64,000 nucleotides of DNA from assembly GCF_002093745.1 (NCBI RefSeq), contig NZ_MTSB01000022.1:5851-69850 (forward strand), in the 5' to 3' direction. The notes beneath the pieces were generated by a model, which ran no database searches, was not told where the DNA came from, and saw nothing but the letters and a program-made list of their open reading frames with translations. How positions within the stretch are numbered: position 1 is the first letter of the stretch; every line of letters starts with the position of its first letter. Source of the stretch: Pseudomonas graminis (lineage in GTDB: Bacteria > Pseudomonadota > Gammaproteobacteria > Pseudomonadales > Pseudomonadaceae). This document shows positions 1 to 64,000 of this stretch, piece by piece. A program made the position numbers and the translations under genes.

Positions 1-185
1 GCATAGCCATCAGCCATGTGCGTGGCAGCCTGCTCGTGGCGAACAAGGATATGGCTCACAGCCGGTTCTTTGAACAGGGCATCGTAGACATGCAGGAGGG
101 CACCACCCGGGTACCCATAGATATGCTCAACGCCTTCGTCACGCAAAAAGCGGACGACCATTTCAGCGCCAGATAAAAGCTCCAC
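1..185 (-). CDS. ilvI: Acetolactate synthase large subunit, 5' end only
   Basis: N-terminal 61 residues of the ThDP-dependent acetolactate synthase catalytic subunit, first common enzyme of Val/Leu/Ile synthesis. The protein begins [14 protein letters not shown] and runs into the family hallmark [11 protein letters not shown], then [13 protein letters not shown], the cofactor-binding start of the ThDP Pyr domain with its catalytic Glu. The start is GTG at 185, with a GAGGTGA ribosome site 8 nt upstream. The gene leaves the window at base 1. Close similarity to IlvI/IlvB N-termini makes the family secure; the isozyme is inferred from the usual ilvI-ilvH-ilvC locus of pseudomonads. Confidence 0.95.
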
Positions 186-583
186 GTTGTTCACCTCTAA
201 AACGCCAGAATACCGCCCACTCCGGGACGGGTCTTAATAGGTTTACTGCCAGCAGAGCATGAGCGACGGTGGTCGCCGACTACGTCAGCACTGACTGAGC
301 AAGTATTGGGATGTCCCTGAGTGTTGCGGAACATTCCCACCCAGCGCGAGGTAACGCGTTGCGGGTGTTACAGGTCGGCGCGGATGTGCGCCTCATGATC
401 TACCGAGAGGGTCTGCTTCTGGCAGTCCTTCTACAGCGAACTTTGGATTGTTGTGATTCCCCCCCTTCAAGTCAAGTCATCCGTGCGCTTTCTTGACGGC
501 GTGTCCATGAATTCGCACCGTTTCGGACTGAAATGCACCGTTATGGTAGTTTTCTGCCTGCACAGACCTCTCAAGGACCCGAC
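186..583. other. Divergent intergenic region upstream of ilvI
   Basis: About 400 bases with no gene I can support. It must hold the ilvI promoter and leader (minus strand) and the promoter of the DUF4124 gene (plus strand). On the minus strand a 38-codon frame from 396 to 280 ends DIPILAQSVLT and could be a leader peptide, but it has no strong ribosome site. I see no clear hairpin followed by a T-run, so attenuation is not shown. Confidence 0.3.
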
Positions 584-1000
584 ATGCATTGGATGATTCT
601 CGCCGCCGCACTGGCCATCAGCACGACCAGTCACGCCGCTTCAATCTATAAGTGGGTCGATGCTCAGGGCGTGACACACTTCGACGCCCAGCCGCCGACC
701 GGCCAGCAAGTGCAGGAAATCAACGTACAGACACCACCGCCTGCAGCCGCGCCCGACAAGCCTTCAGACGACGGTGCTGCACAGCAACGTGCGATTGACC
801 AGAAAGTCAAAACCCAGGTGAAGGCTCAGGAAGCCCAGCGGGCGCAGAACTGCGAAACCCTGCGCACCAATCTCGCGCAGTTGCAGAACAATCCGCGAGT
901 GCGCGAGCAAGTGGGTGGGGAGTCAAGGCGCCTGACGGATGAAAACCGCAAGACGCGCATTGAGGAAACCGAAAAGGCCATCAGCGAATTCTGTCGCTAG
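584..1000 (+). CDS. DUF4124 domain-containing secreted protein
   Basis: A 138-residue protein with a signal peptide (HWMILAAALAISTTSHAA) followed at once by the DUF4124 signature SIYKWVDAQGVTHFDAQPP. The rest is Gln/Lys/Glu-rich and probably helical, with a Cys in QNCETLR and another at the C-terminus. The ATG at 584 was chosen over one 17 codons upstream because it gives a clean signal peptide and has AAGGA about 10 nt before it. DUF4124 proteins are common periplasmic proteins of gammaproteobacteria with no established function; the exact role is unknown. Confidence 0.85.
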   Translation: MHWMILAAALAISTTSHAASIYKWVDAQGVTHFDAQPPTGQQVQEINVQTPPPAAAPDKPSDDGAAQQRAIDQKVKTQVKAQEAQRAQNCETLRTNLAQLQNNPRVREQVGGESRRLTDENRKTRIEETEKAISEFCR

Positions 1001-1009
1001 AAGGCTCGA

Positions 1010-1339
1010 TCAACGTGCCGCTGTGATCAGTTGATCGAATCGTGCCAGATGCTGTTGCAGCAATCGGGCCTCACCCTGGCGACCGGCATAGACCATCTCG
1101 GCCATTTCAAGAATGCCGGACGCATTGGGCAGCGGCAGGTCGTTCTCGAGAATGATCTTCATGCGTGGCAGGAAGATCCATTGCAGCCACTGGGCAAACT
1201 CAAGGGTATCGACGCTGAACGGCTCCTGGCTGGCGAGCGCCTGTTCGCTAGGCGGTGTGGCATCCCACCAGCCCAGCGCACGCAACTCACGCTCGATCAA
1301 CAGCAACTGTTCGGCAACTTCAGGCAAGCGCTGGTCCAT
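1010..1339 (-). CDS. YqcC family protein
   Basis: A 109-residue acidic, helical protein of the YqcC/DUF446 family, typical in length and in motifs: WWDATPPSEQAL near residue 25, FAQWLQWIFLPRM in the middle, and a C-terminal AEMVYAGRQGEARLLQQ. The function is not established. Its ATG overlaps the stop of the upstream lipoprotein gene by one base, so the two are translationally coupled and probably cotranscribed. A small helical bundle protein is what the sequence predicts; nothing visible suggests catalysis. Confidence 0.85.
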   Translation of the reverse strand: MDQRLPEVAEQLLLIERELRALGWWDATPPSEQALASQEPFSVDTLEFAQWLQWIFLPRMKIILENDLPLPNASGILEMAEMVYAGRQGEARLLQQHLARFDQLITAAR

Positions 1340-2082
1340 TAGCGCGCCTTCTGGCGGGCCAGAGCAGCACCGGCCGCATCACCCTGTTTCTCGCGCGACT
1401 GGGCAATCAACCCCCACAGACTGGCTTGAAGGCTGGCACGGCCATTGGCGTACGTCAGGCCGCGACGCGCCAGTTGCTCGGCCTGAGCGGCATCGCCCTG
1501 AGCCAGACGCACCTGCGCCAGTCGATAAAGCACTTGAGGCTCGCGCGGCGCCACACGCTGGGCGCGCTCAAGGCTGGAAGAGGCGCCGTTGAGATCGCCA
1601 CTGCCCTGTTGCTGCTGTGCCGTCGTGAGCAAGGCCAGTACGGGGCCATCAAGCTGCTCGTCCTCGGACAGGCCACCACCACTGGACGGGATACCCGTCG
1701 GTGCGGAAGCAGCCGGCATGCTGTAGCTGTTATTCGCCGGAGCCGGGCTGACCGGTGCCTGATTGACCGGAGCGGCATCGGCAGGAGGCGTATTGACACT
1801 GAAAGGCGCCTGACTGGCCGGGGCAGAGAAACTCTCTCCTGCGCCCGCACCACCGGCACCCGGCACCATCACCACGACACCCGAGTCCTGCGGCACGGCT
1901 TGAGGTTGCTGTTGGACCGGAGCAGTGTTGGCCCGGTTGGCGCCATTGCGCGAAGCGGCCACCCGCTCACCGTTGGACACCTTGGAACTCGAGTCCACGA
2001 CCGGAATCGAGCCACGTTCCACACTGGCGCAGCCGTTCAGCAAGGCCAGTGTCGTTAAAGCCGGAATCCACCATTTATTCAC
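1339..2082 (-). CDS. TPR-containing lipoprotein
   Basis: A 247-residue envelope protein. The N-terminus MNKWWIPALTTLALLNGC carries a lipobox (LLNGC), so Cys18 should be lipidated. Residues 20-150 are low-complexity, Ala/Pro/Ser/Gln-rich and probably unstructured. Residues 150-245 look like TPR helices (LERAQRVAPREPQVLYRLAQVRLAQGDAAQAEQLARRGL). It sits directly downstream of mrcB (17 bp gap) on the same strand and overlaps the YqcC gene by one base. The position next to PBP1B recurs in pseudomonads, so a role near peptidoglycan synthesis is possible but only inferred from context. Confidence 0.85.
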   Translation of the reverse strand: MNKWWIPALTTLALLNGCASVERGSIPVVDSSSKVSNGERVAASRNGANRANTAPVQQQPQAVPQDSGVVVMVPGAGGAGAGESFSAPASQAPFSVNTPPADAAPVNQAPVSPAPANNSYSMPAASAPTGIPSSGGGLSEDEQLDGPVLALLTTAQQQQGSGDLNGASSSLERAQRVAPREPQVLYRLAQVRLAQGDAAQAEQLARRGLTYANGRASLQASLWGLIAQSREKQGDAAGAALARQKAR

Positions 2083-2099
2083 TTAAAAACCTCGATTGC

Positions 2100-4421
2100 C
2101 TAGTTCAACCAACCTTTGACCCAGTCCATCACCTCAGTGGCCGGTGCTGGAGCGCCGCCGCATGTTGCGCCCGGCTGGGGTTCACTGCCGCGAATATACG
2201 GCATCTGCACTGCATTCGGGCAGCTGGCATCCGAACCCTGCCCCGTCTGCGAATCAACCCACGCCTGAACCACGTTGTCCGGCATCGCCATGTCGAGCGG
2301 CAACGGATTGGCTTTACGCATGAAGCTGGTCCAGACCTGCAAGGCACCGGTCGCGCCGGTAAACGGGGTTTTACCGTTATCGTCACGGCCCATCCACACC
2401 ACTGCCAGCAGATCCTGGCTGAAACCGGCAAACCAGCTGTCGCGAGAATCATTACTGGTCCCGGTCTTGCCGGCCAGGTTCAACGAGCTCGGCAACACGT
2501 TGTAAACAGATTTGCCCGTCCCTTCGCGCATCACGCGCTGCATCGCATTCTGCACCAGGTAAATGGCACCCGGATCGAAGCGTTGCTCGATCTTGAACGG
2601 ATAACGCTTGAGCGGTTCGCCTTCGGCAGTCAATACGCTGCGGATACCGCGCATCGGCGTATTGAACCCGCCGCTGGCGATGGTCTGATACATGGTGGCG
2701 ACTTCCATCGGACTCAAGCCACCCGCGCCCAGCAACATCGACGGATAAGCAGGCCACTCACGTGTCACGCCCAGTTTGGCCAATGTCTTGAAGACCGTCG
2801 GAATGCCCAGCTCCAGGCCCAGTTTGGCGGTCGACAGGTTGTAGGAGTGCGCCAGCCCCTGATACAGGAAGATATTGCCGTGGGACTTGTGATCGTAGTT
2901 CTGCGGTTTCCAGACCTGACCGTCTGCGCCTTTGACCTGGAAAAGCTCGTCGGCGATCCAGCTGGTCAGCGTGTACTGGCTCGGACGCTCCAGTGCCGTC
3001 AGGTAGATCGCCGGTTTGACCAGCGAGCCAATCGGGCGTACCGCATCGATAGCACGATTGAAGCCTGAGAAACCTGCCTCGCGGCCGCCGATCAGAGCCT
3101 GCACTTCGCCGGTCTCCGGGTTGGTGACGACCATGCCCGCTTCGACCTCATCAACGCCCTTGCGCCCGGCGAGCTTTTTGAACGTGTCGTCCATCGCTGC
3201 CTGGGACTTCATCTGCAGGATCGGATCGAAGCTGGTGAAGATACGCAGCCCCTCCTCGGTCAAGTCTTCGTCGCGATAGTCTTCGCGCAACTGACGCTTG
3301 ACCAGGTCCAGAAAAGCCGGGAACGAGCTGTCGGCGAGCGTGCCGGTCTTGGTCACGCCCAGCGGCATCTTTTTGGCTGCCGCAACGACTTCCGGCGTGG
3401 CGACACCTTGCTGTTCGAACAAGTCGAGCACCAGATTACGTCGCTCCAGCGCACGCTCAGGGTTGCGACGCGGGTTATAGAAGGATGGCCCTTTGACCAG
3501 ACCGACCAGCATCGCCACCTGATGGATTTTCAGCTCGGACAGCGGCTGACTGAAGAAATACTGGCTGGCCAGACCGAAGCCGTGAACGGCACGCTGACCA
3601 TCCTGACCGACGAACACCTCATTGAGGTAAGCCTCAAGAATTTCCTGCTTGCTGTAATGAATCTCCAGCAAGATGGCCATCATGGCTTCGGTCAGCTTGC
3701 GGGTCAGGCTGCGCTCGTTGGTCAGGTAGAAGTTCTTGACCAACTGCTGGGTCAGCGTACTGCCGCCCTGACGCATCTGCCCTTGCGAGGTATTGACCCA
3801 CATCGCCCGGGCAATGGACTTGGGAGACACGCCGAAGTGGTGATAGAAATCACGATCCTCGACCGCCACCAGCCCGTCGAGCAGATACGGCGGTGCCTGA
3901 TCGAGCTTGATCAGGATCCGGTCTTCGAGGTTCTTCGGGTACAGACCGCCGATCAGCAGCGGCTCGAGCCGTGCCACGGCCAGTTTTGCGCCGTTGCCTG
4001 AAGACAGGTCGGCCACATAATCGCCGGAAAACCGTACGCGCACCTGCTGCGCGGCGTCGGTGCCTTCGTAGAACTGGAAACCTCGGGTGTTGAGATCAAC
4101 CGTATTGCCGTTGACTGCCGCAGCGCCCGGACCATTGGCCACGCTCTCACGGCGATAGCCCAATGCATCCAGTTCGATAAGAAAATCATCGCGGCTGAGC
4201 TTTTGCCCGACGAACAGCTCCAGCGGCCGGGCATAGACCTTTGCAGGAATCGTCCAGCGCTTGCCGGAAAACTTCTCCTGAACGATAGCATCGAGATAAA
4301 TAGCCAGACCGCCCAGCAGAACCAGGCCGACAATACCAAGCTTCAACGCCCAGCCCAGCCATTTGTTAAGGCTGCGGGGAGGTTGTTTTTTTGAGGAACG
4401 AGAGGTGCGGGATCGAGTCAT
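2100..4421 (-). CDS. mrcB: Penicillin-binding protein 1B, bifunctional
   Basis: Class A PBP of 773 residues that polymerises lipid II and cross-links the glycan strands at the inner membrane. Order: short basic cytoplasmic tail, one membrane helix (about 27-46), UB2H-like region (about 65-150), GT51 glycosyltransferase with catalytic Glu188 in VEDRDFYHHFG and GGSTLTQQLVKN, then the transpeptidase with Ser466-x-x-Lys469 (RPIGSLVKP), Ser526-Tyr-Asn and Lys652-Thr-Gly (GKTGTSNDSRDSW). All catalytic motifs are intact. A TATAAT lies only about 10 nt upstream of the ATG and no good Shine-Dalgarno is seen, so the transcript from that box would be nearly leaderless. Confidence 0.97.
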   Translation of the reverse strand: MTRSRTSRSSKKQPPRSLNKWLGWALKLGIVGLVLLGGLAIYLDAIVQEKFSGKRWTIPAKVYARPLELFVGQKLSRDDFLIELDALGYRRESVANGPGAAAVNGNTVDLNTRGFQFYEGTDAAQQVRVRFSGDYVADLSSGNGAKLAVARLEPLLIGGLYPKNLEDRILIKLDQAPPYLLDGLVAVEDRDFYHHFGVSPKSIARAMWVNTSQGQMRQGGSTLTQQLVKNFYLTNERSLTRKLTEAMMAILLEIHYSKQEILEAYLNEVFVGQDGQRAVHGFGLASQYFFSQPLSELKIHQVAMLVGLVKGPSFYNPRRNPERALERRNLVLDLFEQQGVATPEVVAAAKKMPLGVTKTGTLADSSFPAFLDLVKRQLREDYRDEDLTEEGLRIFTSFDPILQMKSQAAMDDTFKKLAGRKGVDEVEAGMVVTNPETGEVQALIGGREAGFSGFNRAIDAVRPIGSLVKPAIYLTALERPSQYTLTSWIADELFQVKGADGQVWKPQNYDHKSHGNIFLYQGLAHSYNLSTAKLGLELGIPTVFKTLAKLGVTREWPAYPSMLLGAGGLSPMEVATMYQTIASGGFNTPMRGIRSVLTAEGEPLKRYPFKIEQRFDPGAIYLVQNAMQRVMREGTGKSVYNVLPSSLNLAGKTGTSNDSRDSWFAGFSQDLLAVVWMGRDDNGKTPFTGATGALQVWTSFMRKANPLPLDMAMPDNVVQAWVDSQTGQGSDASCPNAVQMPYIRGSEPQPGATCGGAPAPATEVMDWVKGWLN

Positions 4422-4551
4422 GGGCGCGGATTATACGCACTTTACCGAGGATCGACAGACGCCCGAGCAGCCGGTTTGCAGCCCGGCGCCAAGCGGCCAT
4501 AATAGCGGCATCCAGTACTTACATTTTGTACACATTCCTGAAGGATCGCTC

Positions 4552-6090
4552 GTGAGCCAGTCTTTGATTGCAGCACTGCAGAACCCTGCCCTTTTCCCCC
4601 ATCCGGTGGAAAACTTCCAGGTCATCGAAACACACATTTCGTGGGTTCTGCTGACGGGTCCTTACGCTTACAAAATCAAAAAGCCGATGAACTTCGGCTT
4701 CCTGGATTTCACCACACTGGCCCTGCGCGAACATTTCTGCCACGAAGAGCTGCGCCTGAACCGGCGCACCACCGACGATCTGTATATCGACGTCCTGCCG
4801 ATTACCGGTTCGGCCGAGGCGCCGCAATTGGGCGGTGATGGCGAAGTCATCGAATACGCGCTCAAGATGCGCCAGTTTTCGCAGGACGGCTTGCTCAGCA
4901 CGCTGCAGGCCAATGGCGAGTTGACCACTGCCCACATCGACGAACTGGCAGGCCAGATTGCCGCATTCCACCTCGACTCGCCGCGCGTAACCAGCGAAAG
5001 CGAGCTTGGTTCACCTGACAGCGTCATGGCGCCAGTCATACAAAACTTTGAGCAGATTCGTCCGCTGATCAGTGAAAAGTCCGACCTGGCTCAGCTTGAT
5101 GCCTTGCAGGCCTGGGCCGAATCGAGCTTTGCCCGACTCAACCCCTTGCTGGCTCAACGCAAGGCAGACGGGTTCATCCGCGAATGCCACGGTGATATCC
5201 ATTTGGGAAACGCCACCGTGATCGACGGCAACGTCGTGTTGTTCGACTGCATCGAATTCAATGAGCCGTTTCGCAAGACGGACGTCTATGCCGACATCGG
5301 CTTCCTGGCGATGGACCTTGAAGACCGGGGGCTTAAATCGCTGTCCCGACGCCTCATCAGTCAATACCTGGAAGTCACCGGCGACTATGACGGCCTGGAA
5401 CTGTTGAATTTCTACAAAGCCTACCGCGCGATGGTCCGCGCCAAGGTGGCGCTGTTCAGCCAGGCACCCGACGCCGATGGTCTGCAGCGCGCCGCCACGC
5501 TGCGCCAGTACCGCAACTATGCCAATCTGGCCGAAAGTTACAGCGCCATTCCTTCACCGTTTCTGGCGATCACCCACGGCGTATCTGCTGTCGGCAAGAG
5601 CCACGTTGCCCTGCGTCTGGTGGAGTCACTGGGCGCCGTCCGTCTGCGTTCAGATATCGAGCGCAAGCGCCTGTTCGCCGGGCGCGATCAGGATATCTAT
5701 GGCAGCCAGGCCAACATCGAAACCTATGCCCGCCTGCACGAACTGGCCGGCAAGACCTTGCGCGCCGGTTTCTCGGTCGTAATCGACGCCACTTACCTCA
5801 AGCACGACCAACGCGACGCGGCAGCAAAAATAGCTGAAAACACCGGCGTTCCGTTTCTGATCCTTGATTGCGAAGCACCAAAGGCCGTGATCGCCGGCTG
5901 GCTCGCGCAGCGGCAGGCACAGAACAACGACCCTTCCGACGCAACACTGGAGGTCATCGAGGCTCAACAGGCCAATCGCGAACCACTGGGCGCAGACGAA
6001 ATCCTGCACAGCAAGAAGGTGGCGACCAACGTCAGCAGTGACATGGACAACCTGATCGACAATCTTCGCCAGCGCCTGCCAGGCCTTTAA
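4552..6090 (+). CDS. Aminoglycoside phosphotransferase-like / P-loop kinase fusion protein
   Basis: A two-domain protein of 512 residues. The first ~330 residues resemble the APH/choline kinase fold, with the catalytic-loop equivalent ECHGDIHLGN and a DFG-like region VLFDCIEFNEPFR. The C-terminal ~180 residues form a P-loop kinase of the AAA_33 type with Walker A GVSAVGKSH. This architecture is widespread but uncharacterised; true aminoglycoside resistance is not implied. The GTG at 4552 is chosen because it has GAAGGA about 10 nt upstream and leaves a 130-bp divergent promoter region with mrcB; an earlier in-frame start at 4363 would run through the mrcB start. Confidence 0.85.
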   Translation: MSQSLIAALQNPALFPHPVENFQVIETHISWVLLTGPYAYKIKKPMNFGFLDFTTLALREHFCHEELRLNRRTTDDLYIDVLPITGSAEAPQLGGDGEVIEYALKMRQFSQDGLLSTLQANGELTTAHIDELAGQIAAFHLDSPRVTSESELGSPDSVMAPVIQNFEQIRPLISEKSDLAQLDALQAWAESSFARLNPLLAQRKADGFIRECHGDIHLGNATVIDGNVVLFDCIEFNEPFRKTDVYADIGFLAMDLEDRGLKSLSRRLISQYLEVTGDYDGLELLNFYKAYRAMVRAKVALFSQAPDADGLQRAATLRQYRNYANLAESYSAIPSPFLAITHGVSAVGKSHVALRLVESLGAVRLRSDIERKRLFAGRDQDIYGSQANIETYARLHELAGKTLRAGFSVVIDATYLKHDQRDAAAKIAENTGVPFLILDCEAPKAVIAGWLAQRQAQNNDPSDATLEVIEAQQANREPLGADEILHSKKVATNVSSDMDNLIDNLRQRLPGL

Positions 6091-6101
6091 AACCAATGCA
6101 T

Positions 6102-6130
6102 GGCCGTTGAGCGGGTAGCGCTTCACGGCC
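6102..6130 (+). terminator. Imperfect hairpin after the kinase gene
   Basis: Inverted repeat GGCCGTTGAGCG / CGCTTCACGGCC with a short loop, starting 12 bp after the stop at 6090. It has two internal mismatches and no following T-run, so termination is only a possibility. Confidence 0.35.
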
Positions 6131-6145
6131 TCACAATGGTGGCGA

Positions 6146-6151
6146 TATAAT
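6146..6151 (+). promoter_or_regulatory. Candidate -10 box of the pentapeptide gene
   Basis: TATAAT, flanked by the inverted repeat GTGGCG / CGCCAC. Transcription would begin near 6158. This makes an ATG at 6150 impossible as the translation start and supports the ATG at 6186. No strong -35 hexamer is apparent. Confidence 0.5.
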
Positions 6152-6185
6152 GGCGCCACAATTCCAACGCAATCACGAGGCCGTC

Positions 6186-6530
6186 ATGAGCCAGCCCAAA
6201 CACATTGACTCACCGCTTTACATGCTGCTGCGCAAGGATGATGTCGAAGGTTTCAATCAGGAGAAACCACGAACCGGCACCATCGATATGGTCGGAGGCG
6301 ATTTCCGGGGGCTGGACCTGCGTTTGCTGGATACCACAGGCATCGATTTCACCGACGCCTATTTCCGGTCCGCCGACCTGCGCGGCCTGGATTTGCGCAA
6401 CACGCCGCTGGAAGGTGCGAGCATCGCCCATGCGCAGATATCGGGTGTATTTTTCCCCGCAGAACTTTCGGCTGACGAGATTCTGATGTCGGTCAACTTC
6501 GGCACGCGCTTGCGCTATCGCACCCGCTGA
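6186..6530 (+). CDS. Pentapeptide repeat-containing protein
   Basis: A small protein of 114 residues. The middle holds about eight tandem pentapeptide units of A(D/N)LxX type (GGDFRGLDLRLLDT, FTDAYFRSADLRGLDLR, PLEGASIAHAQISG), which fold as a right-handed quadrilateral beta helix. The C-terminus (PAELSADEILMSVNFGTRLRYRTR) is a conserved tail in pseudomonad homologues. The start at 6186 has ACGAGG upstream; the earlier in-frame ATG at 6150 overlaps a promoter-like TATAAT. It lies just upstream of prrF. The function is unknown. Confidence 0.85.
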   Translation: MSQPKHIDSPLYMLLRKDDVEGFNQEKPRTGTIDMVGGDFRGLDLRLLDTTGIDFTDAYFRSADLRGLDLRNTPLEGASIAHAQISGVFFPAELSADEILMSVNFGTRLRYRTR

Positions 6531-6575
6531 ACCGATTGACGTTGCAGCCCGATCAAGACCCGGGCAAAAGAAACG

Positions 6576-6607
6576 TTGACTTACAAATGAGAATCGTTAT
6601 GATTATC
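6576..6607 (+). promoter_or_regulatory. prrF promoter with overlapping Fur box
   Basis: A -35 TTGACT (6576-6581) and a -10 TATGAT (6598-6603) are separated by 16 bp. The stretch ACAAATGAGAATCGTTATG (6583-6601) matches the 19-bp Fur consensus at 13 of 19 positions and lies between and over the promoter elements. Fur-Fe(II) should block transcription in iron-replete cells, as known for PrrF RNAs. Confidence 0.85.
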
Positions 6608-6610
6608 ACA

Positions 6611-6723
6611 TCCAGTCGCGAGACTGGCCGGTAGCCTGAAAGACCTTGGTTCGGACTTTCGGATTATCTCCTCATCAGGCTAATCACGGTTTTTGACCCG
6701 GCTTTTTGCCGGGTCTTTTTTTT
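6611..6723 (+). ncRNA. prrF: PrrF iron-responsive small RNA
   Basis: An approximately 113-nt sRNA, recognised by its highly conserved core TATCTCCTCATCAGGCTAAT followed by CACGGTTTTTGACCCGGC. PrrF RNAs are the Pseudomonas functional counterpart of RyhB: with Hfq they repress mRNAs of iron-rich proteins when iron is low. The 5' part (CCAGTCGCGAGACTGG) can form a stem-loop, the conserved core is the single-stranded target-pairing region, and the 3' end is a strong terminator. P. aeruginosa has two tandem copies at its locus; only one is present here. The 5' end is placed about 8 nt after the -10 box. Confidence 0.93.
6695..6723 (+). terminator. Rho-independent terminator of prrF
   Basis: Perfect 8-bp stem GACCCGGC / GCCGGGTC with a TTTTT loop, followed by eight T residues. 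It is also the Hfq-type 3' end expected for an sRNA. Confidence 0.95.
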
Positions 6724-6754
6724 GCCCGCAAAACAGTAGAACAACGTAAAGGCT

Positions 6755-7534
6755 TCAAAAGCCTCTGTGCCCCATCTCGACCAGGCCCAGTCTCGCCAGC
6801 AGATCGTCCAGCAAGCTGGAGCCCCCCAACCGCACGCGTCCTGCATTGACCCAGTGCGGACCAAACCGGGCACGGGCAAGCGCCATGTAAGACCGCACTT
6901 CTTCAAACGTGCGAATTCCACCTGCAACCTTGAACCCTGCCTGCCCGCCAACATCGGCAATCGCCCCCAGCATGATCCGCGCAGCCTGAGGCGTCACGTG
7001 CGCAACCGCCTTGCCAGTACTGGTCTTGATAAAGTCTGCACCGGCCTCGATCGCATCGCGACAAGCGTCGAGGATTATCTGCGAATCGCGCAGATCGCCG
7101 GTTTCGAGCGTGGCCGTCAACGCAGACTGTTTGCCGCAGAGCGATACGCACGCCGCCAACAGCTCGATACCGGCCTGTCGATCTCCGCCCAGCAGCGCGC
7201 GAAAGGGGTAAACGACGTCAATTTCATCCGCCCCGGACATCAGAGACGCACGAACTTCGGAAAGCACCGACGCGATATTGCTGCCGCCGTGAGGAAAATT
7301 GACGGTGGCAACCACCTTGATGTTCCTCGCCAGCATCCGATCCAGCGTGGTGCGTGCCAGGCACACAAAGCGAGGCTGGACACAAACGGCAGCGACCGGC
7401 CCGACGGGCGTCCACGCCCGCTGGCAAATGCCGACAATACGCTGCTCAGTGTCATCGGTATTGAGGGCAAACAACTCCAGCAATCCTATCGCCTGGCGCG
7501 CCAGCCGCTCCTCATCTGCAGTTAGCTCTTTCAT
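6755..7534 (-). CDS. deoC: Deoxyribose-phosphate aldolase
   Basis: Class I aldolase of 259 residues that cleaves 2-deoxyribose-5-phosphate to glyceraldehyde-3-phosphate and acetaldehyde in deoxynucleoside catabolism. The Schiff-base Lys lies in GADFIKTSTGKA, the proton-relay region includes MSGADEIDVVYP and the phosphate site is FKVAGGIRT. The start at 7534 gives the typical N-terminus MKELTADEERLA and has GGGAAG upstream; a longer frame to 7615 adds 27 unrelated residues. It stands alone here, without the other deo genes, tail to tail with prrF. Confidence 0.93.
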   Translation of the reverse strand: MKELTADEERLARQAIGLLELFALNTDDTEQRIVGICQRAWTPVGPVAAVCVQPRFVCLARTTLDRMLARNIKVVATVNFPHGGSNIASVLSEVRASLMSGADEIDVVYPFRALLGGDRQAGIELLAACVSLCGKQSALTATLETGDLRDSQIILDACRDAIEAGADFIKTSTGKAVAHVTPQAARIMLGAIADVGGQAGFKVAGGIRTFEEVRSYMALARARFGPHWVNAGRVRLGGSSLLDDLLARLGLVEMGHRGF

Positions 7535-7734
7535 GGTCTTCCCGTTCTGTAGCGGTTTGCAGAACGGTATACGGCCTCGCGGGCCAACGGACGCTGACGG
7601 CACGCTGCGAGACAAGACCTACACAAACACAGGAAGAATCCGACGTAACCTGTGTCCGCAAAAGCGACAGCCCGAAGAGTCTGTCAAACTGCTCCGGCCG
7701 AGTCCCGGCCCGACCATCGCTCTCTGGAGGCGTC

Positions 7735-8073
7735 TTGATATTCCTTTGCCCCTCGTCGCAGTTGCCGGAAGCCCAGAGCAGGGGTTTCGAGTCAGGCGCG
7801 CACTCGCTGCTGGCGGTCCGTCGTCAGGGCAAGGTGTTCATCTATGAAAACCGCTGCCCGCATCGCGGTATCCCACTGGAATGGCAACCGGATCAGTTTC
7901 TGGACAGCAGTGCCAGCCTGATCCAGTGCGCCACCCACGGTGCGCTTTTTTTGATCGAGAATGGCGAGTGCGTATCGGGGCCTTGTGAAGGTCAGTCACT
8001 GAACGCACTGAAATGCCATGAGGACAGGCATGGGATATGGATATCACTGCCTTCAGCAGATGAAGATCACTGA
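7735..8073 (+). CDS. Rieske [2Fe-2S] domain protein
   Basis: A small single-domain Rieske protein (112 residues) with both cluster-binding boxes: CPHRGIPLEW (Cys-x-His) and CATHGALFLIENGECVSGPC (Cys-x-x-His). It resembles the stand-alone Rieske ferredoxins that pass electrons to oxygenases, but no oxygenase gene is near. Translation starts at a TTG (7735) preceded by TGGAGG, an uncommon start that the ribosome site decides. It is convergent with sfsA, with only 21 bp between the stops. The redox partner is unknown. Confidence 0.88.
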   Translation: MIFLCPSSQLPEAQSRGFESGAHSLLAVRRQGKVFIYENRCPHRGIPLEWQPDQFLDSSASLIQCATHGALFLIENGECVSGPCEGQSLNALKCHEDRHGIWISLPSADEDH

Positions 8074-8094
8074 GCCACAGGCGACATGAATGCC

Positions 8095-8808
8095 TCAATC
8101 CGGCCAATGCACCTCGAGGCGGCGGTCGATGAACACTTCTTCCGGGGTCAGATGCACCCCGTAGGCCAGCACCTGAACACCGGCATCGACCGCTTCCCGT
8201 AACGCGGCCGCGTAAGCAGGGTCGATCTCTTTGGCCGGGCGCACTGCCTCGATACCGGTGAGATTGACGCAGTACAGCAACACCGCACGAACGCCTTCAC
8301 GCGCCAGCGCAGCCAGCTCGCGCAGGTGTCGCGCACCGCGTTGGGTAACGGCATCGGGAAAAGCCGCCACTGCCGAACCGTCGAATCCCAACGTGACGCT
8401 CTTCACTTCCAGATACAAATAGCCATCCGGGTATTCAAGCCGGAAGTCCACACGACTTTTTTCCTGACCGTAGGCGACTTCGCGCTTGAGCGCCGTGAAA
8501 CCCTCCAGTTCGCGGATCACTCCGGCGCGCAATGCCTCTTCAACCAGCGTGTTGGCTCGCCCGGTGTTGATACAGGCGAAGCGTCCCTGCGGCGTTTCCG
8601 TGATTTCCCACGTGCCCGGCAGTTTGCGCTTCGGGTCGTTGGAGCGGCTGAACCACACTCGCCCGCCAGGCACCATGCAGTTGAGCATCGACCCCGTGTT
8701 CGGGCAATGGATGGTCAACAGCTCTCCGTTGTCGGTTTCGATGTCCGCCAGAAACCGCTTGTAGCGAAGTCGCAGACGCCCCTGTTCAAGCTCAGGCGAA
8801 AAGCGCAT
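8095..8808 (-). CDS. sfsA: SfsA family sugar fermentation stimulation protein
   Basis: A 237-residue SfsA of typical length. Conserved blocks are [14 protein letters not shown] near residue 35, [21 protein letters not shown] around 125 (a nuclease-like D...E-x-K arrangement) and [13 protein letters not shown]. Escherichia coli SfsA was linked to maltose metabolism and binds DNA; structure predictions place it near nuclease folds, but its activity is unsettled. Its ATG overlaps the stop of the upstream aminotransferase gene by one base, so the two form a coupled pair. Confidence 0.95.
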
Positions 8809-9980
8809 CAGAGACTCCAGCTGCGCAGACCGCGGGCAATTCGCTCGACCGCCTGTTCCAGGCGCGGCAAGCTTTGCGTGTAGGCAAAACGTACGTGATG
8901 GCCTGCCTTGAAGCGCCCGAAGTCCAGGCCTGGCGTGAAGGCTACGTGCTCGGTTTCCAGAAAATGCCGGCAGAATGAAAAGGCATCGCCTCCAAACGCG
9001 GAAATATCGGCGTACAGATAAAAAGCCCCTTCCGGCTCGACAGCGATACTGAACCCCATTTCCCGCAAGGCAGGCAGCAGAAAGTCCCGACGCCGACCGA
9101 ACTCGGCACGCCGCTGCTCCAGAATAGCCAGCGTCTGCGGTTCAAAGCAGGCCAGCGCTGCATACTGCGCCATGCTTGGGGCGCTGATGTAGAGGTTCTG
9201 CGCCAGTTTCTCCAGATCACCCACCGCCTCTGGCGGCGCAACCAGCCATCCCAACCGCCACCCCGTCATACCGAAATATTTTGAAAAGCTATTTAGCACG
9301 AACGCGTCGTTATCCACTTCCAGCACGCTGCTCGCGTCAACGCCATACGTCAGGCCGTGATAGATCTCGTCCACGACAAGGTGGCCGTCGCGTGCTTTCA
9401 GCGCATGAGACAAGGCGGCCAACTCGTCACGATTCAAGAGCGTACCGGTGGGATTGGCGGGCGATGCCACCAACGCACCAACGCTGTGTTCATTCCAGTG
9501 CTTCGCGACCAGTTCGGGCGTCAATTGATAGCGCTCTTGCGGACCGACCGGCACCAACTGTGCCTCGCCTTCGATCAACCGCAAAAAATGCCGATTGCAC
9601 GGGTATCCCGGATCAGCCAGCAACCAGTGCTTGCCCGGATCGACCAGCAGGCTGCTGGTCAACAACAAGGCGCCTGAACCACCCGGCGTGACCAGAATTC
9701 GCTGCGGATCGATGTCGAGCCCATAGCGCTGGGCGTAGAACCCGGCAATGGCTTCGCGCAGCTGGGGCAGGCCGCGCGCGGCGGTGTAACGGGTCTTGCC
9801 GTCCGCCAGGGCCGCCTGGCCTGCCTGGATGATGGGCTCTGCGGTCGTGAAATCCGGCTCGCCGATTTCGAGGTGAATGACATCACGGCCTGCCGCCTGC
9901 AACTCATTGGCACGCGCCAGCAGCGCCATCACATGAAAGGGTTCGATGGCGCGACTGCGCGCACTGTAAGGCTGGGCCAT
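8808..9980 (-). CDS. PLP-dependent class I/II aminotransferase
   Basis: Fold-type I aminotransferase of 390 residues. The N-terminus has LEIGEPDF and [20 protein letters not shown], the middle [10 protein letters not shown] and [12 protein letters not shown], and the PLP Lys lies in [16 protein letters not shown]. The C-terminal Arg for substrate carboxylate is in [10 protein letters not shown]. Related proteins are annotated as aspartate/aromatic aminotransferases or AlaC-like; the substrate cannot be decided from sequence alone. It is the first gene of a two-gene unit with sfsA. Confidence 0.9.
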
Positions 9981-10329
9981 GGGTGTTCCTTATAGTGAAG
10001 CGAGAGCAAAATATGATTGTCATGACAGCGAGGCATGATTCTACCCGACCGCCGGGCCAGCATGCGTTCAAAGGCCTGCCTGTGCTAGCGGGCGGATGCA
10101 GGACAAAAGAAAAATACGACGGTGCGATGCAACCAGAGTTCATTTAAGTGCGGGGCTGTTTGGCAATGGCCATCGTTGCTAGCGCATTGCGCCATCATGC
10201 TCGACAACCGGGAGTAGCGCACTCCGATTTGATCTGGTAAGTTCGCCCGCTTGCAGCTGCAGGGCCGACGGGTGTCGGTGATGGAACAATCCTGCGCAAT
10301 TGATTAGAAGAGTGAGAGGCGGTCCATAC
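9981..10329. other. Divergent promoter region, aminotransferase / dksA
   Basis: About 350 bases without a supported gene. It should carry the dksA promoter; the dksA Shine-Dalgarno (GAGAGGCGG) is visible at its right end. I found no tRNA, attenuator or clear operator. A minus-strand frame at 9904-10143 has no ribosome site or recognisable protein and is rejected. Confidence 0.4.
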
Positions 10330-10770
10330 ATGCCCACCCCAGAAAAGCAACAGAACCATCTAATCGGCGGCTTTGAACCCTATGTAGCGACAAAGGGCGA
10401 AGAGTACATGAGCGAGCCCATGAGCGCGCACTTCACCAAGATCCTGAACAAGTGGAAGCAGGACTTGATGCAAGAGGTCGACCGAACGGTGGATCACATG
10501 AAGGACGAAGCTGCCAATTTCCCTGATCCGGCCGACCGTGCCAGCCAGGAAGAAGAATTCAGCCTTGAACTCCGTGCCCGTGACCGCGAGCGCAAGCTGA
10601 TCAAGAAGATCGACAAGACGCTGCAATTGATCAAGGACGAAGAATACGGCTGGTGCGAATCCTGCGGCGTCGAGATCGGTATTCGCCGTCTTGAGGCTCG
10701 GCCAACGGCTGACTTGTGCGTTGATTGCAAGACCCTTGCTGAAATCAAGGAAAAACAGGTCGGTAAATGA
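10330..10770 (+). CDS. dksA: RNA polymerase-binding transcription factor DksA
   Basis: DksA of 146 residues, which enters the RNA polymerase secondary channel and works with ppGpp in the stringent response. The coiled coil spans roughly residues 30-110, with the tip acidic patch in NFPDPADRASQEEEF. The C-terminal zinc finger is CESCGVEIG...CVDCK with all four Cys, so this is the canonical zinc-binding form. The start at 10330 gives a pseudomonad-type N-terminus and follows GAGAGGCGG. dksA followed by gluQ is a conserved pair. Confidence 0.97.
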   Translation: MPTPEKQQNHLIGGFEPYVATKGEEYMSEPMSAHFTKILNKWKQDLMQEVDRTVDHMKDEAANFPDPADRASQEEEFSLELRARDRERKLIKKIDKTLQLIKDEEYGWCESCGVEIGIRRLEARPTADLCVDCKTLAEIKEKQVGK

Positions 10771-10790
10771 CCTGAGGCCGCCTTGAACCC

Positions 10791-10817
10791 AAAAAGACGC
10801 TTCGGCGTCTTTTTTTA
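10791..10817 (+). terminator. dksA terminator
   Basis: AAAAAGACGC, TTCG loop, GCGTC and seven T residues, 20 bp after the dksA stop. The A-run/T-run symmetry makes it a strong intrinsic terminator and separates dksA from gluQ. Confidence 0.92.
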
Positions 10818-10837
10818 TGCTCGCTCAGCCTGGATTA

Positions 10838-10892
10838 TCGTGCCGACGCTCTGCGTCGCATGCAGTTCTGGACGCTCCGCGTCCGGTCTTGA
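10838..10892. repeat. REP-like hairpin repeat, copy A
   Basis: Contains GTGCCGACGCTCTGCGTCGC, then ATGCAGTTCTGGACGC and TCCGCGTCC, two adjacent hairpins. The same elements in reverse orientation are in the repeat at 23260-23361 downstream of pgi, so this is a dispersed family and not unique sequence. Confidence 0.7.
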
Positions 10893-11180
10893 GCTTGGGA
10901 TGCCTGAGATTCAGGCTCGACTTGAGTCACCTTTTCGCCCCTCGGCGACCTACTTTGATGGGGCCAAAGTAGGCAAAGCCCCTGGCTCCGTTTCCGGCCC
11001 GACTTCGTCGGGTTCCTTCGCCCTGTCACTGATCCGGGGGTCGCCGCAACGGGCCATCCTTGGCCCGGTGCGGCTTGCTCGGCGTCCTGCCTCGCATCCC
11101 CCGGATCAGCGCCAGGACTCAGCCGTCACTTACGTCGCACTCTGCGTCGTCAGTGCCATCGCGACAGAAAGGCGCTTTTT
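10893..11180. repeat. Hairpin-rich non-coding repeat block between dksA and gluQ
   Basis: A run of palindromic modules: TGAGATTCAGGCTCGACTTG, CTACTTTGATGGGGCCAAAG (a CTACTTT...AAAGTAG hairpin), CCCGACTTCGTCGGG, CGGGCCATCCTTGGCCCG, and ATCCGGGGG paired with CCCCCGGAT about 80 bp later. This composition is typical of intergenic repeats in Pseudomonas that are often miscalled as small proteins. An open frame crosses it but reads the hairpins through and has no recognisable domain. Bases 11181-11288 hold only a GC-rich spacer before gluQ. Confidence 0.55.
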
Positions 11181-11288
11181 TTATAGGCAGTGACGACGCA
11201 CAAGGCATGGCGTTGTGTTGCAGCATAACGTGGCGACCCGCCGCGTTTCGCTTGCTCGCCCAAGCCCGCCGCCCGTAACATCCCGCCA

Positions 11289-12176
11289 ATGAAAAAACCG
11301 GCCTATATCGGGCGCTTTGCGCCGACTCCCAGTGGTTATCTGCATTTTGGCTCGCTGGTCGCAGCGCTGGCGTCTTATCTGGATGCACGTGCGGTGGGCG
11401 GTCAGTGGCTGTTACGCATGGAAGACCTCGACCCGCCGCGCGAGGTGGCTGGCGCACAAGTGGCGATTCTTGAAACACTCGAACGCTACGGCTTTGAATG
11501 GGACGGCGAGATGGTCCGGCAGAGCGAGCGGCATGATGCCTACGCCGAGATTCTTCAGCGTTGGTTCAATCACGGCCTTGCCTATGCCTGCACCTGCTCG
11601 CGCAAACAGCTTGAAGAATTTCAGGGTGTCTACCCGGGTTTCTGCCGCAATGCCGGCCACGCGCCAGACAATGCAGCAATCCGCATTCGCGTGCCGGAGC
11701 TGGAATATCGCTTCGAAGACCGGGTTCAGGGTACTTTCAAAATGCACCTGGGCCGCGAAAGCGGTGACTTTGTGATCCGCAGGCGTGACGGGCTTTACGC
11801 CTACCAGCTTGCCGTGGTCATTGATGATGCCTGGCAAGGCGTCACCGATATTGTGCGTGGCGCCGATCTGCTGGACTCCACACCGCGCCAGTTGTACTTG
11901 CAGGAACTGCTGGGCCTGCCTCAGCCACGATACCTGCACGTACCGCTGATCACCCAGCCGGATGGCCACAAGCTTGGCAAATCCTATCGCTCGCCCCCCT
12001 TACCGGCGGATCAGGCGACACCGCTGTTGCTGCGAGCGCTGAAGGCACTCGGGCAACCGGTCGATGCGCACAGGGTCGAGGGCAACGCGCAGGAAATTCT
12101 GGCCTGGGGTATCCGCCACTGGAACCCCGACCTCATACCCAGACTGCGAACGCTCGAAGAAGCCCGTATAGACTGA
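11289..12176 (+). CDS. gluQ: Glutamyl-Q tRNA(Asp) synthetase
   Basis: A 295-residue truncated paralogue of glutamyl-tRNA synthetase that charges Glu onto queuosine-34 of tRNA(Asp). It has the catalytic core but no anticodon-binding domain. Visible are APTPSGYLHFGSL (HIGH-type), LRMEDLDPPRE, the zinc-binding-type CTCSRKQLEEFQG...FCR, and the KMSKS equivalent HKLGKS. Length and motifs match GluQ-RS (YadB). It follows dksA as in many gammaproteobacteria, here separated by a terminator and a repeat block, so it probably has its own promoter. Confidence 0.95.
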   Translation: MKKPAYIGRFAPTPSGYLHFGSLVAALASYLDARAVGGQWLLRMEDLDPPREVAGAQVAILETLERYGFEWDGEMVRQSERHDAYAEILQRWFNHGLAYACTCSRKQLEEFQGVYPGFCRNAGHAPDNAAIRIRVPELEYRFEDRVQGTFKMHLGRESGDFVIRRRDGLYAYQLAVVIDDAWQGVTDIVRGADLLDSTPRQLYLQELLGLPQPRYLHVPLITQPDGHKLGKSYRSPPLPADQATPLLLRALKALGQPVDAHRVEGNAQEILAWGIRHWNPDLIPRLRTLEEARID

Positions 12177-12274
12177 TCCAGAGCGGTCGCCGAAAACGGC
12201 GACGCAAGGATACTTGCAGGTTATCCGGCATCCGTTAACATGCCGCTCCTCATCTACCAGCGCAGGGAGACCAG

Positions 12275-12451
12275 ATGTACATATACCGGTTGGTTTTACT
12301 TCTGGTGGTAGGCATCTATCTGTTCTCCCCGGCCATCATGGACTGGTGGATCGATGCAACCGGCGCGTGGTATCGGCCCTACATGCTGTGGCTGATCCTG
12401 ATCGTGGTGACGTTCATTCTCCAGAGCCAGCGAGATGCCGATGAGCTTTAG
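12275..12451 (+). CDS. cbrX: CbrX small membrane protein
   Basis: A 58-residue gene starting MYIYRLVLLLVVGIYLF and ending SQRDADEL. Two hydrophobic helices (about residues 5-21 and 35-50) flank DWWIDATGAWYRP. The Shine-Dalgarno is AGGGAGA about 7 nt upstream. Its 3' end overlaps the cbrA start, so cbrA translation should be coupled to it; cbrX-cbrA coupling is described in pseudomonads. The operon reads cbrX-cbrA-cbrB. Confidence 0.9.
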   Translation: MYIYRLVLLLVVGIYLFSPAIMDWWIDATGAWYRPYMLWLILIVVTFILQSQRDADEL

Positions 12452-15389
12452 CCTGACGCAGATGCTGCTGGTCAGCGCCGCCTATCTGCTGCTGCTGTTC
12501 GGCGTGGCCTGGATCAGCGAGCGCGGGCTGGTGCCGCGCTGGATCATTCGTCACCCCCTGACGTACACCTTGTCACTGGGCGTGTACGCCAGCGCGTGGG
12601 CGTTTTACGGCACGGTCGGTCTGGCGTATCAATACGGCTACGGTTTTCTGTCCAGCTACCTCGGCGTTTCCGGGGCCTTTCTGCTGGCGCCGGTACTGCT
12701 TTACCCGATCCTCAAGATTACCCGCACCTACCAGTTGTCATCGCTGGCCGACCTGTTCGCCTTCCGCTTTCGCAGCACCTGGGCGGGCGCGCTGACCACG
12801 GTATTCATGCTCATTGGTGTCCTGCCGTTGCTGGCCTTGCAGATTCAGGCCGTCGCCGACTCCATCGGCATTCTGACCCGCGAACCGGTGCAGGACCGGG
12901 TGGCTCTGGCGTTCTGCGCACTGATCACCCTGTTCACGATTTTCTTCGGCTCGCGGCACATCGCAACCCGTGAGAAACACGAAGGGCTGGTGTTCGCCAT
13001 CGCCTTTGAATCGCTGATCAAGCTGATCGCCCTGGGCGGTGTCGGGCTGTACGCGTTGTACGGCGTGTTTGACGGCCCGCAACAGCTTGAACTGTGGCTG
13101 TTGCAGAACCAGACCGCCCTCGCCTCATTGCACACGCCGTTACAGGAAGGCCCGTGGCGCACGCTGCTGCTGGTGTTTTTTGCGTCGGCCATCGTCATGC
13201 CGCACATGTATCACATGACCTTCACGGAAAACCTCAACCCGCGCTCGCTGGTCAGCGCCAGTTGGGGGTTGCCGCTGTTTCTGCTCCTGATCAGCCTGGC
13301 CGTGCCGCTGATCCTCTGGGCGGGACTCAAGCTGGGCGCGACGACCAGCCCGGAATATTTCACGCTGGGCATCGGCATCGCTGCCAACAGCAAGTCACTG
13401 GCCCTGCTCGCCTACATCGGCGGCCTGTCGGCAGCCAGCGGGCTGATCATCGTCACCACGCTGGCGCTGTCCGGCATGGCACTCAACCATCTGGTACTGC
13501 CGCTTTATCAGCCTCCCGCTGAAGGCAACATCTATCGCTGGCTGAAGTGGACCCGGCGCGGGCTGATCGTGGCGATCATCGCCTTGGGTTACGGCTTCTA
13601 CCTGATGCTGGGTGCCCAGCAGGATCTCGCCAATCTGGGCATCGTCGCCTTCGTGGCGACCCTGCAATTCTTGCCGGGCGTGCTGTCGGTGTTGTATTGG
13701 CCAACGGCCAACCGGCGCGGGTTCATCGCCGGGCTGCTGGCCGGTATCGCCGTCTGGGTGGTGAGCATGCTGTTGCCGCTGATCGGCAACCTGCAAGGCG
13801 TCTATATTCCGTGGCTGAATATGATCTACGTGATGGACGACACCAGTTGGCACATGGCGGCGATTGCGTCGCTCGCGGCCAACGTGTTGCTGTTCACCCT
13901 GGTCTCGCTGTTCACCAACGCCAGCCCTGAAGAAGTCAGCGCTGCCGAAGCCTGCGCCGTCGACAACGTGAGCCGCCCGCAACGCCGTGAACTGCACGCC
14001 GTGTCACCGCAGGAATTTGCCACACAGCTGGCCAAGCCTCTGGGCGCAAAAGCGGCACAAAAAGAAGTCGAACAGGCGCTGCGCGATCTGTACCTGCCGT
14101 TTGACGAGCGCCGTCCTTATGCGCTGCGCCGTTTGCGTGACCGGATAGAAGCCAACCTGTCCGGCCTGATGGGGCCGAGCGTTGCTCAGGACATGGTCGA
14201 GACCTTCCTGCCTTATAAATCAGGCAGCGAAAAATACGTCACCGAAGATATCCACTTCATTGAGAGCCGACTTGAGGACTACCACTCACGCCTGACCGGG
14301 CTGGCCGCCGAACTTGACGCCTTGCGCCGTTACCACCGCCAGACCCTGCAAGAATTGCCGATGGGGGTCTGCTCACTGGCCGAAGATCAGGAAATTCTGA
14401 TGTGGAACCGGGCCATGGAAGAACTGACCGGAATTGTCGCCAAACGTGTCGTAGGTTCGCGTCTGGACACCATCGCCGAACCCTGGAAAGGCCTTCTTAC
14501 CGGGTTCACCAGCGTCCCTGACGAGCACTTGCACAAGCAGAAACTCGGGCTGGACGGGCAGACACGCTGGCTCAACCTGCACAAGGCAGCCATCAACGAG
14601 CCGCTCGCCCCCGGCAACAGCGGGCTGGTGGTGCTGGTCGAGGACCTGACCGACACGCAGATGCTCGAAGACAAACTGGTCCACTCGGAACGGCTGGCCA
14701 GCATCGGCAGGCTGGCGGCAGGTGTGGCGCACGAAATCGGCAACCCGATCACCGGCATCGCCTGCCTCGCGCAGAACCTGCGTGAAGAGCGCGAAGAAGA
14801 TGGCGAACTGAAAGAAATCAGCAGCCAGATTCTCGAACAGACCAAACGCGTATCGCGTATTGTCCAGTCGCTGATGAGTTTCGCCCACGCAGGCGCTCAT
14901 CAGCACAGCGACGAAGCCGTGTGCCTGGCTGAAGTCGCTCAGGATGCTATTGGTCTGCTGGCGCTGAACCGGCGTAATTTCGAAGTACACTTCTACAACC
15001 TGTGCAACCCCGATCACTGGGCCGTCGGCGATCCGCAACGGCTGGCACAGGTGCTGATCAACCTGCTGTCCAATGCGCGCGACGCCTCCCCGGCAGGCAG
15101 CGCGGTCCGGGTCAGAAGCGAAGTGTCCGAGCACGCAGTAGACCTCATCGTCGAAGACGAAGGCAGTGGTATTTCAAAGGCAATCATGGACAGATTGTTC
15201 GAGCCGTTCTTCACCACCAAGGACCCTGGCGAAGGAACCGGACTAGGCCTCGCGCTGGTCTATTCCATCGTGGAAGAGCATTATGGACAAATCACCATCG
15301 ACAGCCCGGCCGATCCCGAGCAGCAGCGTGGTACCCGTATTCGGGTGACCTTGCCACGCCATGTCGACGCGACGTCCACCGCGAACTGA
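12441..15389 (+). CDS. cbrA: Sensor histidine kinase CbrA
   Basis: A sensor of about 982 residues with a sodium:solute symporter (SSF) module in place of a usual sensor domain: 13 or so membrane helices over the first ~500 residues. A linker, a PAS-like domain ([20 protein letters not shown]) and a kinase core follow. The H-box is [12 protein letters not shown] with phospho-acceptor His at about residue 765; the ATPase domain has [15 protein letters not shown] and GTGLGLALV. CbrA/CbrB controls carbon-nitrogen balance and, through crcZ, catabolite repression. ATGs at 12435 and 12441 are both possible; 12441 (MSFSLTQML) matches known CbrA N-termini. It overlaps cbrX. Confidence 0.96.
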
Positions 15390-15411
15390 GACCGTCGAGA
15401 GAACTGAATCA

Positions 15412-16845
15412 ATGCCGCATATTTTGATCGTCGAAGACGAAACGATTATCCGCTCAGCCCTGCGTCGCCTGCTTGAACGCAACCAGTATGAAGTCAGTGA
15501 AGCCGGCTCGGTCCAGGAGGCCCAGGAACGCTTCAGCATTCCCTCGTTTGACCTGATCGTCAGCGACCTGCGCCTGCCAGGCGCACCGGGCACTGAACTG
15601 ATCAGACTGGGCGAAGGCAAACCGGTGCTGATCATGACCAGTTACGCCAGCCTGCGCTCGGCAGTCGACTCGATGAAAATGGGCGCGGTGGATTACATTG
15701 CCAAACCGTTCGATCACGACGAAATGCTGCAAGCCGTATCCCGCATTCTGAGCGATCGCCAGACCGTCAAGAACCTGCAGGACGAACGCAGCGCCATCGC
15801 CAAAGCGGGCAATACCGAAAAAGGTCCTGCGCAGAATCACAACGGCGAAATCGGCATCATCGGCTCGTGCCCGCCGATGCTGGACCTCTACAGCAAGATC
15901 CGCAAAGTGGCGCCGACCGATTCCAACGTGCTGGTTCAAGGCGAATCCGGCACAGGCAAAGAGCTGGTCGCCCGCGCACTGCACAACCTGTCACGCCGTG
16001 CCAAGGCACCGATGATTTCCGTCAACTGTGCGGCCATCCCCGAATCGCTCATCGAGTCAGAACTGTTCGGCCACGAGAAAGGCGCGTTTACCGGTGCCAG
16101 CGCAGGTCGCGCAGGGCTGGTCGAAGCGGCTGATGGCGGCACGCTGTTTCTCGATGAGATCGGCGAACTGCCTCTGGAAGCCCAGGCCCGGCTGCTACGC
16201 GTGTTGCAGGAAGGTGAAATTCGTCGTGTCGGCTCGGTGCAGTCGCAAAAAGTCGATGTTCGCCTGATCGCGGCCACGCACCGAGACCTCAAGACGCTGG
16301 CCAAGAATGGCGAGTTTCGTGAAGACCTGTTCTATCGCCTGCACGTCATCGCCCTGAAACTCCCGGCGTTGCGCGAGCGCGGCAGCGACATACTGGAAAT
16401 CGCCCGGGCGTTCCTGATCCGTCAAAGCGCGAAAGTCGGCCGCAACGACCTGAAATTTGCCCCCGATGCCGAACAGGCCATCCGTCACTACAGCTGGCCG
16501 GGCAACGTGCGTGAACTGGAAAACGCCGTAGAACGTTCGGTAATCCTCTGCGAGAACCCGGAAATCACTGCCGATTTGCTGGGCATCGATATCGAACTGG
16601 ACGGCCTGGATGACGACGAGTACATGGGAATGGCGCCGCTGCCGGGTTCCTCCAGCTCGACGGGCAACGAGCCGGCCGAGGACTTGTCGCTTGAAGACTA
16701 CTTCCAGCACTTCGTTCTGGAGCACCAGGACCACATGACCGAAACCGAACTGGCGCGCAAACTGGGCGTGAGTCGCAAGTGCCTGTGGGAACGTCGCCAG
16801 CGCCTGGGCATTCCCCGCCGCAAGGGCGTGGCCAACGAGACGTAA
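15412..16845 (+). CDS. cbrB: Sigma54-dependent response regulator CbrB
   Basis: NtrC-family activator of 477 residues. Receiver (1-115) with phospho-acceptor Asp52 in [12 protein letters not shown]+ domain with Walker A GESGTGKE (177-184), the sigma54-contact loop [15 protein letters not shown] (216-229) and Walker [13 protein letters not shown]-terminal Fis-type helix-turn-helix ([18 protein letters not shown]). The ATG at 15412 starts at the receiver fold ([10 protein letters not shown]), 22 bp after cbrA. CbrB activates the sigma54 promoter of crcZ found immediately downstream. Confidence 0.96.
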
Positions 16846-16852
16846 ACCTTGA

Positions 16853-16889
16853 CGCAAGGCTCTGGCACCCGCGGTACAGAGCCCTTGCG
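16853..16889 (+). terminator. Long hairpin immediately after cbrB
   Basis: CGCAAGGCTCTG pairs with CAGAGCCCTTGCG (12 bp with one bulged base), only a few bases after the cbrB stop. There is no T-run, so it may protect or process the 3' end rather than terminate. Confidence 0.5.
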
Positions 16890-16920
16890 AAAACTGTTAC
16901 CTCGAATGCTTCACGTAACA

Positions 16921-16957
16921 AAAGCCGGGTCTATCGGTAACGAATCCCGGCTTTTTT
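16921..16957 (+). terminator. cbrB terminator
   Basis: AAAGCCGGG, 16-nt loop, CCCGGC and six T residues: a strong intrinsic terminator ending the cbrXAB transcript before the crcZ promoter. A further hairpin (AAGCCCCG/CGGGGCTT, 16987-17007) lies between it and the -24 element. Confidence 0.88.
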
Positions 16958-17016
16958 GTGCCTGCAAAAATCGCCAGGGTGCCGCAAAGCCCCGGTTTAC
17001 GGGGCTTCGCAAAAGT

Positions 17017-17032
17017 TGGCACAGCTTCTGCT
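17017..17032 (+). promoter_or_regulatory. Sigma54 promoter of crcZ
   Basis: TGGCACAGCTTCTGCT has the invariant GG (-24) and GC (-12) 10 bp apart, close to the consensus TGGCAC-N5-TTGCW. Transcription should start near 17043. It lies directly downstream of cbrB, whose product is the expected activator. Confidence 0.9.
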
Positions 17033-17042
17033 ATATCCTTAG

Positions 17043-17400
17043 TACAAGAAGAACAACAAGCAGTACGACACCCATAATAAAAACAACACGAATCGACTCA
17101 CGCATAACAAGAACAACACGGCGGAGGCGCAGCTAACTGATTCTTTTGGAGAGGCGTTGTATTTGGGGCTTGCCCCGCAACCAGGCCGAGAACAACAAAA
17201 ACTACCCTTAGGTAGCGCCTGAACTGGTTGGATCGAATGATCATTGCAACACAGCGACCAAAGCAATCCGTTTGCTCTTGACTCCCGATTGGGAGGCTTC
17301 ACAGGCGACAGTCTCGTGAAGGGGCACTCAACAAAAACAAGAAGCCCGTACAGAAAACAATAATAAAGAGCACACACTTTGGGGGAGCTTCGGCTCCCCC
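17043..17400 (+). ncRNA. crcZ: CrcZ, Crc/Hfq-titrating small RNA
   Basis: About 360 nt, in the position and with the promoter type expected of CrcZ. It contains six A-rich, CA-motif stretches of the kind bound by Hfq/Crc: 17046-17060 (AAGAAGAACAACAAG), 17076-17089, 17106-17119, 17190-17202, 17330-17344 and 17353-17368. By sequestering Hfq/Crc it relieves carbon catabolite repression when CbrAB is active. It ends with a GGGGGAGC/GCTCCCCC hairpin at 17381-17400. The 5' end is placed from the -12 element, the 3' end from the hairpin. A minus-strand frame across the region is not a gene. Confidence 0.92.
17381..17400 (+). terminator. crcZ 3' hairpin
   Basis: GGGGGAGC, TTCG loop, GCTCCCCC; eight perfect pairs but no T-run afterwards. 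It is the likely RNA 3' end, either as a terminator or a processing-stable end. Confidence 0.75.
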
Positions 17401-17546
17401 AGTAGCTTACGCGCCAATGCGCTGGCCGCAGTTTCCCCCTTCCGCAACAGCTTCCTACACCATCCCTCGACTAAATGCTAGAATCCCCGCCCATCATGCG
17501 GTCATTCCACGTTTTTGGCCGAATATTCCTTCAAACAGTGCATCCC

Positions 17547-18950
17547 ATGCTGAAGAAGTTGTTCCAGTCATTTCGTTCCCCACTGCGCAAACCGCAGCAA
17601 CATACGCGCACCACGCCTGAAGTGCTCAATAGCAGCCAGCATTCGCTGCAGCGCAATCAGTTCAGCCGTTATGCCGTGAACATTGTCGAGCGTCTGCAAA
17701 ATGCCGGCTATCAAGCCTATCTGGTCGGTGGCTGCGTGCGTGACATGATGCTCAATATCACGCCCAAGGATTTCGACGTCGCCACCAGTGCCACGCCTGA
17801 ACAGGTACGGGCCGAGTTCCGCAATGCGCGGATCATCGGCCGCCGGTTCAAGCTGGTGCATATCCACTTCGGTCGCGAGATCATCGAAGTGGCGACGTTC
17901 CGCGCCAACCATCCGCAGGATGACGAAGAAGAAGACAGCAACCAGTCTTCGCGCAACGAAAGCGGGCGTATTTTGCGTGACAACGTGTACGGCACACTTG
18001 AAGAGGACGCCCAGCGTCGCGACTTCACGATCAATGCGCTGTATTACGACCCGGTCAGCGAGCGTGTGCTGGACTACGCCAATGGCGTTCATGACATCCG
18101 CAACCGGCTGATCCGCCTGATCGGCGATCCTGAACAACGCTACAAGGAAGACCCGGTGCGCATGCTGCGCGCCGTGCGCTTCGCCGCCAAGCTGGATTTC
18201 GGCATCGAGAAACACAGCGCCCAGCCGATCCGCGCACTGGCGCCCATGCTGCGTGATATTCCTTCGGCGCGCCTGTTCGAAGAAGTGCTCAAACTGTTCC
18301 TCTCGGGCCACGCGGCACCCACCTTTGAAATGCTGGTGGACCTGGAACTGTTCGAGCCTTTGTTCCCGGCCAGTTCGAAGGCACTGGAATACAACCCGAC
18401 ATACACCCATACGCTGATCAGCAATGCCTTGATCAACACTGACCTGCGCATCAAACAGAACAAACCGGTAACGCCGGCGTTCCTGTTTGCCGCCCTACTC
18501 TGGCCTGCGCTGCCTGCCAAGGTGTTGCGCGCTCAGGAACGTGGCATGCCGCCGATTGCCGCCATGCAGGACGCCGCTCACGAACTGATCATCGAACAGT
18601 GCCAACGCATCGCGATTCCGAAGCGTTTCACGTTGCCGATCCGCGAGATCTGGGACATGCAGGAACGTCTGCCGCGCCGCTCAGGCAAGCGTGCCGACCT
18701 GTTGCTGGACAACTCGCGTTTCCGGGCCGGTTACGATTTCCTGCTGCTGCGTGAAAGCGCGGGCGAACAGACTGACGGTCTGGGCCAGTGGTGGACGGAC
18801 TACCAGGACTGCAACGACAGTGAACGTCGCGACATGATTCGCGACTTGAGCAACAAACCCGAAGCCGCAGGCGCTGCACCGCGCAAGCGTCGCCGCAGCA
18901 GTGGCGCCAAGCGCAAGCGCAGCGGTGGCGAGACACAAAGCGGTGAATGA
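17547..18950 (+). CDS. pcnB: Poly(A) polymerase I
   Basis: A nucleotidyltransferase of 467 residues that adds 3' poly(A) tails to RNA and promotes its decay. The head domain has LVGGCVRDMM and the catalytic pair in PKDFDVATSATP (Asp76, Asp78); RRDFTINALYYD and EDPVRMLRAVRF mark the neck. The tail is basic (RKRRRSSGAKRKRSGG), as expected for RNA binding. The ATG at 17547 gives MLKKLFQSF, the usual pseudomonad N-terminus; earlier starts at 17475 and 17496 add an unrelated stretch. It overlaps folK by 8 bp. Confidence 0.95.
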   Translation: MLKKLFQSFRSPLRKPQQHTRTTPEVLNSSQHSLQRNQFSRYAVNIVERLQNAGYQAYLVGGCVRDMMLNITPKDFDVATSATPEQVRAEFRNARIIGRRFKLVHIHFGREIIEVATFRANHPQDDEEEDSNQSSRNESGRILRDNVYGTLEEDAQRRDFTINALYYDPVSERVLDYANGVHDIRNRLIRLIGDPEQRYKEDPVRMLRAVRFAAKLDFGIEKHSAQPIRALAPMLRDIPSARLFEEVLKLFLSGHAAPTFEMLVDLELFEPLFPASSKALEYNPTYTHTLISNALINTDLRIKQNKPVTPAFLFAALLWPALPAKVLRAQERGMPPIAAMQDAAHELIIEQCQRIAIPKRFTLPIREIWDMQERLPRRSGKRADLLLDNSRFRAGYDFLLLRESAGEQTDGLGQWWTDYQDCNDSERRDMIRDLSNKPEAAGAAPRKRRRSSGAKRKRSGGETQSGE

Positions 18951-19449
18951 ACCGCTGTTGGCCACCGAACGGGCCTACATCGGGCTGGGCAGCAACCTCG
19001 CTGACCCGGCCGGGCAACTGCGCAACGCCCTCGACGCAATGGCACGGTTACGCGATTGCACGCTGGCTGCCGTCTCTTCGTTTTACGTCAGCGATTCGCT
19101 GCTGCCCGGCCAGCCCCGCTTCACCAATGCCGTCGCGGCACTGGACACCTCGCTGACACCGTTGGCGCTGCTTGATGCATTGCAGGCCATCGAACTGGAT
19201 CAGGGCCGTGAACGCCACGAGCGCTGGGGGCCTCGCACCCTTGACCTCGATATCCTGCTGTTCGGCACCCGACTGATCGACGAGCCGCGCCTCAAAGTCC
19301 CGCATTATCACCTGCATGCCCGCGCGTTCGTGCTGTACCCGCTGGCCGAGCTGGCACCGGGGCTGATTCTCGCCGACGGGCGCGAGCTGGCACGGTTGCT
19401 GAGTGAATGCCCTTTCACGGGGCTCGAACGCCTGCCCGGCGAAGCGTAA
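18943..19449 (+). CDS. folK: Hydroxymethyldihydropterin pyrophosphokinase
   Basis: HPPK of 168 residues, transferring pyrophosphate from ATP to 6-hydroxymethyl-7,8-dihydropterin in folate synthesis. Signature elements are AYIGLGSNLADP at the N-terminus and RWGPRTLDLDILLFG, which carries the two Mg-binding Asp. The GTG at 18943 lies inside the 3' end of pcnB (8-bp overlap), consistent with translational coupling; the pcnB-folK-panB-panC order is standard in gammaproteobacteria. Confidence 0.94.
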   Translation: MNEPLLATERAYIGLGSNLADPAGQLRNALDAMARLRDCTLAAVSSFYVSDSLLPGQPRFTNAVAALDTSLTPLALLDALQAIELDQGRERHERWGPRTLDLDILLFGTRLIDEPRLKVPHYHLHARAFVLYPLAELAPGLILADGRELARLLSECPFTGLERLPGEA

Positions 19450-19677
19450 AGCCCAACCGTTCCACCGCCTGTGTAACCGGTTCGGCACACAGGTAACACC
19501 TTCAATTGACTTAACGTCCCCTCCTCACGAAGATAGGCCTCCCGCCGCTGCCCCACTGGCGAACGGGCGCGAAACAGGCCATTGCAAAACACCGCGACAC
19601 GACGGTGTGCCTGCTTTTCCAGGATGACTCTCACGCGCTGAGCACCCGCGTTCACAGCGCCTGATGGAGAACTTTAC

Positions 19678-20478
19678 ATGCCGAACATAACCGTTACGTC
19701 GCTGCTGGCCATGAAGCAGAAGGGTGAGAAAATCACCATGCTGACCTGTTACGACGCAACCTTTGCCCACACGGCCTGCCAGGCAGGTGTCGAAGTGCTG
19801 CTGGTCGGCGACTCACTGGGCATGGTCCTGCAAGGGCACGACAGCACCCTGCCCGTGACCACCGCCGAAACGGCGTATCACGTTGCCTGTGTGAAACGGG
19901 GCAATCAGGGCGCGCTGATTCTTGCCGACCTGCCGTTCATGGCCAACGCCACGCTGGAGCAGACCTTCACCAACAGCACGACGTTGATGCAGGCCGGTGC
20001 GCACATGATCAAGGTTGAGGGCGCCGCCTGGCTGGGCGAGTCGATCCGCTTGCTGGCAGAGCGCGGGATTCCGGTCTGCTCACACATGGGGCTGACCCCG
20101 CAATCGGTCAACGTGCTGGGCGGTTACAAGGTTCAGGGCCGCCTGGAAGCCCAGGCCCGGCAGATGCGCGCCGATGCCATCGCGCTGGAGCAGGCTGGCG
20201 CAGCGATGATCCTGCTGGAGTGCGTGCCGAGCGAGCTGGCTGACGAAATCACTCAGGCCGTGAAAATCCCGGTGATCGGCATTGGCGCAGGCAGCGCCAC
20301 CGACGGTCAGGTGCTGGTGCTGCACGACATGCTGGGCCTGTCGATCAGCGGGCGCGTGCCCAAATTCGTGAAAAACTTCATGATCGGCCAGCCTGATATC
20401 CAGTCGGCCATTCAGGCATATGTGGGCGCCGTCAAAGACGTCAGCTTTCCGGCCATCGAACACGGGTTTTCGGCATGA
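19678..20478 (+). CDS. panB: Ketopantoate hydroxymethyltransferase
   Basis: A TIM-barrel enzyme of 266 residues that adds a hydroxymethyl group from methylene-THF to 2-ketoisovalerate, the first step to pantothenate. Conserved blocks: [25 protein letters not shown] (metal-binding Asp), [15 protein letters not shown] and the C-terminal [17 protein letters not shown]. Ribosome site GGAG precedes the ATG. A 227-bp gap from folK with a TTGACT-like element suggests its own promoter. It overlaps panC by 4 bp (ATGA). Confidence 0.96.
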
Positions 20479-21326
20479 ACACAGTCAAAACAGTTCTGGA
20501 ACTGCGCGCAGCCGTTGCGCAGGCACGCCGCGAAGGCAAGCGTATTGCCCTGACCCCGACAATGGGCAACCTGCACAGCGGCCATGCCACACTGGTCGCC
20601 AGAGCCGCGCAGTGCGCAGACTTCGTGGTCGCGACCATCTTCGTCAACCCGCTGCAGTTCGGCCCCAAGGAAGACCTGGCCACCTACCCTCGCACCCTGG
20701 CCGCCGATCAGGAAAAACTGCTCCAGTCCGGCTGCAACCTGCTGTTCACGCCCAGCGTCGAAGAGATGTACCCCAACGGCATGGCCGACCAGACGCTGGT
20801 CAGCGTTCCGCACCTGTCACAGGGCCTGTGTGGTGCCAGCCGCCCCGGCCATTTCGAGGGTGTCGCGACGGTCGTCAGCAAGCTGTTCAACATGGTGCAG
20901 CCTGATCTGGCGATCTTTGGCGAGAAAGACTTCCAACAACTGGCGGTCATTCGGGCAATGGTTCGTGACCTGAACATGCCAATCCAGATCATCGGTGAAC
21001 CCACGGTTCGTGCCGACGACGGTCTGGCCTTGTCATCGCGCAACGGTTATCTGTCGGAGGAGCAACGCGCAACGGCGCCCGCGCTGTATCAGGCCATCTG
21101 CAAGACGGCCGACGCCATCCGCGCAGGCGAGCAGGATTTCGACACGCTGCTGACGGGCAAGAAGCAGCAACTGGAAGCCGCCGGCTTTCGTATCGATTAC
21201 CTGGAAATACGTGACGCCGGCAGCCTGCGCCCGGCGACTGCACAGGATCGCGATCTGGTCATTCTGGCCGCCGCCTTTCTGGGCAAGACCCGCCTCATCG
21301 ATAATCTGCACCTGACCAAAGGCTGA
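20475..21326 (+). CDS. panC: Pantothenate synthetase
   Basis: A 283-residue nucleotidyltransferase-fold ligase joining pantoate and beta-alanine at the expense of ATP. HIGH-type motif LHSGHATLV near residue 35, [14 protein letters not shown], the ATP loop [12 protein letters not shown] and KMSKS-like LSSRNGYLS are all present. Its substrate beta-alanine normally comes from PanD, whose gene follows panC in other pseudomonads but is reduced here to a short remnant. Confidence 0.96.
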
Positions 21327-21341
21327 AAGGATTGACCGGTC

Positions 21342-21389
21342 GATGAACTAAGCCACACCCGCAGTGCCCTATCGGTACAGGTTGCCTGA
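21342..21389 (+). pseudogene. panD: Remnant of panD (last 15 codons)
   Basis: In the frame starting GAT at 21342 the 48 bases read DELSHTRSALSVQVA followed by TGA. From memory, PanD proteins of pseudomonads end in a segment close to LSHTSxAIPVQVA, so about 15 C-terminal residues of aspartate 1-decarboxylase survive in the position panD holds between panC and pgi in P. aeruginosa. The other ~110 codons, including the Gly-Ser self-cleavage site, are absent. There is no start codon in frame. The match is short but in the right place, frame and end point. Confidence 0.75.
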
Positions 21390-21575
21390 ACCACGACCGA
21401 CAGTATTTGAGTAAAACCCCGGTTCCTTGTGTGCGAAAAAGTACCGGGGGCAGGTAGGACGAGGCGCAGACAAACCGGTACGTGAAGGGTAGTCTGCGAT
21501 GTATAGCCCATGAGAGCTTGCGACCTCGCTCTAAAAATATCCAAAGACCGAACCCGTTAAAGGAAACCCGCAGCG

Positions 21576-23240
21576 ATGGCGTACTACCGCAATCCTTCCG
21601 ATGTGACCGCGTTGCCCGCCTGGCAAGCGCTGAGCAAACACCGCCAGGCCATGCAGAACTTCAGCATGCGCGAAGCGTTCAACACCGATCCGCAGCGCTT
21701 CAGCCAGTTCACGCTCAGCAGCGCCGGCCTGTTTCTCGATTACTCCAAAAACCTGATCACCACCGAGACTCGCGACCTTCTGGTCGACCTGGCCGGTGAA
21801 GTGGGCCTCAAGGACGCGATCAAGGCTCAGTACGATGGCGAACTGGTCAACTCATCCGAAGGCCGCCCGGCGCTCCACACCGCGCTGCGCCGTCCGGTGG
21901 GCGACAAGCTGAAAGTCAACGGCGTCGACGTGATGCCGGACGTGCATCGCGTCCTCAACCAGATGACCGAGCTGGTCGGCCGCATTCATGACGGCCTGTG
22001 GCGCGGTTACACCGAGAAGCCGATCACCGACGTGGTCAACATCGGCATCGGTGGCTCGTTCCTCGGTCCGGAGCTGGTCTCCGAAGCGCTGGTGGCCTAC
22101 GCGCACAAAGGCGTTCGTTGCCACTACCTGGCGAACATCGACGGAAGCGAGTTTCACGAGCTGTCGATGAGGATTCGCGCCGAGACCACGCTGTTTATTG
22201 TCTCGTCCAAATCCTTCAACACGCTGGAAACCCTGAAAAACGCCCAGGCTGCGCGCGCCTGGTATCTGGCGCAAGGCGGTTCCGAAGTCGAACTGCATCG
22301 CCACTTCATTGCGGTCTCCAGCAACAATGCGGCGGCGGTGGCATTCGGCATCCGCGAAGAAAACATCTTCCCGATGTGGGACTGGGTCGGCGGTCGCTAT
22401 TCGCTGTGGTCGGCCATCGGCTTGCCTATCGCGCTGGCCATCGGCATGTCCAACTTCAAGGAGCTGCTGTCCGGTGCCTACACCATGGACCAGCATTTCC
22501 AGAGCGCGCCTTTCGAGCAGAACATGCCGGTATTGTTGGCGCTGCTGGGTGTCTGGTACGGCAATTTCTGGAACGCGCAAAGCCATGCGATCCTGCCGTA
22601 CGACCACTACCTGCGCAACATCACCAAGCATTTGCAGCAACTGGACATGGAATCCAACGGCAAAAGCGTACGCCAGGACGGTACACCGACGTCCACCGAC
22701 ACCGGGCCGGTGATCTGGGGCGGCGTAGGCGCCAACGGCCAGCATGCTTATCACCAGTTGCTGCACCAGGGCACGCAGATGATCCCGGCTGACTTCATTG
22801 TGCCGATCGTCAGCTTCAACCCGGTTGCCGACCACCACCAGTGGCTGTACGCCAACTGCCTGTCGCAGAGCCAGGCCCTGATGATGGGCAAGACCCGCGG
22901 CGAAGCCGAAGCCGAGTTGCGCGAAAAAGGCATGACCGAGGACGAGGTGCAGAAACTGGCACCGCACAAGGTCATCCCGGGCAACCGTCCGAGCAACACG
23001 CTGGTGGTTGAGCGCATCAGCCCGCGTCGCCTTGGCGCGCTGGTCGCCATGTATGAGCACAAAGTGTTCGTACAGAGCGTGATCTGGGGCACCAACGCCT
23101 TTGACCAATGGGGCGTGGAGCTGGGCAAGGAAATGGGCAAGGCGGTGTATCAGCGCCTGACCGGCGGCACCGAAGAACCGGCTGACGATGCATCCACTCA
23201 GGGCTTGATCAACTACTTCCGCGGCCGTCACCGCGGCTGA
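21576..23240 (+). CDS. pgi: Glucose-6-phosphate isomerase
   Basis: Full-length PGI of 554 residues interconverting glucose-6-P and fructose-6-P. Signatures: [24 protein letters not shown], the PGI motif [26 protein letters not shown], and the C-terminal [10 protein letters not shown]. The ATG at 21576 ([16 protein letters not shown]) has AAAGGAAA upstream. The 190 bp before it contain an inverted repeat (CCCCGGT...ACCGGGG, about 21418-21450). Confidence 0.97.
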
Positions 23241-23259
23241 TTTGTCCGGCTCATGACCT

Positions 23260-23361
23260 TCGTTCCCACGCTCCGCGTGGGAATGCCGTTCGTGACGCTC
23301 TTCGTCACAAAGAGGACGCAAAGCATCCAGAACTGCATGCCGACGCGGAGCGTCGGCACGA
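23260..23361. repeat. REP-like triple hairpin, copy B, after pgi
   Basis: Three tandem palindromes: TTCCCACGCTCCGCGTGGGAA, TGACGCTCTTCGTCA, and TGCCGACGCGGAGCGTCGGCA, with GGACGCAAAGCATCCAGAAC between the last two. The last two modules correspond in reverse orientation to the repeat at 10838-10892. A short direct repeat GATAGTCAGT follows twice (near 23360 and 23395). It may act as the pgi 3' end. Confidence 0.75.
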
Positions 23362-23490
23362 TAGTCAGTCAGATTTGTGTATAACGTCGACATGATAGTC
23401 AGTTGGACGTGTGCATCACAGTGATGCACTGCGCGCTTGGCATGAGCTTCAGTCGGTTTTATCCACGCCCTTCCCGTGTACGAGCCCGAC

Positions 23491-24357
23491 ATGGAATTCA
23501 TTCGCACCCGCATCGAAACTCAAGTCATCAGCCTCACCGGCCTTGCGCTCGGGCAACTGGATCTGGAGAACCCCAAGGGCGATCCCGGTCTGTTTGGCCC
23601 GCAGGCTGTGTGCTGGAAAGTGCATGGCGATTTCACCAGCATGCTGGTCGGCGGCATCAGCGCGTTGATGTTGCAGGCACTGCACCCGCTGGCCCTGGCA
23701 GGTATCTGGGATCACTCCAACTTTCGCCAGGACATGCTCGGCCGTCTTCGGCGTACGGGGCAGTTTCTGTCCGGCACCACGTATGGCGCCACACAGGACG
23801 CCAACTGGCTGATCGACAAAGTGCGCGCCATTCACCTGAACGTCACCGGTACTGCGCCGGACGGGCGGCCCTATGCGGCCAGCGATCCGGACTTGCTGAC
23901 CTGGGTGCATGTGGCAGAAGTCAGCAGCTTTCTGGCCGCGCATTTGCGCTACCTCGATCCGGCGTTGTCGCTGGCGGATCAGGACCTGTATTACGCCGAA
24001 ACCGCGTTGGTCGCCGAGCGGCTGGGCGCGCGCAACGTGCCACGCTCCCGGCAGGCCATTGCGGACTATCTGGCGAGCATTCAGGGCGATCTGGTCTGCG
24101 ACGGTCGCAGTCGTGAAGTATTGCGCCTGCTGCTGGACGCGCCGGCCCCCAACTGGCTCGCCAAGCCTTTTGGTGTGTTGATGATGCGCGCCGGTATCGA
24201 CTTGCTGCCGGTCTGGGCCAGCGACCTGCTCGATGTCACCCAAAGCCCTTTGAAGCGAAGGATGATCCGGCTGGGCGTCAACTCCACCGCGCCGGTGCTG
24301 CGCTGGGCCGTGCAGGACGGTTCGGCACAGCGCGCGAAACGTCGCATGGCGGTTTGA
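23491..24357 (+). CDS. DUF2236 / MpaB-family oxygenase-like protein
   Basis: A 288-residue protein of the DUF2236 family, which includes the latex-clearing protein Lcp and fungal MpaB haem-type oxygenases. Features: VCWKVHGDFTSMLVGGISALMLQALHPLALAG near residues 40-70 with the conserved HP, then a helical core with WVHVAEVSSFLAA. The bacterial function is unknown. ATG 23491 (MEFIRTRIETQV) is preferred; a GTG at 23476 would add five residues. Neither has a convincing Shine-Dalgarno. It stands between a repeat and the thiolase gene. Confidence 0.8.
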   Translation: MEFIRTRIETQVISLTGLALGQLDLENPKGDPGLFGPQAVCWKVHGDFTSMLVGGISALMLQALHPLALAGIWDHSNFRQDMLGRLRRTGQFLSGTTYGATQDANWLIDKVRAIHLNVTGTAPDGRPYAASDPDLLTWVHVAEVSSFLAAHLRYLDPALSLADQDLYYAETALVAERLGARNVPRSRQAIADYLASIQGDLVCDGRSREVLRLLLDAPAPNWLAKPFGVLMMRAGIDLLPVWASDLLDVTQSPLKRRMIRLGVNSTAPVLRWAVQDGSAQRAKRRMAV

Positions 24358-24463
24358 ACGGTCGTTTCAGGCTGACAGCCAAACGTGACTGACCGGTTCA
24401 CGGTTGGAATCTGTGTCCCTATCTGTGACACCATGAGTCTTCAATAACAATGAGGACAGCCCC

Positions 24464-25642
24464 ATGCATGACGTCGTTATCGTTGCCGCCACCCGCACCG
24501 CCGTGGGCAGCTTCCAGGGTTCACTGGCCGCCGTTTCTGCCGTCGATCTGGGCGCTGCGGTCATTCGCCAGCTCCTGGCCCGGACTGGCGTGGACGGCGC
24601 GCACATCGATGAAGTCATCATGGGCCAGGTGCTCACCGCCGGGGCGGGGCAGAATCCGGCACGGCAGGCCGCCATCAAGGCGGGCCTGCCGTTCTCCGTA
24701 CCTGCCATGACCCTGAACAAGGTCTGCGGCTCGGGCCTCAAGGCGCTGCACCTGGCAACCCAGGCGATTCGCTGCGGCGATGCCGAGATCGTCATCGCTG
24801 GCGGCCAGGAGAACATGAGCCTGTCCAACTACGTCATGCCCGGCGCAAGGACCGGTCTGCGCATGGGCCATGCGACGATGGTCGATACGATGATCAGCGA
24901 CGGGCTGTGGGATGCGTTCAACGATTACCACATGGGCGTGACCGCCGAAAACCTCGCACAGAAGTACGGCATCAGCCGTGAGGCGCAGGACGCCTTCGCC
25001 GCCCTTTCTCAGCAAAAAGCCATTACCGCTATCGAGTCGGGCCGCTTTGTCGATGAAATCACCCCGATCCTGATTCCTCAGCGCAAGGGTGATCCAGTGT
25101 CCTTTGCCACTGACGAACAACCCCGGGCCGGCACCACAGCGCAAACCCTGGCCAACCTCAAGCCCGCGTTCAAAAAGGATGGCACGGTCACGGCGGGTAA
25201 CGCGTCTTCGCTCAACGACGGGGCTGCTGCGGTGATGCTGATGAGCGCGGTCAAAGCCGAACAACTGGGCCTGCCCGTGCTGGCCCATATCGCGGCGTAC
25301 GCCAACGCAGGCGTCGACCCGGCGATCATGGGCATCGGCCCGGTCAGCGCAACCCGCCGCTGCCTGGACAAGGCCGGCTGGACGCTGGACGAACTGGATT
25401 TGATCGAAGCCAATGAAGCCTTCGCAGCGCAGGCGCTGTCAGTGGGCAAGGAACTGGGGCTGGACCCGGAAAAGCTGAACGTCAATGGCGGAGCCATCGC
25501 CATCGGCCATCCAATCGGCGCGTCGGGCTGCCGCGTGCTGGTGACGCTGCTGCACGAAATGATCAGGCGTGATGCCAAGAAAGGCTTGGCCACGCTGTGC
25601 ATCGGGGGTGGCCAGGGTGTTGCCCTCGCGCTGGCGCGCTGA
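24464..25642 (+). CDS. Acetyl-CoA C-acetyltransferase (thiolase)
   Basis: Biosynthetic-type thiolase of 392 residues that condenses two acetyl-CoA or cleaves acetoacetyl-CoA. Nucleophile Cys88 in [10 protein letters not shown], catalytic His in [17 protein letters not shown] and second Cys in [11 protein letters not shown] are intact, plus the thiolase signature [11 protein letters not shown]. The ATG follows AATGAGGACA. No ato or phb genes adjoin, so its pathway (PHB, ketone-body or amino-acid catabolism) is open. It is convergent with fruA, with 20 bp between. Confidence 0.93.
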
Positions 25643-25662
25643 GGGCATTCACACGGCTGTGA

Positions 25663-27405
25663 TCAGGCGCCTGCGGGCGCCACGTCCATGCCTGCAACTT
25701 CCGGCCGTTTGATCACCGCATAGATCACGCCGGTTACCACGCTACCGATCACAATCGCCAGCAGGTACAACAACGCATGGTTGATCGCGTTGGGGATCAA
25801 CATCACGAACAGGCCGCCATGCGGTGCCATCAGCTTGCAGCCGAAGTACATCGACAATGCACCGGTCAGCGCGCCACCCACGACGCTGGCCGGAATGACC
25901 CGCAACGGGTCCTTGGCAGCAAACGGAATGGCACCTTCGGAAATAAAGCACAGCCCCAGTACGAACGCGGCCTTGCCTGCTTCTCGCTCGCTTTGGGCAA
26001 ACTTGCGGCGGGCCAGAATCGTGGCGATGCCCATACCGATCGGCGGCACCATACCGGCAGCCATCGCGGTGGCCATCGGTGCATAGCTCTGTGAGGCCAG
26101 CAAACCGACAGAGAATGCGTAGGACGCCTTGTTGATGGGGCCACCGAGGTCGACGCACATCATTGCGCCCAGCACCACGCCCAACAGAATGGCGTTGGTG
26201 GTGCCCATGCTGTCGAGGAAGTGAGTCAGCGCTTCGAGCATCCCGGCAACCGGCTTGCCGACCACGTAGATCATCACCAGACCGGTGAACAGGCTCGACA
26301 GCAGCGGGATGATGAGGATCGGTTTGAGGGCTTCGACGCTGGCTGGCAGGCGAGCGTAACGGTTGATTGCCGCCGCGCTGTAACCGGCCAGGAAACCGGC
26401 GATGATACCGCCGATGAACCCGGCACCCAGCGTACTCGCCAGCAGACCGCCAATCATCCCCGGCGCCAGACCCGGACGGTCAGCGATGGAATAGGCGATG
26501 TAACCGGCCAGCAATGGCACCATCAGTTTGAATGCGGCTTCCCCGCCGATCTGCATCAAGGCGGCAGCCAGTGTGCCCTGCTCCTTGAACGCATTGATGC
26601 CGAACACGAACGACAGGGCAATCAGCAGACCGCCCGCCACCACCATCGGCAGCATGAACGACACACCGGTCAGCAAGTGCTTGTAGACGCCGGTCTTCTC
26701 TTGCCGGGCAGGCGATTTGGCGGCAGTCGAGTCGGACTCCACCGCCCCTTCCGCCAAGGCTTTCTTCAGCGTCGCTTCAGACTGCTTCAACGCAATGCCG
26801 GTGCCACAGCGATAGATTTTCTTGCCTGCAAAACGGTCGGTGTTGACCTCGATGTCTGCGGCCAGCAGCACCACGTCGGCATCGGCGATGGCCTGTGGGC
26901 TGAGCGGGTTGCGCGCCCCGACCGAGCCTTGGGTTTCGACCTGCAGGTCGTAATCCAGACGCTTGGCCGCCTGCTGGATGGCTTCAGCGGCCATGAACGT
27001 GTGTGCGACACCGGTCGGGCAGGCGGTGATTGCCACGATGCGCGGTTTCGCCCCGGCGCTGCCTGCGGTGTCAGGCGCAACCGCCTGCGACGCGACATGG
27101 ACCTTTGCATCCTGCGCAGCACGCTGCAGGAAACCGTCGACGTCCTGCAACGCATGAGCCGGCGAGTCCTGAAACAGGCGCTTGCCGACGAAACGGCTCA
27201 AGTCTACCGGCCCGGTGTTGACCACCAGCACCAGATCAGCGGCTTCGATATCCTGAGCGGACAGCTGCGCATCCGCCTTGTGGGGGTCGATGATTTCAAC
27301 GCTGGTTTCCCAGCCCTGACGCAATGCCGCCGCTTCGAGTAATCGTGCGCTGAGTACGCTGCTGACCTTGCCGCTCGGGCAGGCCGTGACTATGGCTAAC
27401 TTCAT
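25663..27405 (-). CDS. fruA: Fructose PTS permease EIIBC
   Basis: Membrane transporter-kinase of 580 residues that imports fructose as fructose-1-phosphate. Two EIIB-like domains are present: an N-terminal one (LAIVTACPSGKVSS, Cys9) and a canonical one with phosphocysteine Cys129 in ITACPTGVAHTFMAA. The EIIC portion (about 240-570) has 8-10 hydrophobic segments, including GLAPGMIGG and the GGPINKASYAFS region. It is the last gene of fruBKA, 12 bp downstream of fruK; the operon is expected to be repressed by the divergent fruR. Confidence 0.96.
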   Translation of the reverse strand: MKLAIVTACPSGKVSSVLSARLLEAAALRQGWETSVEIIDPHKADAQLSAQDIEAADLVLVVNTGPVDLSRFVGKRLFQDSPAHALQDVDGFLQRAAQDAKVHVASQAVAPDTAGSAGAKPRIVAITACPTGVAHTFMAAEAIQQAAKRLDYDLQVETQGSVGARNPLSPQAIADADVVLLAADIEVNTDRFAGKKIYRCGTGIALKQSEATLKKALAEGAVESDSTAAKSPARQEKTGVYKHLLTGVSFMLPMVVAGGLLIALSFVFGINAFKEQGTLAAALMQIGGEAAFKLMVPLLAGYIAYSIADRPGLAPGMIGGLLASTLGAGFIGGIIAGFLAGYSAAAINRYARLPASVEALKPILIIPLLSSLFTGLVMIYVVGKPVAGMLEALTHFLDSMGTTNAILLGVVLGAMMCVDLGGPINKASYAFSVGLLASQSYAPMATAMAAGMVPPIGMGIATILARRKFAQSEREAGKAAFVLGLCFISEGAIPFAAKDPLRVIPASVVGGALTGALSMYFGCKLMAPHGGLFVMLIPNAINHALLYLLAIVIGSVVTGVIYAVIKRPEVAGMDVAPAGA

Positions 27406-27417
27406 GACGATCCTCTC

Positions 27418-28359
27418 TTATTGTTCTGAAAGGCTGCGTACAGTGACGCCGCCTTCAAGCCGTTTGAGTTGTGCGGCATCGGTGATCCCGAAACCGATCT
27501 GGGTCACGGCCATCGCGGCAATCGCGGTGGCGGTGCGCAGCGTCTTTTGCGGATCGTGGCCGCCGATCAGACCATGCACCATGCCCGCCAGCAGCGAGTC
27601 GCCAGCCCCAACGGTACTGGCCACCGTGACCTTGGGCGGCAATGAGTGCAGTGCCACATTCGGACTGAACCAGTGAACACCCTCGGATCCCTGAGAGATC
27701 ACCACATGCTCGATACCTTGAGCGTGCAGACGAGCAGCGGCCTCGGCCTGAGCGGCGATGGAAATGATCGGCGCGTCGAGCGCGTCGGCCAACTCTTCAG
27801 TATTGGGTTTGATCAGCCACGGACCTGCCGCCAGACCGGCACGCAGGGCCAGGCCGCTGCTGTCCAGCGCCACTTTGAGACCGAGGTCCTTGAGCATCAG
27901 CAGCAGCTTTTGCAACCACTCCGGCGTGACGCCGCGCGGCAGGCTGCCTGCGACGACAACCACGTCAAAACCTGCCGCGATCTGCTCGACGCGGGCGAAC
28001 AGCGCTTGCTGCGCCTCTTCGCTGACCTGCGGGCCAGGGCCATTCAGGTCGGTGATGCGGCCACTGCCCTCGGCCAGCTTGATGTTGCTGCGGGTTTCCC
28101 CCGGCACACGGACGAACTCGTCGACAAAGTGACGACGCTCGAACAACGCTTCGAACGCTTGCTGGTTGTCGATGCCCAGAAAACCGGCAACGGTCAGGTC
28201 ATGGCCGAGGTCAGCCAGCACCTGCGCCACGTTGAGCCCTTTGCCCGCTGCGTGGGTGAGCATTGCGTTGCTGCGGTTGACCTGGCCCAGTTCCAACTGC
28301 CCCAACTGCACAGTCAGGTCCAGCGCCGGGTTCATGGTCAGGGTAAGAATCTTCGCCAT
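27418..28359 (-). CDS. fruK: 1-Phosphofructokinase
   Basis: PfkB/ribokinase-family enzyme of 313 residues converting fructose-1-P to fructose-1,6-bisphosphate. N-terminal signature NPALDLTVQL and AGKGLNVAQVLADLG; C-terminal signature STVGAGDSLLAGM with the catalytic Asp and anion hole. Its ATG overlaps the fruB stop by one base (TAATG), giving tight coupling in fruBKA. Confidence 0.96.
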   Translation of the reverse strand: MAKILTLTMNPALDLTVQLGQLELGQVNRSNAMLTHAAGKGLNVAQVLADLGHDLTVAGFLGIDNQQAFEALFERRHFVDEFVRVPGETRSNIKLAEGSGRITDLNGPGPQVSEEAQQALFARVEQIAAGFDVVVVAGSLPRGVTPEWLQKLLLMLKDLGLKVALDSSGLALRAGLAAGPWLIKPNTEELADALDAPIISIAAQAEAAARLHAQGIEHVVISQGSEGVHWFSPNVALHSLPPKVTVASTVGAGDSLLAGMVHGLIGGHDPQKTLRTATAIAAMAVTQIGFGITDAAQLKRLEGGVTVRSLSEQ

Positions 28360-31226
28360 TACAAGGCCTCCACAAGCGCGCGGACTTCGGCGGCGCTGCC
28401 CGCCGTCAGCGCATTTTGCGCCAGTTGCTGAGCGGTGCTCAGGGTCAGTTCACGCACACAGGCCTTGACCTCGCCAATGCTGCGCGCCGACACACTCAAT
28501 TCATCCACGCCCAGCCCGACCAGAACCGGCACGGCCAGCGGGTCGGCAGCCAGTTCGCCACACACGCCCACCCATTTGCCGTTGGCGTGCGCAGCGCGCA
28601 CCGTCATGTCGATCAGTTGCAGCACCGAAGGGTGCAGCCCGTCGGCCTGGGCCGACAGGGTCGGGTGACCACGGTCGATGGCCAGTGTGTATTGGGTCAG
28701 GTCATTGGTGCCGATGCTGAAGAAATCCACTTCTTTGGCCAGCACCGGCGCAATCAGCGCAGCCGAGGGCACTTCGATCATGATCCCCAGTTGCAGATCG
28801 CTGACAGGAATTTCCTTGCGCAGCCGCTCGGTCATGTCTCGCGCCTGACGCCATTCTTCAAGGGTGCCGATCATCGGGAACATGATGCGCAACGGGCCGC
28901 TTTCGGCCGAACGCAGCAGAGCACGAAGCTGGCTTTCCATGACGTCCGGGCGTTGCAGGGTCAAACGGATGCCGCGCACGCCAAGAAACGGGTTTTCTTC
29001 TTTGGCGATAGGCCAGTAAGACAATGGCTTGTCGCCGCCCACATCCAGCGTCCGCACCACCAGCGGGCGTCCGCCCAGATCAGTCAGTACCCGACGATAT
29101 TCAGCTTCCTGGGTGGCTTCATCCGGCGCTTGGGAATGGGCCATGAACAGCAATTCGGTGCGCAACAGGCCGACACCTTCGGCGCCCTGCTCTACAGCAG
29201 CGGGCGTGCCGGTGCTGTCGCCAATGTTGGCGAACACCTCGACAGCATGGCCATCGCGAGTCACTGCCGGTTCCATACGGGCCTCGGCAGCGGCCTTGAG
29301 GCGCACTTCACGGGCATCGCGATCCTGAACCGCACGCTGCAAGGTGACTTCGTCAGGCGCCACCGTCAGACGTCCGCGCTGGCTGTCGAGCAGCAGCACG
29401 GTGCCTGGCTTGATCAGCAGTACTTCATCACCGGCACCGACCAGTGCGGGAATGCCCAACGCACGCGCGACGATAGCGCTGTGCGCCGTCGCGCCGCCTC
29501 GGGCGGTGAGGATGCCGGCAACCTGCACCGGATCCAGACGGGCGACGTCGGACGGGCCGACTTCGTCCATCACCAGAATATAAGGCTCGTCCGGTGCCGC
29601 GACGGTTTCGACACCACAGATCTGCGCCAGTACACGGCGGCCCACGTCACGCAGGTCAGCGGCGCGCTCGGCCAGTAACGCGTCCTGCAGTTGCTCCTGC
29701 TGGACGGCCGCCGCTTCGATAACGCTGGCCCAGGCGGCCGCCGCGCTTTCATCGTTATTCAGACGCTGTTCGACTTCGCGGGTCAGTTCCGGGTCTTCAA
29801 GCATCTCTTGGTGGGTGATGAAGATTTCACGAATGGCCTTGGACTTGCTGCGCTGGATCAGATGTTCGATATCGGCGCGCACCTCGCCAATTGCCTTGTG
29901 CAGGCGCTCGCGCTCGGCAGCCACCGACTCACCCTGTTGGGGATAATCGAACGTTTGCAGCACCTGAACGTGTGCCGGCCCGATGGCAATGCCCGGCGAA
30001 GCCGGCACAGCCTGCAATACGCTGCCGGCAGCCGGCGCGTTGACGGGTTTGGCGACGGCAGCGGGGGCCGCCGTAGCCTGAGGCTCGGAAACAGCAGGCA
30101 ACGGCTCGACTTCTTCACCCAGGCCCTGCTCTACCGCAGCAATCAGTGCCGGCAGCGCATCGGCCGCAATCGACGGTTCGGCGATGAATTCCAGCGTCTG
30201 GCCACGGCGCGCACCGAGGCTGAGCAACTTGCTCAGGCTCTTTGCAGACACAGCAGCTTCGCCGGTTTCCAGCACGCGCATACGGATTTCGCCGTCAAAT
30301 TCCTTGGCCAGTTGCGCCAGGATTTTGGCCGGGCGGGCATGCAGACCGTGGGCGTTCGCCAGTTGAATCTGTCGGGTCGGCCACTCGGCAGGCAATTCAC
30401 CGCCCAGCGCTTCCAGTACCACACGGCTATTGGTGGCATGGCCCAACTCGTGACCACGGCCTTCGATCAGCAGCAGGCACAAACGCTCAAGCAACGCCTG
30501 ATGCGCCTCGCCCAGACTGGCAAGGCAGAACAGACCGGTCAGCGGCTGGCCCAGGTAACGGATGGGCTTGTCCGGGGTCACGAAGGCAAGACCAGGACGC
30601 TTGACGGTCTGCTCGCTGTGCAACCACCACAGGCCATCACCCAGCGACAGCGCCTCGACCTGCTGCAGCACGGCAGCAAAGCCATTGCTCACGCAGTCGG
30701 CCTTGCGCAGCAGACGTGCGCCACGCCAGACCAGCTCTTCGAAATCGTCGGCCGATACACCGAGGCTGATCATCTGTGCGTCGAGCGCCAGTTCCTGGGG
30801 CGCGCCCTGTAGCAGCTTGAGCAGGTCTTCCGGAGTCTGCGCTTCACGCAGCGCCTGCCCCAGATCTTCTTCACCCAGCGCTCGGGTCAGCAGTTGCAGC
30901 AGACGCAAGTGTTCATCGGACTTGGCCGCAATACCGATTGCCAGATAGACCATCTGCCCGTCGCCCCAATCCACCCCTTCGGGGAATTGCATCAGGCGCA
31001 CGCCGGTGGTGGACACCAGGTCACGGGTTTCAGGCGTACCGTGTGGGATGGCGATGCCCTGACCGAGAAAGGTCGAGCCCTGCTGCTCACGGTTCATCAG
31101 ACCGGTAAGGTAGCCTTCGGCTACCAGACCATCAGCGACCAGGTGGTCGGCAATCAGCTTAAGTGCGGCAGTCTTATCGACGGCCGACTGCGCCATCGAT
31201 ATTTGCTCCAGAGTGAGTTCGAGCAT
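28359..31226 (-). CDS. fruB: Fructose PTS multiphosphoryl transfer protein EIIA-HPr-EI
   Basis: A 955-residue fusion of all soluble phosphotransfer steps: EIIA(Fru) with phospho-His62 (GIAIPHGTPETRD), a linker, HPr around 287-370 with His296 in HGLHARPA, an Ala/Pro-rich hinge (about 380-405), and Enzyme I with His582 in ARGGATAHSAIVA and the PEP-binding C-terminal barrel (TNDLTQYTLAIDRG). PEP therefore feeds FruA without separate PtsH/PtsI. The ATG at 31226 has AGGAGT upstream; a frame reaching 31259 lacks such a site. It is the first gene of the operon. Confidence 0.96.
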   Translation of the reverse strand: MLELTLEQISMAQSAVDKTAALKLIADHLVADGLVAEGYLTGLMNREQQGSTFLGQGIAIPHGTPETRDLVSTTGVRLMQFPEGVDWGDGQMVYLAIGIAAKSDEHLRLLQLLTRALGEEDLGQALREAQTPEDLLKLLQGAPQELALDAQMISLGVSADDFEELVWRGARLLRKADCVSNGFAAVLQQVEALSLGDGLWWLHSEQTVKRPGLAFVTPDKPIRYLGQPLTGLFCLASLGEAHQALLERLCLLLIEGRGHELGHATNSRVVLEALGGELPAEWPTRQIQLANAHGLHARPAKILAQLAKEFDGEIRMRVLETGEAAVSAKSLSKLLSLGARRGQTLEFIAEPSIAADALPALIAAVEQGLGEEVEPLPAVSEPQATAAPAAVAKPVNAPAAGSVLQAVPASPGIAIGPAHVQVLQTFDYPQQGESVAAERERLHKAIGEVRADIEHLIQRSKSKAIREIFITHQEMLEDPELTREVEQRLNNDESAAAAWASVIEAAAVQQEQLQDALLAERAADLRDVGRRVLAQICGVETVAAPDEPYILVMDEVGPSDVARLDPVQVAGILTARGGATAHSAIVARALGIPALVGAGDEVLLIKPGTVLLLDSQRGRLTVAPDEVTLQRAVQDRDAREVRLKAAAEARMEPAVTRDGHAVEVFANIGDSTGTPAAVEQGAEGVGLLRTELLFMAHSQAPDEATQEAEYRRVLTDLGGRPLVVRTLDVGGDKPLSYWPIAKEENPFLGVRGIRLTLQRPDVMESQLRALLRSAESGPLRIMFPMIGTLEEWRQARDMTERLRKEIPVSDLQLGIMIEVPSAALIAPVLAKEVDFFSIGTNDLTQYTLAIDRGHPTLSAQADGLHPSVLQLIDMTVRAAHANGKWVGVCGELAADPLAVPVLVGLGVDELSVSARSIGEVKACVRELTLSTAQQLAQNALTAGSAAEVRALVEAL

Positions 31227-31577
31227 TGCCTTGACTCCTGTGCAGCGCCAAGGCGCCACCTGATTCTTGTTTTAATGACGATCATAGGACCGACAGCTTG
31301 GGGGATGATAGTGACACCGATCGAACATCGTATCGGACATCCTTTTCATCTCGATTGCAGCAGACAACAGGCGTGCTGAATCGTTTAATCTATAATTGCA
31401 CGGCACGTTACTCGATTCTGCGGATTCATTGAAGCCCAACCGCTCCGATCGCTGTAGGAGACATCCCAAAATACTTGAAGCAGTTGGGAATTTCCTACGG
31501 TCTGGTGTAAAGATCATTACCACAGCAAAAATAATTCCAATGTTCTGAACCGCTTACCTAACTAAAGGAATTCCGGG
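31227..31577. promoter_or_regulatory. fruB / fruR divergent control region
   Basis: About 350 bp between the divergent starts. It holds a near-perfect FruR/Cra-type operator at 31375-31388, a TATAAT at 31391-31396, and a weaker operator-like site at 31544-31557 (TCTGAACCGCTTAC) close to the fruR start. A minus-strand frame inside it is not supported. Confidence 0.6.
31375..31388 (+). promoter_or_regulatory. Candidate FruR (Cra) operator
   Basis: GCTGAATCGTTTAA satisfies every position of the Cra consensus RSTGAAWCSNTHHW. It lies two bases before a TATAAT (31391-31396) and about 150 bp upstream of fruB, suited to repression of fruBKA that is relieved by fructose-1-phosphate. Confidence 0.7.
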
Positions 31578-32573
31578 GTGAAACTGAGCGATATTGCACG
31601 TCTGGCAGGTGTTTCTGTCACGACGGCCAGTTACGTGATCAACGGCAAGGCCGAACAACAACGCATCAGCCCAGCAACGGTCGAGCGTGTCAAAGCAGTT
31701 GTCGAGCAGCATGATTTCCGGCCAAACCCGCAAGCGGCAGGTCTGCGCAGCCGACACAGCAAAACCCTGGGTTTCATCCTCCCGGATCTGGAAAACCCCA
31801 GCTATGCACGCATCGCCAAACTGCTTGAGCAGGGCGCTCGCAGCCTGGGCTATCAATTGCTGATCGCCAGCTCCGACGATGACCCGGTCAGTGAGCTGCA
31901 ACTGTTGCAACTGTTCCGGGCGCGGCGCTGTGATGCCCTGCTGGTCGCCAGTTGCCTGCCATCGGGCGATGAAAGCTATCGGGATTTGCAACTCAAAGGC
32001 ATGCCCGTCATCGCCATCGACCGGGAAATGAACCCGGAGTTTTTCTGCTCGGTGGTCAGCGACGACCACGATGCCAGCCTGCAACTGACTCAAAGCCTGC
32101 TGCAGACCCAGCCAAGGCACATTGCCCTGATCGGCGCACGCCCTGAACTGAGCATCAGCCGGGCGCGCGCAGCCGGTTTCGAAGATGCCCTCGAGGGTTT
32201 TGCCGGAGCCCGGATTGTCGAGCATGGCGAGGCCTTCAGTCGGCAGTGCGGCCAGCGCCTGATGACCGAGATGCTGCAACGTCAGGGGCATTTCCCCGAT
32301 GCACTGATCACCACGTCTTATGTCCTGCTGCAAGGCGTGTTCGATGTGTTGCAAAGCCAGACGCTGCAATCGACCTCATTGCACCTTGGTACTTTTGGTG
32401 ACACGCAGTTGCTGGATTTCCTGCCGTTACCTGTGAACGCAATGGCCCAGCAACACCAGCTGATCGCCGACAAGGCCTTGCAACTGGCCCTGGCGGCCAT
32501 CGAAAAGGATGATTACCAACCCGGCGTCCACGCGATTGCCCGGGCCTTCAAGCAACGTATTCACCCGGCATGA
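31578..32573 (+). CDS. fruR: Fructose operon repressor FruR (Cra), LacI family
   Basis: LacI/GalR-family regulator of 331 residues. Helix-turn-helix MKLSDIARLAGVSVTTASYVINGK with hinge helix PNPQAAGLRS, then a periplasmic-binding-protein-like effector domain (TLGFILPDLENPSYARIAKLLEQGA...). Length and sequence match FruR of pseudomonads, which senses fructose-1-P and controls fruBKA. The start is GTG at 31578 with AAAGGAATTCCGGGG upstream. It overlaps the next gene by 4 bp (ATGA). Confidence 0.94.
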   Translation: MKLSDIARLAGVSVTTASYVINGKAEQQRISPATVERVKAVVEQHDFRPNPQAAGLRSRHSKTLGFILPDLENPSYARIAKLLEQGARSLGYQLLIASSDDDPVSELQLLQLFRARRCDALLVASCLPSGDESYRDLQLKGMPVIAIDREMNPEFFCSVVSDDHDASLQLTQSLLQTQPRHIALIGARPELSISRARAAGFEDALEGFAGARIVEHGEAFSRQCGQRLMTEMLQRQGHFPDALITTSYVLLQGVFDVLQSQTLQSTSLHLGTFGDTQLLDFLPLPVNAMAQQHQLIADKALQLALAAIEKDDYQPGVHAIARAFKQRIHPA

Positions 32574-33370
32574 GCATGACGCTGATCGATACCCACACTC
32601 ACCTGGACTTCCCGGACTTTGATGCCGACCGGGCCGAGGTGCTGGAGCGTTGCCGTTCGCTCGGCGTGCAGCGCATGGTGGTACTCGGGGTCTATCAGCG
32701 TAACTGGCAGCGTTTGTGGGATTTGACCGAGTCCGACCCGGCGCTGCAAGCAGCCTTCGGGCTGCACCCGGTGTATATCCACGAGCATCGGGCCGGGCAC
32801 CTGATCGAACTGGGGGAATGGCTGACCCGCCTGAAGGGCCATCCGCAGCTGTGCGCGGTGGGTGAAATAGGTCTGGACTACTACGTTGAACATCCGGACA
32901 AGGCGCGTCAACAAGCCGTATTTGAAGCGCAGCTCGGGCTGGCATCGGACTTCAATCTGCCTGCGCTGCTGCATGTGCGTCGCAGCCACGCCGATGTGAT
33001 CGCCACCTTGAAACGCTACAGGCTCAAACGCAGCGGCATCATCCACGCCTTCGCGGGCAGCCGTGAGGAAGCCCGTGAATACATAAAACTGGGTTTCAGG
33101 CTGGGGCTTGGCGGGGCCGCGACCTGGCCACAGGCACGGCGCATGCATCGCGTCATTGCTGAGTTGCCGCTGGACAGCGTGGTGCTGGAAACCGACTCAC
33201 CGGACATGGCGCCCGCCATGCACGCCAATCTGCGCAACAGCCCGCAGCACCTGCCCGACATCTGTCAGGCACTCGCGACACTGATGAAGATCAGCCCGCA
33301 ACGCCTCGCCGAGGCGAGTACGGAGAATGCCTGCGCCCTGTTCGACTGGCCTCGGCAGGTCAGTCGCTGA
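32570..33370 (+). CDS. TatD-family metal-dependent hydrolase
   Basis: A TIM-barrel amidohydrolase-type nuclease of 266 residues. Metal ligands: His9 and His11 in IDTHTHLDF, Glu in AVGEIGLDYY, His in LLHVRRSHAD, His in GIIHAFAGS, and Asp in LETDSPDMAP. TatD proteins are Mg-dependent DNases linked to DNA repair; paralogues (YcfH, YjjV) differ little in sequence, and YjjV-like is possible. Cotranscribed with fruR by a 4-bp overlap, a conserved pairing in pseudomonads without an obvious functional reason. Confidence 0.93.
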   Translation: MSMTLIDTHTHLDFPDFDADRAEVLERCRSLGVQRMVVLGVYQRNWQRLWDLTESDPALQAAFGLHPVYIHEHRAGHLIELGEWLTRLKGHPQLCAVGEIGLDYYVEHPDKARQQAVFEAQLGLASDFNLPALLHVRRSHADVIATLKRYRLKRSGIIHAFAGSREEAREYIKLGFRLGLGGAATWPQARRMHRVIAELPLDSVVLETDSPDMAPAMHANLRNSPQHLPDICQALATLMKISPQRLAEASTENACALFDWPRQVSR

Positions 33371-33376
33371 GCCGGG

Positions 33377-34213
33377 TCAGAGCAGCAGGGTCCACAAGGC
33401 AAAACCGGCGTACCAGACAATCGCCGCCCGAACCAGCAGTTCCCAGAGCATATCGAGGCTGGTAACGCCTTCTGCACCCATGACCGGAGGCGGCACTTCG
33501 CTGGCTGCGCAACCGACGCGAGTGATCAACTGGGCAGCGCTGATGTTCCAGTTGAGCAGCTCGTGCAGCATCACCCGGCTTACCGCGACGAAATTACCCA
33601 CCAGTGCGAAGCTGGCGGCCAACAGCCTGACCGGCACCCACTCGAACGCATGGCGCAGTTGCCCTGCCCGCTCGACCAGCTCAGGGGTCTTGCCATACTC
33701 GGCCGCGAGGGCCAGCAGGCGATAAGCCAGTGCGGCGACCGGACCCAGTACGAAATACCAGAAAATCACGGCGAAGAAACTCTGGAACGCCTGCCAGAGC
33801 ATGTAGCCCTGCACGCCCTGCAGCAATTGCTCGCTGTTGTCGGCCTGGACGCCCATGTCGCGCTCGGCCACATGCACGGCAGCCTGGACGTCTCCCCGTC
33901 GACAGGCGTCCCGGAACGGACCCAGCACCGCAATCAGATCGACCCGGCCCAGGCTGTAGATCAACACCAGCAAATGGATAGGCAGGACCAACCAGCCATA
34001 AGCCACCGACCCCACGATGGTCAGCACCAGTTGCAGCAGCAGAACCGGCACCAGAACCAGCAGCGCCAGCATGAACCAGGGACGTGTCGCCGTTCGCGGA
34101 CCGGCCTCGAGCTTCGCCAGCTCATTGAGCCACGGCCCGTCGCGCTGCACGCGCTGCCGCAGGGCAGAAAATTTCTCGACAAGAACGGCCAGCAGTAGCA
34201 CCAGAAAACTCAT
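33377..34213 (-). CDS. ampE: Regulatory signaling modulator AmpE
   Basis: Inner-membrane protein of 278 residues with four hydrophobic segments (MSFLVLLLAVLVEKF at the N-terminus, WFMLALLVLVPVLLL, QSFFAVIFWYFVLGPVAALAY, and IVWYAGFALWTLLL at the end). AmpE is cotranscribed with ampD and affects beta-lactamase induction by an undefined route. It begins 15 bp after the ampD stop and is convergent with the TatD gene (6 bp). Confidence 0.93.
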   Translation of the reverse strand: MSFLVLLLAVLVEKFSALRQRVQRDGPWLNELAKLEAGPRTATRPWFMLALLVLVPVLLLQLVLTIVGSVAYGWLVLPIHLLVLIYSLGRVDLIAVLGPFRDACRRGDVQAAVHVAERDMGVQADNSEQLLQGVQGYMLWQAFQSFFAVIFWYFVLGPVAALAYRLLALAAEYGKTPELVERAGQLRHAFEWVPVRLLAASFALVGNFVAVSRVMLHELLNWNISAAQLITRVGCAASEVPPPVMGAEGVTSLDMLWELLVRAAIVWYAGFALWTLLL

Positions 34214-34228
34214 TGTTTCTCCCTCACC

Positions 34229-34777
34229 TCAATCCAGCAAAGCCGCGTGAAACCTGCCCCAATCGAAACAGGGGCCAGGGTCCGTCTTGCGTCCGGGCGC
34301 TATGTCGCTGTGGCCACAGATACGCTCGCCCGTAATTGCCACGAAAGCCTCGCGCAGCTGGCGCGTCAGAGCAATCAGGGCGTCGTATTGCGCATCGGTG
34401 AACGGCTGCTCGTCCGTCCCTTCCAGCTCGATGCCGATGGAGAAGTCGTTACACCCTTCACGCCCCTGAAAACTGGAAACACCGGCATGCCACGCGCGAT
34501 CAAGACAAGAGACGAACTGAATGACCTCGCCATCACGTTCAATCAGAAAATGCGCTGAAACGCGCAGATCGGCAATCCCCGAAAAGTAGGGGTGCTCGTT
34601 GATGTCCAGCTGATTCTGAAAGAAGGCCTGCACCTTTCCGGTCTTGAACTGCGCAGGCGGAAGGCTGATGTTATGGATGACCAGCAGCGAGATCTCGCCC
34701 TCGGGTCGCGCATTGAAGTTGGGCGAAGGGCAGTGCTGCACGCCATCGCACCAACCGCTTGCGGAGTCCAGTTGCAT
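34229..34777 (-). CDS. ampD: 1,6-Anhydro-N-acetylmuramyl-L-alanine amidase AmpD
   Basis: Cytosolic zinc amidase of 182 residues that removes peptides from anhydro-muropeptides during cell-wall recycling; its loss causes AmpR-dependent beta-lactamase derepression. Zinc ligands fit His35 (LVIHNISLP), His156 (CGHSDIAPGRKTDPGPC) and Asp166, with Glu in GIELEG. Length is standard. The C-terminal GRKTDPGPCFDW loop is complete, so the enzyme should be active. First gene of ampD-ampE. Confidence 0.95.
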   Translation of the reverse strand: MQLDSASGWCDGVQHCPSPNFNARPEGEISLLVIHNISLPPAQFKTGKVQAFFQNQLDINEHPYFSGIADLRVSAHFLIERDGEVIQFVSCLDRAWHAGVSSFQGREGCNDFSIGIELEGTDEQPFTDAQYDALIALTRQLREAFVAITGERICGHSDIAPGRKTDPGPCFDWGRFHAALLD

Positions 34778-34947
34778 GAGCGCTCCTATAACAGCGAAAA
34801 GGTAAGGGGCGTCAATTATGCCTGCGACAGGAGCAGATGTGGGGTCCGGTCACGGACCCGCCATGTAGGAAACACCCTATATCCTGGAGGATTGTTCCCA
34901 CAGGCTTTCTTCAGCAAGAAAAGCCTGTAAAAACCGCCGAGGCCCGG

Positions 34948-37203
34948 TCAGGCGCCTTTGAGCTTACGCAGGTTGCTGATCACCGATTCCAGCGCCCGGT
35001 CGAACAACAACGCATCGTCCAGAATGCGGATAGCGCCGCGACGGAATTCCACGGCAAGGCCGACACGGGTCTTTTCCAGTACCTTCATGCCTGTGCGGTT
35101 GACGAACACGTAGCGACCGGTCGGCTCGACAATGGCGGTCAGTTTGCAGCGCAGTTTGTGCTCTTCGTCCTCCTGAATCTCGACCCAGGACCCGACCCGC
35201 AACTTATCAACCATCTGCAGACCGGCGTCATCGTCAGGCAACTGCACCAGCGGCTCATTGAGCATCTGTTCCTCGGGCGCAATCAGCACGATCTCTTCGA
35301 TAACGGCCATCATCGACGGCCCGTCTGCGGGGTCGACGCCTGCCGCAGCGGCATCGCCGTGGGCAGCATCGCCGCCGGCCTCCTGCAGACGCGAGAATTG
35401 CTGAAAGGCCTGAACATGCAACGACTCGAGCTGGCTGAAGAATTCGCTGGTAGCGAACGGATCGAACGCTGCACTGGTGAGCCCGTCACGCAATGACTTG
35501 AGCAGCCCCGGAACCAGGTCCAGCAAACGCTGAAGTGCCTGCGGATCGTCGTGCTGTTCGACACTCCAGATCAGCTCGTCCATGGTCGTCAGCCCGGCCT
35601 GCCATTCGCCAGACTCATTGCCGTGCTTGAGACAGGTCAACAGCAGCACCTTGCTCCAGGCCTCCTGCAACAGGCGCACAACGACTTCCGGCAAGGTTTT
35701 GCCCAGCAGTCGTTCATTCAACTCATGCTGCACCTGCTGCCGGGCCAGCTCAGCGCGTGCGCGGCCTTCTTCGGCATCGCGGGTGCGCTGCTCAAGCAGC
35801 TCGCTGCGACGGCGCTCATCACTGGTGAAGGCCAGGAAGTCGGCGAGCAGTTCGGAGAAAATTGCCGGGTCATCGACAAAATCATTGAGCAGGCGCTGCA
35901 CGATCTGCTCGACGCGCTGGTAAAGCGAGTCACGCTGATAGTCGTCGCGCCCGCCCCACCCCAACGCTGCGGTGGCAATTTCGTTGAGCAGACGACGGGC
36001 CGGATGGCTGCCGCGACTGAAAAAGCTTTTATCGAGGACTGCCACCTTGAGCATCGGAATCTGCAAACGCCCGATCAACGCGCGCAAGGACGGGGTCAGG
36101 TTGCGATCGTCGAGGATAAACTCGAACAGCATGGCAATCAGGTTGATCACATCCTCGTCGCCGACGCCGACAATTCTGGACTTGCCGGTCTTGACGTTGA
36201 CCCGCGTCAGCAACTGTTCCAGCTGATTGCGCAGATCGAATTCGTCGGCAGCCTCCTGAGAGGGCACGTATTGCTGCAAGTGCGAGAGCAGGCGCAGCAA
36301 GTCCTTGCTGGAAATCGGTCGCACTTCGGCATTGGGTTCGTGCCGTGGAGCCAGATTGCCGCGAACGTGCAGCAGTAATTCCTGCAAGGCCGTAAAGACT
36401 TCCTGCACGCCTTTGTCGAGCTTGTCGGCGGCCTGGTTCAAGACTGGATCGGAGAGCTCGGCGGCCTGATTACGGGGTGCCGCACGGTCAGACGCACGGC
36501 GGGCCGGCAATACTTTCATGTCCGGCAAGACACCCGTGGCAACCAGCAGCTTGTTCGCTTCGCTGTACAGGTGATCGGTGTTGGCGAGGACGTATTTCTC
36601 GAACAGCTTGAGGATGATCAGCTTGACCTTGATCTCGACGCCCAGACTGCGTCCGGCCTCAAGAAAGAAGCGGCACAGCAACGCTGGCCCCAACGGATTG
36701 CTCTCTTCGGCAATGGCTTGAGGAACCAGCACATTCAGGCGCGCGGTGAGCTGACCCAGCGCGAGGCTGTCGCGACTCATGACCTTGGCGACCATCGCAT
36801 CGACCGCCACGGTTTTTTCTAGATCATCGTTATGCACCAGCGCCAGCTTGTCGAATGACACGGCGGCCGGCATCACGGGCTCATGGATCTGGTACTGCCC
36901 CAGCGCCAGAAAGGCCTCGTAGAACTTGTCGAGAAAGCCGCGCTCGATGCTTTTGCGTTTGAGGCGCAGGTCGCGCATGGCTTCGAAAAAGAGGTTTTGT
37001 TCGGTGTTGTTGCGAGCGCGGTCTGCCATTTCGAACAGTGTGTCGTCGGCGTTATCAAACAGCGCCTGCAGGCCGTCCTTGAGCTGCTGGGCCGCACGGT
37101 CACGAACCTGCAACAGCACAACGGGCAACCGGGCCAAAGGCGTATTGGACCCTTGCGCAGGAAGCACTTTGCTCAACGGCACCACTTTTTCGTCGTTTGG
37201 CAT
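34948..37203 (-). CDS. DUF1631 domain-containing protein
   Basis: A large cytosolic protein of 751 residues, predicted all-helical with little hydrophobicity. Typical stretches: LPVVLLQVRDRAAQQLKDGL at the N-terminus, FLEAGRSLGVEIKVKLIILKLFEKYVL in the middle, and RVGSWVEIQEDEEHKLRCKLTAI near the C-terminus, where a PilZ-like beta barrel may sit. Function unknown. It lies between ampDE and nadC, an arrangement kept in P. aeruginosa. ATG 37203 (MPNDEKVVPLSK) is chosen; a longer frame to 37299 is not preceded by a ribosome site. A GGGTCCG/CGGACCC hairpin (34842-34859) lies about 90 bp downstream. Confidence 0.87.
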   Translation of the reverse strand: MPNDEKVVPLSKVLPAQGSNTPLARLPVVLLQVRDRAAQQLKDGLQALFDNADDTLFEMADRARNNTEQNLFFEAMRDLRLKRKSIERGFLDKFYEAFLALGQYQIHEPVMPAAVSFDKLALVHNDDLEKTVAVDAMVAKVMSRDSLALGQLTARLNVLVPQAIAEESNPLGPALLCRFFLEAGRSLGVEIKVKLIILKLFEKYVLANTDHLYSEANKLLVATGVLPDMKVLPARRASDRAAPRNQAAELSDPVLNQAADKLDKGVQEVFTALQELLLHVRGNLAPRHEPNAEVRPISSKDLLRLLSHLQQYVPSQEAADEFDLRNQLEQLLTRVNVKTGKSRIVGVGDEDVINLIAMLFEFILDDRNLTPSLRALIGRLQIPMLKVAVLDKSFFSRGSHPARRLLNEIATAALGWGGRDDYQRDSLYQRVEQIVQRLLNDFVDDPAIFSELLADFLAFTSDERRRSELLEQRTRDAEEGRARAELARQQVQHELNERLLGKTLPEVVVRLLQEAWSKVLLLTCLKHGNESGEWQAGLTTMDELIWSVEQHDDPQALQRLLDLVPGLLKSLRDGLTSAAFDPFATSEFFSQLESLHVQAFQQFSRLQEAGGDAAHGDAAAAGVDPADGPSMMAVIEEIVLIAPEEQMLNEPLVQLPDDDAGLQMVDKLRVGSWVEIQEDEEHKLRCKLTAIVEPTGRYVFVNRTGMKVLEKTRVGLAVEFRRGAIRILDDALLFDRALESVISNLRKLKGA

Positions 37204-37556
37204 TACACCCCCCTGACAGGAAATTATTCGAGCCCTGTCACAAACGTGGCTTGCGACCCTCGCTTTGCGACACGACCCCCTTGGCCCAGCGAGAGTCAAA
37301 CCTATGACGTCAATTGCAAGGCGGATTATGTTTTAAAACATGCCAATAACACCAGTAAGACTTTTTTCACACCTTTTTGAGTGGCAGTGGCAAAACCTTC
37401 ATGTGCAGCGATAGACCGCGACTTTTGCATTCCATCGCAAACGAATTTGCCTAACCGACCAACTGCACATTCCGAATGCACGACCAGCCTCTCTGCCCGG
37501 TGGGTTCCAGAGAGGCTCTGCCTTATACTCGGACGACTTTGTGAGTGGAGCCCGCT

Positions 37557-38405
37557 ATGCCGAATGTACGAATTGCCGACCTGACCGCCGAGATCGAAGC
37601 CAATGTGCGACGCGCATTGCTTGAGGATGTCGGCAGCGGTGATATCACTGCGCAATTGATCCCGGCAGAACGGCTGGCCAAGGCCACCATCATTTCCCGC
37701 GACGCAGCCGTGATCGCCGGTACGGCCTGGGTCGATACCGTTTTCCGTCAACTGGACCCTCGCGTGGCCGTGCATTGGCAGGTGATCGACGGCGACCGGG
37801 TCAGCCCGAATCAGGCCCTGTTCCACCTTGAAGGTCCTGCCCGCTCGCTGCTGACGGGCGAACGCAGCGCACTCAATTTTCTGCAGCTGCTGTCGGGCGT
37901 CGCCACCCGTGCGCAGTACTTTGCCGATATCGTGGCGGGTACTCAGGTCAAATTGCTCGATACCCGCAAGACACTGCCAGGCTTGCGTCTGGCGCAGAAA
38001 TACGCGGTCACCTGTGGCGGCTGCCATAACCACCGTATTGGCCTGTATGACGCATTTCTGATCAAGGAAAACCACATCGCAGCCTGTGGCGGCATTGCCC
38101 GGGCCGTGGACACGGCGCACCGGATTGCACCGGGCAAACCGGTGGAAATCGAAGTGGAAAGCCTGAGCGAACTCAAGCAGGCGCTGGACGCCGGAGCGGA
38201 CATCATCATGCTGGACGAACTGAGTCTGGATGACATGCGCGAGGCCGTGCGGCTGACCGCGGGTCGCGCCCGCCTGGAAGCCAGCGGCGGTATCAACGAC
38301 GACACTTTGCGGGTGATTGCCGAAACCGGCGTCGACTACATTTCCATCGGCGCCATGACCAAGGATGTGAAGGCTGTGGACCTGTCCATGCGCTTGAGCC
38401 TCTGA
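37557..38405 (+). CDS. nadC: Nicotinate-nucleotide pyrophosphorylase
   Basis: Quinolinate phosphoribosyltransferase of 282 residues, forming nicotinate mononucleotide from quinolinate and PRPP in NAD synthesis. Motifs: [48 protein letters not shown]-like [20 protein letters not shown] 37557 has GTGGAG upstream; a GTG at 37545 would add four residues. In P. aeruginosa nadC is followed by pilA; here a 14-kb Ter island intervenes. Confidence 0.95.
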
Positions 38406-38453
38406 CGGCAACGCACACTGACGACTATCACGATTGGCTTGAGGGTAGACGCT

Positions 38454-39548
38454 TTGGAACACTGGTTTGTGATGAATGGGGGCAAGCAACTGGGGCCGAT
38501 GGACGCTGACGCTGCGCGCCTGATTGCACGTGAATCGCCCGGTGCCTGGTGCTGGCAACAAGGGATGCCGGACTGGCAGCCGATCTATCAGGTCCCGCAA
38601 GTGCGGGCCATGAAAAAGGACGGCGTGACGCCCTTTCCGGCGCCGACACCGGAGATGATCCAGCCGAAGCCCTACGGGCTGCCCGCACATGCCGCCCCGG
38701 CCGCCAGCGCCAACCCGGCCCCGGCTCCCGCGCCGGCCCCGAACAAACGCCCTTCTTTCACGCCGGACGCGAACGCTTCGGGTGGCTTTGGCCTGGCGCA
38801 GGCCACTGACGGCGTTGATTTCAAGCTGTACGGCTCGGAAACCCAGTTTGTCGAGCTGGAGCTGGACCCCGGTGAAAGTGCCGTCGCCGAAGCAGGCGCG
38901 ATGATGTACAAGACCTGCGACGTGCAGATGGAGACCATCTTCGGCGACGGCAGCAATCAGTCGTCCGGGTTGCTGGGTTCTCTGTTCGGTGCCGGTAAAC
39001 GCATGTTGACCGGCGAAAGCCTGTTCACCACGGTGTTTTCCCAGCAAGGCGCCGGCAAGGGCCGCGTCGCTTTCGCTGCGCCCTACCCCGGCACCATTCT
39101 GCCTCTGAACCTGCGCGACTTCGGCGGTAAGCTGATCTGTCAGAAAGACAGCTTTCTGGCCGGCGCCAAGGGCGTGTCCATCGGCATCCAGTTTCAGAAG
39201 AAGATTCTTACCGGGCTGTTTGGCGGTGAAGGTTTCATCCTCCAGAAACTGGAAGGCGACGGCTGGGTGTTCGTCCACATGGGCGGCACAGTGCGCAAGA
39301 TCGAGTTGGCGGCCGGCGAAGCGCTGGATGTCGACACGGGCTGCCTGGCGGCCATGACCCAGACGGTCGACTACGATATCCGCATGGTCGGCGGCGGCAT
39401 CAAGTCAATGCTGTTTGGTGGCGAGGGCGTGTTCTTTGCCAGACTGACCGGCCCCGGCACCGTCTGGCTGCAGAGCCTGCCCTTCTCGCGTCTGGCCGGG
39501 CGCATGCTAGCGGCCGGGCCTGCCGGTGTGGGCCGAAGCGAACGTTAA
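38454..39548 (+). CDS. GYF_2 domain / AIM24 (TIGR00266) family protein
   Basis: A 364-residue protein. Residues 1-50 form a GYF_2-type domain (WFVMNGGKQLGPMDADAARL...PDWQPIYQVPQ), followed by a Pro/Ala linker (about 60-105), then an AIM24/TIGR00266 beta-helical domain (VDFKLYGSETQFVELELDPGESAVAEAGAMMYK, GGEGFILQKLEGDGWVFVHMGG). AIM24-type proteins often accompany ter genes. The start is a TTG at 38454, 8-9 nt after GAGGG; a TTG at 38439 is the alternative. It lies 48 bp after nadC and 71 bp before terF on the same strand. Confidence 0.8.
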   Translation: MEHWFVMNGGKQLGPMDADAARLIARESPGAWCWQQGMPDWQPIYQVPQVRAMKKDGVTPFPAPTPEMIQPKPYGLPAHAAPAASANPAPAPAPAPNKRPSFTPDANASGGFGLAQATDGVDFKLYGSETQFVELELDPGESAVAEAGAMMYKTCDVQMETIFGDGSNQSSGLLGSLFGAGKRMLTGESLFTTVFSQQGAGKGRVAFAAPYPGTILPLNLRDFGGKLICQKDSFLAGAKGVSIGIQFQKKILTGLFGGEGFILQKLEGDGWVFVHMGGTVRKIELAAGEALDVDTGCLAAMTQTVDYDIRMVGGGIKSMLFGGEGVFFARLTGPGTVWLQSLPFSRLAGRMLAAGPAGVGRSER

Positions 39549-39619
39549 CGTGACGACTTCGTCATTCGACCGAGGGCTATTTGACGCCCTCTTTGCCCCC
39601 TCTTTGCCAAGGAAGCGAC

Positions 39620-40861
39620 ATGCAGATTACTCAAGGCCAACGCATCCCTCTTTCCACGCTGATTCAGGGCAACGATCTCACGCTGTCGCTCGTGATCAAA
39701 TCCGCGCATGTGATTGATTACGTCTGCTTTGGCGTCGATGCCAACGGCAAGCTGTCGGACGACCGCTACATGATCTTCTTCAATCAACCGACCAGCCCAT
39801 GCGGCAGCGTAAAACAGGCCAACGGCGGGGATTTCCAGCTGGCACTGGGCAGCTTGCCAGCGTCTATCGACAGGCTGGTGTTCACCGCGTCCATCGATGG
39901 TGCGGGCGTCATGAGCGATATCCAGGCGAGTCATTTCAGCATTCGGCATCAGGGCAGCGAAGTGGCTCGTGGCGAATTCTCCGGCGCAACCTTCGCCGCC
40001 GAGAAAGCCATCATGGTTGCTGACATTTACCGCAAGAACGGTGAATGGCGCATCGCATCCAACCTGCAGGGCTACAACGCCGGGCTGGACGCGCTGGTGG
40101 TGCATTTTGGTGGCGAAGTCGCTGACGCGCCGCCGGCCGCACCTGCCGCCCCCGCGCGCATTTCACTGGAAAAGAAAATTGCCGACGCGGCACCGCAGTT
40201 GATCAGCCTGGCGAAGAAAGCTCAGGTCAGCCTGGAGAAAGCCAGGCTGACTGACACCAAGGCACGGGTCGGTCTGGTGCTGGATGCGTCTGGCTCGATG
40301 AACCCGCAATACACCCGTGGCCACGTTCAGGAAGTGATTGATCGCCTGATCCCCCTCGCGGTGCATTTCGATGACGACGGCGCGCTGGATTGCTGGGCGT
40401 TCGGGGCAAAACCGCAGCAGTTGAACGCGGTCACGCTGGCCAACTTCCAGAACTTCATCAAGACCGACCACGGTGGCTGGAAAGACTGGGAGCTGGGCGC
40501 ACGCATCAACGATGAGCCGAAGGCGATGCGCATGGTCATCGACTATTATAAGAAGTCGGGTGACAAGACGCCGGTCTACATCCTGTTCATCAGCGACGGC
40601 GGCGTGCATCAAGACCGCGAAATTACCAAACTGATGATTGAGGCCGCCAGGCTGCCGATCTTCTGGCAGTTCGTGGGCCTGGGCGGTCGCGGCTACGGCA
40701 TTCTGGAAAAGCTCGATGACATGGGCGGCAGGGTTGTCGACAACTGCAATTTCTTCGCCCTGGACCGCCTGGACGAAGTGCCGGAAGAGAAACTCTATGA
40801 CCTGCTGATGGAAGAGTTTCCGGACTGGCTGAAAGCGGCCAAGGGTGCGGGGATTTTGTAG
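39620..40861 (+). CDS. terF: TerF: TerD domain fused to VWA domain
   Basis: A 413-residue protein, the length of classical TerF. Residues 1-175 are a TerD-like domain (SHVIDYVCFGVDANGKL, AAEKAIMVADIYRKNGEWRIASNLQGYNAGLDALV). After an Ala/Pro linker, a VWA domain starts near 220 with the MIDAS motif LVLDASGSMN and later FISDGGVHQDRE. Ter VWA proteins are thought to scaffold metal-dependent complexes. ATG 39620 has AAGGAAG upstream. It is transcribed toward, and shares a terminator with, the terZABCDE operon, unlike classical operons where terF follows terE on the same strand. Confidence 0.92.
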   Translation: MQITQGQRIPLSTLIQGNDLTLSLVIKSAHVIDYVCFGVDANGKLSDDRYMIFFNQPTSPCGSVKQANGGDFQLALGSLPASIDRLVFTASIDGAGVMSDIQASHFSIRHQGSEVARGEFSGATFAAEKAIMVADIYRKNGEWRIASNLQGYNAGLDALVVHFGGEVADAPPAAPAAPARISLEKKIADAAPQLISLAKKAQVSLEKARLTDTKARVGLVLDASGSMNPQYTRGHVQEVIDRLIPLAVHFDDDGALDCWAFGAKPQQLNAVTLANFQNFIKTDHGGWKDWELGARINDEPKAMRMVIDYYKKSGDKTPVYILFISDGGVHQDREITKLMIEAARLPIFWQFVGLGGRGYGILEKLDDMGGRVVDNCNFFALDRLDEVPEEKLYDLLMEEFPDWLKAAKGAGIL

Positions 40862-40937
40862 AACGTCGAGCGTGCGGAACGATAACCCCAACCAGGGCCG
40901 GCATGATCGCCGAGAAACCCATCGTCTGATACACCGT

Positions 40938-40961
40938 CTTCGCGGACAAGCCCGCTCCCAC
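40938..40961. repeat. REP-type element fragment
   Basis: CTTCGCGGACAAGCCCGCTC followed by CCAC resembles the standard Pseudomonas REP core (CTTCGCGGGCAAGCCCGCTCC-like), located in the tail-to-tail space after terF. Confidence 0.6.
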
Positions 40962-40994
40962 GCCCTTTGGGCAGAAGCCTGAAAAGCTCCAATA

Positions 40995-41026
40995 AAAAAC
41001 CCCCGCCGTTGCTGGCGGGGGTTTTT
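40995..41026. terminator. Bidirectional terminator, terF / terE
   Basis: AAAAAACCCCCGCC, GTTGC loop region, GGCGGGGGTTTTT. Perfect GC stem with A and T runs on both sides, so it can stop both the plus-strand terF transcript and the minus-strand ter operon. Confidence 0.95.
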
Positions 41027-41044
41027 ATCGGACGCTGATCGGGT

Positions 41045-41623
41045 TTAGCCGATTGCAACGCCGTGAGCTTCTGCCAACGGCTTCAAACCGCCCGCAAAGC
41101 CCTGGCCGATGGCCTTGAACTTGAACTCGTCGCCGTTGCGATACAGCTCGCCGAAGATCATCGCGGTTTCAGTCGATGCATCTTCCGACAAGTCGTAACG
41201 AGCGATTTCCTTGCCATCTGCCTTGTTCACAACGCGGATGTAAGCGTTTCCGACCTGGCCAAAGCTCTGCTTGCGCTCTTCAGCCGAGTGGATGGTGACC
41301 GCGAAAACCAGCTTCTTGACCGCAGCAGCCAAGCCGGTGAGCTTGACGTTAACCTGCTCGTCGTCGCCGTCACCTGCGCCTGAGCGGTTGTCGCCCAAGT
41401 GCTCGACCGAACCGTCAGCCGACTTTTTGTTGTTGTAGAAAATGAAGCTGTTGTCGTCCAGCACTTTGCCATTTTCGCCAACGATGAAGATCGACGCATC
41501 CAGGTCGAATTCGGTGCCATCGGTAACACGAGGATCCCAACCCAGGCCCACGGTGATTTCTGTCAGACCAGGCGCTTCCTTGGAGAGGGAAACGTTGCCG
41601 CCTTTACTCAGACTTACAGCCAT
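41045..41623 (-). CDS. terE: TerE, TerD-family calcium-binding stress protein
   Basis: A 192-residue single TerD domain. The N-terminus [19 protein letters not shown] and [23 protein letters not shown], plus the acidic metal-binding loops [19 protein letters not shown] and [19 protein letters not shown], match TerE of terZABCDEF operons. TerD-family domains bind two Ca2+ ions. It is the last gene of the operon, 37 bp after terD, and ends at the shared terminator. terD and terE are close paralogues; the assignment rests on order and on the VHxGVAIG C-terminus. Confidence 0.93.
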
Positions 41624-41660
41624 GTTCGTAATCCTTTCTGGAAAATTGATAGGGCGCGAA

Positions 41661-42236
41661 TCAGAAATTCATGCCGAAGGAATTGGCCACAGCTTTCAAG
41701 CCACCGGCATAACCCTGGCCTACTGCACGAAACTTCCACTCGCCAGCGTTGCGGTACAGCTCGGCAAACACCATTGCAGTTTCGGTCGAAGCATCTTCTG
41801 CCAGGTCGTAGCGAACAACTTCAGAGCCTGACTTTTCGTTCAGGACGCGAATGAACGAGCCGCCCACCTGCCCGAAGTTCTGCTTGCGGCTGTCGGCATC
41901 GTGAATGGTCACGACGAAAACAACCTTATCGACATCGGCTGGCACGCGGGTCAGATCAACCTTGAGCACTTCATCATCGCCGTCGCCAGCACCCGTGCGG
42001 TTGTCGCCGGTGTGCTCGACAGAACCGTCGGCGCTCTTGAGCTGGTTGTAGAAAATGAAGTCAGCTTCACTGCGGACTTTGCCATTGGCACCCAACAGGA
42101 ATGCGCTGGCGTCCAGGTCGAACTCCTGGCCGTCAGTGGCACGCGGATCCCAGCCCAGACCGATCAGTACATTGGTCAGGGTCGGGTCGGTTTTCGACAG
42201 CGAAAGGTTGCCACCTTTTTGCAGAGTCAAAGCCAT
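41661..42236 (-). CDS. terD: TerD, tellurium resistance / Ca-binding protein
   Basis: A 191-residue TerD domain closest to TerD itself: [76 protein letters not shown]. The acidic residues for both calcium sites are conserved. It sits between terC and terE in the canonical order. TerD and TerC are considered the core of Ter-mediated tellurite, colicin and phage resistance in enterobacteria; the native signal is unknown. Confidence 0.94.
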
Positions 42237-42263
42237 GATTCGTTTATCTCCTTTATCCAGTGT

Positions 42264-43298
42264 TTACGCTTTTTCTTCGGCGGGTTCTTCTTTACCCGGG
42301 AAGAGCAGGCTGGCGACGATACCGATGATCAACACGACAACTACAACCAGCAGGCTGGCGTTGGCGCTGATCTCGTAACCGTGATGGAACAAGTGGTTGG
42401 TCGCGTTCAGGCCCAGCTTGATGGCGATGAAGAACAGCAAGGCAATAACCGCTTTCTCCAGATGCACCAGGTAACGCTTGAGGGCTTCAAGTACGAAGTA
42501 GAGCGTACGCAGACCGAGAATCGCGAACAGCATGGCCGAGAACACGATCAGTGGCTCGCGGCTCACGGCGATGATTGCAGGCACGGAATCGAACGCGAAC
42601 AGCACGTCGGAGATTTCAGCCACAACCAGACACAGGAACAGCGGGGTCGCAAACAGAGCGCCCTTGGCGGCCAGAGTGATGCCGGCGTTTTCAGGCTTTT
42701 TGACTTCTTCTTCCAGCACCGAGCGACGCACGAAGAAGTTGCTGCCGTGCAGTTTTGGCCACACCGGGAACAGTTTCTTGGCGAAGCGGTACGCCATGTG
42801 TTGCGAGTAATCGACTTCTTCGTCGTCGTCATCGCCCGCTCTGAGCATCATGATGGCTGTCCAGGCAACGATGACCGCGAACACCACCTCGACCCACGGA
42901 CCCAGCGCCAGCAGGCCTGTACCGATGGCGACGAAGATGCCGCGGAAAACGATGGCACCGATGATGCCCCAGTACAGGACACGGTGGCGCAAGCCATCCG
43001 GAATCTTGAACCAGGAGAACAACGCCATGAACACGAACAGGTTGTCGACGCTCAGCACTTTTTCCAGCGCATAACCGGTCACGAACAGGGTGGCAACTTC
43101 AGAGCCGTGCTGCACGTACAGGAAACCGGCGAAAGCCAGCGAAATGGCGACCCAGAAAATCGACCATGCCGAGGCTTGCGCGAGGGTGATCGGCTTGTTT
43201 CCGCGGTGGGAAAACATGTCGATGGCCATGGCCGTGATGGCCAGACCGACGAAAACCGCCATCGTGAGTGGAGGGAAGCCTAGAGAGGTGCTTTCCAT
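42264..43298 (-). CDS. terC: TerC family integral membrane protein
   Basis: A 344-residue polytopic protein with about nine membrane helices. Family motifs: EKVLSVDNLFVFMALFSWF and EISDVLFAFDSVPAIIAVSREPLIVF, each with conserved Asp/Asn in the membrane thought to handle divalent metal ions. A cytoplasmic acidic loop (AGDDDDEEVDYSQHM) adds to the metal-binding character. In ter systems TerC is the membrane anchor for TerD/TerB proteins. It follows terB by 26 bp. Confidence 0.95.
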   Translation of the reverse strand: MESTSLGFPPLTMAVFVGLAITAMAIDMFSHRGNKPITLAQASAWSIFWVAISLAFAGFLYVQHGSEVATLFVTGYALEKVLSVDNLFVFMALFSWFKIPDGLRHRVLYWGIIGAIVFRGIFVAIGTGLLALGPWVEVVFAVIVAWTAIMMLRAGDDDDEEVDYSQHMAYRFAKKLFPVWPKLHGSNFFVRRSVLEEEVKKPENAGITLAAKGALFATPLFLCLVVAEISDVLFAFDSVPAIIAVSREPLIVFSAMLFAILGLRTLYFVLEALKRYLVHLEKAVIALLFFIAIKLGLNATNHLFHHGYEISANASLLVVVVVLIIGIVASLLFPGKEEPAEEKA

Positions 43299-43324
43299 TT
43301 AACTGCGTTCCTTAGGGTAAAAAA

Positions 43325-43774
43325 TTACAGGTCGAAATCAGACGGGTTCAGGCCAAGCTCTCGGCAGATCGTGCGGCAGACTTCCCGCTCTTTCTCATCG
43401 AAGCTGCCATCTGCACCACCGATAGCACAGCAGACGCGCACCAACAGGCGGGAGGCATCTTCTTTCTTCTTGATCTTGCCGATGGTTTTCAACGCTTCGG
43501 CACGGCCAATTTCATAATCGAATTCAAACTTGGAGCAGGCTTCCTGGAAGCCTTGGATGACCTCCTTCATGTCAAAGACCTTCAGTTCCTGAGAGTTCTG
43601 AATGAAGCCGGCCATTTTCTGCTTTTCACTGGAGCTGATGTCGCCGTCAGCGGCAGACACCAAAGCACAACCGGACACCACAGCGTCCATGAATTCACGA
43701 TTCTTGAACTTCGAAACTTCAGTTGCCAGCTTGTCGCGGGCCGCTGTCGCGTTTGTTTTCAACCAGTCCAGCAT
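43325..43774 (-). CDS. terB: TerB, acidic metal-binding helical protein
   Basis: A 149-residue TerB-domain protein. The two pseudo-repeated acidic motifs CALVSAADGDISSSEKQKM and CAIGGADGSFDEKEREVC are where the fold binds metal. Helical, soluble, no signal peptide. TerB is reported to join TerC at the membrane in enterobacterial systems. It lies between terA and terC with spacers of 51 and 26 bp. Confidence 0.94.
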   Translation of the reverse strand: MLDWLKTNATAARDKLATEVSKFKNREFMDAVVSGCALVSAADGDISSSEKQKMAGFIQNSQELKVFDMKEVIQGFQEACSKFEFDYEIGRAEALKTIGKIKKKEDASRLLVRVCCAIGGADGSFDEKEREVCRTICRELGLNPSDFDL

Positions 43775-43825
43775 GTCTATCTCCCATGAGGCGGCACAGC
43801 CAGCCCAGAAATTCCACGGTGTTGT

Positions 43826-45079
43826 TTACTTGGAGCCAGCGGCCCAGCGCATGCCCCAGCCATAGGCCTTGTCCATATTGCTGTGGCCGTTGTGGAAATC
43901 AACCCGGCGCGTCACTTTGACCGCACCGTTGTCATTCTCCAGCAAGGCGATTGCGCACATGCCCTGACGCCCGCCCTCTTCGTTGAGGCGGACCTCGATC
44001 GGGGGCTGGCCCGGCGCATGAATGGTGACAACTCCGTCTGTCTCTTTCCAGTTTGGCGCGCCTTCGTAAATGAAGGCATAGACCAGAATTCGACGAATCT
44101 TGTTCCAGTGAGCGCCATTGATGTGCAACCACTCACCGTCGCTGATAGAGCCGGTGCGGTCGTCACCCATCAATTTGATGAAAGGCTCGGTATTGAGTGA
44201 ACCGAACGAGTTGCCCAGCGCCTGAACAGCGCCTTTGGCGCCGTCCTGCAATTCGAAGAGGCAGCCTACATCAAGGTCGATGGCATTGCTCTTTTTCATC
44301 GAGAAGAAGCCGCCGCCTTTGCTGTCGTTACGGCGGTTCCAGTTCAGGTTGACGCGAATCTCGCCGAAACCGGCGCTGGATTTTTCCAGGCTGATCGACG
44401 CCCGGGTCTTGTCCAGTGTGATCTTGCTCAGGTTGACGGTCGACCTGGCTGCAGGAGCGGGCGCAGGCGCAGGTGCAGGTGCAGGTGCAGGTGCAGGTGC
44501 AGGTGCAGGTGCAGGTGCAGGTGCAGGTGCAGGTGCAGGTGCAGGTGCAGGTGCAGGTGCAGGTTGATCCTGGGGCGCGGCGACTTCAACGCCAAAGTTT
44601 TTCGCCAGAGGCTCAAGCCCGCCTGCAAACCCCTGCGCCACACAGCGGAATTTCCAGGCGCCCTGACGCAGGTAGAACTCGCCCAGAATCAGCGCGGTTT
44701 CTTTCATGCCGTTCGTAGGGATATCGGCTTCGATACCCCCGGTAATGTTCAGGGCCAGACGCGACACACTGCCAAAGCTGGCTTTGTTTTCGTAGATGGT
44801 CGCCGTCAGGGCAACCTTCTCGATGACGGCATCCAGACGGCTCGGGTCAAGACTGAACACCGCACGACCCGCCGACGCTTCCGTCTGCTGGACCGCGCCG
44901 CCGTTAACGCTTTTCTGGCCGTAGAAACACATGTCCTGATCGCCGCGCACCTTGCCGGAGCTGGTGAGCAGAAATGCAGACACATCGATGTCTGCGTCCG
45001 CCAGCGGTGAGTAAATGATCTCTACCGTCAAAGGACCGGTAGCGACTGGCGCGTTGGCGCCCGGGACAAGTTGGGTCAT
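43826..45079 (-). CDS. terA: TerA, two TerD-like domains joined by a Pro-Ala linker
   Basis: A 417-residue protein, longer than the ~385 of classical TerA because of its linker. Residues 1-165 form a TerD-like domain (GVEVAA at its end), then about 19 Pro-Ala dipeptides encoded by a hexanucleotide repeat, then a C-terminal TerA-type domain (VNLSKITLDKTRASISLEKS...AIDLDVGCLFELQDG, GDDRTGSISDGEWLHING). The stiff PA linker should hold the domains apart. Its ATG overlaps the terZ stop by 4 bp. Confidence 0.93.
   Translation of the reverse strand: MTQLVPGANAPVATGPLTVEIIYSPLADADIDVSAFLLTSSGKVRGDQDMCFYGQKSVNGGAVQQTEASAGRAVFSLDPSRLDAVIEKVALTATIYENKASFGSVSRLALNITGGIEADIPTNGMKETALILGEFYLRQGAWKFRCVAQGFAGGLEPLAKNFGVEVAAPQDQPAPAPAPAPAPAPAPAPAPAPAPAPAPAPAPAPAPAPAARSTVNLSKITLDKTRASISLEKSSAGFGEIRVNLNWNRRNDSKGGGFFSMKKSNAIDLDVGCLFELQDGAKGAVQALGNSFGSLNTEPFIKLMGDDRTGSISDGEWLHINGAHWNKIRRILVYAFIYEGAPNWKETDGVVTIHAPGQPPIEVRLNEEGGRQGMCAIALLENDNGAVKVTRRVDFHNGHSNMDKAYGWGMRWAAGSK
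44461..44562. repeat. Hexanucleotide microsatellite inside terA
   Basis: Fifteen perfect tandem copies of GTGCAG (44473-44562) preceded by two GCGCAG units. On the coding strand it reads CCT GCA, Pro-Ala. Unit length is a multiple of three, so slippage would alter linker length without breaking the frame. Confidence 0.97.
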
Positions 45080-45669
45080 CCGCGTATGGCTCCGATGGCC
45101 AGGTCAACCAGGTCCTCGGCAGTGCGGCCATTGGTGACCTTGCCCACTGCGGTGAAATCCCAGCCCGCAGGCGTGCGCGACAAGTAGGACATCACCACGC
45201 CGGTGTGCTGGCCTTTTTCAGGCAGATCGAAGCGGCCCAGCTCGTTACGGCTGCCCATGTCCACGATGCGGCAATAGGCATTGGCGACTTTTTCGAAGTT
45301 CTGACCGGTGAACGAGTTCACGGTAAACACCAGGTAGCTGACGGTAGCAGGCAGCTTTTCCAGGTCGATGTTGATGGTCTCGTCATCGCCAGCACCTTCG
45401 CCGGTGCGGTTGTCGCCGGAGTGAACAATGGCACCATCACGCGACTGCAGTTGGCGGAACCAGACCAGATCGACGCGATTTTTGTCAGCGTCGAGCATGA
45501 TGCAGGATGCGTCCAGATCGATATCACCGCCGCCATCGCCGAGCAATTTACCGAAAAAGCCACTGGCTTTTTCAGGGTCCCATCCCAGGCCCATACTGAC
45601 TTTCTTGAGGCCGGTGCCAGCAGTTTTCTCGAGTGAGATCGTCTGGTTCTTTGCCAAAGTGAGTGCCAT
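45076..45669 (-). CDS. terZ: TerZ, TerD-family protein
   Basis: A 197-residue TerD-domain protein of the TerZ branch: LEKTAGTGLKKVSMGLGWDPEKASGFF, an insertion LLGDGGGDIDLDASCIML, then HSGDNRTGEGAGDDETINIDL and VFTVNSFTGQNFEKVANAYCRIVD. First of the core terZABCDE block. ATG 45669 (MALTLAKNQ) is preceded by GGAGCG at good spacing; an ATG four codons earlier (45681) is the alternative. The 47-bp gap from the upstream HAD gene suggests readthrough, possibly with an internal promoter. Confidence 0.93.
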   Translation of the reverse strand: MALTLAKNQTISLEKTAGTGLKKVSMGLGWDPEKASGFFGKLLGDGGGDIDLDASCIMLDADKNRVDLVWFRQLQSRDGAIVHSGDNRTGEGAGDDETINIDLEKLPATVSYLVFTVNSFTGQNFEKVANAYCRIVDMGSRNELGRFDLPEKGQHTGVVMSYLSRTPAGWDFTAVGKVTNGRTAEDLVDLAIGAIRG

Positions 45670-45716
45670 TTTTCGCTCCATGTGGACGTCGGGATACAGA
45701 TAAAAGTGTTACAGCC

Positions 45717-46463
45717 TCACCGGGTTGGCCCGTCTTTGCCATCAGGATTGTGTAACTTGGCGTTAACGGGGCCTTTATAACGGCCTCGACGCCACGTCGG
45801 GTGGAACAATCGCCAGTGCGCATCCTGAGCAGCGGCGAGCAGTTCGTGGTCACCCCGCGTGTCGCCCCAGGCACGAACCCGGAACTGCGTGAGCGGGCCG
45901 TAAACGCTTTCCAGGCGCGCCACTTTCGAGTCGCAACGGCAATTGCTGCCCTCGATCAACCCGGTCAGTTTGCCGTCGATGACTTCCAGGTTGGTGCCGA
46001 TCAGCTCTACTTTCAAGCGATCAGCGAAGGGTTGCAGGACCATAGCAGGCGATGCTGAACATAGCGTGACAATGGCGCCCTTCTCGATTTCAGCCGCAAT
46101 GGACTCCAATGCAGCCGGACGCATCAGGCGTTTCCAGTGAGACTGGCAGAAGGCTTCGGCCTTTTGCTGCAGCCACTGCACTTCAACGCCGCTCAAGAAT
46201 GCCTTGATCAGACGGCCTTTGAGTTCATCGCGGGTCAGGCGTTTGGCCAGGTAGCCAATGCTCGGCAAGACCAGTCGGGCCATGCGCATGGAAAAAGCAC
46301 GCTGCCCGAAAGCGAATTTGAGAAAAGGGACAAAGCTGTCATGCCGGGTGATGGTCCCGTCGAAATCGAACACCGCCAGCAAGCGTTGTTCCACTTCGAT
46401 TTCAAGATCAGGTCCTACAGGTTCGATATCCGGTTCTACAGTTTCAAGGTCAGGTTCTATCAT
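45717..46463 (-). CDS. HAD-IB family hydrolase of the Ter island
   Basis: A 248-residue haloacid dehalogenase-type phosphatase. Motif I is VFDFDGTITRHDSF (nucleophile Asp33, acid Asp35), motif II TLCSASPAMV, motif III Lys in CRCDSKVARL, and motif IV WGDTRGDHELL: the full SerB-like HAD-IB set. The first 25 residues (IEPDLETVEPDIEPVGPDLE) are an acidic, internally repeated extension absent from typical family members. It begins immediately after the aldolase stop. A role as phosphatase in the Ter metabolite pathway is inferred from context. Confidence 0.88.
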   Translation of the reverse strand: MIEPDLETVEPDIEPVGPDLEIEVEQRLLAVFDFDGTITRHDSFVPFLKFAFGQRAFSMRMARLVLPSIGYLAKRLTRDELKGRLIKAFLSGVEVQWLQQKAEAFCQSHWKRLMRPAALESIAAEIEKGAIVTLCSASPAMVLQPFADRLKVELIGTNLEVIDGKLTGLIEGSNCRCDSKVARLESVYGPLTQFRVRAWGDTRGDHELLAAAQDAHWRLFHPTWRRGRYKGPVNAKLHNPDGKDGPTR

Positions 46464-47414
46464 CTAGCTAACTGCCTCAGCGAGTCGAATGCTGGCATCC
46501 ATGATCGAAGCGGGTGTGGGTAACACTCCGTGCCATTTGGCGCGCTCCATGATGTGGGTTGCCCATTTGTAATGGGTCGCCGGTTCACACATAGCATCGT
46601 TGTACTTGAACACGGCGGGGGCCACAGAGTTCAAAATCATCCGGGCGGAGTTCATGTCCTCCAGACTGACGCGTAGTGCATTCTGAATGATATTGACCTG
46701 CGAGGGGTGAATTGCCGTCTTTCCGACCAATCCATTGGTGATATCAAGCGCCAGTTCCTGCTCCAGAATGTCCGGTGTGGCCAGTTGCTCGAATACCGGC
46801 GCCGTCAGCGCAAACCCTTGAGCACCCATAACGCCGGCCAGCATGGGAATGACATAACCCATTGGCGTCGAATACAGCGTCATGGCCGGGTTGCGGCGCA
46901 AACCCAGGCAACCCATCAGGTCATTGCCGCCAATGCGCAACGCAATGATCCGCTCGTGCAGGCTGGCTTTCAACGCCTGCCCCAGTTCGACCATAGCGGT
47001 CGGGTTGAATACTTCCGGCGTTTCCAGTGTCGGCATCAAGGCCAGTGCCGGATTGGTCACCGCCTGCTCCCAGCGGGTCAGGGTGCTCAGCGACAACTTG
47101 GGGACGACAAAGCCGTCAACGTGCGACATCAGCGGCCAGTCGTTGAGAATGCGCGCCATTTCAGCGTCTCGAGGGCGCACGAACAACAGCGGACCATTGG
47201 CCGGACGCCCCCCGCGATCCTGAATGCGGGTCAGCACCTGGCGAAGGTTGAGCAGCGCAGTTTCGACATCAATCAGGGCGACCGCGTCTTCAAGACAGAC
47301 CACCAGCGAACGCAGCTCGGGAATCTTCTCGCCGAATACCACATCGATAATGTCGTCACGGGTGGCGGGCATGTACAGCGTTGCCCCCAGCGCGTAAGGC
47401 GAAAACAAGGCCAT
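46464..47414 (-). CDS. HpcH/HpaI aldolase / CitE-like protein of the Ter island
   Basis: A 316-residue TIM-barrel C-C lyase. Visible: ALGATLYMPATRDDI at the start, LVVCLEDAVALIDVETAL (metal-binding Glu/Asp), FVRPRDAEM, FVVPKLS, MPTLETPEVFNP and GNDLMGCLG. Like CitE and malyl-CoA lyases it should cleave or form a C-C bond next to a carboxylate; the substrate is unknown. CitE-like genes recur in Ter biosynthetic modules. It overlaps the StiP-type gene by one base and abuts the HAD gene. Confidence 0.88.
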   Translation of the reverse strand: MALFSPYALGATLYMPATRDDIIDVVFGEKIPELRSLVVCLEDAVALIDVETALLNLRQVLTRIQDRGGRPANGPLLFVRPRDAEMARILNDWPLMSHVDGFVVPKLSLSTLTRWEQAVTNPALALMPTLETPEVFNPTAMVELGQALKASLHERIIALRIGGNDLMGCLGLRRNPAMTLYSTPMGYVIPMLAGVMGAQGFALTAPVFEQLATPDILEQELALDITNGLVGKTAIHPSQVNIIQNALRVSLEDMNSARMILNSVAPAVFKYNDAMCEPATHYKWATHIMERAKWHGVLPTPASIMDASIRLAEAVS

Positions 47415-48508
47415 TAGCTGAGACTCCGAATGATGGTCACTGCCCGATAAGGCCCCAGAACATCGCCGACTTCTTCGACGGGAATTCCCGCCTTCTCGGT
47501 CAGGTGCAGCAGCAATTGCACGTCGCTGTCGGCCAGGTTGCGGACCAGCACGTGATCCGGCACACGGCGCATCACCGCCCGGGTCGCCTCGGCGATGCCC
47601 GGTTTGACGCGATTGAGATTATTGATGCCGAAGCGTTCGGCCAGACGGTCGATCACCTGTGACGCGGCAGCGTTAAGCCCGCTGCGTTGCGACGGCGTCC
47701 AGGGGGACAGCGTCAGCGTTGAACGCTTTTGACGGCGCAGGCGCTCGATCTGTTCAATAAAAGAACGGGTGACGTCGTGGCCCTGCAACTGCCCGTACAC
47801 CACACAGCCATGCAACCCGCCGTCCGCCGGCCAGATGGAACGCGACACCAGCCCGGAGACCGTTGCGCCGAGGATGCCTGAAGGAATCACCCAATCCTCT
47901 GCGGAAGCCGCCAGCCAGGCACAGCCACAGGGATCAGCCAGCACCACCAGCCGCGGGTCTGCGGGGAAACGCGCATCCCCTGCCAGACTGCGCCGGATCT
48001 CCCCGGAGATAGCGCCTTTCCCGGTCCAGCCATCGACAAACACGATGTTCTGCGCGCCGTGAGCCTGAACGATGGCTTCCAGCGCCACGTTGTCGATGCC
48101 GCGGTCACGCACGATGCTGATGCCGTAATGATGCGCTTCACGGCCCAGTTCGATCAGCGCCCGACGCAGCAGCACGCCCAGCGGCAGGCCGGCACGCACG
48201 AACGACACCAGAATGATTTCAGGCCCGGTACATTGCCGGTCAAGTGCCTGCGCCAAGGCCTGGACATCATAGGCCATGCGCTCGCCGTTCTGACTGAGCG
48301 CCCGCTCATACAACGCTTGATGAGCAGCGCTTGGGGCGGACTCCTCGCTGATCATTTCCGAATAATGTTTTTGCCGTGTCTGGATCAGGCGTTCCTTATC
48401 CTCGACACGAGTGGTCTGTATCTGGACGCTGCGCAACAGAAAATGCACGTCATCGGCCAGATAACTGCCACTGCCGACGGTATCGAGCCCGTGAACGGGA
48501 TCACTCAT
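47414..48508 (-). CDS. StiP-type phosphoribosyltransferase-fold protein of the Ter island
   Basis: A 364-residue protein of the family named cysteine protease StiP in databases, whose core is a type I phosphoribosyltransferase fold. LVSFVRAGLPLGVLLRRAL (about 100-118) and a PRPP-loop equivalent IVFVDGWTGKGAI (155-167) are seen; C-terminal helices include RLAERFGINNLNRVKPGIAEATRA. The ATG at 48508 (MSDPVHGLDTV) lies inside the end of the upstream HAD gene (8-bp overlap); the 80 residues before it in the same frame are antisense-like and not real. Transferase function is more plausible than protease from the motif. Confidence 0.85.
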   Translation of the reverse strand: MSDPVHGLDTVGSGSYLADDVHFLLRSVQIQTTRVEDKERLIQTRQKHYSEMISEESAPSAAHQALYERALSQNGERMAYDVQALAQALDRQCTGPEIILVSFVRAGLPLGVLLRRALIELGREAHHYGISIVRDRGIDNVALEAIVQAHGAQNIVFVDGWTGKGAISGEIRRSLAGDARFPADPRLVVLADPCGCAWLAASAEDWVIPSGILGATVSGLVSRSIWPADGGLHGCVVYGQLQGHDVTRSFIEQIERLRRQKRSTLTLSPWTPSQRSGLNAAASQVIDRLAERFGINNLNRVKPGIAEATRAVMRRVPDHVLVRNLADSDVQLLLHLTEKAGIPVEEVGDVLGPYRAVTIIRSLS

Positions 48509-49259
48509 GTGCGGCTCCGACAAACATTTTCGCCAACTGGCTGCGGGCAGGCGTCGCCCACCAGTGGCACTCGTCCATGAAGCCCAGGTCGGTGATGCTG
48601 TCGCCAAAACCCAGTACCGGACGCTCGCCGTTGATCGCCCTGTCGCGGCGCAGCCATTCCTGCACGGCGTAACGCTTGGCCAGACCGTCAGGCAGAAATG
48701 CCAGGTTGTTGCCATTACCGTGAATGTGCATGCCTTCGAGCAGGCCACGGGCCTGAACTTCGGCCAGCACCTGCGTCAGGATGCCGTCATCGCTTTCGTT
48801 GTGCTTGGTCACGACGTAATGGAACAGTTGCGCCTCTTCGACCACCCAGCCGCGTAACGAAAAGCCCAGTTCCTGACCGATGGCCAGCGTGGTGGCAGAC
48901 AACTCATGCAGGCGCGACTGATAGCCGGCCAGGGTCTGCTTCATCTGCTCGTTCCAGTCATGATCCAGTCGCCCCATGACGTCGAGCATCACGCCACCGT
49001 GCGAACAGATCGCGCCGGCAGTGAACGGCAACCTGACCCGGCTGTAGGCCTCGACACTGCGTGCGGTCACCGGCACCACATCGGAGTGGGCCAGCAACCA
49101 ATGGGCGAACGACTTCTGCACGTTGGTCATGTAACCGTTGGCGTTACCGCTGATATCCAGCGTTGCGACGTGCTTTTCAATGTCGGCCGGTGTTTTGCGC
49201 GCGGTCTGGAACAGCGTGTCGTCCAGGTCGACGAAGATCAGCGGGCGGTCATTACTCAT
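48501..49259 (-). CDS. HAD superfamily hydrolase (Cof-like) of the Ter island
   Basis: A 252-residue phosphatase with motif I FVDLDDTLFQ (Asp10, Asp12), motif II PVTARSVEAY, a C2-type cap (VMGRLDHDWNEQM...LRGWVVEEAQLFHYVV) and motif IV GFGDSITDLGF. It differs from the HAD-IB enzyme three genes downstream, so the module has two distinct phosphatases. It overlaps its neighbours on both sides by 8 bp, showing tight coupling with the two PRTase-type genes. Confidence 0.88.
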   Translation of the reverse strand: MSNDRPLIFVDLDDTLFQTARKTPADIEKHVATLDISGNANGYMTNVQKSFAHWLLAHSDVVPVTARSVEAYSRVRLPFTAGAICSHGGVMLDVMGRLDHDWNEQMKQTLAGYQSRLHELSATTLAIGQELGFSLRGWVVEEAQLFHYVVTKHNESDDGILTQVLAEVQARGLLEGMHIHGNGNNLAFLPDGLAKRYAVQEWLRRDRAINGERPVLGFGDSITDLGFMDECHWWATPARSQLAKMFVGAAHE

Positions 49260-50385
49260 CGCAGATCACCTCGGCGTTCAGCGCCTCGATCAGCTCGGCC
49301 GGCACGGCCTGCCTCGGGGTTTCGGTGCAGATCAGCACCCGGTCAAACTGACCCGGTCGCACGTTGTAAAGGAAGTTGGGGATGCCCAGGCCGTAGTTGT
49401 CGGAGAACGACAGCGCGTGATCAATGGCGTGACCCAGCGCGATCGGTGAACGGCTGGTGGAGCTGAAATGCACATCCGCGCCGGCTTTTTCCAGACGCTC
49501 GGCGAGCAGAAACGGACGCCAGACGAACTCGCTGGTGCCGACCACCAGCACACGCTCGCCCTTACTGACCGCAAGGCCCGGTGCCAGGGTGTCGGCCACC
49601 GACAGCACGCCCATTCGGCCCCAGTCATTGGCGGTCACCAGAGGCCAGTCCCCCATCGCGACGGTGCCGACTTCCGGCATGTCCGGCAATGGCGCGCTGA
49701 TGTCTTCGTAGAAGGAATACGAACCCTGCAACAGCGATACCTGCTCGGCCGACGCGCCCATTGACGTGCTGACCGCGCCCGCCGACCAGTCGGTGAGCAC
49801 GCAGGTGACCACGCGCTCGACCTTGCTCAATCCTGCCTCGACCAGCGCTTGATGAAGATTGATGAAGGTCTTGCCAGTAGACGCCTCGTCATCGACCAGC
49901 ACCAGCGAGCGCGCATTGAGCATCATCTCGCGCATCGCCGGGTCGGCAGGCAGATGAATCAGGTGGGCGCTGGCGTGACTGTGTTCTTCTTCAAAGCGGG
50001 CAAACAACTCGGTGCCGGTCGGATGGCGAGTGCTGACCAGGTACAACGCATCGGGCCGCGTTGCGCTATAGGCACGATGCACGCCAGCGCCGAGTCCGAC
50101 GGCGGTTTCGGCCATGCCGATGACCAGTACCGGGCCGGGCAGGTCGGCCGGGATCTTGCCGGCCAGGTCCTGAAAGCTTTTGAGCATCACACTCGGGCGC
50201 GCTGGAATATGACGACCCAGAACGCGTGACACGAACAGGAACGCGCGTTTGGGGTTACGCCGTTCAGCGAATCCAAATAGAGAGTCCGGGGCAATGGTGG
50301 ACGAGTCGACGCTTACATCGAGGCGACCACGGAGCAGATCAGCACGAAGCCTTGTAGGGGTGGAAATAGCTGCGCTGCTGTCCAT
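49252..50385 (-). CDS. Phosphoribosyltransferase-TRSP domain protein of the Ter island
   Basis: A 377-residue protein: N-terminal PRTase domain with PRPP loop LVLVDDEASTGKTF (161-174) preceded by GPVLVIGMAETAVGLGAGVH, and a C-terminal TRSP domain with GERVLVVGTSEFVWRPFLLAERLE and the naming motif variant STSRSPI. Orotate-type PRTases fused to TRSP are a hallmark of Ter biosynthetic modules. It overlaps the following HAD gene by 8 bp and lies 66 bp downstream of the TerD-protease gene. Confidence 0.88.
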   Translation of the reverse strand: MDSSAAISTPTRLRADLLRGRLDVSVDSSTIAPDSLFGFAERRNPKRAFLFVSRVLGRHIPARPSVMLKSFQDLAGKIPADLPGPVLVIGMAETAVGLGAGVHRAYSATRPDALYLVSTRHPTGTELFARFEEEHSHASAHLIHLPADPAMREMMLNARSLVLVDDEASTGKTFINLHQALVEAGLSKVERVVTCVLTDWSAGAVSTSMGASAEQVSLLQGSYSFYEDISAPLPDMPEVGTVAMGDWPLVTANDWGRMGVLSVADTLAPGLAVSKGERVLVVGTSEFVWRPFLLAERLEKAGADVHFSSTSRSPIALGHAIDHALSFSDNYGLGIPNFLYNVRPGQFDRVLICTETPRQAVPAELIEALNAEVICDE

Positions 50386-50451
50386 CGATAAATTCCTGAG
50401 TAACGGGGCCGCAGCCCCAGACGCCAGCCACCTGGGCTGGCAACACCGACG

Positions 50452-51600
50452 TCATTGGCGAGAGGCTTCAAGGAGCCATAACGATGACTGGGCGGTGCGT
50501 GAGATTTCTGTCGTGGTGTAAGACCTTTCCGGACGGGCATGCGGCGCATCGATACGGCAAGCCTGCAGAAAGGACAGAAGCAGTGCGGATTTCACTGCGA
50601 AATTCATGTTTTGCCCGTCAGGGACGGTGGACGTCACCATCCCGATGACCGCACCGCCGTTGTCGAATAACGGGCTCCCGCTGGAACCCGGCTGAATGGG
50701 CGCCGTGAACTGGAACAGGCTGGCGTCGTTATGCAGCCCGAACAGTCCGGAGATCCCGCCCTGAGTCACCTGCAACCCGCCACCGGAAATCGACGCGAGC
50801 GGATAGCCCAGCACCGCCACCGTATCACCCGGCTCACAGCCCTGCCCGTCCCGGAATGTAACCGGAGACAACAGCGGCGCGCCCTGCACCCGCAGCAGCG
50901 CAATGTCATTGCGGCGATCAATCACCACGGGCTCAGCCTTGTAACGGCCTTGCAGGGAAGAGATGTAAAACACGCCCATGTCTTCAATGACATGCGCACA
51001 GGTCATGACGTGTGCCGGGCCTACCACAAACGCGGTGCCGGTCGCCGACTCGTGTCGAGGACCGCCTGCCGAGCCGCCCGACCCACCGGACGGGCGGCGC
51101 GGGTGACGGTCATCCACTTCGAGGCCGATCTTGCGCCCGAACGCCGACAACCCGTACGCCGAGCCTTCGCTCAGCGCCCGGAATTTCCATTGATCATGAC
51201 GCTTGTAGAACTCGCCGATGATGATCGCCGCTTCGCCGTTGTCACGCAGGTCCAGGCGATGCTCGATGTCGGCGTCCACCTTCAGGTGCAGGCTGGCGAA
51301 GTCGCGAACCGGCCCCATCGCGGCGTACACATAAACCATCAACAGCACCCGGTCACTGCCCGCCGGGAGCCGGTCCAGCTTCAGCGTACAGCCGACGTCC
51401 TGAGGGCCGCCGCTCCACTCCATCCAGCTCTGCTCCTGATGCAGCAGCGCCGGATCGCCCATCGGCTGACGTTTCTCGTTGACCGCCAGCAAAGCGACTG
51501 CTGCGTATTCACCAAAAACCGAAGAGGTACCGCTCTGCAGGTTCCAGGTGCAGTGAGCGTTTGCTAAAGCAGTGTTTGCACCTGGCGCCAGAAGCTTCAT
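50452..51600 (-). CDS. TerD-like domain fused to a trypsin-like serine protease
   Basis: A 382-residue cytosolic protein with no signal peptide. Residues 1-162 form a TerD-like domain (GEYAAVALLAVNEKRQPMGDP, NGEAAIIIGEFYKRHDQWKFRALSEG). A Gly/Ser linker (165-185) leads to a chymotrypsin-fold protease with an intact triad: His203 (MTCAHVIEDM), Asp232 (RRNDIALLRVQG) and Ser307 (QPGSSGSPLFD). A ~35-residue tail (ARPERSYTTTEISRT) follows. The acidic TerD loops are weaker than in TerD/TerE, so calcium binding is uncertain. It is the second gene of the operon. Confidence 0.9.
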   Translation of the reverse strand: MKLLAPGANTALANAHCTWNLQSGTSSVFGEYAAVALLAVNEKRQPMGDPALLHQEQSWMEWSGGPQDVGCTLKLDRLPAGSDRVLLMVYVYAAMGPVRDFASLHLKVDADIEHRLDLRDNGEAAIIIGEFYKRHDQWKFRALSEGSAYGLSAFGRKIGLEVDDRHPRRPSGGSGGSAGGPRHESATGTAFVVGPAHVMTCAHVIEDMGVFYISSLQGRYKAEPVVIDRRNDIALLRVQGAPLLSPVTFRDGQGCEPGDTVAVLGYPLASISGGGLQVTQGGISGLFGLHNDASLFQFTAPIQPGSSGSPLFDNGGAVIGMVTSTVPDGQNMNFAVKSALLLSFLQACRIDAPHARPERSYTTTEISRTAQSSLWLLEASRQ

Positions 51601-51654
51601 GCCCGATCCTCCTTGATAAGAGCGATTATTGATAGCAAAAATCTATTATCCTGA

Positions 51655-52653
51655 TCAAACCAGAGCCCGTACAGCGACGGTGATGGGCTTGACCCGAATA
51701 TCCTCAAGCCAATGTGTTTCCGGTTCTTTCAGCCCGAGACGCCGAGTTGCAAAAATACCCGGCAGGTTGATGCCAGTTTGACGCGTATAACCGATGCCGC
51801 CCGAGTAGCGCGGGTTGATCTCCAGCAGGCGCGGCTTGCCGTCTGCGTCGTCGCGGGTCTGCACATTGATCAGCCCGTCGCAGGCAAAATGCTCGGCGGC
51901 CCGCACGGCCAGTTGCACGGCCTCGCTGTCTCGCTCGAACGTCTGGTTCAAGCCCACCTTGCGTCGCCCGACGAAGGCAATCGCTTTGCCGCCCTCGCAC
52001 ACCATGTCCACCGAGACCTCACTGCCCGGCATGTACGGCATCAGCAGCATGGCCGGAAGGTCTTCAGACTGACGATAGGCATCAAGGTACGCCTTGAAGG
52101 TTGTCTCGCGCGCATCGGGGTTGGCGAAACAGCGAAACGCATCGACATCAGCCCTGAAACGCCAGAAACCCTGGCCATAAATGCCGACCACCGGCTTGAT
52201 GCAGACCTCGCCGGAAATCGACAACCTGTCGTAGGCCGCCTGAAGCTCATCGGCGTTGTGAGCCGTGATCGCCGGAATGCAGGCCAGCCCCGCCGCCTCG
52301 GCCGCTGCGGTGAACCGGCTTTTGTCATCGACATTCATGAAGGTCTGCCGGGACGTTCCGCCCGTGACAAGGTCCAACCCCTCAGCGACAAACCGCGGGC
52401 GATGCGCTTCATACACACCGCCCACCCGACCGGCAATAATAACGGTGACACCCAGGGAGCGAGCCTTATCCAGCACCCAGTCGATGCGTTCTTCGTTGTC
52501 GAGCGGCTCTTGCAATGCCACATCGGCCTGGCCGGTAATTTCGGAGCGCTGCTGGCGATGAGAAGCGATAATGCGTACCGACGCCGGCAAGGCATCACGC
52601 GCACCGATGATCACATCGCGCTGGCTGGCCTGCCCTTCAAGGAACCAAATCAT
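51655..52653 (-). CDS. ATP-grasp domain protein of the Ter island
   Basis: A 332-residue carboxylate-amine ligase-type enzyme (ATPgrasp_Ter-like), first gene of the operon. N-terminal Rossmann-like part MIWFLEGQASQRDVIIGARDAL, ATP-binding KPVVGIYGQGFWRF, and metal-binding LLEINPRYSGGIGYTRQTG with the conserved Glu and Asn. It should join a carboxylate to an amine via acyl-phosphate; substrates unknown. ATG 52653 has CCGGAGATTGAC directly upstream; a frame start at 52683 lacks this. The operon promoter must lie in the 119 bp between it and the divergent DUF1523 gene. Confidence 0.88.
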   Translation of the reverse strand: MIWFLEGQASQRDVIIGARDALPASVRIIASHRQQRSEITGQADVALQEPLDNEERIDWVLDKARSLGVTVIIAGRVGGVYEAHRPRFVAEGLDLVTGGTSRQTFMNVDDKSRFTAAAEAAGLACIPAITAHNADELQAAYDRLSISGEVCIKPVVGIYGQGFWRFRADVDAFRCFANPDARETTFKAYLDAYRQSEDLPAMLLMPYMPGSEVSVDMVCEGGKAIAFVGRRKVGLNQTFERDSEAVQLAVRAAEHFACDGLINVQTRDDADGKPRLLEINPRYSGGIGYTRQTGINLPGIFATRRLGLKEPETHWLEDIRVKPITVAVRALV

Positions 52654-52772
52654 GTCAATCTCCGGAAGACTGCGCCGCCTCAAACGGCCTTGTCGAATTT
52701 TGTAATAACTGTTTTGCTTCGAAATGTTCGGTTTAGGGCAAAGTCACGCAATTTTAAACAGAGGACGCTGGT

Positions 52773-53318
52773 ATGAAGTGGCTTAAAAGGTCGATTTGGC
52801 TTGTGGTATTCGTTGCACTCGGGATCGGCGCATTGAGCCTCTACTACGTCCTGCCGCGCCATGATGTCGTGATGATCACCGGCGTGGAAGTCAAAAGAAT
52901 GGACGCCGACGGCGTGGTCAACGCCGAAAACCCGGCAGACGGCCCGACCCGCGACGTGTACTTCATCAACACCGAAGATCCGGACACCAAGAAAGTCGTG
53001 GTCTACCGCAACGAAGACACCGCGTGGAGCTTCCCGTGGTACTTCAAATTCGACTCCGCCGACATCCAGGCCAAAGCCCAAGGCTATTCCCGCGACGCCC
53101 AACAGCTGGCGTTGATCCGCTATTACGGCTGGCGGATAACCATCCTCTCGATGTTCCCCAACGTGACGGAGATTGAAGCCGTGACGAGTCGTGATCAGCC
53201 GTTCCCGGTGTTCAACACGATCTTTTTTGTGGTCGTGGGCGTTTTGGTGTTGATGGTGGTGGTCGGGGTAAGGAAAAGGGTTCGCAGGCAGCCGCGGGTT
53301 GATGGGATGCCTCGGTAA
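52773..53318 (+). CDS. DUF1523 family membrane protein
   Basis: A 181-residue protein with an N-terminal membrane helix (SIWLVVFVALGIGALSLYYVL) and a C-terminal one (FNTIFFVVVGVLVLMVVVGV) flanking a periplasmic domain (HDVVMITGVEVKRMD...YFKFDSADIQAKAQGY...IRYYGWRITILSMFPNV) typical of DUF1523. Function unknown. The Shine-Dalgarno is CAGAGGA. It is divergent from the ter operon across 119 bp and convergent with the GST gene. Confidence 0.87.
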   Translation: MKWLKRSIWLVVFVALGIGALSLYYVLPRHDVVMITGVEVKRMDADGVVNAENPADGPTRDVYFINTEDPDTKKVVVYRNEDTAWSFPWYFKFDSADIQAKAQGYSRDAQQLALIRYYGWRITILSMFPNVTEIEAVTSRDQPFPVFNTIFFVVVGVLVLMVVVGVRKRVRRQPRVDGMPR

Positions 53319-53340
53319 CAAGCAGTAGCATCAAACAACA

Positions 53341-53371
53341 ATGCCCCAGCGAAGCACATCCGCTGGGGCAT
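53341..53371. terminator. Hairpin between DUF1523 gene and gst
   Basis: ATGCCCCAGCG / CGCTGGGGCAT, 11 perfect pairs with a 9-nt loop, in the tail-to-tail space. The T-run is weak (TCTCATTT), but position and symmetry fit a bidirectional terminator. Confidence 0.75.
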
Positions 53372-53413
53372 TCTCATTTCAACGGTCGGATCTGTTCTGG
53401 TCTTGTAGCGGAC

Positions 53414-54034
53414 TCAGCCCTTGCTGAACAACTCCGGCAGCCCCTCAGCCTTGAGTACCGCTTTGACCGACGGACGTGCTTCGACACGAGCCATGAACGC
53501 TTTCAACGCAGGCTGCTCGTCCAGCGAAATGCCGAAGTTGACTGACCAGCGGGTTACGGCGAACAGGTAAGTGTCGGCAACGCTGAAGTCATTACCAAGC
53601 AGGTAATCACGACCATCTGCCAAGAGGCCATTCAGGTAGGTCAGCTTGGCGATGACCGGGCGCTGAGCATCGGTGGCATCGGCTCCCTTTGCCAGATAGA
53701 ACAGCGGGGTCCAGGCCTTGTGATATTCAGCGGACAGATAATTGAGTATCTCGTGCAGCCTTGCACGCGCCAGCGTGCCATTGGCTGGCACCAGCGCGGG
53801 TACGAAGTGGTCGCCCAGATACTGGAGCACCGCAACGCCTTCGGTCAGTACAGCGCCATCACCGAGCGCCAATGCAGGGACAGCACCTTTTGGGTTGATC
53901 GCGTAGTAGTCCTCACCGGATTCAATCTTGTGCTGGCGCAGATCGACCTTGACCAGTTCATGAGCGACACCCGCCTCATGCAGTACGACATGGGCAGCAA
54001 GCGAGCAGGATCCAGGTGTGTAGTAGAACTTCAT
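53414..54034 (-). CDS. gstA: Glutathione S-transferase
   Basis: A 206-residue beta/theta-class GST. The N-terminal thioredoxin-like domain begins MKFYYTPGSCSLAAHVVLHEAG, with the active-site Tyr/Ser-Cys region, and INPKGAVPALALGDGAVLTEGVAVLQYL supplies the cis-Pro and glutathione gamma-Glu site; the C-terminal helical domain has GNDFSVADTYLF. ATG 54034 has AGGACAAG... spacing typical of the locus and begins at the fold; a frame to 54346 adds 104 meaningless residues. Divergent from an HxlR regulator, probably its repressor. Confidence 0.92.
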   Translation of the reverse strand: MKFYYTPGSCSLAAHVVLHEAGVAHELVKVDLRQHKIESGEDYYAINPKGAVPALALGDGAVLTEGVAVLQYLGDHFVPALVPANGTLARARLHEILNYLSAEYHKAWTPLFYLAKGADATDAQRPVIAKLTYLNGLLADGRDYLLGNDFSVADTYLFAVTRWSVNFGISLDEQPALKAFMARVEARPSVKAVLKAEGLPELFSKG

Positions 54035-54099
54035 AAGGACAAGTCTTCCGGTGGTTGAGAGTGACCCGATCCTAGCACCCGGATAACTTTTGTATAGCT

Positions 54100-54116
54100 G
54101 GTAACTTAAGGTTACC
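54100..54116. promoter_or_regulatory. Candidate HxlR operator 1
   Basis: Inverted repeat GGTAACTTAAGGTTACC in the gst-hxlR intergenic region, just after TTGTATAG. Half-site GGTTAC recurs in the second site, so both may bind the divergent HxlR-family protein. Confidence 0.6.
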
Positions 54117-54126
54117 CTCATTCTCC

Positions 54127-54144
54127 GGTTACCGTTTTGTAACC
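54127..54144. promoter_or_regulatory. Candidate HxlR operator 2
   Basis: GGTTAC-N6-GTAACC, perfect arms, with a further half-site GGTTACG at 54146. It lies about 50 bp upstream of the hxlR start. Confidence 0.55.
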
Positions 54145-54191
54145 TGGTTACGCCTTGGAAACTCGCGACGCCACAAAGGAATACCTTCGTA

Positions 54192-54545
54192 ATGTCCCTG
54201 AAAATGCGCAAAAGCAAAGTCAGCCATCCCGTCCCGGAATGCGCGGTCGCTGCCTGCATGTGGTTGCTGGGCGGCGTCTGGACCCCGAACCTGCTGTGGA
54301 GCTTGAGTGGCGGCCCTCGACGGTTCGGCGAGTTGCGCGTCGACATTCCTGGTATTTCGGCAAAGATGCTGTCGGTGCGGCTTAAGGAGATGGAGGAGAA
54401 AGGTGTGGTTGTTCGGACGGTGCTGGCGACGTCGCCGCCTTCGGCTGAGTACAGTCTTTCTGAGCTGGGGTTGGAGTTGCTGCCGGCGATAAAGGCGATT
54501 GCGGAGATTGGGTATCGGTTGAGGCGGGGAATGGATGGGGGTTAA
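54192..54545 (+). CDS. HxlR family transcriptional regulator
   Basis: A 117-residue winged-helix regulator of the MarR/DUF24 (HxlR) type: PVPECAVAACMWLLGGVWTPNLLWSL at the N-terminus, then RRFGELRVDIPGISAKMLSVRLKEMEEKGVVVRTVL, the recognition helix and wing. A Cys in PECAVAAC at the start could sense electrophiles or oxidants, as in YodB/HypR-type HxlR proteins. Divergent from gstA across 157 bp containing two palindromes; control of gstA and itself is inferred. Confidence 0.9.
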   Translation: MSLKMRKSKVSHPVPECAVAACMWLLGGVWTPNLLWSLSGGPRRFGELRVDIPGISAKMLSVRLKEMEEKGVVVRTVLATSPPSAEYSLSELGLELLPAIKAIAEIGYRLRRGMDGG

Positions 54546-54853
54546 GTTGCAATACGTTACATTCATTATAAAGCCCATACTCACAACACGCTACTCCCCC
54601 CTCCACTCTAAAAACGTAACAACCTTAGCTAAAAAAATAACTCACGACACAGAACTAAAATCTGCGCGTTGTTTCTTTTAAACTTATAGACCACGCAACA
54701 AGTGCGGACCACGCAAATACTGAACAACGAAAACCCTATAACCATAAACAGTAAAAAGCCAGCAACTGCTAGATACTATAAAAATCCGCTCAGCGTTTTG
54801 GCTCATCTATACTCCGATAGACGAGCCAATCCGCCAACCACTAACGCTAACTT
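54546..54853. other. AT-rich intergenic region between hxlR and pilA
   Basis: About 300 bases, noticeably richer in A and T than the surroundings, between two convergent genes. It contains a GACCACGCAA direct repeat (twice, near 54690 and 54707) and the pilA terminator-like hairpin. I looked for a tRNA, which often flanks pilA in pseudomonads, and see none. Confidence 0.5.
54798..54829 (-). terminator. pilA 3' hairpin
   Basis: TTGGCTCATCTAT pairs with ATAGACGAGCCAA (one G-T type mismatch) 25 bp after the pilA stop. On the minus strand it is followed by a small CGCTGAGCG hairpin and then ATTTTTA. Confidence 0.6.
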
Positions 54854-55267
54854 TTATGGAGTTGTCGTAGCGGCTGCAGCAGGTCCAGCACAGGTACTGG
54901 ATGCGGACTTAGCATTACTCACTGCGCAGGTCCAGGTGATAGCGCCGACAGCAGCCAATGAAGGGGTCAGAGTAGCAGTAGTTGCAGAAGTACCATTCCC
55001 TACTGAAGGACTAACCAATACACCGGTTGTAGCATTGCAGGTACCATTTGCGGGCATGGTAACGTTAGTGCATAGTGCAGTTGAAAGCCCCTCTTGTGCA
55101 TTTATACCCACTTGAGTTTTTGCCGCGTCAAGCGTGGCGACAGCACTGGCGCCATTCGCGCGCGCAACATAGTTTTGGTACTGCGGGATAGCTACGGCAG
55201 CCAAGATACCAACGATCGCTACGACGATCATCAATTCGATTAGCGTGAAACCTTTTTGTACGTTCAT
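54854..55267 (-). CDS. pilA: Type IV pilin major subunit
   Basis: Prepilin of 137 residues. A short leader MNVQKG precedes the cleavage/methylation site and [24 protein letters not shown], the class IVa N-terminal helix with Glu5 of the mature form. The globular part is unusually rich in Ala, Thr and Ser ([20 protein letters not shown]), has four Cys and ends AAAATTTP, which may suit O-glycosylation. Transcribed away from pilBCD from its own sigma54 promoter, as in P. aeruginosa where PilSR activates it. Confidence 0.95.
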
Positions 55268-55314
55268 ATCTACTTCTCCGAGGCGTCAATTAGGTGGTGC
55301 CTTGGGAGCGTGGA

Positions 55315-55330
55315 AGCACAGGCCGTGCCA
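55315..55330 (-). promoter_or_regulatory. Sigma54 promoter of pilA
   Basis: On the minus strand TGGCACGGCCTGTGCT gives GG at -24 and GC at -12. Transcription would start near 55303, leaving a ~36-nt leader before the pilA ATG. This matches RpoN-PilR control of pilA known in P. aeruginosa. Confidence 0.9.
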
Positions 55331-55493
55331 AAAGCTATTTTCAACTCCTGGCGCTGCTAATGTCATCTATACAGCGACCATAGACGTCCTGAAATTCGCA
55401 GAAACTGACAATTTTCGTCACATGCCTCTCTGCCATTTGGCAGCACAGCCCGACTGCGCTATAACCCTCACACTGTCCGTGTCTGGTGGTTTT

Positions 55494-57188
55494 ATGACTG
55501 ATGCTGTCCTCACTGGTTTGGCCAAACAACTGGTCCTAGCCGATCTACTTACTGAAGCTGTTGCGCAGCAAGCCTACCAGCAGGCGCGCCGCGACAAGAT
55601 TTCGTTGGTGAGCTATCTGGTCCAGAACAAACTGGTCAAAAGCCTGACGCTGGCAGAAATGGCTTCGGACCAGTTTGGCGTCCCATTTATGGATCTGGCG
55701 AGCCTGGACAAGGAAAGCCAGCCTAAGGGATTGGTGGGTGAAAAGCTGATTCGGCAGCATCACGCCCTCCCACTCTGGCGACGAGGCAACAAGCTGTTCA
55801 TCGCCATATCGGACCCGACCAATCATCAGGCGGTGACCGATATTCAGTTCAGTACAGGTCTGAACACCGAAGCCATTCTGGTAGAAGATGACAAGCTGAC
55901 CACCGCAATAGATAGGTTTTTTGACAGTGACAGCGGTCTGGGTAATCTGGAAGACGTCGATCTGGGGCTGGATATCGAACCGGCTGAAGGTAAGGAGACC
56001 TCCCTCGCTGCGCAGAATGATGCTGACGACGCCCCCGTTGTTCGTTTCGTCAATAAAATGTTGTTGGATGCCATCCGGTTAGGATCCTCTGACCTGCACT
56101 TCGAACCTTACGAAAAAATCTTCCGCGTGCGTTTGCGCACCGACGGTATTTTGCATGAAGTCGCCAGACCGCCGATCCATCTGGCGAACCGTATTGCTGC
56201 ACGCCTGAAGGTCATGGCCAGCCTCGATATTTCCGAGCGACGCAAACCGCAGGATGGCCGGGTCAAGTTGCGTGTCTCCAAGACTAAAGCCATCGATTTC
56301 CGTATGAATACTCTGCCCACGCTGTGGGGCGAGAAGATCGTGATGCGGATTCTTGACCCGACCAGCGCGCAGATGGGCATTGATGCTCTGGGTTACGAGC
56401 CGGAGCAAAAAGCGCTGTATCTGGAGGCGCTGAAACAGCCACAAGGTATGATTCTGGTGACCGGCCCTACGGGTTCCGGCAAGACCGTTTCACTGTATAC
56501 CGGCCTTAATATCCTCAACACCGTGGACATCAACATTTCTACCGCTGAAGACCCGGTGGAGATCAACCTGGAGGGTATCAATCAGGTCAACGTCAACCCG
56601 CGCCAAGGACTGGACTTTTCCCAGGCCTTACGTGCTTTTCTGCGTCAAGATCCCGACGTCATCATGGTGGGTGAGATACGCGATCTGGAAACTGCAGAAA
56701 TTGCTATCAAGGCATCGCAGACCGGCCATATGGTGCTGTCTACCCTGCACACCAACAGCGCGGCAGAAACGTTGACGCGACTGCATCATATGGGTGTAGC
56801 CGCATTCAACATTGCTACAGCAATCAATTTGATTATCGCGCAACGACTTGCGCGCAAGCTGTGCAACCACTGCAAGAGGGAGCTCGACATCCCCCGCGAA
56901 ACACTGATTCAGGAAGGCTTCCCGGAGTCAAAAATTGGCACGTTCAAAATCTATGGACCGGTGGGCTGCGAGCACTGCAATGGCGGCTACAGAGGCAGGG
57001 TAGGTATCTACGAAGTGGTGAAGAAAACAGCGGAGCTGGAGCGCATCATTATGGAAGAGGGCAACTCACTGGAGATATCCAGGCAGATGCGTAAAGACGG
57101 CTTCAATGACCTGCGGACCTCGGGCCTGTCAAAGGCTATGCAGGGCATCACTAGCCTCGAAGAAGTCAACCGGGTCACCAAGGATTAA
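55494..57188 (+). CDS. pilB: Type IV pilus extension ATPase PilB
   Basis: Hexameric GspE/PilB-type ATPase of 564 residues driving pilus extension. N-terminal MshEN/T2SSE_N domain (SLVSYLVQNKLVKSLTLAEMASDQFGVPFMDL), Walker A GPTGSGKTVSLY, Asp box TAEDPVE, Walker B QDPDVIMVGEIRD, His box, and a zinc-type tetra-Cys CNHCKRELD...GCEHC. ATG 55494 is chosen; the frame is open back to 55245 but that part overlaps the pilA promoter region and is not PilB-like. First gene of pilBCD. Confidence 0.95.
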   Translation: MTDAVLTGLAKQLVLADLLTEAVAQQAYQQARRDKISLVSYLVQNKLVKSLTLAEMASDQFGVPFMDLASLDKESQPKGLVGEKLIRQHHALPLWRRGNKLFIAISDPTNHQAVTDIQFSTGLNTEAILVEDDKLTTAIDRFFDSDSGLGNLEDVDLGLDIEPAEGKETSLAAQNDADDAPVVRFVNKMLLDAIRLGSSDLHFEPYEKIFRVRLRTDGILHEVARPPIHLANRIAARLKVMASLDISERRKPQDGRVKLRVSKTKAIDFRMNTLPTLWGEKIVMRILDPTSAQMGIDALGYEPEQKALYLEALKQPQGMILVTGPTGSGKTVSLYTGLNILNTVDINISTAEDPVEINLEGINQVNVNPRQGLDFSQALRAFLRQDPDVIMVGEIRDLETAEIAIKASQTGHMVLSTLHTNSAAETLTRLHHMGVAAFNIATAINLIIAQRLARKLCNHCKRELDIPRETLIQEGFPESKIGTFKIYGPVGCEHCNGGYRGRVGIYEVVKKTAELERIIMEEGNSLEISRQMRKDGFNDLRTSGLSKAMQGITSLEEVNRVTKD

Positions 57189-57190
57189 GC

Positions 57191-58408
57191 ATGGCCAGCA
57201 AGGTAGTCAAAGTCAGTATCTACACTTGGGAAGGTGTTGATAAGAAAGGCGGCAAGCTCAGTGGAGAGGTCAGTGGGCATAACCTGGCTCTCGTCAAAGC
57301 CCAATTGCGCAAGCAGGGCGTGAACCCAACCAGAGTGCGCAAGAAATCGGTTTCGATATTTGGCAAGGGCAAGAAAATAAAGCCGTTGGACATTGCATTT
57401 TTTTCTCGTCAAATGGCAACGATGATGAAGGCTGGCGTGCCGCTACTACAGTCCTTCGATATCATTAGTGAGGGTGCGGAGAATCCAAATATGCGAGCTT
57501 TAGTGGGTTCGCTCAAGCAAGAAGTTTCGGCTGGTAATAGCTTTGCAACCGCCCTGCGGCAAAAGCCTGAATACTTTGACGATCTGTTTTGCAATCTGGT
57601 AGATGCAGGAGAGCAAGCAGGGGCGCTTGAAAGTCTATTAGATCGCGTAGCTAGCTATAAAGAAAAAACCGAAAAGCTAAAGGCAAAAATCAAGAAAGCC
57701 ATGACTTACCCTATTGCTGTATTAATAGTTGCAATTATCGTATCAGGTATTCTACTGATAAAAGTGGTGCCGCAATTTCAGACTGTTTTTGCAGGATTTG
57801 GTGCGAAATTACCCGCATTCACTCTTATGGTTATAGGGCTTTCAGAGTTTGTCGAGCAATGGTGGCTGGCAATCATTGGGTTATTTTTTGCCGGCTTCTT
57901 TTTATTTAAACGAGCTTACAAACAATCTCAAAATTTCCGTGACGGAATTGATCGATTCTTGTTAAAAGTCCCTATTATTGGCCCTCTAATTTTCAAATCA
58001 TCTGTAGCTCGGTATGCACGCACCCTTGCAACAACTTTTGCTGCTGGCGTTCCGTTGGTCGAGGCCTTGGACTCGGTAGCCGGTGCTACCGGGAACGTGG
58101 TTTTCAAAAATGCAGTTAATAAAGTCAAACAGGACGTTTCTACAGGTATGCAACTGAATTTTTCGATGCGTTCGACTGGCGTATTTCCCAGTCTGGCGAT
58201 CCAAATGACAGCGATCGGCGAAGAATCAGGTGCATTGGATAACATGCTAGATAAAGTTGCGACTTATTATGAGGATGAAGTTGATAATATGGTTGACAGC
58301 CTAACCAGCTTAATGGAGCCAATGATTATGGCCATTTTGGGGATCGTAGTAGGAGGGCTAGTAATCGCCATGTACCTCCCTATTTTTACACTCGGAAACG
58401 CAGTTTAA
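57191..58408 (+). CDS. pilC: Type IV pilus inner-membrane platform protein PilC
   Basis: GspF/PilC platform protein of 405 residues with two repeated cytosolic GspF domains (FFSRQMATMMKAGVPLLQSFDII and RYARTLATTFAAGVPLVEALDSVAG) and three membrane segments (AVLIVAIIVSGILLIKVV, WWLAIIGLFFAGFFLF, MAILGIVVGGLVIAMYLPIF). It follows pilB by 2 bp. From about 57600 to 58400 the codons are clearly more A/T-rich than in pilB or pilD, suggesting recombination of this segment. Confidence 0.95.
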   Translation: MASKVVKVSIYTWEGVDKKGGKLSGEVSGHNLALVKAQLRKQGVNPTRVRKKSVSIFGKGKKIKPLDIAFFSRQMATMMKAGVPLLQSFDIISEGAENPNMRALVGSLKQEVSAGNSFATALRQKPEYFDDLFCNLVDAGEQAGALESLLDRVASYKEKTEKLKAKIKKAMTYPIAVLIVAIIVSGILLIKVVPQFQTVFAGFGAKLPAFTLMVIGLSEFVEQWWLAIIGLFFAGFFLFKRAYKQSQNFRDGIDRFLLKVPIIGPLIFKSSVARYARTLATTFAAGVPLVEALDSVAGATGNVVFKNAVNKVKQDVSTGMQLNFSMRSTGVFPSLAIQMTAIGEESGALDNMLDKVATYYEDEVDNMVDSLTSLMEPMIMAILGIVVGGLVIAMYLPIFTLGNAV

Positions 58409-58409
58409 C

Positions 58410-59282
58410 ATGCCCTATCTCGACCTCCTGGCCAGCTCATCGCTTGCATTCGTTATTTTCATTGCCCTACTCGGTCTCATCGTCGGAAGTTTCCTCAACG
58501 TAGTCATCTACCGCCTCCCAATCATGATGGAGCGCGACTGGAAAGCTCAGTCCCGCGAAATGCTCGGCCTTCACGCCGAACCGGACCAACCCGTCTTCAA
58601 TCTGGTCCTCCCGAACTCCACTTGCCCGCATTGCACGCACAAGATCCGCCCATGGGAAAACCTGCCGGTCATCAGCTACCTGTTATTGCGCGGCAAATGC
58701 TCGCAATGCAAAGCGCCCATCAGCAAGCGCTATCCGCTGGTCGAGCTGACCTGCGCAGTGTTATCGGCTTATATCGCCTGGCACTTCGGCTATGGCTGGC
58801 AGGCTGCGGCAATGCTGGTGTTGAGCTGGGGTCTGCTGGCAATGAGCCTGATCGATGCCGATCACCAGTTGCTGCCTGACTCTTTGGTACTGCCGCTGCT
58901 GTGGCTGGGCCTTATTGTTAATTCCTTCGGGCTTTTCACTTCGCTGGGCGACGCGCTGTGGGGTGCGGTGACCGGCTATCTGGCGCTGTGGTCGGTGTAT
59001 TGGCTGTTCAAGCTGGTGACCGGCAAGGAAGGCATGGGCTATGGCGACTTCAAGTTGCTGGCCATGCTTGGCGCGTGGGGCGGCTGGCAGATTCTGCCGC
59101 TGACCATCCTGTTGTCGTCGCTGGTGGGTGCGGTGCTGGGGGTGATCATGATGCGCGTGCGCAGGGTTGAAAGCGGCACGCCGATCCCCTTTGGTCCTTA
59201 TCTGGCCATTGCGGGGTGGATCGCTTTGCTCTGGGGTGGTCAAATAACCGACTCTTACATGCAGTTTGCCGGTTTCAGATGA
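58410..59282 (+). CDS. pilD: Prepilin peptidase/methyltransferase PilD
   Basis: Bifunctional inner-membrane aspartic peptidase of 290 residues that cleaves prepilins (including PilA) and pseudopilins and N-methylates the new terminus. About eight membrane helices; cytosolic loop with two CxxC pairs ([19 protein letters not shown]...CSQCK); catalytic Asp in [13 protein letters not shown] and [11 protein letters not shown]. Starts 2 bp after pilC and overlaps coaE by 4 bp. Base composition returns to the GC-rich local norm. Confidence 0.96.
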
Positions 59283-59902
59283 CCCACCCCGATCAAAAAC
59301 CCTGGATTCTTGGCCTGACTGGCGGCATTGGCAGCGGTAAAAGTGCGGCAGCGCAGTGCTTTATCAACCTCGGCATCGACACCGTGGATGCCGACCATGC
59401 CGCCCGCTGGGTCGTCGAGCCCGGGCGTCCTGCGCTGGAGCAGATAGCCGCACACTTCGGAAAAGGCGTGCTACAGGCCAACGGCGAGCTGGACCGTGGC
59501 GCGCTGCGCAAGCTGATCTTTGAAAACCCGGAGCAGCGACGCTGGCTGGAAGCGCTGTTGCATCCGCTGGTCAATCAGGAAATCGTCAGCTATCTGGCTA
59601 AAGCCAAATCGCCGTATGCCGTTCTGGTGTCGCCGCTGTTAATCGAATCCGGGCAATCCCGGATGGTGCAGCGCCTGCTGGTGATCGATGTGCCACCGCA
59701 ACTGCAGATAGAACGCACGATGCTACGCGACAGCTCCAGCCAGGAACAGGTCGAGGCCATTCTGAAAGTGCAAATCCAGCGCGAAGATCGCCTGCGCCAT
59801 GCCGACGACATACTGGTCAATGACCGCGATCACGCCTGGCTGACCAGCGAAGTCGAGCGACTGCACCACTTTTACCTTACTTTGCGTGGAGGCCACTCAT
59901 GA
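59279..59902 (+). CDS. coaE: Dephospho-CoA kinase
   Basis: P-loop kinase of 207 residues catalysing the last step of CoA synthesis. Walker [16 protein letters not shown] at residues 11-25, then [20 protein letters not shown] and HADDILVND near the end. ATG 59279 overlaps the pilD stop (ATGA) and is followed by the enzyme fold. The pilD-coaE-yacG order is conserved across gammaproteobacteria. Confidence 0.95.
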
Positions 59903-60108
59903 GCCAACCAATGACCGTTCAATGCCCAACCTGCGACGCCCCCGTGGAATGGAGCGCCGCCAGCCCGAGCCGTCCGTTTTGCTCAGAGCGCTGCAAGCTG
60001 ATTGATCTGGGAGCATGGGCTTCCGAAGAACATGCGATTCCGGTGAGCCCGGATGCTGAGGATGAGATGTTTTCGGGTGATCTGGAGGCCCCGCACCGGG
60101 GGCATTGA
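59899..60108 (+). CDS. yacG: DNA gyrase inhibitor YacG, zinc-ribbon protein
   Basis: A 69-residue zinc protein with [10 protein letters not shown] and [20 protein letters not shown], the four-Cys signature of YacG; the C-terminal acidic tail is also typical. The E. coli homologue binds GyrB and blocks DNA binding. It overlaps coaE by 4 bp. Confidence 0.94.
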
Positions 60109-60203
60109 AGTTTAGAAGCTGAAGAGGGCGGCGATTTGCATTGCTCACGAAGACCACAGCTGCCTTATTTCAAGCGGCTGTGGTGTGCCGTCGTAAGATG
60201 CGA

Positions 60204-60389
60204 CTATTTCTTCTTGTTCTTTCTCACCTCAGCCAATGGATCGCCACAACTCGACCTTTGACAAGGCTGGACTGACACAGGACCCGCCCCTGTAACTGTA
60301 AATCTCCCTCGACGCTCACCTTCTGATGCGCACTTGTCACACCAGACCTCAGACACGATATCCGGTCCGTTGACGTTTCCTTCTTGCAT
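60204..60389 (-). CDS. Small Cys-rich hypothetical protein
   Basis: A 61-residue protein with WCDKC near residue 17 and CQRSSC near 43, a possible CxxC...CxxxxC zinc ribbon, ending in a basic KNKKK tail. A strong AAGGAG lies about 8 nt before the ATG, which supports real translation. No family is recognised. It is between yacG and the RTX gene, downstream of nothing on its strand except the RTX 3' direction; function unknown. Confidence 0.65.
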   Translation of the reverse strand: MQEGNVNGPDIVSEVWCDKCASEGERRGRFTVTGAGPVSVQPCQRSSCGDPLAEVRKNKKK

Positions 60390-60495
60390 AAAACTCTCCT
60401 TGAGTTAAAAAACCAATAAATGGGTGTGTCATGGTTTGCGCAATTCAGATATTCAATAGAGATACCTGAACGCGACTGCCGCTAAACATGGTTTT

Positions 60496-60532
60496 GAAAA
60501 AAGAGATGTATCGATAACCGATACACCTCTCT
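60496..60532 (-). terminator. Terminator of the RTX gene
   Basis: On the minus strand AGAGAGGTGTATCG, short loop, CGATACATCTCT then TTTTTTC. It lies 10-45 bp after the RTX stop and is a convincing intrinsic terminator. Confidence 0.9.
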
Positions 60533-60542
60533 TCCCTCTGCC

Positions 60543-63500
60543 TTACTGCCAGTTGGCAGCCAACACAGCGTCTAACTGGGTTTGCTGTGCAGCCGTGAGG
60601 TTTCGCTCGGCCCCTGCATCAACTCCGAATGACGCCATTTTGTCGACCAGGCTTTGCACTTGGCTATCCAGCAGCGTTTTGCCGTCGGCAGTTTTGAACT
60701 GATCCACCTGATAGTAATTGGCTGCGTACCAATTGCTCACCAGCACCTTATCGTTGGTGTCGATAATACTGACTTCAAGATCGCTGCCGCTGCGACGGAA
60801 CCAGAGGTCCTCAAGGCTTACCTCTGTGCCGAATTGCAGCACATCCGTGCCGCTACTGACATCGTAGTTGTTGATGACGTCTCGTCCTGAGCCAATGTTG
60901 ATCTCGTAGATGTCACTGCCATCGCCCCCGATAAGGCTATCGTTGCCAGTGCCGCCGTTGAGTACATCATTGCCCGCGCCGCCGTAGAGAGTGTCGTTGC
61001 CCGACTCTCCGTACAACCTGTCGTCGCCCTCGTCGCCATACAGCGTATCAAGCCCTTTGCCGCCATAGATGCTGTCATTGCCGGCCGCACCGGAAGCGTT
61101 ATCGTCGCCGTCGCCAGCGTTGATAACATCGCCACTCGCGTAACCGCGGAGGGTCTGGTCAGATGAATTTCCAAGCAGTACCTGGGACTTGATGGCCGAC
61201 TGATTCCAGAGTGTGCCATCAGCAAATTGCAGCTGATCGATCTGATACCCGCTGGTTGCGTCCTCGGCGAAGTGATTCATCACGCGCAGACTATCGTTTG
61301 TGCCATTAACGCGAATTAGCAGATCACTGCTGTCCCGAGTGATACTGACATCACTGACATTCAGGTCGGCAAGCTTTACGGTATCAAGCTTTCCGACACG
61401 GGCTTCATTGGCATAGTAGATGGTGTCTTGGCCAGCGCCTTTGCCAAACAGGTAAGTATCGTCTCCGTCACCACCGTTCAGTTGATCATTACCGGCACCA
61501 CCATCCAGAACATCATTGCCATCTCCGCCGTAGAGCGCGTCATTGCCCGCTCCACCTTGCAGCAAGTCGTTATCACCGTCACCGTTAAGCGTGTCAGCAC
61601 CCGCACCTCCGGACAAAGTATCGTTGCCGCTACCACCGTTCACCGTATCGTCGCCAGCACCAGCGTCGATCAAGTCATTGCCGGACGTACCGGAGAGGGT
61701 TTCATCGATGTCCGAGCCTTGCATGACCTGGGATTTGATCTGGCTCTGATCCCAGAAACTGCCATCGGCAAACTGGATACGGTCGATTTGATAACCGCCA
61801 GCGGCGTCCCCCTGGAAGTGGTAAACCACTCGCAGGCTGTCGGTGCTACCCAGTACCCGGATGATCAGGTCGTTACCATCGCGGCGCACGCTGACATCAG
61901 AGGCATTGAGATCGGTAAGCTTGATCGTATCGAGCTTGCCTTCGCGATTTTCATAGGCGTAGTAAATCGTGTCTTGACCCGCCCCCTTACCGAACAGATA
62001 GGTATCGTTGCCCTCGCCACCGTCAAGTTGGTCATTGCCCAAACCGCCATCAAGGATGTCATCACCGGTACCGCCAATGAGACTGTCATTCCCCGCACCG
62101 CCCAGCAGCAAGTCATTGCCTTCGTTGCCGTTCAGGCTATCGGCACCCGCATTGCCGGCCAGAGTGTCGTTGCCGGCTGCGCCATTGATGATGTCATCAC
62201 CCGCTCCCGCATCGATGACATCGTCACCCCCAGTGCCCGATAGAGTTTCTTCAACTTCGCTGCCCTGCAGGACCTGGTTCTTGATAGCGGCCTGATCCCA
62301 AAAACTCCCATCTGCGAACTGAATACGGTCGATTTGATATCCACCCGTGGCGTCGCTCTGGAAGTGATAAACGACACGCAGGCTATCAGTGCTACCCAGC
62401 ACTCGAATAAGCAGGTCGTTACCATCACGACGCACGCTGACATCCGCCGCGTTCAGGTCAACCAGCTTGACGGTATCGAGCTTGCCCACACGATTTTCAT
62501 AGGCGTAATAGATCGTGTCTTGACCGGCCCCCTTGGCAAATAGATAGGTATCGTCGCCATCTCCGCCATCGAGGCGATCATTACCCGCACCGCCATCAAG
62601 GATATCGTTACCAAGACCGCCATTAAGGGTGTCGTTGCCCAGACCGCCCAGCATCAGATCATCTCCAGCTTCGCCATTGAGAGTATCTGCGCCCTTGCTG
62701 CCTGATAGCGTATCGTTGCCGCTCCCCCCATTGACGGTGTCGTCACCGGCGCCTGCATCAATGCTGTCATCGCTGGCAGTACCTGCCAGCGTCTCGTCGG
62801 CATCGGTTCCTTGCAAGACTGCGGACCTGATCGCCGCCTGATTCCAGGTGCTACCGTCAGCGAACTGGATCTGGTCAATCTGGTAACCATAGGTTGCGTC
62901 GTTGGTGAAGTGGCTCACCACGCGCAGGCTGTCGGTGGTGCCCAGCACGCGAATGAGCAAGTCGTTACTCTCACGACGCACGCTCACATCCGTCGCATTC
63001 AACCCGATCAGCTTCACTGTATCGAGTTTGTCTGCGCGGCCCTCATAGGCGTAGTAGACGCTGTCCTGACCCGAGCCTTTTCCGAACAGGTAAATGTCGT
63101 CACCATTCCCGCCGTCCAGCATGTCATTGCCAGCACCACCATCGAGTTGGTCGTTACCGTTGCCGCCATAGAGAGTGTCTTTACCGTCGCCCCCATTCAA
63201 CACATCATTGCCATCTTCCCCATTCAAGGTATCGGCACCAATACCGCCCGAGAGGGTATCGTTGCCACTACCGCCATTGACGACATCGTCACCTGCTGCT
63301 GCGTTGATAATGTCATCGCTGCCGGTACCAGCCAGGGTTTCATCCGCTTCAGTACCTTGCAGCACTTGGGCCTTGATCGCGGTTTGATCCCAGAAGCTGT
63401 CATCAGCAAACACAATCCGGTCGACCTGATAACCCGCTGTGGCATCGCTCATGAAGTGATATGTAACACGCAAGGTATCGGTCGTACCGTTGATGCGAAT

Positions 63501-64000
63501 CACCAGGTCATAACCGTCACGCGCCACGCTGACATCAGCCGCATTGAGGTCAACCAGTTTGACCTGGTCGACCTTGCCGACACGGCTTTCGTTGGCGTAG
63601 TAGATCGTGTCCTGGCCCGAGCCCTTGCCGAACAGGTAGGTATCGTCTCCGGTGCCACCATCCAGACGATCATTGCCGGCACCGCCATCGAGCACATCAT
63701 TTCCGGCGCCGCCGTTAAGGGTGTCATTGCCTGCGTCACCATTGAGGTAATCGTCACCCTCATCGCCGTTTAGCGAGTCGGCACCGTCCCCCCCCAACAG
63801 CCTGTCCTGCCCTGCACCGCCGTACAACGTATCGTCGTCTATGCCGCCATCGATCAGATCGTCGCTGGCAAAACCGGTCAGGACCTGGGCTGCGTCACTG
63901 CTCTTGAGCACCTGCGCCTTGATGATCGATTGATCCCAGTTACTACCATCGGCAAACTGGATGCGGTCGATCTGATAACCCGAGGTCGCATCGCTCATGA
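60543..64000 (-). CDS. Giant RTX calcium-binding (hemolysin-type) protein, 3' part
   Basis: The C-terminal ~1,150 residues of a larger protein that continues past base 64000; the first visible Met (MSDATSGYQIDRI) is internal. Modules alternate RTX nonapeptide blocks (GGAGNDxLxGG-type, calcium beta-rolls) with a HCBP-related segment (DTIYYANExRVGKLDTVKL...LLIRVxGTxDSLRVxxHF...GYQIDRIQFADGSxW). The modules repeat every 182 residues. The last ~60 residues (LLDSQVQSLVDKMASFG...LDAVLAANWQ) lack RTX motifs and should carry the type I secretion signal. Secreted toxin, adhesin or enzyme cannot be decided without the N-terminus. Confidence 0.92.
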   Translation of the reverse strand, partial: MSDATSGYQIDRIQFADGSNWDQSIIKAQVLKSSDAAQVLTGFASDDLIDGGIDDDTLYGGAGQDRLLGGDGADSLNGDEGDDYLNGDAGNDTLNGGAGNDVLDGGAGNDRLDGGTGDDTYLFGKGSGQDTIYYANESRVGKVDQVKLVDLNAADVSVARDGYDLVIRINGTTDTLRVTYHFMSDATAGYQVDRIVFADDSFWDQTAIKAQVLQGTEADETLAGTGSDDIINAAAGDDVVNGGSGNDTLSGGIGADTLNGEDGNDVLNGGDGKDTLYGGNGNDQLDGGAGNDMLDGGNGDDIYLFGKGSGQDSVYYAYEGRADKLDTVKLIGLNATDVSVRRESNDLLIRVLGTTDSLRVVSHFTNDATYGYQIDQIQFADGSTWNQAAIRSAVLQGTDADETLAGTASDDSIDAGAGDDTVNGGSGNDTLSGSKGADTLNGEAGDDLMLGGLGNDTLNGGLGNDILDGGAGNDRLDGGDGDDTYLFAKGAGQDTIYYAYENRVGKLDTVKLVDLNAADVSVRRDGNDLLIRVLGSTDSLRVVYHFQSDATGGYQIDRIQFADGSFWDQAAIKNQVLQGSEVEETLSGTGGDDVIDAGAGDDIINGAAGNDTLAGNAGADSLNGNEGNDLLLGGAGNDSLIGGTGDDILDGGLGNDQLDGGEGNDTYLFGKGAGQDTIYYAYENREGKLDTIKLTDLNASDVSVRRDGNDLIIRVLGSTDSLRVVYHFQGDAAGGYQIDRIQFADGSFWDQSQIKSQVMQGSDIDETLSGTSGNDLIDAGAGDDTVNGGSGNDTLSGGAGADTLNGDGDNDLLQGGAGNDALYGGDGNDVLDGGAGNDQLNGGDGDDTYLFGKGAGQDTIYYANEARVGKLDTVKLADLNVSDVSITRDSSDLLIRVNGTNDSLRVMNHFAEDATSGYQIDQLQFADGTLWNQSAIKSQVLLGNSSDQTLRGYASGDVINAGDGDDNASGAAGNDSIYGGKGLDTLYGDEGDDRLYGESGNDTLYGGAGNDVLNGGTGNDSLIGGDGSDIYEINIGSGRDVINNYDVSSGTDVLQFGTEVSLEDLWFRRSGSDLEVSIIDTNDKVLVSNWYAANYYQVDQFKTADGKTLLDSQVQSLVDKMASFGVDAGAERNLTAAQQTQLDAVLAANWQ
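61202..64000. repeat. Exact-period 546-bp tandem repeats in the RTX gene
   Basis: The segment beginning GATxCCAGAxxxTGCCATC recurs at 61202, 61748, 62294, 62840, 63386 and 63932, always 546 bp apart, so five full units have no net indels and the array runs off the window. Units differ by point changes, not length. Confidence 0.95.

Follow-up and report, generated by a model that had tools for sequence, protein, structure and literature searches.

Ter loci occur widely among bacteria, and there is no settled view of their natural signal or product; a 2012 study, as cited by later papers, reportedly proposed that such systems make a nucleoside-like metabolite. The Klebsiella ter operon has been linked to envelope stress tolerance (PMC9933665), and the TerD domains have been suggested to be recognisers of nucleotide derivatives (PMC7159879). 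The Klebsiella locus is described as two operons on opposite strands, with terXYW in the biosynthetic one (PMC8115787). A TerD-Tryp protein of P. syringae, YP_273108.1, was catalogued in 2008 and called functionally uncharacterised (PMC2605481); its domain order is identical to that of the fusion protein of the island described here, and, as far as its entry in that survey goes, it came without operon context. Systems of the kind seen in this island are already known from Pseudomonas, and Burkholderia has them in reduced form.

Gene content and known relatives of the island

In Pseudomonas graminis, a genome of the P. syringae group, fifteen open reading frames (38454-52653; Table 1) of the window, i.e., the whole 64,000-nucleotide stretch of DNA that was analysed, each gave a Pfam or NCBIfam match to a Ter-linked family, which bears out the fifteen contiguous Ter genes called by the first-pass annotation. 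The Ter core is present, several TerD-family proteins being clustered together with terC and terB, and the linked biosynthetic module is complete (ATPgrasp_Ter, PRTase_2/TRSP, StiP/PELOTA, C-C lyase and HAD). The six TerD-domain genes of the whole genome all lie inside the island, and in TerA a linker of Pro-Ala repeats connects two TerD-like halves. The claim that all known Ter parts were present was overstated, since TerW and DUF4236, both proteins of one Enterobacter ter plasmid, had no significant tblastn match in the window (best E 0.30 and 0.24, respectively). Among the enzymes, the HAD-IIB protein has no Pfam match and owes its sole family call to the sub-cut-off NCBIfam model, the HAD-IB protein carries what we take to be HAD-type motifs, and the loop of the PRTase_2 protein is presumably of the PRPP type. 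Two of the three motif patterns tried had no match in the C-C lyase, which leaves its Pfam assignment unaffected.

The island had also been described as one operon, which is wrong: the AIM24-terF pair lies on the plus strand behind nadC, and the remaining 13 genes, on the minus strand, converge on it. Its placement between nadC and pilA was right on one side, where nadC is the immediate upstream neighbour (the GYF_2-AIM24 gene starts 48 bp past the nadC stop, and no terminator-like site was found on the plus strand of this gap), but on the other a variably present GST gene (about 53414-54031, minus strand) separates the island from pilA. The unit does not end at 52653 either; the DUF1523 gene is likely the 16th gene of the island, so that it reaches 53318. 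The base composition is host-like, as had been noted, with a GC content of 0.594 in the island, 0.604 on its left and 0.541 on its right side.

Table 1. Features of the Ter island and its divergent neighbour (positions in the window)
Feature	Coordinates	Strand	Evidence
GYF_2-AIM24 fusion protein	38454..39548	+	AIM24 E 4e-72, GYF_2 E 1e-9 (Pfam); TTG start
terF (TerD domain + C-terminal vWA)	39581..40861	+	vWA-TerF-like E 3e-84, TerD E 4e-25
terE	41045..41623	-	TerD domain E 7e-83; Ca-ligand positions retained
terD	41661..42236	-	TerD domain E 2e-86; 72% identity with Enterobacter plasmid TerD
terC, membrane protein	42264..43298	-	TerC E 1e-40
terB	43325..43774	-	TerB E 2e-23
terA	43826..45079	-	TerD E 4e-34 (N half); 45% identity to Enterobacter TerA, 421 columns
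terZ	45076..45669	-	TerD domain E 6e-46 (scored on longer frame to 45681)
HAD-IB phosphatase-like	45717..46463	-	PF12710 E 3e-27; TIGR01490 above cut-off
CitE/HpcH-like C-C bond lyase	46464..47414	-	PF15617 E 7e-104
StiP + PELOTA	47414..48508	-	PF11202 E 1e-91, PF15608 E 2e-26
HAD-IIB phosphatase-like	48501..49259	-	TIGR01484 E 2e-6, below cut-off; DLDDT + FGDSITD motifs
PRTase_2 + TRSP	49252..50385	-	E 5e-60 and 1e-19; DDEASTG loop
TerD domain + HtrA-like serine protease fusion	50452..51600	-	Trypsin_2 E 2e-25, TerD E 9e-8
ATPgrasp_Ter ligase, leading gene of 13-gene operon	51655..52653	-	PF15632 E 8e-42
Divergent control region	52654..52772		block 52690-52720 near-invariant
DUF1523 protein, probably membrane-bound	52773..53318	+	PF07509 E 2e-63; co-occurrence with Ter module

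The plasmid pTTS12 of P. putida S12 is collinear with the island over ATPg, TerD-protease, PRT, HAD-IIB, StiP, CCL, HAD-IB and terZABCDE, and likewise has terF in the opposite orientation. It differs in being plasmid-borne, with an IS21-type element about 4 kb off, in lacking a match to AIM24 and DUF1523 in the surrounding 33 kb (E up to 1e-8), and in that the conserved 28-nt block (see below) was not found there. The gene order from ATPg to terZABCDE is repeated in five other Pseudomonas loci (L028, L029, L032, L033 and L034). An Enterobacter plasmid locus (L071) shares terZABCDE, ATP-grasp, PRT, HAD, StiP and C-C lyase, but its module and terZABCDEF are divergent, DUF4236 and TerW are present, and the TerD-protease and HAD-IB genes are missing. 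The reduction in Burkholderia is seen in five of six loci, which are without terC, HAD-IB and an ATPgrasp_Ter match.

Distribution and entry into the nadC interval

A strong ATPgrasp_Ter match was present in 21 of 159 Pseudomonas genomes and lay beside nadC in six; in the remaining 15 carriers the module was either far off on the nadC contig (six genomes) or on another contig (nine genomes, where coordinates do not settle the adjacency of module and nadC). The six, combined with five genomes reached through named loci, make up a nadC-linked set (n=11), and all 11 fell into one clade, with support of 100/99, of an rpoB tree of 30 chosen genomes. The tree of the islands themselves placed those of the P. 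syringae group, the P. ovata type and genome G149 in one clade, the main split of which follows the host, and grouped the other included Pseudomonas islands with Burkholderia and pTTS12. Insertion at nadC appears, on these sequences, to be a single event: the island would have entered the nadC/tRNA-Thr(CGU)/pilA interval most likely once, in an ancestor of the P. syringae group and its sister clade including P. ovata, and would have been inherited vertically thereafter. A literature search with a single phrasing found no prior report of an island in the nadC/pilA/tRNA-Thr interval of Pseudomonas.

The first-pass annotation had reported neither integrase nor tRNA at the edges and had taken this to suggest entry by homologous exchange. 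For the window the first part stands, as ARAGORN predicted zero tRNA genes in it and none of the island genes encodes an integrase, but as regards the tRNA it does not hold for the relatives nor, by inference, for the ancestral site. The tRNA-Thr(CGU) gene lies near nadC, its 3′ end towards nadC, in 10 of 12 Ter-less nadC loci, and is retained beyond DUF1523 in 5 of 22 island-bearing genomes scanned, where the island is on its 3′ side. It can thus be inferred that this tRNA belonged to the ancestral site and that the P. graminis genome has since lost it; a single genome without a tRNA beside its island can be deceptive where related genomes have kept that gene in place, and the argument from its absence to homologous exchange is not supported. 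Contrary to the first-pass annotation, the insertion site appears to be a tRNA hotspot.

How the interval was filled has been weighed against two other readings. That a Ter cluster at nadC was ancestral to all Pseudomonas and lost in most lineages would agree with the occurrence of modules across the genus; it is nevertheless very improbable, in view of the few nadC-linked carriers, their single rpoB clade and the grouping of other Pseudomonas islands with Burkholderia and pTTS12. The orthologous site in relatives lacks the island, the 15 genes do not occupy this place throughout the genus, and the earlier description of an old, lineage-specific insertion is upheld by the nadC-linked count, the carrier clade and the host-following split of the island tree. 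As to the vehicle, there is about an even chance that an integrase acting at the 3′ end of tRNA-Thr(CGU) brought the island, with the integrase and one attachment copy later lost. This would account for the five tRNA-retaining genomes, in which the island lies to the 3′ side of that gene, and is consistent with a P. triticifolii-type genome (G066), in which an element with a tyrosine integrase borders the same tRNA end and a 23-nt duplicate of that end adjoins DUF1523, as well as with other cargo of this interval, such as a stretch of about 13 kb in locus L064 that by eye resembles exopolysaccharide genes. Against it are the host-like GC content, the lack of an integrase among the island genes and the failure to find, in the loci searched (E up to 1), any repeat of the tRNA end at the nadC edge of the island. 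Because this duplicated end was not found, any entry route is putative, and the island may also have come by homologous exchange; a single, vertically inherited entry is the preferred reading of the locus.

The TerD-protease fusion

The protease half of the fusion has the His-Asp-Ser triad within a trypsin fold that makes it HtrA-like, matching HtrA/Deg structures both by sequence (best E 2e-19) and by fold in Foldseek (best E 6e-10). The triad, H203/D232/S307, is invariant in all 46 aligned sequences, i.e., the window protein and 45 of 120 listed relatives. In contrast to the HtrA/Deg serine proteases, a TerD domain stands in front, there is no PDZ match in Pfam and a signal peptide is not apparent by eye. 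The calcium ligands of Klebsiella TerD are given as residues 40-42, 78, 79 and 89, and 29, 82, 84 and 88 (PMC8779313); these are kept in TerD, TerE and TerZ of the island, and missing from the fusion's own TerD domain. A structure model of the fusion had a low pTM (0.52) and therefore does not fix the packing of the two domains, and a docking role of the TerD domain would be a guess. Relatives of the TerD-protease are also carried by other Pseudomonas megaplasmids.

The fused protease might itself be the main effector, making this a proteolytic defence or cell-arrest locus and not one of metal resistance. The invariant triad and the apparent lack (by eye) of a secretion signal would suit such a role, and Shango, an anti-phage system, has a TerB-like domain (PMC10250203). 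Ten proteins (terZ, terA, terB, terC, terD and terE excluded) were submitted to PADLOC, in which the protease domain matched defence proteases, best RT-Protease_XI at E 3e-18; yet the matches were confined to this trypsin-fold part, and the other nine proteins had none. The fusion is moreover not core to Ter, because the compared Enterobacter cluster does without it, and we regard a protease-centred locus as unlikely. Similarly doubtful is the idea that Pseudomonas Ter has gained an arm of regulated proteolysis, in which a cytosolic HtrA-type protease would be held by a calcium-blind TerD domain, with a DUF1523 membrane partner made from the shared divergent element, and switched by the Ter small molecule or by the calcium state.

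DUF1523, the control region and the predicted working of the island

DUF1523 was found in 14 of the 21 Pseudomonas genomes with a Ter module (7/21 being without it) vs 1 of the 138 without a module. By eye, the protein has hydrophobic segments near its N- and C-terminal ends. Its gene and the 13-gene operon are divergent and 119 bp apart, and within this region a 31-bp block is invariant at 27 of 31 positions, vs 26 of 88 elsewhere (28 rows, 26 genomes). With up to 3 mismatches allowed, a 28-nt stretch of the block has a single occurrence in the genome, and with up to 7 substitutions it is absent from 15 other Ter loci (L028-L040, L070 and L071); ten scattered matches to a 14-nt core with 3 substitutions, in four of those loci, were read as chance. 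A consensus promoter scan was uninformative (6 sites vs 5.5 in shuffles). Among 368 other genomes of the class, DUF1523 was found in 4 and StiP over the cut-off in 8, with an overlap of 0, so that genomes from outside Pseudomonas give the link between DUF1523 and Ter no support, numbers this small being too few for its exclusion. By titles and abstract openings, a literature search on DUF1523 returned no paper about Ter.

The firm part of this analysis comprises the gene content, the single carrier clade, the retained catalytic motifs, the conservation of the divergent control region and the presence of the tRNA in relatives; the metabolite, any substrate and the stress role of the locus are predicted. 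The reading that we consider probable is that of a chromosomal Ter island, with most likely one entry and vertical descent since, which combines a stress-sensing core, a ribosyl-type molecule, the TerD-protease and a DUF1523 partner. The core would be formed by the membrane protein TerC with TerB and the calcium-binding TerD/E/Z/A, and the enzymes, comprising an ATP-grasp ligase, a C-C lyase, two HAD phosphatases and two proteins resembling phosphoribosyltransferases, would together produce a small ribosyl-type compound with which a target is either signalled to or modified. TerD-HtrA may act as a cytosolic protease, docked or switched via its TerD domain without calcium ligands, and may cleave a target once the system fires; DUF1523 would be a membrane partner, expressed from the shared control region. 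As this is a chromosomal, vertically inherited Ter locus in a much-studied group, gene removal should be easier than with plasmid copies, and the parts worth attention are the TerD-HtrA protease, DUF1523 with the shared control block, and StiP as a possible second phosphoribosyltransferase.

StiP bears the name “cysteine protease” in Pfam. An alignment of 30 sequences had no invariant catalytic cysteine, the best Cys columns being filled in 29, 29 and 24 of them, where lone exceptions may be sequence errors. A sequence search of the StiP alignment against solved structures gave nothing at E up to 1; in the fold comparison, the StiP model appears to resemble a phosphoribosyltransferase.

Gene content and organization of the island

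All 15 Ter genes of the first-pass annotation were confirmed at their coordinates by clear family matches, except for HAD-IIB, whose match is weak. The island consists of two converging transcription units, not one, and a terminator-like site on the + strand was sought in the gap between nadC and GYF_2-AIM24 but none was found. The window genome has six TerD-domain matches, every one inside the island. TerA is built of two TerD-like halves joined by a long Ala-Pro repeat linker.

Features of the Ter island and its pilA side (window coordinates)
Feature	Position	Strand	Remark
15 Ter genes	38454-52653		between nadC and pilA
GYF_2-AIM24 + terF unit		+	behind nadC, 48-bp gap
13-gene unit, ATPgrasp_Ter to terE		-	
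TerA	43826-45079		
TerD-protease	50452-51600	-	TerD domain, then HtrA-like protease
DUF1523 gene	52773-53318	+	divergent from 13-gene operon, 119 bp between
Terminator-like stem	53340-53372		14 pairs, after GST gene
GST gene	53414-54031		between DUF1523 and pilA
pilA	54854-55267		

The genome belongs to the P. syringae group, because P. tremae is closest to it both by the TerD-protease (98%, the nearest among named loci) and in the island tree; CrcZ and PrrF matches likewise mark it as a Pseudomonas genome. The window occupies G000:C14:5851-69850. Another genome, G020, carries the same species label as the window genome (G000), yet the two share only 89% identity in nadC and the G020 rpoB falls far off in the tree, in another clade, so one of the two labels is probably wrong.

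Comparison with known loci identifies the island as a Pseudomonas variant of an already known and widespread system. The Ter cluster of the P. putida S12 plasmid pTTS12 has the full gene order, minus AIM24 and DUF1523. The set is smaller in five of six Burkholderia loci, where terC, HAD-IB and any ATPgrasp_Ter match are missing. In the Enterobacter locus, which includes TerW and DUF4236, the genes form two divergent operons, and neither the protease fusion nor HAD-IB is present; the Klebsiella ter locus is described in PMC8115787 as two operons on opposite strands. With the system itself known, interest centres on what it would make, on the putative protease arm and on the possible link to DUF1523.

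Probable entry beside nadC and the tRNA-Thr(CGU) site

In P. aeruginosa nadC presumably adjoins pilA, and the proposal of a lineage-specific insertion at nadC was supported. The Ter module adjoins nadC in 6 of 159 Pseudomonas genomes; among the 15 other Ter carriers of this sample, six have it distant from nadC on the same contig and nine have nadC on a different contig, so that the two may yet adjoin there. Five more nadC-linked genomes were found via named loci (L021, L022, L025, L026, L027), and for five loci queried likewise (L028, L029, L032-L034) the island DNA retrieved contained no nadC. Thirty genomes were chosen for an rpoB tree (nadC-linked carriers, close nadC relatives and other Ter carriers); in it all 11 nadC-linked genomes form a single clade (100/99), whose sister under midpoint rooting is six genomes without the island. 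The island tree, made by a quick method from nine concatenated proteins, comprises the window plus 40 loci, L038 and L053 being excluded; six of these 41 rows have only seven or eight genes, and the outgroup branches are long. Of the rows, 27 group together as a single clade (SH-aLRT 99), with nadC linkage verified directly for the 11 rpoB-tree genomes only. This clade splits into a P. ovata/G149 set and a P. syringae-group set, matching the host tree, and its sister is a mix of other Pseudomonas, Burkholderia and pTTS12. The two trees fit one entry followed by vertical descent.

The absence of a tRNA from the island edges, as first described, holds for the complete window genome, which has no tRNA-Thr(CGU) match, but not for its relatives. 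Of the 12 Ter-less loci scanned with ARAGORN (L058-L069, mostly selected as close nadC relatives), all but L066 and L067 have this tRNA near nadC, and in each of the ten its 3′ end points to nadC. Among 22 distinct island-bearing genomes, scanned only as far as their loci extend, five (L014, L016, L021, L041, L055) have the full tRNA at the DUF1523 end, oriented so that its 3′ end points at the island; remnants of 23 nt (L015/L054), 24 nt (L018) and 55 nt (L017) were also seen. Full-length matches of at least 90% occur in 2 of the 11 nadC-linked genomes, and weaker ones (82% and 75%) elsewhere in two of the 11. In genome G066, whose island DNA is common to L015 (P. triticifolii), a tyrosine integrase gene adjoins the tRNA, with a TrfA gene close by (L055:6487-7945), while next to DUF1523 the last 23 nt of the tRNA are repeated (L054:15971-15993). 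Together these outline a younger integrated element, ~11 kb long, that shares the site of the island, and from its integrase the tRNA 3′ end appears to serve as an attachment site in this group. No second copy of the tRNA end was seen for the Ter island, whose entry by an integrase is thus a plausible hypothesis. The nadC-tRNA interval is a hotspot, since in G022, of the sister clade, it holds ~13 kb of other cargo (L064:3650-16845), which on visual inspection resembles genes for exopolysaccharide export and related functions.

On the pilA side, the GST gene is matched in only three related loci (L010, L011, L020) and may mark a segment that took the place of the tRNA. The window pilA, with a GC3 of 0.43 (against 0.64-0.78 in 20 other genes computed) and 40-57% identity to the pilA of relatives, is a fast-changing or exchanged pilin.

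DUF1523 and the putative divergent control region

The DUF1523 gene had been overlooked in the earlier reading of the island. It occurs in 15 of the 159 genomes and a strong ATPgrasp_Ter match (at least 130 bits) in 21, with both in 14 (14/15 DUF1523 genomes, p = 4e-14); rows of 71 bits and lower were discarded, many of them in frames of ~1,080 residues, the size expected of carB. After removal of the six nadC-locus genomes, DUF1523 is found in 8 of 15 Ter carriers and 1 of 138 others (p = 9e-9), both p values being inexact because the genomes are related. The two genes lie within 25 kb of each other in 11 of the 14 genomes, and 7 of the 21 carriers lack DUF1523. Among 368 other genomes of the class the link found no support: DUF1523 in 4, StiP over the cut-off in 8, both in none. 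In Pseudomonas sp. ANT_H4 (L029, 20629) the DUF1523 gene stands directly beyond terE, not next to the ATP-grasp gene.

When the divergent region was aligned (28 rows from 26 genomes, two entered twice), a 31-bp block had 27 invariant positions, against 26 of 88 outside it. A 28-nt part occurs once in the window genome at up to 3 mismatches and was absent from 15 other Ter loci; the block is read as a putative dedicated control element.

The TerD-protease fusion

A P. syringae protein of this architecture was already recorded, and called uncharacterised, in PMC2605481 (2008). At E ≤0.001 the fusion matched 404 proteins, and all 120 matches listed have both domains; on plasmids, 127 records span 80% or more of the query protein. 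The triad H203, D232 and S307 is invariant in 46 of 46 aligned sequences (that of the window and 45 of those 120 listed, with identities as low as 54%). A terZ or terD gene lies within the fetched stretch of 34 of 35 TerD-protease loci (L007-L041), the remaining one, L038, having module genes only, at a distance of ~6 kb; in L042-L051 the match is confined to the protease part.

The calcium-binding positions defined in Klebsiella TerD (PMC8779313) are retained in TerD, TerE and TerZ but missing from the fusion's TerD domain, where a loop is deleted, from which we infer that this domain may dock or bind something other than calcium. PMC7159879 suggests TerD domains as possible recognisers of nucleotide derivatives. 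The AlphaFold model (pLDDT 80.9) has a pTM of 0.52, so that the two halves are modelled and their mutual arrangement is not. From its N-terminus, read by eye, the protein is predicted to be cytosolic. In P. syringae pv. cilantro (L020) it is shorter around the catalytic-histidine stretch (373 residues vs 379-382 in near relatives) and may be inactive.
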